64,000 nucleotides of DNA, from NCBI GenBank assembly GCA_019321725.1, contig CM033118.1, positions 14,348,071 through 14,412,070 of the forward strand, written 5' to 3'. The position numbers and the translations under genes were made by a program. This stretch comes from Paulownia fortunei. Lineage: Eukaryota > Streptophyta > Magnoliopsida > Lamiales > Paulowniaceae. Position 1 is the first letter of the stretch. Every line of letters starts with the position of its first letter. Under the pieces are notes generated by a model, which was given only the letters and a program-made list of their open reading frames with translations, did not search any database and was not told the DNA's origin. Of this stretch, positions 1-64,000 are shown piece after piece.

Positions 1-82
1 TGATTCAACCATGGCGAAAAGGTCCAAATTTTGGTAAGTTTTGTTGAACTTACATCATGTAGATTGTATTTAATTTCCGTCA
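1..82 (+). repeat. 3' end of the 5' LTR of copia A
   Basis: Identical to the last 82 bases of B's 5' LTR (56014-56095) and similar to the ends of the 3' LTRs at 13116 and 62625. It ends in CA, one base before the primer-binding site. The rest of this LTR lies outside the window. Confidence 0.85.
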
Positions 83-83
83 T

Positions 84-96
84 TGGTATCAAAGCT
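84..96 (+). other. Primer-binding site of copia A
   Basis: TGGTATCAAAGCT begins 1 base after the LTR end. It is the plant initiator-Met tRNA complement (canonical TGGTATCAGAGC) with one change. It fixes the plus orientation of A. Confidence 0.85.
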
Positions 97-550
97 ATAT
101 GTGGTTTTTCTTATGTTATTTGGCTCTGTTTAGTGCATTCAAATACTTCATTTCATGTAATTAAACAATACAACCCATTTATGAATGCTTTGTGATCTTT
201 AATGGCAAGTTATTGTATGCTTAAAAATATGTAATGACTTTTTAATAGAAGCATGCTTTAACATAGAAGAAGTAATTATAAAAGTTTTATAATGATCTAG
301 TTTGTACATTGTGAGATATTTCATACCCTCCTCGTGACTGTAAATTCAGTTTTTAGTCTATATATGTTGAGTTTTGTTGCATGAAATTTACATAATTAGA
401 TTTTACTCATAAAAGGCTTTCCGACCATGTATTATATGCAAACATCGGCTTAAAATAAGTGAAATATTGCCGTTTGAAGTTTATGTTAAATTTTGAATTT
501 TTTAAAAATTTTGAAAAACGGAAAGATGATGATGAACAGCAGCCAAACAA

Positions 551-564
551 CCCCCCCCCCCCCC
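551..564 (+). repeat. Poly-C homopolymer, 14 bases
   Basis: A run of 14 C in AT-rich DNA. The copy in B (about 56564-56577) has exactly 14 C as well, while the diverged third copy has only 4 C (about 50620). Confidence 0.9.
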
Positions 565-2739
565 TTAACTTTGTTCCAATGTATTTGGGCATGTGAGGGA
601 CTTTTCGGTGGCCATTTTTGGCCGGAAAAATACCGTTATACTTGAAATTTAATTTTTTATTTTTCTAAATTAAAATTAATTTTTCAGTTGATAAAATATC
701 TTTCTTGAATTTTATATTGTAGATTTGGTGAAAATTATAGAAAAATATTTTTTGAGCAAAATAAGTTCTGAAATTTTTTCTGTAATTTTGAAAAATTATT
801 TTGAGACATTGGCAAATGGAACTAATAGGACACTTATAGAAGTTTGAGCACATGAAAACTTTGTTTTTCTTTTTCGATGATAGGTCTATAAAATTGATTA
901 TTAGCTAATATTATGATTATAAGTGCCAAATACGCACATGATGAGATTTAGATTGACTTTGTGGCCATATTTAATTTTTGTTTTCTCATTTTGATTATTT
1001 ATGGTGGCTATTAGGCGACTAAGAATAATTCTTGGCAAGAAGCAATAGTGAACGACTATAAGCGTATAAAATATTAGAAACTTTAGAAGTCTTAATGGAG
1101 ATAATTGATTGTATGTTAACATGTGTACTGGCTTAAAATAACATGTTTAATTTGTATCATAAAATTATGCATTAAATATGATCTTCGAAATTTATGAAAG
1201 CATGATTATGTTGAAATTTATAAAAATTATGAATGCATATTTATCCTGAGTTTTATGCATTTAATATGGTGGTACATGTTTATTTTCTTAGTTGAATAAC
1301 AAGATATGTTTTTGTATGTATGATTATATTATGTTAGGTAGTCTAGTGGGAGTACAATAGTTAGAATTAAGTAATTCTCACCTAGAACTTATTAGATTTT
1401 TTGCTATGAAATTAAATTTGTAATAATGAATATTTTGATACAGATGATGATTGGGAACTAGGAAACCTTTTAAATATGTGCATTACGGTGAATTATTATA
1501 AATGTTAATTTGCTATGTATAAAATCAAATGTATAGATGGGTGAATTTGTGATATCTCTAGTATTGATGACCATAACAACCAAATGTCATATGTATACTT
1601 GCTTACACGGGAGAATTTATTGGCAATAGTTGTGACACTAAGTGCCAATAGATTTAGTATACTTATATTTGAGTTAAATGCTTTAGAGAGCATCAACCAA
1701 GTCATGTAAGACTTAGTGTGGATCATACTACTTAGTAGAGAAAACATCAACAGGGTTACCAAAAGTGGAAAAGAGATTACACTACTTATATTATTTGGGT
1801 AAACTATATGATTAATGGTCTCATATGTGAATGAGAGAATGATAGTATTGAACTATTGATTTATGGATGTAACTAAGAGAAATATATATGTACAATTGAG
1901 AATTGAGATATTAAATAATTGATAATAGTTTGACAAGAAATGTTCTGTGTATTAAAAATGTTGTATTTAAGGGTGATGTCAAATACTTTTAGAGTTTATA
2001 ATCAGCTAACAATGTCTTCGCTGATGAGTAGTAAATTCAAGTTAATTGTCTCTTTCTAATAATAGGGAACATCTGAAAGTCAAATTTAATTTACTCAATG
2101 AGAAAATACTTTCTTGGATGATGTTTACCATGTTAAGCAATTGGATAAGTAGCTAGTTGTTGCTAGTCTTGTGCCTTATGGCTGAGACTAGGTTTTAAGA
2201 GGGCTTCAGACTCTTAATATAACTGAGATCAGAACAAAGGCAAGAACAAAAAAGAGATTGGAAATGAATCTAAGAAGAACAAACCTAACCACTAAATGAA
2301 GTGAAGTTGTATAGGGTTAAAAGTGCTATAGTAACTATATTATTGGTTTATTTCACTCGTGAATACACTGAATTGAAAATATAGCATTTAATAATGCTTC
2401 TATAAGTGCTATTTACACATGAAGCACTATGTTACTAAATCTTATCCTATATGGATTATAGATTTTTAGTAATTGAATATTGAGAAGCGTTTGTGGAATT
2501 TTGCCAAGTTCACTTTGGTACAAAATGGATATATGTAGAATTAAATTGAAATCATATAGGAGGATGATTGGCACTTGCATTATTATATAAGTATCCAATA
2601 TACAAAAATTTATATATTTTGATTTTTATAATTGTTCTTCTAAGATTATTTTTTTTGCTTGAATTTGTGTTATGACTTGCTTAGTATCTACTAGAAGATA
2701 CTTAGTGTGGTACTACACATTTTGAATGGTTAGTGGTGG

Positions 2740-2827
2740 TGAATTATGACCAATGTATGTTTAATTACTACATTCATTATTTTGTTACAATTAATGTAGC
2801 AATTAAACATGCATTGGTCCTAATTCA
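2740..2827. repeat. Imperfect inverted repeat, 35-bp arms
   Basis: Arm 2740-2774 pairs with 2793-2827 with about three mismatches around an 18-base spacer. The DNA could fold into a long hairpin. It may be a foldback MITE or a structured part of the copia leader; no target duplication is evident. An identical copy lies in B at 58753-58840. Confidence 0.75.
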
Positions 2828-3667
2828 TTTGATTGTTTTGTTATAATTAATGTCTATTTTTTAAGTACTGTAAACATTAATTTATGTACTCTATGTGCAT
2901 GATCAGGTCATAATGTATAGAAACATAAACTGGTACGAGAAGACTCATTGAGTTTATTTTTTACAATTGATTATCGACTTGTGCTATAAGTTTATGTTGG
3001 GACCATTTAAAAGACTATTAACCCGAGCTTTCTTTGTTATTAATTCTTATAAATTTTTGTGATCAGACTAATGTAAAGGTTATGGAGGCATGGAGTCTCA
3101 TACTTCATTATATTTGTAAAATATTCACATGCCTTGATCATATCTAATTGAAATCTCATAATCTGAAATACTAGAGTGTCTTAGAATATGAGAGAGAATC
3201 AAATTGATATAACTTTGAGACTAGACCTAAGGCGTGAATGATTTTTCAATCATTCAAATAACCCATGTAATGAAGAAAGAGTCATAAGGTAATTTACTAT
3301 TCCTAACATGCCTGCATAGAATGGTGTTTCAAGAGAAGGAATAGAAAATTATTTTGATGTAACGAGATTTATGAAAACTCAAGTTAACTTGTTGATTTTC
3401 TTGGGAAAAAAACTTTTGGCTAGCTAGAGTCTACATTTGTATTAGAAAACCTTCATGATTTATATTTTCCATTCCACAAAATCTATGGACAGATAAATGA
3501 TTTGGCCTAAGCTACCGTAGAAGTTGGGAATTGATTGTCTCTAATTATAAATTTTCAAATAAATTTGAAAATTAGATCTCTAAGACAATAAAAGAAGATC
3601 TTGAAGATATACCAAATAGTATAAGGGTTACATGCTCTGAGTAAACAATGAGATGGAATTATGATTC

Positions 3668-5258
3668 TGTTCGTGAAATATTTTTAAACCACAAGTGCAT
3701 GGTGTTAAGTTTTAATACAATGGTGAGTTGAGTTGAGTATCCACAAGGATTGTAATAAAAAATTATAGCAAGTATTGTAGTTCAAATAGTCCTAATTTTA
3801 TCTATAAAATCAAGTCATGATTGGTAAACAAAGTACAATAAGATAAAATTACAAAAGATAATACTAGAGTTCTTAGAAGTTATACAACAAACACCTTATG
3901 AACAAGAAATTCTAGAGGAATGACTCACATAATTATAACCTATGTTCTTTCTTCCAAAACATACCAATTCAAGTCAACAACACATGTAAGTTAAGAATTC
4001 CTAAGCTCATCAATTCCCTCTCTCGAGTGTCGAATTGATTATGAGTTCTAATATGAATTGCAACATCTCTATAAAAAATCAAAAATAAAACTCTACAAAG
4101 GATCAATGAATTCTTCTTCAAAACTTCAAAGGTTTCATAAGCTTCTCAACTCTATGATTTCTAAGTTATGTTATCTTTATGATCATATATAATCTTCCCT
4201 CTCTAGAGTATCGAATCTCATGCATCAAACACTCTCAATTAATGGCCAAATAATCAAGATACAATACTAAACAAGATAACACAAACAAGATGAATAACTT
4301 GAACTAATAATATTTGGAATTCAAAACATAAGATCAAATAAGGTTACATCATCCTCTAGAAAGAAATGTTTAGTTCATCATATATGAATATAACATCAAT
4401 AAATACATAAGAAGGAACATGGAAATTATTCACCAATTTGTGAAATGGAAGAAATGGTTGAAACTCTCCTTATCTCCAAGAATGGCTCACTTTTCTCTCC
4501 AAGAATAGCTCTCTGTCATGCAGCAAGCTCTCACTGTCCAACAACCTTCTTCTGTCCAAGAACAACTCCTCATATCCATAATACCTTTAGAGGCTCTTTG
4601 GGGTCTTTAAAATTAGACGGGAGAAGCCCTAAAGAGGGCTAAAATCCCATTTTGCCGCTTTTATCCATGTGGCAACGTGTAGGTGCTGACTGGACAGCCT
4701 GGCACAGCTAGGCACCGTCTTCAACATCCTCAGCCTCTTTAAACATATTTTGGACAACTTTATATCCTGAAACTAGTTTTTATGCCTTCATACTAATTGT
4801 AGCTCTATGTCGTGGCTTTCCATAGGAACTTTAATCAAATAATTATGACATCTGTGGAGATAGTTATGCCTAAAATACCAAGATATGTCATAGCCAAAAA
4901 TTGCAGCCCAGTGCTGACTCTTGAACTCGATGTTTATTATTGATATCGATAGAATTGGATTTTTTGGTAAGCATAGAAGTTATAGATATATCTCTTGTCT
5001 TTCTATTGGTTTAAGAATCAATTCAAAATCATTTGAGCAAAGAGTTATGATTGAAATACAAAAATTATCATCAGTTGCACCACAATTCAAATTCTTCAAC
5101 ATTTCAACCAAGTTTTTTGGTTTCTTTCCATTTTCTTTCTTTTTGTCATTACCTACAAGATTTCAAACTAAATACATAAACAGTAACAAAAACACTTGAA
5201 AACAAATCAAATGTTAGTAAAAAGACATAAGAATCATTGGTATAAAACCAACTTGTCA
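3668..5258 (-). repeat. 3' LTR (left) of the Athila/Tat-like element
   Basis: Read on the minus strand it runs from TGACAAG to CGAACA, 1591 bp. It aligns along its length with 8145-9727. A plus-strand open stretch of 65 codons at 4445-4642, and its homologue in the other LTR, lie inside the LTR and are not genes. The first 750 bp or so are also present in element B. Confidence 0.88.
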
Positions 5259-5272
5259 AATACCCCAAACTT
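5259..5272 (-). other. Polypurine tract of the Athila/Tat-like element
   Basis: Minus strand reads GTTTGGGGTATT directly before the LTR start TGACAAG. Its position and purine content fit the plus-strand primer for the 3' LTR. Confidence 0.6.
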
Positions 5273-6970
5273 TACCTTTTACTCGTCCTTAAGGAAAACT
5301 CAAAATCAAACAATCATAGGCTCATACTTTGGTCATGAATTACTAAACTTGATCAACCAAATCAAATGCCTCATCAATTTTTTTTGCACATGAATCTAAA
5401 GGTTAGTCACAAAGCTAGTCAAATGACACTACAAAACTTGTGCTCCATTAATCTAGTCATGAATTCATAACGTATGTGTGTGAAGTGTCAAGCTCAAGTT
5501 CCATGCATGCATATTAGGTATGAATTTCACAACCAATGTTCTCATGGTCTAAGCAAAGGAGTTCTAGATGTTCCATAGGCTTGCTTTTCATACAAATTCT
5601 CCACTAATATAGACACTTGCAAACTTGGATCAAAAGGACTTTATTAAGCTTGTAATGTAAGACCTAGGTATTAGCTTACAAAGAAAGATGGGTATGAACA
5701 ATGTAAGAGAGCATAAAGCATTGCACATAGAATCTCACTCTCATCCTTTCTTTTATCTTTCCTAATTGTTTTTCTTTAGGATTCATGCTTTTTTTTAATT
5801 TTCTTTTTCACAATTTTTCTTCTTCTTTTTTTTAATCCCAAGGCTTCATTTCTTATTCTTTTGCTCTCACAACCCCCAAGCTTATTTCTTTTCATCAACA
5901 TAACATAAGTTGTGATATTTTTATTTTTTTTTGCATATTTTCCTTGCTCATACTTCTAAATACATTCACCCACGCCCTCAACATGTCTCCATATGATCCC
6001 TTGATAAGATTGTGATCAAAATATTATACTTTAAGCTCGCTTAGGGACAATCATTTGGTTTTTCGGGCTATAAAGGGTTGGTATAGTGAGGTTCAAGAAA
6101 TGAAGTCGAATGGTGGTCATTCGTATGCCTTGCACATACCATTCTTTGAAAAGTAGCTCAAAGGGGTAACTAGTGAATAGAAGTGTGATCATGGTAGGCT
6201 TGAATGGCATAAACGAGTGAAAGATGGCCTAAATCATTTCTAAGTTTGTAGTTATCTAGAATTTCATCTCAAAGAGTAATCAAGCAAGTTCTAGAACACC
6301 ACAAAATGACCAATACAACTCATTGGAAGCAAATTCCAACACCAAGTAGCATGTAATTCACAAGATTTTGACACGATGTGCTCAATAAAAATTCATCATT
6401 CATGACAATGATCAAAATTTACACACATGAATCGCCATGTCATAAGACTAGCAATCTTTTTTTCCTCTAGACTCTATACAATATAAATTAGGTATCATCA
6501 TAAGCAATCAGTAATTAAGTTATTCATTCAATCACAAAACATAAACTTAATTAAGTTTGTCAACAAAGTATGCTTGCTCTTGGACTTTTATCACACAACA
6601 TAGGTAATACAAATTGAAAATTTTAGCTCAGTTTTTCATATAAAGCTCAAACACACAAAATACAAATCCCACCCCAACTTTAAAATTAACATTGTCCTCA
6701 ATATTTAACGAATTAAAGCACATAAGAGATGAAAATAAAAAACTCCCCTTTCCAATAAATGATGCACTTGGAGTTCATGGGAGATCCACACATATTACCA
6801 AGTCGATATCCACCTATACAAGAAAAAGAAAGCATGAAAGCTTATGGGTTAAAGTAACAAAAAACACAAACATAGACAAAGAAATGCAATAGTTAAACAT
6901 GCCTAAATCTAGCAAGCAAACATATTTCAAAACCTAACTAAAAAATTATTAAAAATCAAAAGAAAAAAAA
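5273..6970 (-). other. Non-coding 3' region of the Athila/Tat-like element
   Basis: About 1.7 kb between the remnant polyprotein end and the 3' LTR. It is AT-rich, with T-rich runs at 5780-5830 and 5915-5930. I see no domain in any frame. Long untranslated 3' regions are usual in Athila/Tat elements. Confidence 0.5.
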
Positions 6971-7000
6971 TGGTTGGGTTGCCTCCCAATAAGCGCTTGG
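6971..7000 (-). other. Conserved Athila/Tat polyprotein-end motif
   Basis: On the minus strand this contains AAGCGCTT, then GGGAGGCAACCCAACC. I recall this motif near the end of the coding part of many plant Athila/Tat elements. Here it follows directly after protease, so pol appears deleted between about 7000 and 7033. Confidence 0.5.
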
Positions 7001-7032
7001 TTTATAGTCGTTAGCCTGACTATCTTCTTTAC

Positions 7033-7998
7033 TTATCCTGGATCTAAAAATAAGTGTTTATCATGCCACATCTTTGTGTGCTCTAAGAGTGTAGGCGATC
7101 CTTCCAGATAGGCAAGGCGAGGATGATCCGGAGTAGTATCAAGGGCCTTTTGGACATCAATAAATATATCCCCTATTACTGTGAATGGTCTTCCAAACAT
7201 GGTGAAGATGTACCTATCTTTTTCCATATTAAAAATGAAAAAAATCTGTAGAACACAAGAATTGGTCACCATTCCCAAGCATATCTTGAGTGACCCTAGT
7301 ACACCTTGCTTTATCTAGTACATATTTTCTGAAATTAAACAATGAACTGAATTATTGCTTGCATCTAGATCACATAATGCTAATTCACAAGTAGAGTTTC
7401 CAATTGAATGAGGGATAATGAAACTCCCTGAATTATTAAGCACTTGAGGTGGCTTCTCTTGCAAGATGACAATGCACTTTTCAGTAGTTTCGCACTCTTC
7501 CATTTGTTGTTGTTGTATGGCTTGGCAATGCTCATTTGGATTGATTTTTGTATCATTTGAAAAGTTTTCTTTATGTTTTTCAGCATTAATTTTAATCACA
7601 AGCTGTCTAATTTTATTTTCTATTGAATTCATTTGAGCTCCTAAACTTAAAGATAGCTGCCCCAGTTGAGTCTCAATGTTGTCTATCTTTGCTTCATTCT
7701 TATTAAATCAGACTCTCGTTTTCCCAATGAAAGTGCTTAGCAAATCTTCCAATGATGCCTTTTTCTCAACTCTGGTTTTCATAAATGAAGTGCTAGTGGA
7801 TGCCATGGAATCCATTCATTGAGAAGCTCCATAAGAAGTCCAAGCTGTAAATTTATTAGAAAGAGCAGAAATTTGGGCAACAAGTTGTGTAAACGGATCT
7901 ACCTCAAGAACACCAACAACCTTTTCAATGGAAGACCTCTTAGAAGGCCATTGATAGCTATCAGTAGCCATCGTCTCTACACTCCTAGCCTTATGCAT
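7033..7998 (-). pseudogene. gag C-terminus plus aspartic protease remnant, Athila/Tat-like
   Basis: One minus-strand frame runs through the whole interval, interrupted by three stops (near 7816, 7710 and 7315). From the start it shows a gag C-terminal block (YQWPSKRSS, then EVDPFTQLVAQISALSNKF, typical of Athila/Tat gag), a spacer, then protease. The protease has GSFIIPHSIGN, then ALCDLDAS in place of the family's ALCDLGAS active-site loop, followed by a GRPF and IDVQKA block near the end. The Gly-to-Asp change at the catalytic loop plus the stops mean no functional product. The N-terminal half of gag upstream of 7998 is not recognisable. Confidence 0.75.
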
Positions 7999-8120
7999 AC
8001 AAATATATATAAGTCAATGCAATGCAAGAGATTCATCAAAATATGGTAAGAAAGTAAAAATAATCTAGACTAAAATCAAGACTAAGTCATAACAATATTA
8101 ATGCAATTTTGATAAAACAA

Positions 8121-8138
8121 TCCTCAGCAATGGCGCCA
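8121..8138 (-). other. Primer-binding site of the Athila/Tat-like element
   Basis: Minus strand reads TGGCGCCATTGCTGAGGA, close to the tRNA-Asp complement used by Athila elements (TGGCGCCGTTGCCGGGGA). It lies 6 bases inside the right LTR. The core TGGCGCCA is palindromic, so orientation rests on its position and the flanking bases. Confidence 0.75.
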
Positions 8139-8144
8139 AAAACT

Positions 8145-9727
8145 AGTTCATGAAATATTTTGTAAACCGCAAGTGCACGGTGTCAATTTTAATACAACGA
8201 TGAGTTGAGTTGAGTATCCACAAGGATTGTAATAAAAAATTACAACAAGTATTGTAGTTCAAATAGTCCTAATTTTATCTAGAAAATCAAGTGATGACTG
8301 GTAAACAAAGTAGAATAAGATAAAATTACAAAAGATAAGACTAGAGTTCTTAGAAGTTATATAACAAACATCTTATGAACAAGGAATTCTAGAGGAAGAC
8401 TCACCTAATTATCACCTATGTTCTTCCTTCCAAAACTTACCAATTCAAGTCAACAACACATGTAAGTTAAGAATTCCTAATCTCATCAATTCCCTCTCTC
8501 GAGTGCCGAATTGATTATGAGTTCTAATATGAATTTTAATATCTCTATAAAAACTCAAGAATAAAACTCTACAAAGGATCAATGAATTCTTCTTCAAAAC
8601 TTCAAAGGTTTCATAAGCTTCTCAACTCTATGATTCCTAGGTTATGTTATCTTTATAATCATATATAATCTTCTCTCTCTCGAGTATCAAATCTCATAAA
8701 TCAAACACTCTCAATTAATAGCCAAATAATCAAGATGTAATACTAAACAAGATAACGCAACCAAGATGAATAACTTGAACTAATAATATTTAAAATTCAA
8801 AACATAGGATCAAATAAGGTTACATCATCCTCTAGAAAGAAATGTTTAGTTCATCATGTATGAATATAACATCAATAAATACATAAGAAGAAGCATGGAA
8901 ATTGTTCACCAATTTGTGAAATGGAAGAAATGGTTGAAGCTCTCCTTGTCTCCAAGAATAACTCACTTTGCTCTCCAAGAATAGCTCTTTGTCCAGCAGT
9001 AAGCTCTCAATGTCCAGCAGCCATCTTCTATCCAAGAACAACTTCTCACATCCAGAATACCTTTGGAGGCTCTTTGGGGTCCTTAAAATCATATGGGAGA
9101 AGCCCTAAAGAGGGTTGAAAACCTATTTTTCTCTCTTATCCGTGTGGAAACATGTACGCACTAACTAGACAGCCTAGCACAGGTATGTACTGTCTTCAGC
9201 GTATTCAGCCTCTTTAAACCTATGTCGTGGCTTTCCGAATCGGTATTTGGTGTCTTCATACGAATTGTAACTCTATGTCGTGGCTTTCCATAGGAACTTT
9301 AATCAAAAAATTATGACATCTGTGGAGATAGTTATGCCTGACATACCAAGATGTGTGATAGCAAAAAATTGCAGCCTATTGCTGACTCTTCAACTCGATA
9401 TTTCTTATTGATATCAATAGAATTGGATTTTATGGTAAACATAAAAGTTATAAATATATTCTTTTATTTCTATTGGTTCAAGAATCAAGTCAAAATAAGT
9501 TTTGAGCAAAGAGTTATGATTGAAATATGAAAACTGTCATCAGTTTCACCGTAATTCAGATTCTTCAACATTTCAACCAAGTTTTTGATTTCTTTCCATT
9601 TTCTCTCCGTTTTGTCATTACCTACAAGATTTCAAACTAAATACATAAAAAGTAACAAAAATACTTGAAAACAAACCAAATGTTAATAAAAAGGTATATA
9701 AATTATTGGTATAAAACCAACTTATCA
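8145..9727 (-). repeat. 5' LTR (right) of the Athila/Tat-like element
   Basis: 1583 bp, homologous to 3668-5258. Its inner edge has lost the canonical CA (minus strand reads CATGAACT where the left copy has CGAACA). The outer edge is followed by the GATTC duplication. Confidence 0.87.
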
Positions 9728-9732
9728 GATTC

Positions 9733-10430
9733 ATATCACATTTTTGGAGAGTGATTTTCCTAGGAGGAAGATCTTAGAACATTAAATCTTGCTTAAATCC
9801 TGATAGATCACTGATAACGCAAAATAGTTACTATTTCCAAAAATTTGAGTGAGAGCAATTCTATCTAAGTGATCAAATTTTATCACTGATGGTGTAAGAG
9901 TATTTATTGCTTTCTATTTTGAATGGGAGTAATTTTATTCAAGTGATCATGCTCTAACTGAATCAAAATATTGTGCAAGCACAAAATAGTCTTTAGAAGA
10001 TGATGTAGAGTCTAATATGGTGAGACTCTATCATGTCCTACAAAGGCAATTAAATTAAAGCAACAGAAGAACACTGTGTAACTATGAAATTTGTTAGCCT
10101 ATATGTTAGCAATAACTCTTGTGGCAAGTTGTTGAGGAGGCGATTGTTAGCTTGTATGGTAATAATTGCTCTCATGGCAAAACCAAAGCCAAATGTGGCA
10201 TTTGGGTTCTTGCAATATTTAAATATTTAAGTTGTAGAGTTTCTATAAACTACAACTTTTAGCACTACAGCAAATGCTCGCTTCTACAAAATCATACCAA
10301 GTTTGGAATTTTGGTTAAACTTTGCAACAGGGCTATTGAGAATTAATTTATTCTCACAATATAACCAAAGGCTGATATTTATCATGAGGTGTAAAGTTCA
10401 CCTAATAGTTAAAAAGATTATACTTTTGAA
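9733..10430 (+). mobile_element. Copia A interior right of the nested insertion, no recognisable domain
   Basis: AT-rich continuation of A after the GATTC duplication. It should hold integrase or the start of RT, but no motif is visible. The stretch is absent from element B. Confidence 0.5.
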
Positions 10431-11720
10431 GACAAACCTTTTCACTGATGGTGATATATGCCTCTATTATATTTTCTTGGTTATTATGAATATTTTAGTA
10501 TTTGGAATTGCATCAAATAGACTAAAGACTTTATTTTCAAATGGAGAATTAGTCCATAGAGAATTATGTAAATAAACCTAAATGGAATGCTTGAAAGATT
10601 CCATAGTAGAAGGCCAAGAAGATAAAGTTTGTGAACTTAAAATCTTCATAACCTAAGACAGTTTTGAGAGAATAGTACATGAGATTTAATAACGTTGTGA
10701 TCTCATATATTTTCATCATAGAGATGAAGACCATTATTCTCTTGTAAAAAATTCTATTAAGAAGTTTATAATTCTATCTCTTTATTGGTGATATTATATT
10801 AACTAAGAAGATAAGAAGTATGTATATACCCTTGAGATATGGTTATCCTTTAACTTATGAGTTAGAGGGCACGATGAGTGAAACTTAGTATTTTGTGTTA
10901 AAATCCATGCATATCGTTCAAAAGGCATTTACTTTGTGCAAAGAGCCATATTTGTAAAATGTTAGAATGATTTATAATAAAGAGTTTTAAGCTCATAAAT
11001 ATTCCTATGTTATAAAGTTTTAGCCTTAAAATGTGTCCAAAAACTCTAAAGAGAAATGTCTAGACCATTAAATCTCAATAATTATTGTTTGGAGCTTGAT
11101 GTGCATTGTGGCCTATACTTGCTCCAAATATTTGTTATGTCATGGGCCAGAAAGTATCAATCCAATCCTAATAAGTGGCATTGGATAATAACAATGAGAA
11201 TGTTTTTACACTTTATGAGTATTGCAGATGGTTTTTTTTTTTGTATGAAGGAATATTTTCTTTGTGATTGAGAGAATATACATATGTTGATTATGGAGGT
11301 GATTTGGATAAATGTAAATCCACCTCTGAGTTTGCTCTCTTGTTTAATAAAGATGCTAGCTCTTGGAGGAGCAAGAAGCAGATATGTGTAACACTGTATA
11401 CAATTTAAGTATAACTTGTGGCATATATATCTACAGTATGATGTCAAGAGGTTTTGTACCATTTAGAAGTTTTAAGCAGTTATGTGGGAGCTCAGATAAT
11501 ATGTTAAAATAATTAGTCAGCTATTACATACAGTACTAAAGATCCCAATGCATTAAAACCAAACACACACTATAATTTTGTGAGAGATATAATTATAAAG
11601 AAATAAATATGTCTACGCATTTCATAGTAGCTACTCACTTAGCCTCAACCTAGAGATGATGTATTTATGGGCCATGTCAAATCTCTAGGACATTGGAATG
11701 TTATGTATGTGTAGATATTT
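10430..11720 (+). pseudogene. copia A reverse transcriptase - RNase H remnant
   Basis: Decayed pol read over several frames. RT pieces include LFSNGEL (family FLHGEL) and IVEGQEDKVCELK at about 10600-10650, followed by a block resembling the DEPCVY and YVDD region at about 10720-10800, in which the catalytic YVDD is not preserved. RNase H begins with ARKYQSNPNKWHW (about 11150; family SRYQSNPGKxHW), then GGDLDKCKSTSEF at about 11295, SSWRSKKQ at about 11355, and the C-terminal part FVRDIIIK and MGHVKSLG at about 11580-11690. Multiple stops and frameshifts exclude function. B retains only the RNase H half. Confidence 0.75.
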
Positions 11721-12669
11721 ATGATCATATACATTCAATGTGTAAGTATGTTAGACATGTAGAGATTGGTTCTCTCATATGAGCAATTGCCTCTGATGTT
11801 GAGTTGCATGCAGAGATGAGATATTTATGATTTTATTATGTATAAAATTATAAAGAAGATGTTAGCTTGGTGAATGATCAAGATGAGATTACTGTTGTGA
11901 ACTTAAATAATTAAAAGGGTTTCTGCTATCCATTAAACTTGTCATATGGCCAAATATGAGTTTTCTTGGTATTGGTGTTTTGTTGAGCACAAAAGAGAAG
12001 AAAATTCAGGTTAAGTGTCAGGGTACACTTGGACCAAAATCGGTATGGTGCACAAGGAAGAAGAAAGCACCATATCACATGTTTTATACTACGTGTCCCT
12101 AAGTGACCATTATGTTATGTGTTAAAAGATTCATGCTTCCTCTTTGTGTTGAGACACAGAAGTTTGTATACCCTTACAACTTTCAACTGGTTCTAAAAAC
12201 TTTAATATGGTGTTGCTACTTTAGAATGTTCCCAAAAGTCATGGATGATTTGGTAATGCGAGATATACCTAGGAAAGCATCTATTTTGAAGTTGAGAGAT
12301 CCTAGTAAGAAAGGAAGACTACTATGGCTAACATTAGTATGCATTTAGTAACCAGACAATTATGTTAAATTTAGATGTTTGGGATATAATTGTGAAATAC
12401 ATGATATGATATTAAGATCAAGTATGCTCTTATATTGAATGAGGGATCATAGATACTTGGTTGGTGTAGCAAAGAAGTCTGGGGTACAACCAGATATTTT
12501 GTTTTTATGTTTTAAAAAATTAAGTTGTTGTATATCCTTAACGAGTGTATGACATTAAGCTCTTGTTAGAATGCTCGTAGGTTGCACGATCCATTTGCTT
12601 ATATAAAATTAGTGGTGTGTATTTATGACCATAATTGACGTTGGTTCAGCCCTCATGTGTGATTAGAGA
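11721..12669 (+). other. Copia A 3' untranslated region, with an unrecognised 81-codon frame
   Basis: Between RNase H and the 3' LTR. A plus-strand frame at 12103-12348 encodes an unrecognised peptide containing DIPRKASILKLRDPSKKG. The homologous frame in B is 61638-61856 and is shorter at its start. Its preservation in two duplicates is not evidence of selection, because the flanks are equally similar. Confidence 0.4.
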
Positions 12670-13116
12670 TGTAAGAAATATTAAAGTTAAATGGGTTAAT
12701 AGGTCACTCATGAGGGCTGACCCGACCCAAATGATTTGAAGTTGAATTTTGATGGGAGTGATGTTTTGTAGTAAAAAATCAACCAACCACGTTTACTTCT
12801 CCCTATGTTTCTCCCACTTTGATATCTACATTCTGTAAAGAGAGAAAATGAAAGAAAGAAAATAAAAAGCAGAAGGGTTGTTCTTATGAGCATAATATTG
12901 AAGGTTAAGTTGTGATCAAAAAAATTGAAGAAGAACACTACTTGAGGAAGCATTTGGATTATGAATCAAAATCCATTCCGTATGTGATTGGGTTTGGATG
13001 AAAGTGATCCAAAAATCAAGAAGATAACACAGATAATTCAACCATAGCAAAAAGATCTGAATTTTGCTAAGTTTTTTTTTAACTTGCATCATATATATTG
13101 TGTTTAATTTCTGTCA
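12670..13116 (+). repeat. 3' LTR of copia A
   Basis: 447 bp from TGTAAGAAATATT to TCTGTCA. By eye it is about 95 percent identical to B's 3' LTR (62176-62625) and only about 85 percent to B's 5' LTR (55634-56095). The preceding bases GATTAGAGA could be a weak polypurine tract. Confidence 0.85.
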
Positions 13117-14999
13117 ATTTCCTATAAAATTATATTCTTTCCTTATTTCTGAATGTATAATTGTTTTGTGTTAAGAATTATTAGGAATAATTTATTTCAT
13201 AATTTATGATAATATTATGGAATAGTGTTGCAAAATATAGTTGCAGTGTACAAATATATATTTAATTGAAATCCCTGTAGCCATTTGTAGTTAATTTTAA
13301 TTGTCAACTCATGAATAAATTGTGATACATACAGACCTTGTATATTGCCATCACAATACTGAAAAATAAATTAACATAATTAGTTTAAATCCCTGTAGCT
13401 ATTATATTTTTGAAACATTTCTAAAACGTTTCTGAAATTAACAACTTGAAACACATTCGGAAATAAAAATTTTAATGCAAGATTGAGAACCTCAAGTATT
13501 AATGTGAGATCCGCCCAATCACACACCTCAAATCCTTGGAGTCTATGGTAATGCTCCAAGGAAGATGTAGAGAAAAATAGGTAGAGAGAAGAATATGGAA
13601 AGAATTATTTTGGGAGAATATTCTGTTGGTTAGGGATTGATATATATAAGAGATATATTCCTATACAAGGAAGAATCTCAGTTCAACTTGAAAACTCAAT
13701 CACACCCAAATTGTGGAGATAGCATCTAACTCACATACAGATGCCAATTGGGTGAAGGGTCTTAAACCTGATCCAATTTCCAATATCTCTCACTCATATA
13801 TATTTGACTCGATCTCCTCGAATCTCATCATCATATAATTTCTCAATCTCATATCATTCCCTTCAAACAGGAAAGAGGTATGCGACCAAGTGAGAAAGAA
13901 TATTTGAGGAGAGTCATATTAAGTCATCACCAAACTAACATAACACTAAAACTGAATAACTCGTTGTGTACCCCAAACCAAGTGGACGTACCTAATCAAG
14001 CATCTCTAGATCCAATTAAATAAGTAGAGCATGCTAGATGGCTCAAATATGTATCTATGCTCATGATTAGTCAAACACATTTCGACATAGTCGCCCGGCC
14101 TATGAAGCATAGAACATAAGTATGTTACAACTTAGTTCTTCCTCGGCCTCTCATTCCAATGAACTTAATCTTGACAGCTTTCCTAAACTTGCTCCAATAG
14201 ACTAAATCTTGCTTGGTCATGGGATACATGCTAAAGTAGCATCATCAAACTTACACTTCATGACATGGCCTAGAGTCCCAAAGGGTACAAGAAGCAATAT
14301 GGGCTCACATAGTGACAAAGTAGGGACCTATTCAATTAATTTCCCATAGGAGGTCATCTCAAAACACATGTAGTATGAATACATGCTATGATGGAGCTCC
14401 CACTCAATTTAGGCATGTCATGCCCTAAACATCATATGAATCTAAGTCCAGTCGCTCTCCAAGCACCTGACCTACGCACCACCAAAAGTCACTCTCCATA
14501 ATGCCTTTTAGTAGTTCACATATTTAGCTACAAACAAGCTTATTATGAAGTTTGGACATACTTCATAATTGATCAACTCTGATCTAATCTTAGCCTCCAA
14601 GCTAAGGCGACTCTTACTCAATCATTCGCAATCCTCAGTTATGTGACACGATCTTTAAATCTTATCGTGCTCGCTTTCACAGTGCTTGAGTGATTACTCA
14701 TGTGAGAGGGTCAATCAAAGTCTGGTGTCAACTCAAAAATCTAGTACCAAATACATAATGAGGATATAAATACATCTCATTAATCACATGTTCTCACCAC
14801 ACACAAAAAATAAATTTTACGGAATCCCTCACTCTCACATGCCTTTGGAGCATCACATCTCCATATAAAGGTAAGATATAAGTGATCGCACCACTTGTAG
14901 AAATATGCATGAGAATAATTTAATTATGCACAACACTCTTTAAGTGAAGTAATTTAAAAATTAATTTAAAAATAAACACATGCAACAATAATTATTGCA
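13117..14999. other. Unassigned AT-rich sequence, no coding seen
   Basis: No frame of length, no protein motif, no terminal repeats that I can pair. The more GC-balanced block at 13500-14900 has the texture of retroelement non-coding sequence and could be a further LTR or the outer part of the copia C LTR, but I found no second copy in the window. Confidence 0.4.
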
Positions 15000-17113
15000 T
15001 AACCGATTCTAACGATCGTGTATTTTTTATAGTTTTATTAAAAAGTAAATAAAGTTTTGGATTTTCACCTTTGATGCACTTCAATTGTTGTAGGGTGTGT
15101 AGTAATCAATTGATATCAATCACTTTTGAAAAAGGTTCATAAGGGATTCAAATATCTCATCTTTAATGACAGACCACATATTTGGACTAGAACACGGAAT
15201 TAAAAATCTCGCTAGTAATTTTTAATTCTTTTGCTAATCTAGTTTGGAGTAGTTTTATGTGTATTAATTCTTGATTTAACTTATTAAAATAAGAATTCAA
15301 TACATAGAATAACCAAAGAGGATTTTTTATTATCTTGGAAGAGGTTTTTTGAAGAGATAAAAAGTGTTAAGGAAGAAAAACAATTTTCTCTTCTTATTTC
15401 TTTGAAGTGGCCGAAAATTGGGGTAGATAGATCCCCTATAATTTTCGGCCATATGTAGAAAAATAGATGGCTGAAAATTATACCATAGTTTTCATTGTTT
15501 CCCATATTTTCACAATGTTGAAATTAGTTATTTTGGAAGAGTCAAACTCTCCAAAAATAACCTATTCAATGAACTTATCCCCATATAATGAATGCGGCCA
15601 ATTTTGTGGACTTTTACAAGCCACAAAATTGGCCCCCTCTCTCTTCATGATTGTGTTGGACTCTTCCAATGCAATCTAAACAGATGTCTAATATCTATTA
15701 TTATTATTTTCATAAGATAATTAATAAAAAAATCATATTATCTTATTTTTTAATTTCTTCCAATAATTTAAGTGGGCCTTCAAATAAAAATCCACCTTAA
15801 CTTTGGGCTTCGATTTTTACAAAGTCCATTATTTATTCCAATTAATCAAATTTATCTAATTCCAATTAATTGATCCAATTAATTAATTACTACACTCTAA
15901 TTAGGCTTCTTAATCTTATTAGATTCAATTACATAATCTCTTTATTTAACACAATATTTAATTCAACCCTTGAATTAATTTAAGCCCCAAATTAATCTCC
16001 ATTAATTAAATAAATCCAACTACTTGGATTAATTCTCAGATTAGAAATGTTCCATTCCAATGTGACCCTTTAGGTTTACAACTAAGCTAGTAGTGGGCTT
16101 ACAATATTTGCAACTTATGAATAACAATTATTCTGATAAATTAATTCAATTAATTGATTTGCTTGGAATTAACTCCTTAATTTCAAGAACCTCACTAACC
16201 ATGAAAACACCTAGCAAGTAATCATGCCAAACAAGTCTTAGGTAAAATAGCGAGTAAACTTATTTCAGTTGCGAGTCCCATACATGTATGGTCCTTCCAA
16301 CAACTAATCTCCCAATTGAATCTAGGGTATAGATTATAAGTCGAAACCCTAAATGATTCAATAACTATGATCCCATTTCAAGTTCCAATGATTCCTGATG
16401 AATCAAAATTCATCATGCCTTGGCCAAGGTCTTCGAATCATGAACTATGAAAACAAAGGAGATTCCCTTGTTATATGGCAAGTGTTGAGTTCTATGTTGG
16501 TCACTGACAAATATCCATGCACACCAATGCAACACCCAATATATCCCATTTATGATTGTCAACCAATCAGAAGATATATCAAAGTATTGTAGGATATACA
16601 CAAGGCTACTATCGTGCCTACTGTTCGAGGACTAACTGTGTACTATCACAACATGGAAATTTTTATTTCGAAAGGCAAAGCATCCAACTAAGAATTTTCT
16701 ACAAGTCATGTTCAATGTACTTACTCTCTAACAAGCACCCATATACTTGCAATTTCATCTCTATGCTAATGCCAATGGAATGAGACATCATCATCTTATG
16801 AGCATATATCATATACACGAGTATTTACTAGGCTATTTGATATCCCATCTCAAAAAGCCCTCGACTCGAAACTTATTTAAGACTAAAGCCTTAGAGGCAT
16901 ATTCCATGATCGCCATCATATACTGAACATGACTCATAGCTAAATTTGATCTAAGGACTTTATCTAATGTGTAGAAAGAAAAAAAAATGCAATACATAAG
17001 ATAATGAAAGTGCTTTTTTTTTATTAATATGATTCCCAATAAGATTGTCTTTACAAAAGAAAAGAGTACAATGCACCCAATCTAATTGGGGCGTTGGGCA
17101 TCCTACTCTAACA
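15000..17113 (-). repeat. 3' LTR of minus-strand copia element C (outer end uncertain)
   Basis: The inner end is clear: minus strand TGTTAGAGTAGG starts at 17113, directly after GGAGAAAAT and the end of RNase H. A T-rich tract at about 17015-17025 and a TTTCGGCC-type block at 15415-15450 recall a plant copia LTR type whose diverged plus-strand relative lies at about 53400-54580. The outer end near 15000 is a guess. Open frames inside it (for example 16398-16592) are not genes. Confidence 0.55.
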
Positions 17114-17115
17114 AT

Positions 17116-17652
17116 TTTCTCCTTGCCCTAGCTCTAATTACCCATGTATCTAAGGCCTATTTTCTCGAGATGTCTATCAAATACCTTCTGTTCTAAGGGC
17201 TTTGTAAGTGGATCTGCTATATTTTCTACTGAGGCAGCTCAATCCACAATGATGTCATCTCTTCCAATGATCTCTTTGATCGAGTGATATCGTCTCATTA
17301 TGTGCTTAGATCTTTGATGAGATATTGGCTTCTTTGCTTGCGTAATGGCCCCATTGTTATCACAGTAAATCATAACTAGATTAGCAATGGATAGAACTAC
17401 ACCGAACCCATGAATGAAGTTTCATATCCAAACAACTTCTTTTGTTGCATTTGATGCAATAATATATTCAGCCTCACTGGTGGAGTCTACAGTCATATCT
17501 TGCTTAGAACTTTTCCAACTAACCGCACCACCATATTCGGTGAATATGTATCCAGACATAGACTTTAAATCATCTATATTGGACTAAAAACTAGAGTCTT
17601 TATATCCTTTCAATTTTAGTTCTCTATTGTCATATATCAAAAAAATATCCTC
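17116..17652 (-). pseudogene. copia C RNase H, C-terminal part of pol
   Basis: Minus-strand translation gives DIFLIYDNRELKLKGYKDS, then SGYIFTEYGGAVSWKSSKQ, then STSEAEYI, SKHIMRRYHSIKE and ADPLTKPL near the end, which is the usual order in a plant copia RNase H. One or more in-frame stops and substitutions (KDSSF for TDASF) break it. Its upstream part continues at 29925 on the far side of gypsy G1, so the gene was split by that insertion. About 20-25 bases expected between the halves are missing. Confidence 0.85.
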
Positions 17653-19890
17653 TGTAATGCCCAATTCTCTCCTACATATCCAATAATAAGCATATTGCAT
17701 TACTGTGCATCTAGTCAATGCGCATTATCGAATTATGGCATATAAATAGCATGATTGCACGAATATGAATAATTGTTACTATATACTCCAGTTATGCTTT
17801 AACATGCATTAGTACACAAAATATGAGATCAAACTTTTGTTTCTTGATTTAACGTATTTCATAAGTGCCTTTTTGTAGTGAAAAGCTCGGTATCTCAGTT
17901 AAGAAAGATTGATGTGTTGAATGACCATGAAATGAATTATTTGTATTATTCCATACTTGTTACATTCTAAAGTGATTATTTGCCTAAATATTTGCTTTAA
18001 ATATGTTACATTAGGCTAAGAACTAAAAGTATGTAAAATGGTGCAATGTGATTGGTTGGTTGACTAGGTTGTATGAAATCATTCTAAACTACATTATACT
18101 TGTTATAACACCAAAGTATCAATTTTTGTCATCTCCCTAGCCCATAAACATGGCTTTTGGCATGAGAAGACACCAAGCATGATGCAACCAATCATCACCC
18201 TCCACTTACCTCTGTTTGAAATGTCAAAGAAGTCATTTTAGCCATATTTTCTTGTGGAAGCTCCTAAAAAATGACAAGCCCTTCTTCTCTAAATTCTCCC
18301 AAATTTCTACACTCTCAAACTCACAAAAATTGAATTCAATCCATAGGAATCCATAAAACACAAACTAGATCAAGTTTCTACCATTTTTAAGCTTGAAAAC
18401 CATTGATTTTGGAGTTAATTCCAATCAAATCAAGGTATATTATTTTTCAATATTTCTTATGATGAATTTATGGTATCTTGGATGGTTACATGTTTTAGTA
18501 TCATTTTGTATGATTGAAAACTTAAGTGGGTTACACTTGAAGTCAAAACCAATCAAGTTAAGTTAGTTTCTAGAAAAATTGATAGCCTTATGAAATATGC
18601 CTAATTTATTTATTTCTATTTATCTTGTAATGCTTATATTCTAATTGGAAGTGCGTATGAATGATTGTGAACAATAGCAATTAGTTGGCTTAAGTGAAGT
18701 TTACAATCAATTTAAGTTAGAACTAGGTTTACGTCATGTTAATTTGGATTGTGTGCATGTTTAGAGGTTGCCCTAATAATTATGTTCGAGTTATTAGTTA
18801 TTTAATGGCTTCCCTAATGTTTAGTGTCTTGAATTAATAGTAAAATATGGAGTATGCATTGTTTTTTAGGTTATGTAATTGATATGGAATTGTTTACAAA
18901 AGATTGAAAAGTGTATGTGATTTTAATTAGAATAGATTATGTGTTTTATTAAAAGGATATTGAAAGGTACATGATTTGATTATGGTAGGCCTTTAACACA
19001 TCATATCTTCCAAAGAGATTGACCTTTTCACTTAGCACAATGTGGACTTAAGGTAAGTTGAAACTTTCATTTATTGTATGACAAGAATCATATAATGTTG
19101 TTCATATTTTAATGTGATTGTCATTATTTATCAAATGAAGTAATGTTTGAATCATTTATGGTTCATGAAGCATGATAGTATTAAGAATATAATGAGGTTT
19201 TTTAAAAGAAAGTATGGTACTTGATTGATGGTCAGGTAGATAGGGGACGCGAGAGGGACCGACGGACCCAACAAATGGTGGCAAATACTTGAGATAGAAA
19301 AACCGGTATAGGAAAGCCACAATGAATGAGACAGAATACAACTAATACCTAAGGTTAAAAGACCAAGTATGGAAACCGCGTATTATTTCTCTTATTGGCC
19401 AATCATTATGAACAGGTTCCAAAAAACACGGTCTATCGCTATTAGTTAGGTACCACACTTCAAGGGCTTTAAAGAATAAATTATGAATGAAAGTTATTAA
19501 AATGAATAATATAATTAATTATTTATGGAACTTACATGTTAGGTGGAAATGTACAAGTTTAGAGGTTGACTGATTCTCTAGAGTGGCCAAATAAAGATTT
19601 GTTCAGATACCATGCTTCAAGCTATTTTGTAGTCTATTTTGAAAACTTTGTTTTGTTTTTAAATATGCTGCTCTATTATAGTTTTGTAAAGAGATGTACT
19701 TAGTTTGGATTTATGTATATGTTGTGTTTAAAATAAAATGAAATAATAAATAAATTCAAGTTCTTTCTCTTATAGCCAAAAAGGAGAACCGTTATAAAAA
19801 CCATAACTCTAGTATTGATGAAAAGTTAACATTTCTCGACTTAACTGTATCAGCTTATTTAGGTTCTATAGTTAGGTTAAGGGGTGCTTC
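17653..19890 (+). repeat. 5' LTR of gypsy G1
   Basis: 2238 bp, TGTAATGCCC to GGGGTGCTTCA, ended by the primer site. Two other members of the family lie in the window: solo LTR G4 (reverse orientation, 37390-39730) and a partial LTR at 62632-64000. A minus-strand open stretch at 19156-19341 is within the LTR and not a gene. Confidence 0.88.
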
Positions 19891-19895
19891 AGTTT

Positions 19896-19910
19896 GTGGT
19901 ATCAGAGTGG
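19896..19910 (+). other. Primer-binding site of G1
   Basis: TGGTATCAGAGTGGA lies 5 bases after the LTR. It matches the plant initiator-Met tRNA complement over its first 11 bases. Confidence 0.88.
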
Positions 19911-20029
19911 AGGTTTTGTTTATTTGCATTTATGTTTATTTGATTATATTTCATTTCATGTTATTGTCATGATTATGCATTTATTATTGGCTAATGAATA
20001 GAATGAGATTGGGTAATGCATATCAGGTC

Positions 20030-20945
20030 ATGACACCAAAAAGGAAGATAATGGATGATCATGAGGGTAATCATAGTGTGGTGAACAGTTTGACTGATCT
20101 CATTCAACAACAAACTAGAATGTATGGTGAACAGATACAATAATTGCTAGATATCCAACAAAGAATCCAAGAACAGAATCAACGACTTCATCCACCACAA
20201 GCTCGACAGGATACTTCACAAGTTGTATATGAGAAATTTAGAAAGGTGGAACTTGTTGATTTTAATGGTGGGACTGATCCCATTATTGCAGAGGAATGGG
20301 TGAAATCTTTGGACACTATCTTTGACTATAAGCGAATTGATGATGCTGATAATATACTCTATGCAATATTCTTATTGAAGAAGGATGTTAGAACCTGGTG
20401 GGAAGGAGCTAAACTTGCAGTGAATATAGAAGAGTTGACTTGGGAGAGGTTTAAAACAATCTTTTATGATAAAAGAATTCCTGGAGTTAAAACATGGAGG
20501 GATGTCTGTATGTGATTATGTGCGAAAATTTGAAGAGGGTTGTAAGTATGTGCCATTCATCACCCGAGACAACAATGAGAAGATGGATCATTTTCTAAGG
20601 GGCCTTAATCCTAAAATTAGAAGAGATGTGAGAATGTCTTTAGTAACAGAGTTTAGGGAACTAGTGGACAAGGCTTTGATGGCTGACTTAGATGAGAAAG
20701 AGATTGAGAAATTCCATCAACAAAAAAAGCAAGTATTCACTCTAAGAAATCTAAACCAGTTGAAGAAAGGAGAGCAAAAATCAAACCAAGGGAATGAAAA
20801 GCATCCTAGAGTTAGGCAAACTTCTACTATAGTTGGAAGGCCTAAATGTGCTAAGTGTGGGAATAATCATTTTGGGGAATGCTTTAGTCATACTAATCAT
20901 TGCTTTAAGTGTAAAAAACTTTGAAATATAGCAAAGGATTACCCA
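20030..20945 (+). pseudogene. gypsy G1 gag
   Basis: Starts at ATG 20030 ([13 protein letters not shown]), has a stop at 20141-20143, continues in frame to 20515, then shifts frame at about 20466-20515. Core gag shows [30 protein letters not shown], then after the shift [20 protein letters not shown] and [14 protein letters not shown], the usual gypsy capsid order. The C-terminus carries [12 protein letters not shown] followed by a damaged CCHC zinc knuckle: CFKCKKL, a stop, then IAKDY, where the last cysteine is lost. It cannot give an intact capsid protein. Confidence 0.85.
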
Positions 20946-21476
20946 ACAATATAGGGAAGAGTATATGCAATGACACAAGAACAACCTGATGCAGATGCTT
21001 CTGTAGTCCTATGTACTATTTTAATTTCTGGGATACCTGCAATTGCATTAATAGATTCTGGATCTATGCATTTATTAGCATCATGTGCATTTGTGAGAAA
21101 ATTGGGCATTACACCAGATTTTGTTAAAAGTAAGGTATAGTGTGACTGTTCCACCTGGGAAAGAAATGGATTCCAACCAAATGTTAAGGGCTTATTCTAT
21201 TCAGATTAGTGATAGGACTCTCTATGTAGATCTCATTATTTTATCGATGCCAAAATTTAAGGTTATTCTGGGTATGGATTGGCTTACCAAATATCATACA
21301 ACATGTAATAAAAAGATTGTGATTTTTCAGCCACCTGGGGAAGAACAGTTTGTGTTTAGTGGTACCTCATTCTCACTGTCTTTATCAATTATAACTACTT
21401 TGGAAGCTCAAAAGATGTTGAATAAAGCTGTGTTCGATATTTATCAAGTGTTCTGGACACCTCAGTCAAAGCACAA
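20946..21476 (+). pseudogene. gypsy G1 aspartic protease and linker
   Basis: Frame from about 20970 reads VLCTILISGIPAIALIDSGS, with the DSG catalytic triad at about 21057. Family members usually have DSGATH or DSGSTH; here the loop reads DSGSMH. A frameshift at about 21125 moves the reading to the 21121-21480 frame: YSVTVPPGKE, then LIILSMPKFKVILGMDWL, the conserved gypsy block between protease and RT, then PPGEEQFVF. A stop ends this frame at 21480. Confidence 0.85.
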
Positions 21477-21926
21477 TTGAAGCCAGAAAATGTAGATGTG
21501 GTTCAAGAATTTCTTGAGGTATTTTCATATAATTTACTTAGACTACCACTGAATCGAGAGATCGAATTTATGATTGATGTTATGCCAGGGACTACCCCTA
21601 TTTCTAAAGCACCATATCGAATGGCACCAATAGAATTGAAAGAGTTAAAAGTTCAATTACAAGAATTGTTTGATAAGGGTTTTATTCACCCAAGTTATTC
21701 TTCGTAGGGAGCACCTTGTTGTTCGTGAAAAAGAAAGATGGTACATTGCAGTTGTGCATTATTATAGAGAGTTGAATAAAGTAACAATCAAGAATAAGTA
21801 TCCACTCCAAGAATAGATGATTTATTTGATCAATTGTAGGGAGCATCACTATTTTCTAAGATTGATTTGCGCTATGGGTATCATCAATTGAAGATCAAGG
21901 AAGAAGACATACAAAAGACTACATTC
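21477..21926 (+). pseudogene. gypsy G1 reverse transcriptase, first part
   Basis: Reads [38 protein letters not shown] and [14 protein letters not shown], then a stop where the family has PWGAPV. Degraded KKKDGT and NKVTIKNKYPL-like pieces and [19 protein letters not shown] follow, before G2 interrupts at 21926. The next residues (RTRYGHYEF) resume at 28722. At least three stops or shifts. Confidence 0.88.
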
Positions 21927-24100
21927 TGTCACACCCTCCCAACAATATGTATAATTATATATATAAACAACCTGTGTAACATAATTTGTGCATGTATGCA
22001 TGTGTATAACTTTTTTTTTCTCTACTCAGTTTAACAAAACATTGATAAAAGTAAAGTGATAAAAGTAAAGTGCTTTCATATCCCGTCACACTGTATATAC
22101 ATACGTAGTTATTACATATTAACCAAGTCTATCAAACTATCACAAACCTAAACTTTATATTACAAAGGAGTTTTGAAAATAATATACAGGATAAAGTCAC
22201 TAATATAATACAATAACTGTAAAATAAAAAAAACACAACCCACAAAATAGCCCAATAGGTCGTCATCCAAGTACATTGATCTTTGAAAGCCTGTAGGAGC
22301 TCCACTGCCAGCCAGTAAACCAGAGGTCTCAAGTCTCACCATGTTCACCTACAATGCATGAACTACATGAGCTAACACTCAATAAGTAAAAATCATGCAT
22401 GACAAGAGTATGATATAAAATCTCATGCAACTCAACTCTAAGATATGATGCTATAAATGTGTCAACTTGAGTACTCATGAATAAAAGAGTTTTCATAAAA
22501 AAATCACTTCATTTATTGGGCCCTTGGCCCACCTACTATGCACCGAATAGAGCTCTGAACAATATCAATAATCACATGGCCATAAACAAATGACTCAGTC
22601 CAAGGGCCATCTCCTGGGATCACCAGAGGTCCACCCCCTGTCTTCCCATGTGATCCTCCAGAAGTCTTCCCACTGACGGAGTCAATAAGGTCACAGTCAA
22701 GTGGTCCACCCTCTCGTGACCACCAGAGGCACACCCCCTGTCAACCCCTGTGATCCTCCGAGAAGTAACACTCGCGGCACCCCAAAATATCATATAAGGA
22801 CACCTCGCATGCCTTGGTACACTAGTAGTGGCCAACCAAAATATTTTCTTTCTAAAAACCATGTCTCAAATCATATCGTGCATGCAAGAACCTCCACTAT
22901 ACTCATATGTCGTGCATGCACATGTAAATGCTCATGAATGGTATGTTCAATATGAAATGCAAGTCATCTTGCTCTCAATATGTTTCAAGAATCATAAGAC
23001 TCTCAATCAAATTTAATATCATCAACACATTAGGTATAAATGCTTCAAGGCATACTATGTTCATGCATTGTAGTTGCAAATGGATCTTTACTTACCTTTC
23101 ACTTGGTTGGTGGCTTAGTCTAGATTTTTTATTGTTCCCCTCCAATCTTAGATGTAAAATAGCCTGTAAAATTACCCAACATCAAGCACCATTCCCAATT
23201 TGGCAAGTTGAAAGCATAAAATATCATACTAAGACCTTGAACACCAAGCTATCTAGGTTTTACAAACTAGAACCCAATCTAGTCCCTCCAATACCTTAAT
23301 TTCTCATCTTAGATACATGTAAACATGATATAATTGAAGTATTATAACTCTAATATCATGTACCTAATTGTTAACACTCAATAGCAACATGTCTAGGTTG
23401 AAATATGCTAAGTTATCAAATGGGACAGATTCACATTTTCATATTTTCTTGTTGTCCCATTTAGTTGCATGATAATTTTGACATCCCTAAGCATATCCAA
23501 TCACTCCCAAATTTTTACCACACTTATATAACATGTATATAAATATAAAAATCTCATATAATTGCTAAAACTCATGGATATAGCTTCCCAAGTTCAGCTC
23601 TCTTCACAACACACTGAAACAGATTGTTTTCCCACCGTGACAGTTTTGCACACTTCATGACATTAATGGTTTTGGCACCCTTAAGTACATTCAATCACTC
23701 CCAAATTTTCACCATACTTAGATAACACATATATAGAGACAACCAGGTCAAATTACTACCAAAACCAATGGATTTATTGATGTAAAACCAGCACCATTCA
23801 CATAGGACAGAATCTGAATTTCAAAGAAGACAGTTTTGAGCACCTCTTTAATTATCACACTATATTACAATTTATAACCTCTCTAAACTTACATACATCA
23901 CCTAGACTCATATATAAACACATATATGGTGAAATACACAGGTTTTAATCAAGTTATTATACATATATAAAGCATAAATATCAAAATCAGCAAGTATACA
24001 GTTTCTGTCCATAGTGATTTTTATTGTGATTTTGCAACTAAAAATCCTTCTTTTGTGAACTAAAAGACTAAAAATAACATCCTAACTTGATTATAATCAA
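21927..24100 (-). repeat. Truncated 3' LTR (left) of G2
   Basis: Begins TGTCACACCC at the target duplication and aligns with 25660 to about 27815. The remaining 900 bp or so (the U3 start in element orientation) are missing. Differences from the right LTR include a 14-bp local duplication near 22050-22075. All short frames at 22132-23299 recur in the other LTR and are not genes. Confidence 0.9.
22619..22785. repeat. Tandem 100-bp repeat, GC-rich island in G2-type LTR
   Basis: ACCAGAGG, a CACCCCCTGTC block and TGTGATCCTCC recur at 22622 and 22722, a period of 100 bases. The same pair occurs in the other G2 LTR (about 26338-26500) and in solo LTR G5 (about 40775-40915). It is conspicuously GC-rich against its surroundings. 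Confidence 0.7.
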
Positions 24101-25492
24101 AATCACAATAAAAATCATATCATAGTCATTCATGGTCAATACAATTAAATCAGCATAGAGTTCTCTATTTTCAATGGGAATAACACAATCTCTTAAAACA
24201 TGGTTAGTTTGTTTTGAGTCTCCAGAAGGGATTATCACATTGTAACTTACCTCAGCAATATCAGGTACTCTACCCAACCTCTTCACATACTTAGTGGATA
24301 TAAATGAGTGTGTAGCTCCAGAATCAAACAATACAAATGCTGGAGTACCAAAGACAGAGAATTTACCTATTACCACTGATGGGTTCGTCTCAGCATCTGA
24401 TCTAGTGATGGTAAAGACTCTAGCTGACACTTTTCTTTGTCCTATTGGATTTGGATTATCTGGACATGCTCTGGCAATATGTCCAACCTTCCCACACACA
24501 AAGCAGGTTCTAGTCTCCGTCGGGCAGACTCCACTGTGATGACCACCACATTTTGGACAAGCAGGTTGCGACATTGGTGCCTTGCCTTGATCAATCTTTA
24601 TACGTTTACTCTGATCCCACTGTTGTTGCCCTTGTCCAGGTTGGAATTTAGATTTTTGATTCTGCATTTGAAATGGTCTCTTCTTTTCATTTCCAACCCA
24701 CCGTTGCCCCTGTCCTTGCTTAAATTGGCGTCGAATCTCTTGAGCACGAGAAATTCTAAGTTCAGCTTGTTCTGCCACTAAAGCTCTCTCAGCAACTTGT
24801 GAGTATGTCACTCCTTGGATTCCTGCCATATTCACATCTCTATATAGCTCTGGTCTCAAGCCTTCAAGAAACCTTTCAACTTTCAATACATCAGTATTGA
24901 CCATATGTGTGGCAAATCTGGATAGCTGTTCAAACTTGCGAATATATTCTCCCACTGTCATAGTTCCTTGTCGTAGCTGTATAAATTCATTCATCTTCAT
25001 TGCACGAACTGGAGCTGTGAAGTATTTATTTCGAAATAAATCTTTGAATCTATCCCAAGTTATAACCGTGATGTCTTCGATGCTTTTCATTGTATCCCAC
25101 CAATGTCCAGCACTGCCTCGAAGCAAAAAGGATGCACACATCACTTTCTCTTCTTCTGAAACTCTACTGTAGTGAAACATATTTTCAAGAGTTCTTAACC
25201 AATCCTCAGCAGCTGTAGGATCTAGTGCATCCTCAAACATCGGTGGGTTTAGTTTTCTGAATCTTTCCCCAACTATCTCCACCTGTTCTACTCGAGGTTG
25301 CGGTTGAACCATTTCAGCCCTTGGTTGTCCACCCATATCCCTCTGCTGGATGAGTTGTTGAATTTGTTCTGATTTTCGTTCAACAAGCTCTGTAAGTCGA
25401 TTGATCATAACATCACGATCATTATTCAGAATAGGTGTCTGCTCTCCTAGGGTTCTGGCTCCACTACTACTTTCACCCCTTGTTCTCACCAT
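24068..25492 (-). CDS. gypsy G2 gag - partial aspartic protease, uninterrupted frame
   Basis: The only long clean frame in the window. I choose ATG at 25490-25492 (MVRTRGESS), the usual start of this gag type, rather than the ATG 12 codons upstream. In order it has a coiled-coil-like N-terminus rich in Q and R, a capsid core (FEDALDPTAAEDWLRTLE, GSAGHWWD, TWDRFKDLFRNKYF, RQGTMTVGEYIRKFEQLSR), a basic Q-rich linker, CPKCGGHHSGVCP, a complete CCHC knuckle CFVCGKVGHIARAC (24464-24505) and protease with DSGATHSF at about 24305-24325. It stops making family sense after MNDYDMI, where a deletion joins it to filler and LTR sequence. The product could bind RNA and form capsid, but RT and integrase are lacking. 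Confidence 0.88.
   Translation of the reverse strand: MVRTRGESSSGARTLGEQTPILNNDRDVMINRLTELVERKSEQIQQLIQQRDMGGQPRAEMVQPQPRVEQVEIVGERFRKLNPPMFEDALDPTAAEDWLRTLENMFHYSRVSEEEKVMCASFLLRGSAGHWWDTMKSIEDITVITWDRFKDLFRNKYFTAPVRAMKMNEFIQLRQGTMTVGEYIRKFEQLSRFATHMVNTDVLKVERFLEGLRPELYRDVNMAGIQGVTYSQVAERALVAEQAELRISRAQEIRRQFKQGQGQRWVGNEKKRPFQMQNQKSKFQPGQGQQQWDQSKRIKIDQGKAPMSQPACPKCGGHHSGVCPTETRTCFVCGKVGHIARACPDNPNPIGQRKVSARVFTITRSDAETNPSVVIGKFSVFGTPAFVLFDSGATHSFISTKYVKRLGRVPDIAEVSYNVIIPSGDSKQTNHVLRDCVIPIENRELYADLIVLTMNDYDMIFIVILIIIKLGCYF
24099..24117. repeat. Templated filler at the G2 deletion junction
   Basis: These 19 bases are the exact reverse complement of 24015-24033 in the adjacent LTR. They lie precisely between protease coding and the truncated LTR. 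Confidence 0.75.
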
Positions 25493-25640
25493 GACTGCAA
25501 TACCATTTTGTTTATAACAAATGGCCAATATAATTCATGAAATATATAATGCAATATAACATAAAATAAAACTTACTGACATGGCTGTGCTCCACAAGTT
25601 CTAAGATCATGTACATGGACAGTCTACAGAATTAAGACCT

Positions 25641-25656
25641 GGGCTCTGATACCACT
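25641..25656 (-). other. Primer-binding site of G2
   Basis: Minus strand AGTGGTATCAGAGCCC lies 3 bases beyond the end of the right LTR. TGGTATCAGAGC is the exact plant initiator-Met tRNA complement. Confidence 0.92.
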
Positions 25657-25659
25657 CTT

Positions 25660-28600
25660 TGTCACACCCTCCCAATAATATGTATAAATATATATATAAA
25701 CAACCTGTGTAACATAATTTGTGCATGTATGCATGTGTATAACTTTTTTTTTCTCTACTCAGTTTAACAAAACATTGATAAAAGTAAAGTGCTTTCATAT
25801 CCCGTCACACTGTATATACATACGTAGTTATTACATATTAACCAAGTCTATCAAACCATCACAAACCTAAACTTTATATTACAAAGGAGTTTTGAAAGTG
25901 ATATACAGGATCAAGTCACTAATATAATACAATAACTGTAAAATAAAAAAAACACACCCACAAAATAGCCCAACAGGTTGTCATCCAAGTACATTGATCT
26001 TTGAAAGCCTGTAGGAGCTCCACTGCAGCCAGTAAACCAGAGGTCTCAAGTCTCACCATGTTCACCTACAATGCATGAACTACATGAGCTAACGCTCAAT
26101 AAGTAAAAATCATGCATGATAAGAGTATGATATAAAATCTCATGCAACTCAACTCTAAGATATGATGCTATAAATGTGTCAACTTGAGTACTCATGAATA
26201 AAAGAGTTTTCATAAAAAATCACTTCATTTATTGGGCCCTTGCCCCACCTACTATGCACCGAATAGAGCTCTGAACAATATCAATAATCACATGGCCATA
26301 AACAAATGACTCAGTCCAAGGGCCATCTCCTGGGATCACCAGAGGTCCACCCCCTGTCTTCCCATGTGATCCTCCAGAAGTCTTCCCACTGGCGGAGTCA
26401 ATAAGGGCACAGTCAAGTGGTCCACCCTCTCGTGACCACCAGAGGCACACCCCCTGTCAACCCCTGTGATCCTCCGAGAAGTAACACTCGCGGCACCCCA
26501 AAATATCATATAAGGACACCTCGCATGCCTTGGTACACTAGTAGTGGCCAACCAAAATATTTTCTTTCTAAAAACCATGTCTTAAATCATATCGTGCATG
26601 CAAGAACCTCCACTATACTCATATGTCGTGCATGCACATGTAATTGCTCATGAATGGTATGTTCAATATGAAATGCAAGTCATCTTGCTCTCAATATGTT
26701 TCAAGAATCATAAGACTCTCAATCAAATTTAATATCATCAACACATTAGGTATAAATGCTTCAAGGCATACTATGTTCATGCATTGTAGTTGCAAATGGA
26801 TCTTTACTTACCTTTCACTTGGTTGGTGGCTTAGTCTAGATTTTTTATTGTTCCCCTCCAATCTTAGATGTAAAATAGCCTGTAATATTACCCAACATCA
26901 AGCACCATTCCCACTTTGGCAAGTTGAAAGCATAAAATATCATACTAAGACCTTGAACACCAAGCTATCTAGGTTTTACAAACTAGAACCCAATCTAGTC
27001 CCTCCAATACCTTAATTTCTCATCTTAGAAACATGTAAACATCATATAATTGAAGTATTATAACTCTAATATCATGTACCTAATTGTTAACACTCAATAG
27101 CAACATGTCTAGGTTGAAATATGCTAAGTTATCAAATGGGACAGATTCACATTTTCATATTTTCTTGTTGTCCAATTTAGTTGCATGATAATTTTGACAT
27201 CCCTAAGCATATCCAATCACTCCCAAATTTTTACCACACTTATATAACATGTATATAAATGTAAAAATCTCATATAATTTCTAAAACTCATGGATATACC
27301 TTTCCAAGTTCAGCTCTCTTCACAACACACTGAAACAGATTGTTTTCCCACCGTGACAGTTTTGCACACTTCATGACATTAATGGTTTTGGCACCCTTAA
27401 GTACATTCAATCACTCCCAAATTTTCACCATACTTAGATAACACATATATAGAGACAACCAGGTCAAATTACTACCAAAACCAATGGATTTATTGATGTA
27501 AAACCAGCACCATTCACATAGGACAGAATCTGAATTTCAAAGAAGACAGTTTTGAGCACCTCTTTAATTATCACACTATATTACAATTTATAACCTCTCT
27601 AAACTTACATACATCACCTAGACTCATATATAAACACATATATGGTGAAATACACAGGTTTTAATCAAGTTATTATACATATATAAAGCATAAAATATCA
27701 AAATCAGCAAGTATACAGTTTCTGTCCATAGTGATTTTTATTGTGATTTTGCAACTAAAAATCCTTCTTTTGTGAACTAAAAGACTAAAAATAACATCCT
27801 AACATGATTATAATCAATAATAGAAGCTTTAAAAGTCATAAAACCTCAAACAATTCAAGAACTTAAATTAAAACATGAATTAAATCTCACCTATGCACAG
27901 ATTTTTGATTCAACTTGCTCCTCCTTACTTCCCTTTGCTTCCTTCACTTATTTTCTTTACTTGGAATTACTTGAGTGAAATTTCTAACATTCAGTATGAA
28001 TGTTTTTGGAAGTGAAATAGCTCAGAAAATAGTTTTTGGTCGTGGCTCAAGGGTAGAAATGAAGATAGGTTGAGGTGGAAGCTTGAGGTGGCAAAGCTTG
28101 AGGTGGCAAGGTTGAGGTGTCAAGTTGTGGCTCAAATCTGATATTTTTCACACCTTATACAGCCCTAATCTAGTGTTTCTCATTACTTATTTATCTATGT
28201 ATAACCTACTTTAATCTCCATATGATCGGATAGTACATTATGCCCTAATTTCTTAACCGTTCATTCGATCTTCAAACCGATCGACATTCGATTCTTAAAT
28301 GATCGTCTAGTTTTCATTTTATAAAGTCACATGCATATATGAACCTTGTATTATGACACTTAAATTTCATTATATCATGTCCGATATCCCAAGTATGTTA
28401 ATCTATAGATGTATACATTTAAAACACCTTGATCAAATCGAATCGACTCATATAAGCTTACTAGTGACACATTTAACACTTCTAAAATGATAACGTACAA
28501 CCTATGAATATCCATTATATTGATCAATCTATTCTTTATCTTATCTAAATATAGAATCACTTAATTAGGTTGTAGGATCTCAACCACTAATATCAAGTAA

Positions 28601-28716
28601 TGATTAAGAATGCTATAAAAGATGCGATATAGATGTTAATGCAAATTAGCATATAAGTAGCATGTAGTGCATGAATCATATTGGCCAAGTGAGTAGTGTG
28701 AGGCTTGGTATATACA
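25660..28716 (-). repeat. 5' LTR (right) of G2, complete
   Basis: 3057 bp, minus-strand TGTATATACC to GGGTGTGACA. It shares middle sections with solo LTR G5 and, less closely, with G3 and G6, so these form a group of related families. Minus and plus frames at 26229-27015 duplicate those of the left LTR. Confidence 0.92.
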
Positions 28717-28721
28717 CATTC

Positions 28722-29537
28722 CGAACAAGGTATGGACATTATGAATTTCTAGTGATGCCCTTCGGTTTAACCAATGCCCCTACAACTTTTAATGGATCTA
28801 ATGAATAGGGTGTTCAAGCGATATCTTGATAAATTTGTGATTATGTTTATTGATGACATCCTAATTTATTTATGTGATAAAGAAGAGCACAAGGGATATT
28901 TGAAGATTGTGTTGCAAGTTTCTAAGGAAATGCAATTGTATGCTAAATTCAAGAAGTGCAAATTTTGACTTGAGCAAGTAGTATTCCTAGGTCATGTAGT
29001 ATCCAAAAATGGTAATTCTATTGATCCAAGCAAGGTAGAAGTTGTCATTAAGTGGCAAACACCAACAAATGTATTAGAAGTAAGGAGTTTCTTAAGATTA
29101 GTAAGGCACTATCGACGATTTGTTCAGGGGTTTTCAAAAATAGCAACTCCATTGACAATGTTGACAAGAAAAAATGTGAAGTTCTTGTGGACCGATGCTT
29201 GTGAAAGAAGTTTTCAAGAACTGAAACATAAATTAACTACAACTCCTATTCTTACCATTCCAACTAGAATTGGTGGATTCGTGGTGTATAGCGACACTTT
29301 AAAAAATAGTTTGGATGTTGTGTTGATGCAAAATGGGAAGGTAACCTATGCTTCAAGGTAATTGAAGGAGTATGAAAAGAATTATCCAATCTATGATTTG
29401 GAAATTGCTACTGTGGTTTTTGCCTTGAAAATTTGGAGATATTATTTGTATGGTGAGAAGTGTGAAATATATACAAATCATAAGAGTTTGAGTACTTCTT
29501 TACCCAAAAGGAGCTGAATATGAGACAAACAAGATGG
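28722..29537 (+). pseudogene. gypsy G1 reverse transcriptase and RNase H, second part
   Basis: Resumes the RT split by G2: [20 protein letters not shown], then FIDDILIYL with the catalytic DD at about 28852-28857, [11 protein letters not shown], a stop, VVFLGHVVS and the thumb region. RNase H starts about 29152 with FLWTDACERSFQELK, VVYSDTLKNSL (family YSDASKKGLG), YASR, a stop, [33 protein letters not shown]. It ends after ELNMRQTRW at 29537, where it is fused to LTR sequence. Integrase and the rest of RNase H are missing. Confidence 0.9.
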
Positions 29538-29924
29538 CAGGGATCGGCGGACCCAACAAATGGTGGCAAATACTTGAGGTTGAAACATCGGTATAGGAAA
29601 GCCATAATGAATGAGACAGAATAAAGCTAATACCTGAGATTGAAAGACCAAGTATGGAAACCTCGTATTATTTTTCTTATTGGTCAATCATTATGAACAG
29701 GTTTCGAAAACCATGGTCTATTGCTATTAGTTAGGTACCACACTTCAACGGCCATAAAGAATGAATTATGAATGAAAGTTTTAAATTGAATAATGTATTC
29801 AATTATTTATGGGACTTGCATGTACGCTATTTGTTACTCTTCAGTGTTACCTTATTGAGCCTTTAACATTTCTTGATTAATGGTATCATCTTATTAGGTT
29901 CTGTGTTAGGTTAAGGGTGTTATA
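29538..29924 (+). repeat. Partial 3' LTR of G1
   Basis: Aligns with the 5' LTR of G1 from about 19250 onward, with a further internal deletion after about 29820, and ends GGGTGTTATA. Minus-strand frames at 29408-29687 are shadows. Confidence 0.82.
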
Positions 29925-30549
29925 TCGATCATCTTAATAGCTTTTCAGGATTTTTCCCCTGGATTGGACTGATATCTGCTTGTGACACTCAGTGCATGTG
30001 CGATATCAAGCCTTGTACACAATATTGCGTACATTATACTCCCTATTGCGGACGCATAATGTATGCAAGTCATCATTTCTCTCTCTTCAGGTGCCTTAGG
30101 AGACATAGTCTTAGAAAGTGAAACCCCATGACTCATAGGTAGGAATTCTCATTTGGATTCCTCTATGCTAAACCTTTTGCACTTTATCTATGTACATGGA
30201 CTCGGATAGTCCGATTATCCTTCTAGATCTATCTATATATATCTTTATTCCTAGGATAAAAGATATATCTCCCAGTGCTTCATGAAAAATTGTTTAGATA
30301 ATCAAATCCTCATTGACTGCAACATCTCTACATAATTCTCAATGAGTAGGATGTCATCAATGTAGAGTACAACAAATATAACTGCTCTCCTACTAACCTT
30401 CTTGTGACACATGGTTCATCTGGGTTCTTGTGAAATCAAATTTTTTGATTGTTTTACCAAATTAGATGTTCCTCCTCGAAGCATATTCGAGTCCATAAAT
30501 AGATCTCTAAATCTTACAACTATTTCGCTCACTCCTACGGAATATGAAG
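29925..30549 (-). pseudogene. copia C reverse transcriptase, C-terminal part
   Basis: On the minus strand: RSIYGLEYASRR (family RSIYGLKQASRS) near 30500, DEP then VYKKVSRRAVIF, LYIDDILLI as the catalytic YVDD-like motif at about 30350-30380, then in the frame 29945-30136 EFLPMSHGVSLSKTMSPKAPEE, ASAIGSIMYAILCTRLDIAHALSVTSRYQSNPG. The next residues are across G1 at 17652. Several stops and shifts. Upstream RT continues at 39731 beyond the G4/G3 insertion. Confidence 0.85.
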
Positions 30550-30554
30550 TGTAA

Positions 30555-33245
30555 TGTAACACCCCCATTCCTACACAACCATATATATTGTATAATTTGA
30601 CATGATAGAACCTGTGTGCATGCATGGAATATTTTTTTTTATAACACTTTAAGAAAAGATATATCACTTCTTACATACACAACCCTGTTTAAAATAGAAG
30701 GATCAGTATTTATATAAAAAACACAACACCCATAACGACCACAATATTTACATACTTATTTACAGTAAAGTTTTAAAAGAGAAATATAGTACCAATCTAA
30801 AAACATAATACACCAGACTCAAAATATAACAAGCCAACAAAATAGCCCAACAGGTCGTCATCCATGTACACACTCCCTCAAACACCTGCAGGAGCTCCAA
30901 CAGCCGACCAACCAGCCAAAGATGCTTCAAGCATCGTCGTACTCACCTACAATGCATAAACTATATGAGCTAACGCTCAGCAAGTAAAGATTATGCATGT
31001 CAAAGAATAATCCACAATATCAAGTCATGCAACTCAAAATGCTATGCTCACAATGCAATTTTATGCATCAAAATATTTCTCTCAAAATCATTTCTTTCTT
31101 GGGCCCCTGACCAACGCTACTATCCCATACACCGGAAAAGAGCTCTGTACACCACCATAATCCAATGGCCAATAATCATATAAGCATACAAATCCATACA
31201 TACTCATACGCATGCAAATCCATGCACGCGAACCTGCAAATCCATGCATTAACCATGCAAATCCATGCATGCTTCGATGCACTAGTAGTGGTCAGCAAAA
31301 CATTTTCCTTTCTCTGAATCATGCCGTGCAATGCAAGATTTATCACAATGCTCGTATATGATGCATGCACGTGCTAATGACAATGCCCATGTATGTATGC
31401 TCAATGGAGAGCCCTCTACTATGCACATATGATTTATGATATCACATATAATTCACACATCTACTATGTCTATGCATTATAGTTGCAAATGAATCTTTAC
31501 TTACCTTTCACTTGGTTGGTGGCTTAGTCTAAATTTGTTTAGTACTCCTCTCCAACCTTAGATGTAAAATAACCTGTAATATTACCCAACATCAAGCACC
31601 ATTCCCAATTTGGCATGTTGAAAGCACAAAATCTCATACTAGACCTTAAACACCAAGCTATAAGGCTAACAATCAAACTTTCACAAACTAGAACCCAATA
31701 TAGCCCCTCAAATACCTCAATTTCTCATCTTAAAATGCATGAAAAAATCATGTGATTGAAGTATTATAACTCTAATAGCATGTACCTAATTGTTAACACT
31801 CAATAGCAACATATCATGGTTGAAACATGCTAAGTGATCAAATGTGGCAGATTCACATTTTCATATTTTCTTGCTGTCAAGTTTAGTTGCATGATAATTT
31901 TAACATCCCTAAGCATATCCAATCACTCCCAAATTTTTACCACACTTATATAACATGTATATAAATGTAACAATATCATATTATTGCTAAAAATCACGGA
32001 TATAGCTTCCCAAGTTCAGCTCTCTTCACGACATACTGAAACAGATTGTTTCCTACCGTGACAGTTTTGCACACTTCATGACATTAATGGTTTTGGCACC
32101 CTTAAGTATATTCAATCACTCCAAATTTTCACCATACTTAGATAGCATATATAAGGAGACAACCAGGTCATATTATTACCAAAAATAATGGATTTATCTC
32201 CCTTAATTCAGTTTCCTTCACAGCACACCAAAACAGATTTTGCTATTTTGGCAGTTTGAGTGTTTCTCCAATATCATTCTCTATTTCAATTTCCAACTGA
32301 TAAAACTTCATTCCAATACTCTTAACTCATATATGGTCATGTAAATGGTAATAATTATAGGTTTTATTCAACATACCATACACCTTTGAAGCCTAAAACA
32401 CAAGAAAATAGTAAGATGACAGTTTCTGCCACAAGTATTTCCTATTAAGTGTTTGTGATCAAAAACCCTTTCTTTGTGCACCAAAGTCTAAATAAAAACT
32501 TCCTAACACTTTTATAAGAGATATTGAAAGCTTAAAAAACCATAAAACCATTCATAATAATCTGAAAACCAAAGGCAAAACCGTAGATAAGTGTTACCTA
32601 TGCAGATTTTGAGGCTAACTTGATGGTAATCACTTCTTTGCTTTTCTTGCTTTTATTTCAACTTGGAATCAATTTGGATCACTTGGAGACCTTAAGGTGT
32701 GTGTTTGGAGATGAAAATGGCTGAAATGAAGGTCTGGTCGTTGCTTAAGGGTGAAGGGTTTGAGGTGTTAGCTTGAGATGTTAGCTTAAGCTTAATAAGA
32801 AAGCATGAGGTGGCAAGTAAATGGCAAAATCTGATTTTGTCCCTTATCTTGCAGCCCTAATCTTATTATATCATGTCCAATATCCCAAGTATGCTAATTT
32901 ACAAATATATACTTTTGAAATAACTTGATCAAATCAAATTAAACCGTATAGGTTACTAGTAACACTTTTAACACTTCCAAAATTATAACCTATATATCCC
33001 ATCTATATCTAATATTGATCCACCTCATTTTCTTCTTATTTCAATATAAAATCAACTACTTAGATTAAGAAATTCAATAAATAATATCGTGCAAGAGCTT
33101 CAGCATTAAGTTTAATATTCAAGAATGTCGTATAAAATAAAATAAATTATGCAATGTCAATAGAAATGCAAATAGCATATAAAATTAACATGTAATGCAT
33201 GAATCATATTTGGCCATGTGAGTAGTAAGAGGCTCGGGTATCACA
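30555..33245 (-). repeat. 3' LTR (left) of G3
   Basis: 2691 bp from TGTAACACCCCC to GGGTATCACA. Shorter than the right LTR mainly through a deletion near 32880 that removes what is 36825-37010 in the other copy. Confidence 0.9.
31187..31275. promoter_or_regulatory. Array of ATGCAAATCCATGCA-type repeats in the G3 LTR
   Basis: About five spaced copies of a near-palindromic unit combining ATGCAAAT and CATGCA. CATGCA is the RY core bound by plant B3 factors (LEC2/FUS3/ABI3) and ATGCAAAT resembles the octamer of plant histone promoters. Copies occur in the right LTR (about 35137-35230) and in G6 (about 48572-48635). Regulatory action is inferred only. Confidence 0.45.
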
Positions 33246-33300
33246 TCCTCCCCTCCTTAAAAATTTTCGTCCCCAAAATTTCACTTACCGAAAAGTTCAG
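33246..33300 (-). other. Polypurine tract and pol tail of G3
   Basis: Minus strand shows TTTTGGGGACGAAAATTTTT and then AAGGAGGGGAGGA immediately before the LTR start TGTGATACCC. This is the usual end of coding plus polypurine tract in this gypsy type. An assembly gap follows on its other side. Confidence 0.8.
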
Positions 33301-33400
33301 NNNNNNNNNNNNNNNNNNNNNNNNNNNNNNNNNNNNNNNNNNNNNNNNNNNNNNNNNNNNNNNNNNNNNNNNNNNNNNNNNNNNNNNNNNNNNNNNNNNN
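33301..33400. other. Assembly gap of 100 N
   Basis: Exactly 100 N, a conventional placeholder, so the true length is unknown. The missing part should be the pol region of G3; the distance between its LTRs is therefore unreliable. Confidence 0.97.
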
Positions 33401-34339
33401 TGACACACATCTTCTGGCATTAGTGCTTTTCCTTGTTCGACCCGTGGCCTCTTATTTTGACCTTCTTGTTGTTGGCCTTGTTCTCCTGAAATTTAAATCC
33501 CGGCTTCTGTATTTGGATCGGCTTCTGCATTTGGAATGGCCTCTTTCCCCATAGTCCATCTCTGTCCCTGCTGTCTGAACTGCTGTCGAGCCTCATGTGC
33601 ACGAACGATTCTCAATTCAGCCTATTCTGCCACCAACGCCCTCTCAGCCACCTGTGAAAATGTCACCCCTTGAGTACCGCCATATTCACATCCCGTTATA
33701 ACTCTGGCCTCAAACCCTCCAGAAATCTCTCTACTTTCAGTACTTCAGTGCTGACCATGTGCGTAGCCAACCTGGACAGTTGTTCAAATTTACGAATATA
33801 TTCCCCAACAGTCATCGCTCCTTGTCGCAGTTGTATAAACTCGTTCATCTTCATCATGCGAATTGGAGCTGTGAAATATTTGTTTCGGAATAACTCCTTG
33901 AATCTATCCCAGCTCATGGTAGTAATGTCCTCTATACTGCTAATCATGTCCCACCAATGGCCTGCACTACCGCGAAGCATGAAAGTGGCACACATTACCC
34001 TCTCCTCTACTGGCACCCTGCTGTACTGGAACATGTTCTCCAGGGTCCTCAACCAGTCCTCTGCAGCGGTAGGATCAATAGCATCCTCAAATGTTGGGGG
34101 ATCCAGTCTCCGAAATCATTTCCCACCATATATATATAGTCTGCCCGCTGTTGGTTTACCTCCACCCGTGGTTGCTCACCATTATCCCTTGCTGAATCAA
34201 TTGTTGAATCTGTTCGGACTGTCATTCAATCAATTCTGTTAACCGATTAATCATGGTATCTCGATCATTAACCGGGATGGGTGTCTCATTCCTCTGTGCT
34301 CTGGCACCACCACTCTCTCACCATGAGTTCTCTCACCAT
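33401..34339 (-). pseudogene. gypsy G3 gag
   Basis: Minus strand, ATG expected at 34337-34339. Close relative of G2 gag. The clean stretch 33696-34052 encodes RTLENMFQYSRV, GSAGHWWD, SWDRFKELFRNKYF, RQGAMTVGEYIRKFEQLSR and RFLEGLRPEL, the full capsid core. The N-terminus is broken by a repeated MVRE segment and frameshifts, and further shifts occur after 33696. The zinc knuckle side runs into the assembly gap. Confidence 0.85.
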
Positions 34340-34493
34340 TTTGCAGCACTGTTTATACAAGTTTGACAACATATGGCCAATATAATTTATGAAATATGAA
34401 ATGCAATATATGATAATATAAAACTTATTGGCATGGCTGCGCTCTGCAAGTTTCAAAGGTTATGTACATGGACAGTCTACAGAATCAAGACTT

Positions 34494-34509
34494 GGGCTCT
34501 GATACCACT
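34494..34509 (-). other. Primer-binding site of G3
   Basis: Minus strand GTGGTATCAGAGCCC, 1-2 bases beyond the LTR end. Exact initiator-Met tRNA complement over TGGTATCAGAGC. Confidence 0.92.
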
Positions 34510-34510
34510 C

Positions 34511-37389
34511 TGTAACACCCCCATTCCTACACAACCATATATATTGTATAATTTGACATGATAGAACCTGTGTGCATGCATGGAATATTTTTTTGTAACA
34601 CTTTAAGAAAAGATATATCACTTCTTACATACACAACCCTGTTTAAAATAGAAGGATCAGTATTTATATAAAAACACAACACCCATAACGACCACAATAT
34701 TTACATACTTATTTATAGTAAAGTTTTAAAAGAAGAAATATAGTACCAATCTAAAAACATAATACACCAGACTCAAAATATAACAAGCCAACAAAATAGC
34801 CCAACAGGTCGTCATCCATGTACACACTCCCTCAAACACCTGCAGGAGCTCCAACAGCCGACCAACCAGCCAAAGATGCTTCAAGCAATCGTCGTACTCA
34901 CCTACAATGCATAAACTATATGAGCTAACGCTCAGCAAGTAAAGATTATGCATGTCAAAGAATAATCCACAATATCAAGTCATGCAACTCAAAATGCTAT
35001 GCTCACAATGCAATTTTATGCATCAAAATATTTCTCTCAAAATCATTTCTTTCTTGGGCCCCTGACCAACGCTACTATCCCATACACCGGAAAAGAGCTC
35101 TGTACACCACCATAATCCAATGGCCAATAATCATATAAGCATGCAAATCCATACATACTCATACGCATGCAAATCCATGCACGCGAACCTGCAAATCCAT
35201 GCATAAAACCATGCAAATCCATGCATGCTTCGATGCACTAGTAGTGGTCAGCAAAACATTTTTCTTTCTCTGAATCATGCCGTGCAATGCAAGATTTATC
35301 ACAATGCTCGTATATGATGCATGCACGTGCTAATGACAATGCCCATGTATGTATGCTCAATGGAGAGCCCTCTACTATGCACATATGATTTATGATATCA
35401 CATATAATTCACACATCTACTATGTCTATGCATTGTGGTTGCAAATGAATCTTTACTTACCTTTCACTTGGTTGGTGGCTTAGTCTAAATTTGTTTAGTA
35501 TTCCTCTCCAACCTTAAATGTAAAATAACCTGTAATATTACCCAACATCAAGCACCATTCCCAATTTGGCAAGTTGAAAGCACAAAATCTCATACTAGAC
35601 CTTAAACACCAAGCTATAAGCTAACAATCAAGCTTTCACAAACTAGAACCCAATATAGCCCCTCAAATACCTCAATTCCTCATCTTAAATGCATGCAAAC
35701 ATCATGTAATTGAAGTATTATAACTCTAATAGCATGTACCTAATTGTTAACACTCAATAGCAACATATCAAGGTTGAAACATGCTAAGTGATCAAATGTG
35801 GCAGATTCACATTTTCATATTTTCTTGCTGTCAAGTTTAGTTGCATGATAATTTTAACATCCCTAAGCATATCCAATCACTCCCAAATTTTTACCACACT
35901 TATATAACATGTATATAAATGTAACCATATCATAGAATTGCTAAAAATCACGTATATAGCTTCCCAAGTTCAGCTCTCTTCACGACATACTGAAACAGAT
36001 TGTTTCCTACCGTGACAGTTTTGCACACTTCATGACATTAATGGTTTTGGCACCCTTAAGTATATTCAATCACTCCAAAATTTTCACCATACTTAGATAG
36101 CATATATAAGGAGACAACCAGGTCATATTATTACCAAAAATAATGGATTTAGCTCCCTTAATTCAGTTTCCTTCACAGCACACCAAAACAGATTTTGCTA
36201 TTGTGGCAGTTTGAGTGTTTCTCCAATATCATTCTCTATTTCAATTTCCAACTGATAAAACTTCATTCCAATACTCTTAACTCATATATGGTCATCTAAA
36301 TGGTAATAATTATAGTTTTTATTCAACATACCATACACTTTTGTAGCCTAAAACACAAGAAAACAGTAAGATGACAGTTTCTGCCACAAGTATTTCCTAT
36401 TAAGTGTTTGTGATCAAAAACCCTTTCTTTGTGCACCAAAGTCTGACTAAAAACTTCCTAACACTTTTATAAGATATATTTAAAGCTTAACAAACCATAA
36501 AACCATTCATAATAATCTGAAAACCAAAGGAAAAACCGTAGATAAGTGTTACCTATGCAGATTTTGAGGCTAACTTGATGGTAATCACTTCTTCTTTGCT
36601 TTTCTTGCTTTTATTTCAACTTGGAATCAATTTGGATCACTTGGAGACCTTAAGGTGTGTGTTTGGAAGATGAAAATGGCTGAAATGAGGGTCTGGTCAT
36701 TGCTTAAGGGTGAAGGGTTTGAGGTGTTAGCTTGAGATGTTAGCTTAAGCTTAATAAGAAAGCATGAGGTGGCAAGTAAATGGCAAAATCTGATTTTGTC
36801 CCTTATCTTGCAGCCCTAATCTTGTGTGTCTCACCTATTTTTATTTGGTTGCAACCTATCTTAATCACCATTCATTCCCATAGGTAATTCCTATGTCCGT
36901 TCATTCGATCTCCAAACCGATTCGCATCCGATTCTTAAAGAATTATCTAGTTTGCATTTCTAAAATTATATGCACATAAGGGCCTTGTAATATGACACTT
37001 AAATCATATTATATAATGTCCAATATCCCAAGTATGCTAATTTACAAATATATACTTTTGAAATAACTTGATCAAATCAAATTAAACCGTATAAGGTTAC
37101 TAGTAACACTTTTAGCACTTCTAAAATTATAACCTATATATCCCATCTATATCTAATATTGATCCACCTCATTTTCTTCTTATTTCAATATAAAATCAAC
37201 TACTTAGATTAAGAAATTCAATAACTAATATCGTGCAAGAGCTTCAGCATTAAGTTTAATATTCAAGAATGTCGTATAAAATAAAATAAATTATGCAATG
37301 TCAATAGAAATGCAAATAGCATATAAAATTAACATGTAATGTATGAATCATATTTGGCCATGTGAGTAGTAAGAGGCTCGGGTATCACA
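34511..37389 (-). repeat. 5' LTR (right) of G3
   Basis: 2879 bp, same ends as the left LTR. Contains the same repeat array near 35137-35230. The adjoining TGTAA at 37390 serves both as target duplication and as the start of the G4 LTR. Confidence 0.92.
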
Positions 37390-37544
37390 TGTAACACCCC
37401 TTAACCTAACTGCAGAGCCTAAACAAGCTGATACAGTTAAGTCAAGAAATGTTAATTTTTCATCGTTACTAGAGTTATAGTTTTTTTGTAAAAGTTCCCA
37501 TTTTTAGCTATAAGAGAAAGAACTTGAATCATTCTAAACACACC

Positions 37545-37609
<65 letters not shown>

Positions 37610-39730
37610 CATCTGTTTACAAAACCATAACAGAGCGGCTTATTTAAAAACAAAATAGAATTTTCAAAATAAACTACAAAACAGGTTGAAGCATGGCATA
37701 TGAACAAATCTCTGTCCGACCGCTCTAAAGACTCAGTCAACCTCTAAACCTGTACATTTCCACCTGCATCACATGAATCTAATGAGCTAAAGGCTCAGTA
37801 AGATGAAACTGATGCAATAACAAATAACATATATGCACATCTCATAAATCATTAAATGCAATATTCTATTTAATAACTTTCATTCATAAATCATCCTTTA
37901 GGGCCCTTGAAGTGTGGTACCTAACTAATAGCGATAGACCATAGTTTTCGGAACCTGTTCATAATGATTGGCCAATAAGAGAACTAATACGGGGTTTGCA
38001 TACTCGGTCTTTCAACCTCAGGTATTAGCCGTATTCTATCTCATTCATTGTGGCTTTTCTATACCGGTTTTTCAACCTCAAGTATTTGCCACCATTTATT
38101 GGGTCCGCCGGTCCCTCTCGCGTCCCTTGTCTACCCGACCATCAATCAAGTACCATACTTCCTTTTCAAAAACCTCATTATATTCTTAATAGCGTCATGC
38201 TTCATAAACCATAAATGCATCAAACATTACATCATTTGACAAACAACAACAATCACATTAAAACATGAACAAACATTATATGATTCTTGTGATACACCAA
38301 ATGAAAGCTTCAACTTACCTCAAGTCCACTTTGTGCTAGGTGAAAAGGCCAATCTCTTTGGAAGATAGGATGTGTTAAAGGCCTAACATAATCAAATCAT
38401 GTACCATTTAATATCCTTTTTATAAATCATTTAGTCTATTCTAGTTAAAGTTTATATACACTTTTCAATCTTTTGTAAAGAATTACATATCAATTATGTA
38501 ACCTTAAAAACAATGCAAACTCCATATTTTACTACTAATTCAAGACATTAAACATTAGGACAGCCATTAAATAACTAATAATTCAAACATAATTATTAGG
38601 GCAGTCCCTAAAACATGAACACAATCCGAATTAAAATGACGTAAACTTAATTCTAACTTAAATTGATTCTAACCTTCAATTAAGCAAACTAATTGCTATT
38701 GTTTTCAATCATTCAAAGAAACTTCCAAACACAATATAAGCATTACAAAATCAATAGAAACAAGTAAATTAAACAATTTCACAAGACTATCAATTTTGCT
38801 AAAAATTAGCTTAACTAGCTTGGTTTTGGCTTCAAGTGTAACTTACTTAAGTTTTCAATCATACAAAAGCATACTAAAACATGTAACCATCTAAGATACT
38901 ACAAATTCATCATAAGAAATAATGAAAAAGAATATACCTTGATTAAGTTGGATTTAAGCTTCAAAATCAACGGTTTTCAAGCTTAAAAGGATGGAAAATT
39001 GTTCTAGCTTGTATTCTATGGATTCCTATGGATTGAATTCAACTTTTGTGAGTATGAGAGTGTAGAAATTTGGGAGAAACTTAGGAGAATAAGGGCTGGT
39101 CATTTTTGAGGTGCTTCCACAAGAAATATGGATGAAAATGATTTCTTTGACCTTTCAAAGAGATGTAAGTGGAGGGTGATGATTGGTTGCATCATGCTTG
39201 GTGTCTTCTCATGCCAAAAGCCACGTTCATGGGCTAAGGAGATGACAAAAATTGATTCTTTGGTGTTATAATCAAGTGCAACGCGGTTTAGAATGGTTTT
39301 ATGCAACCTAGTCAACCAACCAATCAAATTGCACCATTGTGCATACTTTTAGTTCTTAGCCAATGTAACATATTTCAAGTAAATATTTAGGCAATTAATC
39401 ACTTTAGCATATAACTAGTATGGAGCAATACAAATAATTCATTTCATGGCCATTCAACACATCAATCTTCCTTAACCGAGATACCAAGCTTTTTACTGCA
39501 AAAAGGGCACTTAAGGAATATGTTAAATCAAGAAATGAAAGTTTGATCTTCATATTTCATGTACAAATGCATGTTAAATCATAACTAAAGCATATAATAA
39601 CAATTATTCATGTTCGTGCAATCATGTTATTTGTATGCCATAATTCAATAATGCACATTGATTAGATGCATATTCATACAAAATGCTTATTATTGGCTAT
39701 GTAGGAGAGAATTGAGAATTAGGCATTACA
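37390..39730 (-). repeat. Body of solo LTR G4
   Basis: Starts TGTAACACCCCTTAACC and ends AGGCATTACA; reverse complement of the G1 LTR family. Frames at 37968-38239 and 39100-39327 have counterparts in the other family members and are not genes. Confidence 0.85.
37544..37601. repeat. (AT)n microsatellite
   Basis: About 58 bases of alternating A and T with one interruption, inside the G4 LTR. It is absent from the corresponding position of the G1 LTR, so it expanded locally. Confidence 0.9.
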
Positions 39731-40147
39731 GAAGCCTTCTAGCTACTTCATAAATCTCTCCCTTATTGTTTCCATTAAGGAAAGTGGTTATCACATCTAT
39801 TTGTCATATCTCATAGTCATAGTATGCAGATATGACTAGTAAATTTTGGATGGATTTAAGTATCGCCACTGATGAAAAGGTTCCTCATAATCAATTCCTT
39901 GCTTCTAAGTGTAACCTTTTGCAACGAGATGTGTTTTATAGGTCGCTACCTCTCCATCTACTCCAAGCTTCTGCTTATAGACCTATTTGTAGCTGATGGG
40001 AACAGTTCCCTGTGGTGGGTCCACCAAGGTCCATACCTTGTTGGAGTACATAGAGTCCATCTCGGATGTCATAGCTTCTTGCCACTTCTCTAGGCCAATA
40101 TCAGACATTGCCTCTCCATATTTTTTGGGATCATTATCCAAGGGGAG
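39731..40147 (-). pseudogene. copia C reverse transcriptase, N-terminal part
   Basis: Minus strand begins with the linker LPLDNDPKKYGEAMSDIGLE, then KWQEAMTSEMDSMYSNKVW, LVDPPQGTVPI, a stop, YKTHLVAKGYT, DYEEPFSSVA and QIDVITTFLNGN, the conserved N-terminal RT blocks of plant copia elements. It is cut at 39730 by solo LTR G4; the upstream linker and integrase lie beyond solo LTR G5 at 43139. Confidence 0.88.
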
Positions 40148-43133
40148 TGTAACACCCCCATTACTACGCAACTATATATATAGTATAATTTGACATGATG
40201 GAACCTGTGAGCATGCATTTTTTTTCTACCTGTAACATATTAATAAATAATAAACTATTTTTCCACTCACAGACTAATATATGTACCTGCAAAGGACCTA
40301 TAACAACCACAATATTTACATACCCATATACAGAAAAGTTTTAAAGGTAACATACTGTACAAGTCCCAAAATTTAATACAGTATATTCTAAAATCAAATA
40401 AGTTAACAACTAGCCCAACAGGTCGTCATCCATGTACACCGATCTTCAGAACCTGTAGGAACTTTAGTCGCTCGCTAGTAAGTCCATGGCTTCAAGTATC
40501 ACCAAACTTATCTACAATGCATGAACTACGTGAGCTAATAGTCAGTAAGTAAAAATCATGCATGATGAAGGGATAATCTAACATATATGCAATGCATTTC
40601 TATGAGATCATGACAAAAGTGCAAACTCATGCATCAAAAATAGTTCATTCAAAGTCATTTTCCATCATTAGGCCCTTGGCCCACCTACTATGTACTGGAT
40701 AGAGCTCTCAACAATATCAATAATCACATGGCCATAAATAGATTGACACAGTCCGGGGGCCATCTCCCGAGATCACCAGAGGTCCACTCCCTGTCTTCCC
40801 TGTGATCCTCTAGAAGTTTTCCCACCAGCGGCGTCAATAAGGGCACAGTCAAGTGGTCCACCCTCTCGTGACCATTAGGGGCACAACCCCTATCTACCTC
40901 TATGATCCTCTGAGAAGTAATACTCCCAACACCCCAAAATATCATATAAATAAGCCACATAGGCCTAGATACACTAGTAGTGGCCAACCAAAATATTTTC
41001 TTTCTTCAAATAATGTCATGCATGCAAAACCTCAACTGTGAGCATGTGTTATGCATGTATGTGTAAATATTGATGAATGGCATGTTCAATGACAAAACGG
41101 ATCCTATGTCCCATCATCCAAGCCACACATGCACTATAAGATATTTATAATACTCATAATACATTCATCAAGACACAAGGATCACATTTAATATAGTTAA
41201 GGCAAGAAATACTATACCCATGTATTGTAGTTGCAAATGGATTTTCACTTACCTTTGATCGGTTGTGTGTTAAGAAACTACTCCCCAACCCTAGATGTAA
41301 AACAATATGTAAAAATATAAGATATCAATCACCATCCTCAATTAACAGGCTCATCATATCTAATATAGTATAAAGATCTTGAATCTCAATTTAATTAAAC
41401 AACCTCACCACTTAGAAACTATAACCGAATACAACCTTCTACGCACCTTTGTTCCACATCTTAAATATATACTAACCTTACTTAATTGATGTATTATAAC
41501 TCTTATAAAATCCCCCTAAATTTTAGGGATCAAATGAACCACATCCACATTAGAACATTTTAACAAACCAAATGGGACAGATTCACAGCTTCACATTTTC
41601 CTGCTGTCACATTAAATTGTGTGATGATTTTGACACCCTTAGACATATTCATTCACTCCCTAATTTTTATCACACTTAGATAACATCAAAAAAATGTAAC
41701 CATGTCATAGAATTTCTAAAAATCATGGATATAGCTTCTCAAGTTCAGCTCTGTTCACAATATACTGAAATAGATTTTTTATCCTACCTTGACAGTTTTG
41801 CACACTTCATGACATTAATGGTTTTGGCACCCTTAAGTATATTCAATCACTCCAAAATTTTCACCATACTTAGATAAAATACATAAAGAGACAACCAGGT
41901 CAAAGTATTCCCAAAATTAATGGATTTATTTCTGTAAAACTAGCCATTCACATAGGACAGAATCTGAAATTCAAAGAAGACAGTTTTGAGCATCTATTTA
42001 ATTATCACACTATATTTCAATTTATAACCTCTTTAAACTTACATACATCACCTAGACTCATATATAAACACCTATATGGTGAAATGCATAGGTTTTAATC
42101 AAGTTATTATACATATACAAAGCTTTAATATCAAAAAATTAGCAAGTATACAGTTCTGTCCCTAATGATTTTGCAACTAAAAATCCTTCTTTTGTGATTT
42201 ATAAGGCCAAAAATAACTTCCTAACATGATTATAAACAATAATAAAAGCTTTAAAAATTATAAACCCTCAAACAATTCAAGAACTTAAATAAAAAATATG
42301 AGTTAAACTTGCCTATGCACAGTTCCTACTTGCTCCTTCCTACTTCCTTTTGCTTCCTTTACCTTTTTTCTTTACTTGGAATTACTTGAGAGCAAATTAT
42401 AAAATTCAATATGAAGGGTTAGGATGTGAAATATCTCAGAAAATGGTTTATGGTCGTGGTTCAATGATAGAAATGAAGAAAGCTTGAGGTGGAAGCTTGA
42501 GGTGGCAAAGCTTGAGGTGTCAAGTGGTGATTCAAATATAATGTTATTCACTCATTATGCAGCCCTAACCTAGTGTTTCTCATTATTTATTTATATATCT
42601 ACAACCTACTTTAATTTCCATATGATTGGATAATACATCATGCCGTAATTTCTTAATCGTTCATTCGATCTTCAAATTGATCGACATCCGATTCTTAAAT
42701 GATTGTCTAGTTTTTATTTTCTAAAATCACATGCACATATGAACCTTGTATTATGATACTTAAATCACAATATATCATGTCATATATCCCAATTATGTTA
42801 ATCTATGGATGTATACCTTTTAAACACTTCGATCTAATTAAATTGAATCATATAAGCTTACTAGTGACACCTTTAACACTTCTAAAATTAAAACATATAA
42901 CCTATGAATATCCACTATATTGACCAATCTATTCTTTATCTTATCTAAATATAGAATTACTTAATTAGGTTACAGTATCTCAACCACTAACATCATGTGA
43001 TAGTATTGGAAGTCTAATGATTAAGAATGCTGTATAAGATGTCATGTAGATGTTAATGCAAATCAGCATATAAATAGCATATCATACATGAATCATATTG
43101 GCCAAGTGAGTAGTGTGAGGCTTGGGTATTACA
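40148..43133 (-). mobile_element. Solo LTR G5 in copia C
   Basis: 2986-bp single LTR from TGTAACACCCCC to GGGTATTACA, flanked by perfect GGGAG duplications (40143-40147, 43134-43138). Its first 100 bases resemble the G3 LTR while its middle resembles the G2 LTR, so it belongs to a related third family or is a chimera. No internal sequence remains. The short minus-strand frame 40724-40987 is LTR sequence. Confidence 0.92.
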
Positions 43134-43138
43134 GGGAG

Positions 43139-44140
43139 TCTCTCTTCTTTGTTCTCTAATAAAAAATCATACCTATGAGGTACCCTTAAGACCCTTTCGA
43201 ATCTACAAAAAGGTTGTGCCTCAGAGGGCCCAACATCAACTATTGTGTTGGGGCATTATGTGGTTAACTTCTTCAAGTTCCACAATTTTTCCACTTCTCC
43301 CTGAAAGAAATTCTTCTTCAAGAAAGGTGGTATTCCTTAAAGAAAACACATTTTGTTCCGAGGTGTCATAGAAATAGTATCCAATAGACTACTTTGGATA
43401 CCCCACAAACTTGCATAAGATGGATCTCATATCTAGCTTATCTCCCACTTGCTGCTTCACATAAGCAGCACACCCTTATACCCTAAAGTATTTATAGGAA
43501 GGTGTCTTACCACACTATATCTCATATGGCATTTTGGGCATGACTTTAGATGGCACCCTATTTAATACGTATCCGATCATTTCCTAGGCATAGCTCCAGA
43601 ATAAAACAGATAATGAAGTGAAACTCATCATAGATAGAACTATATCCAACAAGGTTCGATTCTTGCATTCTGGAACTCCGTTGAGTTGTGGAGTAGTAGG
43701 AGTCCATTGTGAGGGAATCACATTATCTTTTAGATAATCAAGAAACTTTGTGCTTAAGTACTCATGTCCCAGATTTGATCGAAGAGCCTTGATACTTAGC
43801 CTAGTCTATTTCTTCACTTTGCATATAAATTTTTGAACTTTTCAAAGGCTTTAGATTTGTACCTCATAAGATAGACATAACCATACCTAGAATAATCATT
43901 GGTAAAGGTTATGAAGTAGTGATAGTTCCCACGAGCACTAATAGTTGGTGGACCCGTATACATCCGAATGGATCAAATCCAATAGATCTTTAGATTACTC
44001 CACTTGTCAAATAAATGGTGATTTGGTCATCTTCCCTTTGAGACATGACTCACATGTTGGCATTCCTTGCTTTTTTGAAAGATCGAGCAATTAGGCTAAT
44101 TTGTGAATTCTCTTCTTAGAGATGCTACTAAATCTAGCAT
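43139..44140 (-). pseudogene. copia C integrase
   Basis: Minus strand contains the GAG-pre-integrase part (RIHKL then C and H residues), DDQITIYL, a DLLELIH-like block, FITFTNDYSRYGYVYL-like sequence at about 43890, SKAFEKFKFICKVK, ALRSNLGHEYLS, GVPECKNRTLLDIVLSMM (family GVAERRNRTLLDMVRSM) at about 43640-43690, then PYEIWCGKTPSYKYFRV and FVGYPK and the C-terminal tail leading to RT. Order and spacing fit a copia integrase; stops and shifts are scattered throughout. Confidence 0.82.
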
Positions 44141-44930
44141 ACCATAAAAGTTGGGAATTATAATTATCTAGTTTTTCTTTTATTTTGTTGAATAACTAGC
44201 ATGGAATTTGCGGTTGTACTAGTCATTTGTCAATGTACCAACATTAAGAACCAAGGAACATTTCCACCTTCAATCTTTTGACCAAATGTTCTCTGTCCAA
44301 CAAAGATTATGCTTTTAATGTCTTTTAGCACTAAAGAAAAATAACTAGAACTACCCTAATTCCATTTAAGGTTAAGTGGATTGCTCTTTTATCTATTGAA
44401 GCAACATTTACTTTACTTCGAAGCTAAAAGATCGTGCTCTTAGTCTCATTCTTTACAACTCTTTGAAAAGATTGGATCATGTCCGGTATCCTATACCCTA
44501 GAAGAATTGTCAACACTGATGGTATTCGTCTTATCAACTCATACAACTCTTCACAGAGATAGGATCAATATCTAGTATCTAATACTTAAGAAAAAATTTC
44601 AATGTCAACTATTTAATTCAACAAAATTAAATTTGAAGCAGAACTCTTTCTAGTTCAAAACTTTATTTAGAATATATTTCTAAATCATTCTTGCATCCCT
44701 TTTACAATGCCCCATTATCCCGCAATAGTGACATGAACCAATTTTATCTGGATTAATCCTCTAAGTTTGCCAGCTAGAATCTCCTATTTTATGGGAGGTC
44801 CCTTCTTCAATAATTTTAGAAGGTTTCTCTACAACTCTTTGTAGAATATGTAATGGGAGATACTTCAACAATTCTTGTGAGAATTGTTTCTTTGCTTTAT
44901 TATTTTTAATATTACAGTTTTATTAATGTC
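44141..44930 (-). pseudogene. copia C gag end and protease remnant
   Basis: Minus strand from 44930: KKQFSQELLKYL, then IGSCHYCGIMGHCKRDA at about 44700-44750. This is a CCHC knuckle in which the last cysteine has become alanine. The protease region follows as fragments broken by many stops, ending with VPWFLMLVH near 44220, just before the pre-integrase region. No start codon or earlier gag part is evident to the right, where other sequence begins at about 44950. Confidence 0.7.
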
Positions 44931-44989
44931 TTGTGTTAGGGAATCAATGAACAAAAAAAGATAAAAAATAGCCAAAATAAAATCAAAGA

Positions 44990-46148
44990 AAATAATATGT
45001 TTCGTGAGCAAGTTGGGAGATAATATTTCATTAGATCAAATAAGCATCAAAATTAGAAGAAAAGGGCCATTTTTTTCTAAATCCATCATGTGTAGATCAA
45101 CATATATGCAAGAAATCATTTGGACTTTGCAAGTGATTGTTGGACTTGCATTAAATTCAAAATAAACATGTTTTCAAACTTGCGTAGTTTTTGTATTTTG
45201 GGCATAACTCCATGCTCAAAATCTATATGGACCTTCATGTTGCTTCATTTGAAATCAAGAGATAAACTTCAATGTTGGAAGCTCAGCCCAATTCAACCTT
45301 GATTATAGTATAAAAGTCGTTTAAGTGTGTGCATTGGAAAGGATTTATCTATGCTCAGACATTTCCTTAAATCAAGCATAACTTTATCTCCAGTGGTTGG
45401 AATTAGGTGATTCAAGTTAGAAAATGAATCTAACAAATAAATCCACAACTTTTATGTTAATCACTTTCCCAAATTCATCTGATTGTATGGAGAAATTGTA
45501 TGATGAAATTCAGATTTGAAAGAACATGTGAATTTAGATCACATTTGAAGTTAATTTGGAGTGAATTTGGAGATGCTAATTTAGACACTCTTCTACTATA
45601 AATAGAGGCTCTTGAATGACATTCAAGACATAAAAAAAACCCTTAGAGGAGGAAAGAAATTTTTATTGTTATCTTTCTTTAGGCAAAGTTTTTTAGAAGT
45701 AATACAAGTTTTCTAGTAGTAATAGAAATCTATTCTCTAGTGTTTCTTCTATTTTCAATATTTTCTACTTTTATTATGTCTATTTGCATTTTATTTAGCT
45801 GAGGAGAAAGGGTGAACCTCTTGATGGAGAAAGATGAATAGTTATAAAGGTGCATAATATTCAGGTGTGTTGTATTATTATTTTAATTTTTGATTGAAAC
45901 CCTCCTTATTTTGTGGTGATTCTTGATTTATATATTTCAAATGGCACAACAAATACTTGAGTTCATTTAGCTTATTATATAGTTGTACCCACCAACTACT
46001 AATGTGAAACCTTAAAATTATTGTAAACAAAGATAAATCCACCAACTCATAACACTAATGCTTTGAAAAGATAAATCCAATTTTTTTCTCAAATTTCTAA
46101 TAAAGTTTTCTTTCAGTATTGAGAAAGATTTAAAATTTGTTAAATTTA
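44990..46148 (+). promoter_or_regulatory. LTR-like leader with TATA box
   Basis: About 1.1 kb whose texture is that of a plant retroelement LTR. A TATA box CTATAAATA at 45596-45604 is followed by a T-rich transcribed-looking stretch. It precedes an Athila/Tat-like gag on the same strand. Neither LTR ends nor a primer-binding site could be placed, so this is probably a truncated 5' LTR. Confidence 0.4.
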
Positions 46149-46541
46149 TGCCCACATCACGATTTTGAAAAATGGTGGTTAATTAGTTTATTTTATGAAG
46201 GTTGAACTCCTGAAATAAAATAATTTGTTGAAGTAATGTGTAATGCTGAGTTTCTTGATAAAGGACCTGATGAAGCCCTAAAATATCAAAACCATTGGGC
46301 AGAAAACCCTCAATCATGGTATAGTGTTAATTCTTTTGAAAGTTCTATTAGATCTAATCTTGTTAATAGTAATAAAGGAAAATATTACCTTAGTCAATAA
46401 GATGATCTAAATGCTAAGATGGCTAGTTTAACAAGAAAAGTTGAGGCCATGGAACTTAAAAAAGTAAGGAAAATTAGATATGTGTAAGATGAAGAAGTTT
46501 GTAGCATTTGTGAACTTGTTGGACAATCCACCAATGAATGT
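46149..46541 (+). pseudogene. Athila/Tat-like gag fragment with zinc knuckle
   Basis: A single plus-strand frame with several stops: CPHHDFEKWWLISLFYEG (family CPHH, W, FY.GL), FLDKGPDEALKYQNHWAEN, then ASLTRKVEAMELKK and CSICELVGQSTNEC at 46500-46541. The last is a CCHC knuckle in which histidine has become glutamine. The frame turns into copia RNase H right at the final cysteine. Confidence 0.72.
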
Positions 46542-46707
46542 AGCATTTGACATGCATTACCTTCTTATTAGGGAGTTCGTTGAAAATAGAATTGTGATAA
46601 TTCATCATGTTACAACTAAGAACCAACTGGTTGACATATTTACCAAGGCCATTGATGCACAAAGATTCACTACATTAAGAAAGCCTTTAGATATTTGCAT
46701 TTTGTGA
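46542..46707 (+). pseudogene. copia RNase H C-terminal fragment fused to gag
   Basis: The frame 46480-46707 encodes, in its second half, FDMHYLLIREFVENR, TTKNQLVDIFTKAIDAQRF and TLRKPL. This matches the copia RNase H tail (HIDIRYHFIRE, TKDQLADIFTKAL, QRF). It is a different copia lineage from A and C, which have other versions of this segment. Only the last 55 or so residues are present. Confidence 0.8.
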
Positions 46708-47913
46708 TGTCATATTCAGTCTGTTGTTGGAACATCATAATGCACACTGTCACATGTAGATATATGTTATAACACTATGTTAGGATATAACTGATAAGAT
46801 ATATGGTTTTTATTTTTTGATTCATTCATCTCATGCTAGGACTTGCATTAGACATATTGCATTGAAAGTCTAGTGTGATCAGATTTTGAAATTTCTAATT
46901 CTAGGATATCAATTTTGAATGAAAGCCTTGACTGTTTTATCCTTCAACTTGAATAGACTTCAGAAAAAGTCCACATTTAATTGTGCTAGATTTTTCTAAA
47001 ATTGAGAATTTGGAGGCCTTTGACAGAAAAAGCTATCTATTCTTAGGAGTGAAAGCCACTCGTGAGTAATCTGGGACTAGGTATTAACAATATATAGAGG
47101 ACGATCTACCATGAGAAAAGACTACTTTAAGTCTTAGAGTAAAAGCTACTGACTGGCTAAATCCTTGTTCTCAGTACATGTTGGAACAATGTATTGAACA
47201 TTGTACAAAAATTAAAAAAAAAAATTATGGTTCATAATTTTAGTTCTTGATTGAACAAATTTCTGAAAAAAAATAATCTGTGTGCAATAAAAATCTGAAG
47301 GAATTTTGAGTTTATTGTCAAAACAGATCAAAGGTTGAATTTTTCAATTGATGTTTTAGAATTATGAGATTTCAAATCTGAATAGTGCAATATTTATTTA
47401 GCACATTTCAATTTGTGTGTGCATTGTCAATTTTGTTTTCATTTTAGACATGATCTAAGACATACCATGAGTTGTGTGCATCAATTAACTTGGATAAATA
47501 TGAAAGTCATGTTGTGTAATTATGTTGGACCACAATTTCTTATCCAAAGCTTGTTTTCAAAGAATTCCTTAATAAATGAGACAACGTGTGAAAATGTGAG
47601 TAGTGGAGTCCTACAGCTAACACAACTTTTAGGAGAAATTTTAATTGCCTGAATTATCTTAGTTGAAGGGTATTTATTGGGATATACCTGAACCTTCTCC
47701 GCTACATGTCCCATCCAATGTTAGAACATCTCGAGATGGAACATCTTCTGAATTTATTCTCAGCAGCTATATAGAATGCAATCTTCTTTATGTTGGGCAG
47801 AGATAGCAATTCTGATTTTTTATGACAACTTGACACCTTATAGTCTGAAAGGGAAGTTGTTCTAATGGTCTCTACTAATATGCTTGATTTGCATGATTGT
47901 TTTGTTGGGTGTG
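46708..47913. other. Unassigned sequence after the copia RNase H tail
   Basis: TGTTAGGATATAACTGATAA at 46779 could begin an LTR, as expected shortly after a copia RNase H end, but I found no partner. Between 46990 and 47165 two similar segments (ending gtgaaagccact and gtaaaagctact) recur about 110 bases apart. Minus-strand frames at 47520-47714 and 47702-47935 encode nothing I recognise. Confidence 0.4.
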
Positions 47914-49024
47914 TGTAACACCTACTACTCAACAACTATATATAAAGTATAATTTGACATGATAGAACTTGTGTGTATGTGCGATATTTTTTATTTTTTT
48001 TCATGTAATACTTTAAGAAATGATAAATCACTTTTTACATGCACAATCTTATTTAAAATACTTCCTCACATATGTCCTGTATATAGTAGAATCAATATTT
48101 ATATAAAAGCACAATACCTACAACGACCACAATATTTATATACTTATTTATAGTAAAGTTTTAAAAGCGAAATATAGTACAAGTCTCAAAATATAATACA
48201 ACAGACTCAGAATATAACGAGACAACAAAATAGCCCAATAGGTCGTCATCCATGTACACACTCCCTCAGACACTTGTAAGAGCTCCAACAGCCGTCCAAC
48301 CAGCAAAAGATGCTTCAAGCATCGTCGTGCTTACCTACGATGCATAAACTATATGAGCTAACACTCAACAAGTAAAGATTATACATGTCAAAGAATCATC
48401 CACAATATCAAGTCATGCATCTCAAAATGCTATGCCCACAATGCAATTCCATACATCAAAACATTTCTCTCAAAATTATTTCTTTCTTGGGCCCCTGACC
48501 AATGCTACTATCCCATGCACCGAAAAAGAGCTCTGCAAACCACATAGTCTAATGGCCAATAATGATATAAGCATTCAAATCCATGCACGCGAACCTGTAA
48601 ATCCATGCATACAACCATGCAAATCCATGCATACTTCAGTGCACTAGTAGTGGCCAGCAAAATATTTTTCTTTCTCAGAATCATGCTGTGCAATGCAAGA
48701 TTTATCACAATGCTCATATATGATGCATGCACGTTCCAATGCCCATATATGTATGCTAAATGTACATAAATGACAATAATGCGTGCCCTCTGCTATGCAC
48801 ATATGATCTATGCTAAATGGACATGAATGACAATAATGCGTGCCCTCTGCTATGCACATATGATCTATGATATTACATATAAATCACACATTTACTATAT
48901 CTATGCATTGTAGTTGCAAATGAATCTTTAGTTGTCTTTCACTTGGTTAGTGGCTTAGTGTAAATTTGTTTAGTGTTCCTCTCCAACCTTAAATGTAAAA
49001 TAACCTATAATATTACACAACATC
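47914..49024 (-). repeat. Partial 3' LTR of G6
   Basis: TGTAACACCTACTACTC start, homologous to the first 1.1 kb (plus-strand order) of G3 LTRs, then directly joined to gag. Contains the ATGCAAATCCATGCA-type array near 48572-48635. Confidence 0.85.
48753..48866. repeat. Tandem duplication, 57-bp unit, in the G6 LTR
   Basis: Two units starting ATGCTAAATG (48753 and 48810) differ at only a few positions. G3 LTRs hold a single corresponding unit. Confidence 0.85.
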
Positions 49025-49987
49025 ATCTTACTTCGACCTTCTTATTGTTGTCCTCATTTTCCTTGAAATTTAAATTCCGAACTCTGCATTTGGACCGACC
49101 ATATACATAAAAAGGTTGAATAAATAGAAAAGTTGCAAGAAGTTGAAGGGGAAGTCAATTTACATTGAACATATATTTTATAATGTGCTTTGCCCCGCAG
49201 TCCATCTCTATCTCTACTGTTTGAACTGCTGTCGAGCCTCCTATGCACAAGAGATTCTCGATTCAGCCTATTCTACCACTAGTGCCATCTCAGCCACCTA
49301 TGAAAATATTACCCCTTGAGTACCCGTCATGTTCACATCCCGGTATAACTCCAGCCTCAAACCTTCCAAAAGTCTCTCTACTTTTAGTGCTTCAGTGCTG
49401 ACCATGTGCATAGCAAACCTGGACAACTGTTCAAATCTACGAATATATTCCCCAACAGTCATCGCTCCTTATTGTAGTTGTATAAATTCGTTGATCTTGA
49501 TCATGAGAACTGGGGCCGTGAAATATTTATTTCATAGTAACTCCTTGAATTTGTCCCAACTCATGATGGTAATGTCCTTTATGTTGTTGATTGTGTCCCA
49601 CCAATGGCCTGCACTACCTCAAAGCATGAAAGTGGCACAAATTACCCTCTCCTCTTCTAGCACCCTATTGTACTGAAAAATATTTTCTAGGGTTCTCAAC
49701 TAGTCCTCTGTAGTGGTAGGATCAATAGCATCCTCAAATATCGGGGGATCCATCCTCCTAAATTATTCTCCCACGATATGTATATACTTTTCCCCTTGTT
49801 GGTTTACCTCCACCCACGGTTGCTCACCATCATCCCTTTGCCGAATCAGCTGTTGAATTTATTTGGACTGTCGTTTAATCAACTCTATTAATTGGTTAAT
49901 CATGGTATCTCAATCATTACCCAGGGTGGGTGTCTCATCTCTCTGCGCTCTGGCACCACCACTACTCTCACCACGAGTTCTCACCAT
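49025..49987 (-). pseudogene. gypsy G6 gag
   Basis: Starts at ATG 49985-49987 (MVRTRGESSGGARAQR). Relative of G2 and G3 gag: RTLENIFQYNRV, GSAGHWWDTI, SWDKFKELL, a stop, NKYFTAPV, AMTVGEYIRRFEQLSR, RLLEGLRLELYRDVNM. Many stops, several from CAG or CGA changed to TAG or TGA, which fits decay by cytosine deamination. About 90 bp of foreign sequence (49100-49187) interrupts the basic linker, and the zinc knuckle is gone. Confidence 0.85.
49100..49187. other. Foreign insert of about 88 bp within G6 gag
   Basis: The corresponding place in G3 gag (about 33517) is continuous. The insert is AT-rich and matches nothing I could find elsewhere in the window. It may be filler DNA from break repair. Confidence 0.6.
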
Positions 49988-50162
49988 TTTGCAGCGCTGT
50001 TTTATACAAGTTTGACAACATATAGCTAATATAATTCATGAAATATGTAATGCAATAAATGATAATGTAAAACTTACTGGCATGGTTGTGCTCTGAAAGT
50101 TCTAAGTTCGTGTACATAGATAGTCTACAAGACCTTAAACCGAGCTTTGATACAACTCTATA

Positions 50163-50895
50163 ATAGTTTTTCTGATGTTATTTAGCTTTGTTTAATGCGT
50201 TCGAATACTTCGTTTCATGCAATTAAACAATACAACCCATTTATGAATGCTTTGTGATCTTTAATGGCAAGTTATTATATGCTTAAAAATATGTAGTGAC
50301 TTTTTAACAGAAGCATGCTTTTACATAGAAGAAGTAATTATAAAAGTTTTATAATGATCTAGTTTGTACATTGTGAGATATTTCATACCCCCCTCGTGAC
50401 TGTAAATTCGGTTTTCAGTCTATATATGTTGAGTTTTGTTGCATGAAATTTATATAATTAGATTCTACTCATAAAAGGCTTTCTGACCATATATTATATA
50501 TAAAAATCGGCTTAAAATAAGTGAAATATTGCTGTTTGAAGTTTATGTCAAATTTTGAATTTTTTAAAAATTTTGAAAAATGGAAAGATGATGATGAACA
50601 GTAGCCCAACAGCCAAACAACCCCTTAACTTTGTTCCAATGTATTTGGGCGCGTGAGGGACTTTTCTGTGGCCATTTTTGGCCGGAAAAATACTGTTATG
50701 CTTGAAATTTATTTTTTTATTTTTTTAGATTAAAATTAATTTTTTAGTTGATAAAATATCTTTCCTGAATTTTATAACGTAAATTTTGGTGAAAATTATA
50801 GAAAAATATTTTTTGAGCAAAATAAGTTCTAAAACTTTTTTTGTAAATTTTGGAAAATTATTTTGAGATATTGGCTACTTAATAGAACTAATAGG
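50163..50895 (+). mobile_element. Fragment of copia A leader (third copy)
   Basis: Aligns with about 101-825 of element A (and 56114-56838 of B), roughly 90 percent by eye, in the same orientation. It starts just after A's primer-binding site and ends in the middle of the leader. The poly-C run is reduced to 4 bases and a short duplication (agcccaacagccaaac) replaces it. Confidence 0.85.
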
Positions 50896-51039
50896 GGATC
50901 ATCATATAAATAATACTCTATCTCTTTTTATATTGTGGTTCATTTGGGCTGAACAATTAAAAGCACAGACATTTTGTCTCCAATCATAATCATGTGATTT
51001 GAAGAACATTTGATCATTTACATATTATTCATCATGCCA

Positions 51040-51560
51040 AGTTAGATTCTCAAAATTTCTGGAAGGGAGCGATGGCAGCAACTACTAGGTTGGATGATGA
51101 GGCAAAAATGAGTTTAAGTGGTACGCTAGGAAAAGACATCCCCTAGTTGTTTTATATTGAATACGGATGTTGCTTTGAAAGAAAATCCAGGATTTTCAGG
51201 TGCAAGGGGCCTTCTTTGTGATGGTGCAGGAAATTTTATTTCTTATTCCTTGGAGAGACAACCAACATGGAGATGGAATTGGCAACATTGGCTCAAGGAC
51301 TCAATTATGTCAACAATATAGAATCCATAACTTATTGATTGAGGTTGATTCACAAATACTTTTGCATCTTATCAAGGGTTATCAATAGGGTTGGTGGAAT
51401 GTGTTAAAGTATATTACACAATCAAGGTTAGTTCTGAAAAAGATGACTTGTAGATTCACACACATTTATAGGGAATGAAAAAATGGTTGTTGACATACTT
51501 GCAAATATACTTGCAAACATAACATGTAGTTTGCTTACTAATGGGATTTTCATGCCTCTC
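51040..51560 (+). pseudogene. RNase H-like domain remnant (non-LTR retrotransposon or host type)
   Basis: Over three frames the plus strand reads LNTDVALKENPGFSGARGLLCDGAGNF (family LNTDGASKGNPG, AGxGGLLRD, GNF), then ELATLAQGLNYV, then LLIEVDSQILLHLIKG and finally THIY and VVDILANILAN. These are the blocks of the RVT_3 type RNase H domain found at the end of plant LINE polyproteins and in related host proteins. At least two frameshifts; the second Asp-containing block is partly lost. Which source it comes from is undecided. Confidence 0.65.
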
Positions 51561-52290
51561 AAATACCACATGAACTAAAAGGAGTGCTAATTTGATAAGT
51601 TCAACTTACCTTATCTCTATTACAAATAGACCTTTAGATCAATTGTTGATTCGAGAACACATGGATTGGAGCTGGAGATTTTAGCAAAGTTTTTCTTTAT
51701 TGGAGAGGGTCATGATGTTGTGTTTGGAGCCAGGACATGAGAAGAAAGAGGATATTGAGATGATTGCAATTTTATTAAGCCACGACATTGGCGCTATGGC
51801 ACGGATGATCACAAAGAACTATGGGACGTAATGCTTCTTTAAAGAGTAAGGGCATGGTAATTTTGATATTTTTTAGACTACATGGGCCACAACATCTTCA
51901 TAAAGGGCCACGACGCCATATGTTGTCATCGCATCATACATGATCATAGAGTAATATGTGATGTGTGGTGCTTTTTCAAAGTGCCAGGATATGAATCTGA
52001 ATACATGCTGCCACGACGCCTTCATATAGGACCAGTTGCATCCAAGGGTGATTTTGCTCATTTATTTTTTTTATTTCTAGTTTTTTATTTATTTTGTGAG
52101 GGGTAATACTCCTAATGAGTAAGTACTCTTTATTTCAATTCCATGTAAAATATCTTGTACTTCTTTTTGGTGATTTTAATGGTAGTTCCATGCTAAATCC
52201 CCTGCCCAGTCACATACGACTTTGACCAAAAAAAATTCCTTGTATCTTGACTTGAAGATGAAATTAGAAAACCCTCATCTAGTTTATATC
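51561..52290. other. Unassigned, possible LINE 3' tail
   Basis: Sequence after the RNase H-like remnant ends in an A-run at 52229-52236, which would fit a LINE 3' end, but no target duplication is visible. The frames at 51873-52106 overlap on both strands and encode nothing recognised. Confidence 0.35.
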
Positions 52291-52700
52291 CAACATTGAT
52301 CAAGGATTTTAGTGTAAAGTATAGTGGAACATATAGGAGATTCATCTATTCATCTAGATATGTGAGGATCCTTTGTTGGCCACTCGTTAACCTTTATACA
52401 CGAAGATGTTACATCAAACGTAAACCCCTTGTGATTGTCATGCAATCAAAAAATATATCAAAGTGTAACATATCATGCATAAGGTTATAATGGTATCTCA
52501 AGTCCAAGGACTAATTCTTTCAATATAGTGTGCTCAAATCTCAACGGGATAATTGACGTCCCCATCTCAATGCCTTGACTTAGAACACTTTAAGACAACA
52601 ACTATAGAGGTATATTCTCTGATTGTATCCTATGCGTGATCATGCCCATAGCTATGTATGGCTAGGGAATTCACCTAATTCTTATATTGGTAAATTAAGA
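52290..52700 (-). repeat. Diverged copia LTR remnant, related to copia C LTR
   Basis: Short blocks match 16480-16640 in the same orientation, for example ATATATCAAAGT followed by a GTCCAAGGACTAA-type block. It could be what remains of copia C's own 5' LTR, displaced by later insertions, but divergence is high. Confidence 0.35.
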
Positions 52701-52906
52701 TGAAAATTGCCATATAATGATACTAACGCAAATAAAATTTGATGCTATAAGAGTATAAAGAATGCCAAAGCAATTAACTCACCTGCCACTACTCTAATAG
52801 GTTGGATGAAAGTTACAAAACGCTTTTGTAATTTGAACTTGGAGTCTTGTTTTATAAGTTCATATAGAGTCATGAAACTGGGAATTGATACAGAGTAATT
52901 GAGTTA

Positions 52907-53264
52907 GAGGGTGTTTTGGGTGAGCTTATAAGCTTCCAAAAATATCTTAGAAGATGTTTGGGGACTTATTTAATGTTGTAAAGCATTTGGTAAAATATTT
53001 TAGAAAGGAACTTATAATCTCCCAAAATAAAAAGTTTGGATCGTATAAACTCCTTTAGAAAAAGTAAGAAGTTCCTAACTTATTTTTAAAATCTTAACAT
53101 AAAATTTTCATTACTAAGATCTTATAAGCTTCATGATCTTATTTTATCCAAACACTTTAAACATTTATTTTAAAATAAGATCTAGTATATTATAAATTCC
53201 GAAAATAGTTAATAAGATGTAGGAATTTAGAAGGTCTTTTAAATAAGTTTAGCCAAACATCCTG
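52907..53264. mobile_element. hAT-type MITE, 358 bp
   Basis: Imperfect terminal inverted repeats: GAGGGTGTTTTGGGTGAGCT at the left, and CAGGATGTTTGGCTAAACTT reading inward from the right. GGGTGTTTGGCTAA-like ends are typical of plant hAT MITEs. The interior has many self-complementary AT-rich blocks and no coding. An 8-bp target duplication is not clear. Confidence 0.65.
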
Positions 53265-53399
53265 TTAATAAAGTTTTGGCTAATGATACATTCTATGAAC
53301 TCAATTGAAATATTAGTAGATGGAAGAACCATACTTGTATGGTATTCATAATTGGAAAAGCTTCACTACTTCACCTATATTTTTGTATCATGATGCATG

Positions 53400-54580
53400 A
53401 TTTGTGGATTAGTGAAATTAGTAGATTAATATTAAGAGGATTAATTAGTTTAAATTATTATCGAAATAAATAATTATAAATTATAAGAGTTGTGAACCCA
53501 CTAATAATTTATTGATGAATCTAAGCGATCACGCACAAACTTGGTGGGTCTATTTTACTAGCTTATAGGGCTTAAATTAATGCAAGTATTTAATTAATTC
53601 AATTAATTAATATGCTCATTTAATTGGACCTAATTAGATTAGAGAGCCCAACTGAAACTAATTAATTAATTGATTGAACCAATTAATTAAGTTAGGCTAA
53701 ATTAATTTAAATGATGAGTAAACCTAGTTGATGAGATCAATGAAAATGAACCTAATTTATTAATTAGATTCAAGCCTAATTGTTATGAACTTGTAAGAAG
53801 TCCAATTAATAAATTGGATGGGGAATCTAAGTTTGCTAAAATAATGATCATATGAACACATGAAAGATGAATAAGGAAGGAATGGAATTGAGTCCATGGT
53901 TGGGACTTAAGGGAATATTTAAGCCCCTCATCATCGGAAATTTAAGCACATTATTACTCATAATTTTCGGTCATATCAGCCCACAAATTTTCGGTCATCA
54001 CCCTTGCTTCTTCCAACTCCGAAAGATACATCATTCTTGGTTATTTGAGTCTTCTTTTTCAAGTCAAATTAAGAATCAAATTACACACACAACAAACACT
54101 ATAATAGTTGTATTCACCAAATTGATTCTAGGCTAGAATAGTTGAATTAATCTATAGCATAGAATTGATTATGTGTGGACATCCAATGTGTTGATACTCT
54201 TAGGGGAGAGTAATATGTGGAACTCTAAAAGAGAATCAGATTCATGAGTGAGGCTATAAGAAATGATTGAAGTAATGACTTGAGTCGTCTCAATCAACTT
54301 CTTGAAAGGAAAGCAAATTAGGTAAAGTTGAGATCATCACATTCCTTACGTTTATTATCTGAAATGGAAAATACTCTTCTCTCCAAATAATTCTATTTGT
54401 GTTTCTCTTGCGGCATCACTAAAAAAAATTTTCATCAAGGGTTTAAGTTGTGTAATACACGTGGATAACTCTAGTAACTATCTACTGAAGTGAAAACAGT
54501 TCTAGCACGTATCAATTCGTGATATTTCAGACCAAGAGCTAACAGGCGAGATTTGATCCAAGTGTAAATAGTTAATCTTA
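53400..54580 (+). repeat. Copia LTR remnant, plus orientation
   Basis: TTAATTAATT-rich first third, AATTTTCGGTCAT blocks at 53970-54000, and an ACACACAACAAACAC stretch at about 54085, in the order seen in reverse within the copia C LTR. Neither end nor a primer site could be fixed. The open frame 53867-54136 is LTR sequence. Confidence 0.45.
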
Positions 54581-55633
54581 CGCTGAAAGGTAATATTGAT
54601 CCACGTTTGTTTATGTGCACATTAATTTCCTACAAACACATTGAAGAAGTTGAAAAGAGTGCTCCATGTCTTTAATTTTGTTGGAAAAAGGTGATGAGAT
54701 GCAAAACTCAATTTCATAGGGAAAATTGAAGTGAGGATAGGTCAAGCATGCTTGACATCTATGGATGACAACTATCTTAGGGAAGTGATGGGGCAACGCA
54801 GTTTAATTAGGAAAGACAAATGAAACCAGAAATTTAAAGCTCGGCAATGGAATAGAAGGGTTCTCCACATAGTTTCATTATTGGCATTCAATTAGTGGAG
54901 AGAATGGGTTGAAGGTCCGTGCAATTTGGAGTGAGAATTTACTAATTAACCTTTTTCTTTCCCCCCACAATTTTACAGAAGTGAATAATATTTTAATCAA
55001 TACATATGGCATACCAAATTCAATTCTAGAAAGCTGAATCTTTATAAAAGAGTATATATAGAGTGGCAACACTAGATGTTGTTGGATAGTAATCTTTACA
55101 GATTGGATCTCATAAAGTAGATACCAAATAGATACATTTTGTAAAACCATTTTAGATCCAACACAAATACATTTTAATTTAAATTTAAAAATTAATTGTA
55201 AAATCAATATTTGACTCAAAATTATATTTATTAAAGATTTTGATATGACATTACAAAAATAAAAAATCACAAACAAAGTGTTACTGCAAACTTGGATCCA
55301 TTACCATTTCAATCCAAGACACATCAATTAAATCCATCTTGTACATGACACATCAATTTTATCAACTAAATATAGAAAGTCAACAGTTAATTACAAAATA
55401 ACCTGCCCCAAATCCATGTTCAGAGGAAGGAATAAAATTTTCTTACGTTCCCATTAAAACTATGAATTGTAATTTCAACTTAAAGAAACTCAAATAGAGG
55501 TACTCTAATTGAGTTTTCATTAAGTTGAAAATGTAATTTTTGAAACTACCCTTTATAATGTAGTTTAGAAAAATTTTAATTTCCTATGTTACTCTTTTCA
55601 TTTTTCATTTTTCAAACAAAACCTTTTAATTTC
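54581..55633. other. Unassigned sequence left of copia B
   Basis: AT-rich, no recognised protein or repeat. The 132-codon minus-strand frame at 54878-55276 is hydrophobic through base composition and shows no family motif. The last bases, ATTTC (55629-55633), resemble GTTTC after B's 3' LTR and may be B's target duplication. Confidence 0.45.
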
Positions 55634-56095
55634 TTTAAGAAATATTAAAGTTAAATGGGTTAATGGGGGTCGCCCATAAGGGCTACCCCGACCCAAATGG
55701 TTTGAAGTTGAATTTTGGTGGGAATGACTTTTTGTAGTAGAAAAACACCCCACAACCATATTAACTTCTCCCCATATTTTATCCCACTTTAATATGTGAG
55801 AAATAACTACATCTGTGAAGAGAGAAAACATAAGAAAGAAAGTGGAAAGAAAAGTGGTTGGTCTTATGAGCATAATACTCGAGGTTAAGTTGTGATCAAG
55901 AAATTTGAAGAAGAACACCACATGAGAAAGCATTTGAATTGTGGATCAAAATTCCTTTTGTATATGATCGAATTTGGATGAAAGTGAACCAGAAATCAAG
56001 AAGATAATATAGGTGATTCAACCATGGCGAAAAGGTCCAAATTTTGGTAAGTTTTGTTGAACTTACATCATGTAGATTGTATTTAATTTCCGTCA
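55634..56095 (+). repeat. 5' LTR of copia B
   Basis: 462 bp, starting TTTAAGAAATATT (TG changed to TT) and ending CCGTCA. About 14 percent different from B's 3' LTR by eye. Confidence 0.85.
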
Positions 56096-56096
56096 T

Positions 56097-56109
56097 TGGT
56101 ATCAAAGCT
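56097..56109 (+). other. Primer-binding site of copia B
   Basis: TGGTATCAAAGCT, one base after the LTR; identical to that of A. Confidence 0.85.
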
Positions 56110-58752
56110 ATATGTGGTTTTTCTTATGTTATTTGGCTCTGTTTAGTGCATTCAAATACTTCATTTCATGTAATTAAACAATACAACCCATTTATGAATG
56201 CTTTGTGATCTTTAATGGCAAGTTATTGTATGCTTAAAAATATGTAATGACTTTTTAATAGAAGCATGCTTTAACATAGAAGAAGTAATTATAAAAGTTT
56301 TATAATGATCTAGTTTGTACATTGTGAGATATTTCATACCCTCCTCGTGACTGTAAATTCAGTTTTTAGTCTATATATGTTGAGTTTTGTTGCATGAAAT
56401 TTACATAATTAGATTTTACTCATAAAAGGCTTTCCGACCATGTATTATATGCAAACATCGGCTTAAAATAAGTGAAATATTGCCGTTTGAAGTTTATGTT
56501 AAATTTTGAATTTTTTAAAAATTTTGAAAAACGGAAAGATGATGATGAACAGCAGCCAAACAACCCCCCCCCCCCCCTTAACTTTGTTCCAATGTATTTG
56601 GGCATGTGAGGGACTTTTCGGTGGCCATTTTTGGCCGGAAAAATACCGTTATACTTGAAATTTAATTTTTTATTTTTCTAAATTAAAATTAATTTTTCAG
56701 TTGATAAAATATCTTTCTTGAATTTTATATTGTAGATTTGGTGAAAATTATAGAAAAATATTTTTTGAGCAAAATAAGTTCTGAAATTTTTTCTGTAATT
56801 TTGAAAAATTATTTTGAGACATTGGCAAATGGAACTAATAGGACACTTATAGAAGTTTGAGCACATGAAAACTTTGTTTTTCTTTTTCGATGATAGGTCT
56901 ATAAAATTGATTATTAGCTAATATTATGATTATAAGTGCCAAATACGCACATGATGAGATTTAGATTGACTTTGTGGCCATATTTAATTTTTGTTTTCTC
57001 ATTTTGATTATTTATGGTGGCTATTAGGCGACTAAGAATAATTCTTGGCAAGAAGCAATAGTGAACGACTATAAGCGTATAAAATATTAGAAACTTTAGA
57101 AGTCTTAATGGAGATAATTGATTGTATGTTAACATGTGTACTGGCTTAAAATAACATGTTTAATTTGTATCATAAAATTATGCATTAAATATGATCTTCG
57201 AAATTTATGAAAGCATGATTATGTTGAAATTTATAAAAATTATGAATGCATATTTATCCTGAGTTTTATGCATTTAATATGGTGGTACATGTTTATTTTC
57301 TTAGTTGAATAACAAGATATGTTTTTGTATGTATGATTATATTATGTTAGGTAGTCTAGTGGGAGTACAATAGTTAGAATTAAGTAATTCTCACCTAGAA
57401 CTTATTAGATTTTTTGCTATGAAATTAAATTTGTAATAATGAATATTTTGATACAGATGATGATTGGGAACTAGGAAACCTTTTAAATATGTGCATTACG
57501 GTGAATTATTATAAATGTTAATTTGCTATGTATAAAATCAAATGTATAGATGGGTGAATTTGTGATATCTCTAGTATTGATGACCATAACAACCAAATGT
57601 CATATGTATACTTGCTTACACGGGAGAATTTATTGGCAATAGTTGTGACACTAAGTGCCAATAGATTTAGTATACTTATATTTGAGTTAAATGCTTTAGA
57701 GAGCATCAACCAAGTCATGTAAGACTTAGTGTGGATCATACTACTTAGTAGAGAAAACATCAACAGGGTTACCAAAAGTGGAAAAGAGATTACACTACTT
57801 ATATTATTTGGGTAAACTATATGATTAATGGTCTCATATGTGAATGAGAGAATGATAGTATTGAACTATTGATTTATGGATGTAACTAAGAGAAATATAT
57901 ATGTACAATTGAGAATTGAGATATTAAATAATTGATAATAGTTTGACAAGAAATGTTCTGTGTATTAAAAATGTTGTATTTAAGGGTGATGTCAAATACT
58001 TTTAGAGTTTATAATCAGCTAACAATGTCTTCGCTGATGAGTAGTAAATTCAAGTTAATTGTCTCTTTCTAATAATAGGGAACATCTGAAAGTCAAATTT
58101 AATTTACTCAATGAGAAAATACTTTCTTGGATGATGTTTACCATGTTAAGCAATTGGATAAGTAGCTAGTTGTTGCTAGTCTTGTGCCTTATGGCTGAGA
58201 CTAGGTTTTAAGAGGGCTTCAGACTCTTAATATAACTGAGATCAGAACAAAGGCAAGAACAAAAAAGAGATTGGAAATGAATCTAAGAAGAACAAACCTA
58301 ACCACTAAATGAAGTGAAGTTGTATAGGGTTAAAAGTGCTATAGTAACTATATTATTGGTTTATTTCACTCGTGAATACACTGAATTGAAAATATAGCAT
58401 TTAATAATGCTTCTATAAGTGCTATTTACACATGAAGCACTATGTTACTAAATCTTATCCTATATGGATTATAGATTTTTAGTAATTGAATATTGAGAAG
58501 CGTTTGTGGAATTTTGCCAAGTTCACTTTGGTACAAAATGGATATATGTAGAATTAAATTGAAATCATATAGGAGGATGATTGGCACTTGCATTATTATA
58601 TAAGTATCCAATATACAAAAATTTATATATTTTGATTTTTATAATTGTTCTTCTAAGATTATTTTTTTTGCTTGAATTTGTGTTATGACTTGCTTAGTAT
58701 CTACTAGAAGATACTTAGTGTGGTACTACACATTTTGAATGGTTAGTGGTGG

Positions 58753-58840
58753 TGAATTATGACCAATGTATGTTTAATTACTACATTCATTATTTTGTTA
58801 CAATTAATGTAGCAATTAAACATGCATTGGTCCTAATTCA
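58753..58840. repeat. Imperfect inverted repeat, copy in B
   Basis: Identical to 2740-2827 in A, including the arm mismatches. Confidence 0.75.
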
Positions 58841-59680
58841 TTTGATTGTTTTGTTATAATTAATGTCTATTTTTTAAGTACTGTAAACATTAATTTATGT
58901 ACTCTATGTGCATGATCAGGTCATAATGTATAGAAACATAAACTGGTACGAGAAGACTCATTGAGTTTATTTTTTACAATTGATTATCGACTTGTGCTAT
59001 AAGTTTATGTTGGGACCATTTAAAAGACTATTAACCCGAGCTTTCTTTGTTATTAATTCTTATAAATTTTTGTGATCAGACTAATGTAAAGGTTATGGAG
59101 GCATGGAGTCTCATACTTCATTATATTTGTAAAATATTCACATGCCTTGATCATATCTAATTGAAATCTCATAATCTGAAATACTAGAGTGTCTTAGAAT
59201 ATGAGAGAGAATCAAATTGATATAACTTTGAGACTAGACCTAAGGCGTGAATGATTTTTCAATCATTCAAATAACCCATGTAATGAAGAAAGAGTCATAA
59301 GGTAATTTACTATTCCTAACATGCCTGCATAGAATGGTGTTTCAAGAGAAGGAATAGAAAATTATTTTGATGTAACGAGATTTATGAAAACTCAAGTTAA
59401 CTTGTTGATTTTCTTGGGAAAAAAACTTTTGGCTAGCTAGAGTCTACATTTGTATTAGAAAACCTTCATGATTTATATTTTCCATTCCACAAAATCTATG
59501 GACAGATAAATGATTTGGCCTAAGCTACCGTAGAAGTTGGGAATTGATTGTCTCTAATTATAAATTTTCAAATAAATTTGAAAATTAGATCTCTAAGACA
59601 ATAAAAGAAGATCTTGAAGATATACCAAATAGTATAAGGGTTACATGCTCTGAGTAAACAATGAGATGGAATTATGATTC

Positions 59681-60475
59681 TGTTCGTGAAATATTTTTAA
59701 ACCACAAGTGCATGGTGTTAAGTTTTAATACAATGGTGAGTTGAGTTGAGTATCCACAAGGATTGTAATAAAAAATTATAGCAAGTATTGTAGTTCAAAT
59801 AGTCCTAATTTTATCTATAAAATCAAGTCATGATTGGTAAACAAAGTACAATAAGATAAAATTACAAAAGATAATACTAGAGTTCTTAGAAGTTATACAA
59901 CAAACACCTTATGAACAAGAAATTCTAGAGGAATGACTCACATAATTATAACCTATGTTCTTTCTTCCAAAACATACCAATTCAAGTCAACAACACATGT
60001 AAGTTAAGAATTCCTAAGCTCATCAATTCCCTCTCTCGAGTGTCGAATTGATTATGAGTTCTAATATGAATTGCAACATCTCTATAAAAAATCAAAAATA
60101 AAACTCTACAAAGGATCAATGAATTCTTCTTCAAAACTTCAAAGGTTTCATAAGCTTCTCAACTCTATGATTTCTAAGTTATGTTATCTTTATGATCATA
60201 TATAATCTTCCCTCTCTAGAGTATCGAATCTCATGCATCAAACACTCTCAATTAATGGCCAAATAATCAAGATACAATACTAAACAAGATAACACAAACA
60301 AGATGAATAACTTGAACTAATAATATTTGGAATTCAAAACATAAGATCAAATAAGGTTACATCATCCTCTAGAAAGAAATGTTTAGTTCATCATATATGA
60401 ATATAACATCAATAAATACATAAGAAGGAGCATGGAAATTGTTCACCAATTTGTGAAATGGAAGAAATGGTTGAA
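59681..60475 (-). repeat. Truncated Athila/Tat-like LTR in copia B
   Basis: Same insertion point as in A (GATTC at 59676-59680). It matches A's left LTR perfectly up to about 60428, then carries the variants of A's right LTR (GCATGG, ATTGTTC, TTGAAGC) until it breaks at about 60475. No second LTR or interior remains. Confidence 0.85.
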
Positions 60476-61300
60476 GCTTTAAAATATTTTAACCTTAAAA
60501 TGTGTCCAAAGACTCTAAAGAGAAGTGTCTAGACCACTAAATCTCAATGATTATTGTTTGGAGCTTGATGTGCATTGTGACCTATACTTGCTCCAAATAT
60601 TTGTTATGTCATGGGCCAGAAAGTATCAATCCAATCCTAATAAGTGGCATTGGATAATAACAATGAGAATGTTTTTATACTTTATGAGTATTGCAGATAG
60701 TTTTTCTTTCGTATGAAGGAATATTTTCTTTGTGATTGAGAGAATATACATATATTGATTATGGAGGTGATTTGGATAAGTGTAAATCCACCTCTGAGTT
60801 TGCTCTCTTGTTTAATAAAGATGCTAGCTCTTGGAGGAGCAAGAAGCAGATATGTGTAACACTGTATACAATTTAAGTATAACTTGTGGCATATATATTT
60901 GCAGTATGATGTTAAGAGGTTTTGTACCTTTTAGAAGTTGTAAGCAGTTATGTGGGAGCTCAGATAATATGTTGAAATAATCAGTCAGCTATTGCATATA
61001 GTACTAAAGATTGAGATAATCAATCAGCTATTGCATACAGTACTAAAGATCCCAATGCATTAAAACCAAACACACACTATAATTTTGTGAGAGATATAAT
61101 TATAAAAAATAAATATGTCTACGCATTTCATAGTAGCTACTCACTTAGCCTCAACTTAGAGATGATGTATTTATGGGCTATGTCAAATCTCTAGGACATT
61201 GGAATGTTATGTATGTGTAGATATTTATGATGATATACATTCAATGTCTAAGTATGTTAGACATGTAGAGATTGGTTCTCTCACACGAGCAATTGCCTCT
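60476..61300 (+). pseudogene. copia B RNase H remnant
   Basis: Counterpart of 11018-11800 in A. It reads ARKYQSNPNKWHW (about 60620), then GGDLDKCKSTSEF (about 60765), SSWRSKKQ (about 60825) and a VRDI block (about 61085). The RT part is deleted. A 38-bp tandem duplication (AATCAGTCAGCTATTGCATA and following, about 60978-61050) is present here but not in A. Stops throughout. Confidence 0.75.
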
Positions 61301-62175
61301 GATGTTGAGCTGCATGCAGAGATGAGATATTTATGATTTTATTATATATAAAATTATAAAGAAGATGTCAGCTTGATGAATGATCAAGATGAGATTACTA
61401 TTGTGAACTTAAATAATTGAAATGGGTTCCTACTATCCATTAAACTTGTCATATGGCCAAATATGAGTTTTCTTGGTATTAGTATTTTGTTGAGGACAAA
61501 AGAGAAGAAAATTCAGGTTAAGTGTTAGGGTACACTTGGACCAAAATCTGTATGGTGCATGAAATAAGAAAGCACCATATCACATGTTTCATACTACGTG
61601 TCCCTAAGTGACCATTGTGTTATGAGTTAAAAGATTCTTGCTTCCTCATTGTGTTGAGACCCAGAAGTTTGTATACCCTTATAACTTTCAACTAGTTCTA
61701 AAAACTTTAATATGGTGTTGCTACTTTAGCATGTTCCCAAAAGCCATAGATGATTTGGTAATGCGAGATATACCTAGGAAAACATCTATTTTGAAGTTGA
61801 GAGATCCTAGTAAGAAAGGAATACTACTATGGCTAACATTAGTATGCATTTACTGACCAGACAATTATGTCAAATTCAGAGGTTTGGGATATAATTGTGA
61901 AATACATGATATGATATTAAGATCAAGTATGCTCTTATATTGAATGAGGGATCATAGATACTTTGGTTGGTGTAGCAAAGAAGTCTGGGGTATAGCCAGA
62001 TATTTTGTCTTTATGTTTTAAGAAATTGAGTTGTTATATATCCTTAACCAGTATATGACATTAAGCTCTTGTTAGAATGCTCATAGGTCGCACGATCCAT
62101 TTGCTTATATAAAATTAGTGGTGTGTATTTATGATCATAATAAACATTAGTCCAGCCCTTATGTGTGATTAGAGA
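61301..62175 (+). other. Copia B 3' untranslated region
   Basis: Homologous to 11800-12669 in A. The unrecognised frame here is 61638-61856, lacking A's upstream start. No domain seen. Confidence 0.45.
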
Positions 62176-62625
62176 TGTAAGAAATATTAAAGTTAAATGG
62201 GTTAATGGGTCACTCATGAGGGCTGACATGACCCAAATGATTTGAAGTTGAATTTTGATGGGAGTGATGTTTTGTAGTAAAAAACCACCCCACAACCACG
62301 TTTACTTCTCCCCATGTTTCTCCCACTTTGATATCTACATTCTGTGAAGAGAGAAAATGAAAGAAAGAAAATAAAAAGCAGAAGGGATATTCTTATGAGC
62401 ATAATATTGAAAGGTTAAGTTGTGATAAATTTTTTTGAAGAAGAACACTACTTGAGGAAGCATTTGGATTGTGGATCAAAATCCCTTCCGTATGTGATTG
62501 GGTTTAGATGAAAGTGATCCAAAAATCAAGAAGATAACATAGATAATTCAACCATAGCAAAAAAGTCTGAATTTTGCTAAGTTTTTTTTAACTTACATCA
62601 TATAGATTGTGTTTAATTTCCATCA
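62176..62625 (+). repeat. 3' LTR of copia B
   Basis: 450 bp, TGTAAGAAATATT to TTCCATCA. Much closer to A's 3' LTR than to B's own 5' LTR. Confidence 0.85.
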
Positions 62626-62631
62626 GTTTCC

Positions 62632-64000
62632 TAAATCATACTCAATCTCTCCTATATAGTCAATAATAAGCATATTCCATGAATATGCATCTAATCATCG
62701 TGCATCATCGAATTATGACATACAAATAGCATGATTGGACGAACATGAATAATTGCTACTATATGCTCCAGTTATGCTGTAATATGTATTAGTATATGAA
62801 ATATGAGATCAAACTTTTGTTTCTTGATTTAACATAATTCTTAAGTGCCTTTTGTAGTGAAAAGTTCGGTATCTCAGTTAAAGAAGATTGATGTGTTGAA
62901 TGACCATGAAATGAATTATTCGTATTGCTCCATACGTTTTACATTCTAAAGTGATTATTTGCCTAAATATTTGCTTTAAATATGTTTCAATTAGCTAAGA
63001 ACTAAAAGTATGCAAAATGGTGCAATTTAATTAGTTGGTTGACTAGGTTGCAAGAAATCATTCTAAACTACATTGCACTTGATTATAACACAAAAGTATC
63101 AATTTTTGTCATCTCCCTAGCCCATAAACGTGGCTTTTGGCATGAGAAGACACCAAGTATAATGCAACCAATCATCACCCTCCACTTACCTCTCTTTGAA
63201 ATGTCAAAGAAGTCATTTTAGCCATATTTTCTTATGGAAGCTCCTAAAAAATGACCAGACCTTGTTCTTCAAGTTCATCCCAAATTTCTACACTATCATA
63301 CTCACAAAAATTGAATTCAATGAAAATCATTGATTTTGGAGTTTAATTCTAATCAAATCAAGGTATATTCTTTTTTAATGTTTCTTATGATGAATTTATG
63401 GTATCTTGGATGGTTACATATTTTAGTATCATTTTGTATGATTGAAAACTTAACTGGGTTACACTTGAAGTCAAAACTAAGGTAATTAAGTTTGTTTCAA
63501 GAAAAATTGATAGCCTTATGAAATATGCCTAATTTATTTGTTTCTATTTATCTTGTAATGCTTATATTATAATTGGAAGTGCCTATGAATGATTGTGAAC
63601 AATAGCAATTAGTTTACTTAATTGAAGGTTACAATTAATTTAAGTTTGAATTGAGTTTACATCATTGTTAATTTAGATTATGTGCATATTTTAGGGGTTG
63701 CCCTAATAATTATGTTTGAATTATTAGTTATTTAATGGCTACCCTAATGTTTAATGTATTGAATTAGTAGTAAAATATGGAGTATGCATTGTTTTTGAGG
63801 TCATGTAATTGATATAGAATTGTTTACAAAAGATTGAAAAGTGTATGTGATTTTAATTAGAATAGATTATGTGTTTTATTAAAAGGATATTGAAAGGTAC
63901 ATGATTTGATTATGGTAGATCTTTAACACATCCTATCTTCCAAAGAGATTGACCTTTTAACTTAGCACAAAGTGGACTTGAGGTAAGTTGAAACTTTCAT
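62632..64000 (+). repeat. Partial LTR of the G1/G4 gypsy family, cut by window end
   Basis: Aligns with 17666-19065 of the G1 5' LTR in the same orientation, roughly 90 percent by eye. Its first bases (CTAAATCATACTCAATCTCTCC region) are diverged from the canonical TGTAATGCCC start. Plus-strand frame 63039-63221 is LTR sequence with a counterpart on the opposite strand of G4. Confidence 0.82.

What the first reader, a model, noticed from the sequence alone, without database searches (positions are those of the whole stretch)
1..4415. 4.4 kb repeated 56,013 bases away with no visible difference
1-4415 and 56014-60428 agree at every place I compared, at a constant offset, including a 14-base C run, five short frames and the palindrome. 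Neighbouring parts of the same two elements differ by about 5 percent. The block is non-coding, so selection cannot explain it. Options are recent gene conversion, a very recent duplication of part of the element, or an assembly error that reused one read set.
Basis: seen in the sequence. Interest (0 to 1): 0.75.

Follow-up and report, generated by a model that had tools for sequence, protein, structure and literature searches.

The report
Recently homogenised stretch of duplicated retrotransposons
Two copies of an old plant DNA duplication that differ by about 5 percent on either side are letter-for-letter identical over 7,380 bases, most likely because one copy recently overwrote part of the other during DNA repair, although an assembly fault cannot yet be excluded.

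Summary
Window 1-4416 equals 56014-60429 without a difference. DNA fetched upstream shows the identity starting 2,963 bases before the window, so the tract is 7,380 bp. On both sides the copies stay homologous but differ by 4.9% (205 substitutions in 4,205 sites of four flanking segments; about 360 expected in the tract). The copies are duplicates of one piece of chromosome, not two insertions: they share a decayed retrotransposon (E) at one insertion site and a second one (X) cut into E at the same base; one copy later gained a 9-kb element where the other keeps the empty site. The host is a plant (best gag matches: Olea). Identity bounded on both sides inside an old duplication fits recent interlocus gene conversion. 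Tandem duplication, retrotransposition and a misplaced haplotig are contradicted. Reuse of one consensus by the assembler remains possible, since no reads were available. Two other duplicate pairs in this assembly (C1, C3), picked because they looked identical, also switch sharply between zero and 5-7% difference: either active conversion or a recurrent artefact.

The parts
1..4416 (+). Left copy (A) of the identical tract, the part inside the window; the tract starts 2,963 bases upstream of the window
   Evidence: 0 of 4,416 positions differ; extension upstream
53050..60429 (+). Right copy (B) of the identical tract, complete, 7,380 bp
   Evidence: exact equality with -2963..4416
52429..53049 (+). 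Left flank in B, homologous to -3583..-2964 of A, 32 of 619 sites differ (5.17%); TTGTG at 52429-52433 is the empty target site of the A-only 9-kb element (-12542..-3584, TSD TTATG)
50890..52430 (+). Further left flank in B, homologous to -14035..-12546 of A (40 of 869 and 30 of 620 sites differ)
4417..4465 (+). Right edge in A: homology to B goes on for 49 bp with 3 differences (4417, 4428, 4463), then B is deleted
1..82 (+). End of the 5' LTR of element E, copy A (LTR -379..82; TSD ATTTC at -384..-380), followed by a primer-site-like TGGTATCAAAGC at 84-95
55634..56095 (+). 5' LTR of E, copy B; TSD ATTTC at 55629-55633
12670..13116 (+). 3' LTR of E, copy A; TSD ATTTC at 13117-13121
62176..62625 (+). 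3' LTR of E, copy B; flank GTTTC at 62626-62630
3668..9727 (-). Element X nested in E of copy A: LTRs 3668-5258 and about 8145-9727 (9.1% different), TSD GATTC at 3663-3667 and 9728-9732
   Evidence: orientation from a primer-site-like word, recalled
59681..60478 (-). Remnant of X in copy B at the same base of E (GATTC at 59676-59680), cut at 60478 and joined to E at 60487
11018..13116 (+). 3' part of E in copy A, right flank of the tract beyond X
   Evidence: 11018-13119 against 60487-62630: 103 of 2,097 sites differ
60487..62625 (+). 3' part of E in copy B
30555..37389 (-). LTR element spanning the 100-N gap (33301-33400); TSD TGTAA at 30550-30554 and 37390-37394. Supports the contig join between the two copies

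Best explanation
A piece of chromosome carrying element E with X nested in it was duplicated long ago (4.9% divergence; about 1.9 million years at 1.3e-8 substitutions per site per year, the rate quoted in PMC7251063). The copies lie tens of kb apart and diverged: copy A gained a 9-kb LTR element, copy B lost most of X. Very recently (0 of 7,380 sites; 95% bound about 16,000 years at that rate) one copy served as the repair template for the other by homologous recombination without crossover, overwriting 7,380 bp (interlocus gene conversion). On the right the tract ends 49 bp before homology stops at B's deletion, on the left 620 bp from the A-only insertion; strand exchange would be expected to stop near such breaks. 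Shown: the tract, both boundaries, shared origin, order of events. Inferred: that a repair event made it and that it was without crossover. Unknown: which copy was donor.
For: Zero differences in 7,380 bp against 4.88% in 4,205 flanking sites on both sides. Shared insertion sites of E and X and an A-only insertion with its empty site in B show that A and B are old DNA duplicates. Divergences fall in order: E LTRs 18%, X LTRs 9.1%, duplicates 4.9%, A-only element's LTRs 34 substitutions in a 1,987-column alignment, tract 0. The contig join between the copies is supported by target-site duplications on both sides of the gap. None of 25 other repeat pairs in the 184 kb has a clean run above 500 bp. 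Mean conversion length in human duplications is 6.26 kbp (PMC10172114, passages).
Against: No reads were available. In the C1 and C3 pairs, too, the aligned stretches are either at zero or at 5-7%, with nothing between; conversions spread over time should leave intermediate values. Conversions within plant LTRs are mostly 100-1,000 bp (PMC7251063, passages). The unplaced contigs C847/C258 and C336/C305 give equal scores, which hints at leftover duplicates in this assembly. The 25 control pairs are all shorter (at most 4 kb) than the tract, and 7 of them have p of 0.05 or less for a longer clean run than permutation gives, so mild patchiness is common.
Confidence: 0.6

Rival explanations
1. Assembly or consensus artefact: the copies really differ by ~5% throughout, but reads or a corrected sequence of one copy were used for both within the longest uninterrupted homologous stretch.
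For: The tract lies within the longest uninterrupted homologous stretch of the pair (8.0 kb). The two-state picture (0 or 5-7%) recurs on C1 and C3. A 100-N gap lies between the copies, a mark of false duplications (PMC9516828, passages). Unplaced contigs in equal-scoring pairs.
Against: 25 other repeat pairs, up to 4 kb and 98% identical, were kept apart, and seven dispersed copies of a 6.2-kb repeat at 97-98% mean identity were not merged (only mean identities seen). Only 49 bp of non-identical homology remain on the right, little for a read of the other copy to anchor on (inference). On C3 two single indels inside the clean blocks suggest separate consensus for each copy.
Confidence: 0.28
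2. Unequal crossover between the old duplicates made a tandem copy of a ~56-kb unit, with a hybrid repeat.
For: Fits the window alone: identity to the left of 4416, divergence to the right.
Against: The identity stops 2,963 bp upstream of the window and the flank there differs by 5.17%, instead of running on for ~56 kb.
Confidence: 0.04
3. Two haplotypes of one locus placed in line (false heterotype duplication).
For: Gap between the copies; insertions and deletions private to each copy.
Against: The colinear series of matches stops about 12 kb or more from the gap on both sides; the other same-orientation matches near the gap are the LTR pair of the element spanning it or LTR-family matches out of order. 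Two nested elements have matching target-site duplications across the join: TGTAA and GAAG.
Confidence: 0.05
4. Two recent insertions of one retrotransposon, or the two LTRs of one young element.
For: The block is retrotransposon sequence, and young insertions are identical.
Against: The tract crosses element borders (flank, 5' LTR, E interior, part of X). E's own LTRs are only 82% identical. Both copies share the E and X insertion sites.
Confidence: 0.01

Closest known systems
Interlocus (non-allelic) gene conversion in segmental duplications, e.g. human (PMC10172114, abstract and passages seen)
   Same: Near-perfect identity over several kb between paralogs that differ elsewhere; intrachromosomal; similar length (mean there 6.26 kbp).
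   Different: Here the copies are only ~95% identical, made of plant retrotransposons, and seen in one assembly, so donor and acceptor cannot be told.
Gene conversion among plant LTR retrotransposons (PMC7251063, abstract and passages seen)
   Same: Homogenised stretches among LTR retrotransposon copies in plants.
   Different: Those tracts are within LTRs and mostly 100-1,000 bp; this one is 7,380 bp and crosses element borders and flanking DNA.
False duplications in assemblies (PMC9516828, abstract and passages seen)
   Same: Copies on one scaffold with a gap between them.
   Different: Homology does not reach the gap, the join is supported by target-site duplications, and the flanks are 5% diverged with private insertions and deletions.
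Tandem LTR-retrotransposon arrays (PMC11899658, abstract and outline seen)
   Same: Repeated LTR-element DNA on one chromosome.
   Different: No shared internal LTR and no array; the copies are 56 kb apart with other elements between.

Membership tests
Interlocus gene conversion | A tract between paralogs far more alike than the rest of the pair | tested here: met
   0 of 7,380 against 205 of 4,205 sites
Interlocus gene conversion | Tract bounded on both sides by homologous sequence at background divergence | tested here: met
   Left: 32 of 619 sites. Right: 3 of 49, then 103 of 2,097 beyond B's deletion
Interlocus gene conversion | Flanks not exchanged (no crossover) | tested here: inconclusive
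   Each copy keeps its own private insertion or deletion, but the state before the event is unknown
Interlocus gene conversion | Donor and acceptor shown by an unconverted orthologous pair | not testable with these tools
   No related genome or second haplotype held
Interlocus gene conversion | Present in the DNA, not only in the assembly | not testable with these tools
   No reads
Unequal-crossover tandem duplication | Identity over the whole ~56-kb unit | tested here: not met
   Ends 2,963 bp upstream of the window
False heterotype duplication (haplotig) | Homology running to a contig end, with an unsupported join | tested here: not met
   Colinear matches stop about 12 kb or more short of the gap; TSDs match across the join
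False heterotype duplication (haplotig) | Half read depth | not testable with these tools
   No reads
LTR pair or independent insertions of one element | Identity confined to the element, own target sites | tested here: not met
   Tract crosses E's 5' border; shared insertion sites

The most novel reading that the evidence does not exclude
Neighbouring retrotransposon-laden duplications in this plant are being overwritten now, in long (4-9 kb) tracts without crossover, at several places of the genome (C14 here; C1 at 40 kb spacing; C3 at 33 kb spacing). Retrotransposon-dense DNA would then be a site of frequent, very recent long-tract template repair between copies only ~95% alike, and element ages read from such regions would be misleading.
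Probability: 0.2. Interest if true: 0.5.

Novelty: new member of a known kind. Interest (0 to 1): 0.32.

Why it matters
If real, it is a well-bounded, datable case of long ectopic gene conversion between paralogs only ~95% identical in repeat-rich plant DNA. It would show that ages taken from LTR or duplicate divergence can be reset locally. If it is an artefact, it warns that this assembly homogenises duplicates in patches, and names two further places to check.

Tried and rejected
Direction of the conversion: X's left and right LTRs differ by 6.0% inside the tract and 11.9% beyond it, which looked like a clue. Most of the 20 other X LTRs fetched show the same contrast between the two halves (first half 7.5-9.6% against A's left LTR, second half 13% or more, in all 20), so it belongs to the family and says nothing on direction. 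At 4417, 4428 and 4463 copy B has the commoner base of the family (16, 11 and 17 of 20 copies) and A another. I first took this as a switch into X's right LTR, which B matches there without a substitution; ordinary 5% divergence explains it as well.

Tandem duplication by unequal crossover: attractive from the window alone, dropped when upstream DNA showed the tract to be bounded. Haplotig: dropped on the target-site duplications across the gap and the lack of colinearity near it.

Host and element names: Pfam found nothing (E up to 0.1) in eight short pieces of E, X and neighbours. That E is Ty1/copia-like rests on RNase H-like words read by eye, and that X is gypsy-like on its primer-site-like and gag-like words; both labels are recalled, from no call. 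The gag-protease of a neighbouring element matches Olea europaea best (65% identity). Rfam and tRNA scans of the window were empty.

Farther homology (17663-18340 against 62643-63321, 8.88%; 18394-19539 against 63321-64469, 8.46%; -24807..-22569 against 46544-48812, 6.76%) was left out of the 4.88% background because these are LTR-family sequences whose orthology I could not prove; including them would raise it.
Full report
Observation. Every one of the 4,416 positions of 1-4416 equals 56014-60429; differences start at 4417 and 4428, and BLAST homology ends at 4462/60475. The window cuts the repeat at its left end. The whole-assembly search placed the window at C14:14348071-14412070 of a 509-Mb assembly in 1,247 contigs and found only these two places with ~100% identity to 1-4462 (its counts are lower bounds). 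With 60 kb fetched on each side, the identity proved to extend 2,963 bases further left and then stop: the tract is -2963..4416 = 53050..60429, 7,380 bp.

Background divergence. Outside the tract the copies align as follows (substitutions/sites): -14035..-13165 40/869; -13166..-12546 30/620; -3583..-2964 32/619; 11018..13119 103/2,097. Together 205/4,205, or 4.88%. About 360 differences are expected in 7,380 bp and none is seen (ln P about -369). Immediately right of the tract 3 of 49 bp differ before B's deletion. Further segments that may belong to the same duplication differ by 6.8-8.9% and were not used.

What the DNA is. It is a plant region packed with LTR retrotransposons: a neighbouring element encodes gag and protease domains, and its closest relatives are plant proteins, Olea first. 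Element E has LTRs of about 450 bp (A: -379..82 and 12670-13116; B: 55634-56095 and 62176-62625), a primer-site-like TGGTATCAAAGC at 84-95, and the target-site duplication ATTTC (one base changed at B's 3' end). Its 3' part shows RNase H-like words of Ty1/copia type (read by eye, recalled; Pfam gave no match to the pieces). Element X (3668-9727, LTRs 9.1% different, TSD GATTC) sits in E of copy A. Copy B holds 798 bp of the same X LTR at the same base of E, then jumps to E at the equivalent of 11018. A 9-kb element (-12542..-3584, TSD TTATG; 34 substitutions in a 1,987-column LTR alignment) is in A only, and B has the empty site TTGTG. The tract's part upstream of E holds one 132-aa frame (54878-55276, minus, in B) without a Pfam match.

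Order of events. E's LTRs are 82% identical, X's differ by 9.1%, the duplicates by 4.9%, the A-only element's LTRs by about 2%, the tract by 0. These agree with one history: E inserted, X inserted into E, the locus was duplicated, A gained an element and B lost DNA, then the tract was homogenised. At 1.3e-8 substitutions per site per year (quoted in PMC7251063, passages) the duplication is about 1.9 million years old and the tract at most about 16,000 years. The rate for this plant is unknown; the ratio, over 100-fold, does not depend on it.

Mechanism. A bounded tract of zero difference inside an old duplication, with order and private flanks kept, is the picture of interlocus gene conversion by template repair. 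The right end lies 49 bp from the point where homology stops, the left end 620 bp from it. Lengths of this order are common in human duplications (mean 6.26 kbp, PMC10172114, passages), whereas conversions within plant LTRs are mostly 100-1,000 bp (PMC7251063, passages).

Rivals. Unequal crossover predicts identity over ~56 kb upstream and fails. A misplaced haplotig predicts homology up to a contig end and a wrong join. The join at 33301-33400 is supported by an LTR element spanning it (TSD TGTAA on both contigs) and by GAAG on both sides of the LTR it interrupts; the colinear matches stop about 12 kb or more from the gap. Retrotransposition fails because the tract crosses element borders. 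An assembly or consensus fault remains possible. Against it: among the 25 other repeat pairs of at least 1.4 kb and 90% identity in the 184 kb (two of them segments of this same duplication) the longest clean run is 500 bp; permutation p runs from 0.001 to 0.78, with 7 of 25 at 0.05 or below, so mild patchiness exists but nothing like the tract. Seven dispersed copies of a 6.2-kb repeat keep 2-3% mean difference. For it: the pairs measured base by base are all shorter than the tract, and some unplaced contigs come in equal-scoring pairs.

A second look elsewhere. Of the 20 X LTR copies fetched two pairs gave equal counts; they were followed for that reason, so they are not a random sample. On C1, two copies 40,271 bp apart are clean over at least 15104501-15108666, carry 104 differences and gaps in 15108667-15110705, are clean over 15110706-15117122, and show 43 substitutions in the last ~870 bp; left of about 15104250 they no longer align at this offset, in an array of ~1.15-kb repeats. 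On C3, two copies 32,619 bp apart alternate over 17 kb: diverged up to 16903553, clean for 4,774 bp, 21 differences in 323 bp, no substitution in 8,918 bp (one indel), 22 differences in 404 bp, no substitution in at least 2,027 bp (one indel). A 1,626-bp stretch of the C3 repeat is identical at a third place 1.7 Mb away. So sharp switches between 0 and 5-7% recur in this assembly, by active conversion or by a recurrent artefact; the lack of intermediate values is the strongest point for the artefact. In C3 near-identity is the background and the diverged islands are the exception, unlike C14.

Verdict. Observation confirmed and extended. Gene conversion is favoured (0.6), an assembly fault is the main rival (0.28). 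The kind of event is known; the case is a clear example with one decisive test outstanding: reads.

Noticed in passing
L041, L042, L045, L046, L051, L052 (C1:15102001-15118000 and its copy 40,271 bp on): Duplicate pair with two clean blocks (at least 4.1 kb and 6,417 bp) separated and followed by ~5% diverged stretches.
   Followed up: partly
L043, L044, L047-L050, L053-L056 (C3:16903001-16920000 and its copy 32,619 bp on): Near-identical pair with three diverged stretches of about 320-550 bp and sharp edges; a 1,626-bp stretch is identical at a third place, L036.
   Followed up: partly
G000 contigs C847/C258 and C336/C305: Unplaced contigs that give equal match ranges and scores in pairs, suggesting leftover duplicates in the assembly.
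   Followed up: no
21927-27821: LTR element with 98% identical LTRs and only a gag-protease frame (486 aa, minus strand) between them.
   Followed up: no
30555-37389 with 33301-33400: LTR element spanning the assembly gap, itself inserted 5 bp into another LTR; both target-site duplications are readable across the gap.
   Followed up: yes
50166-50895: Fragment of E's leader (91.8% identical to 104-829) joined directly to a gag-like fragment of another element; its C run is 4 long instead of 14.
   Followed up: no
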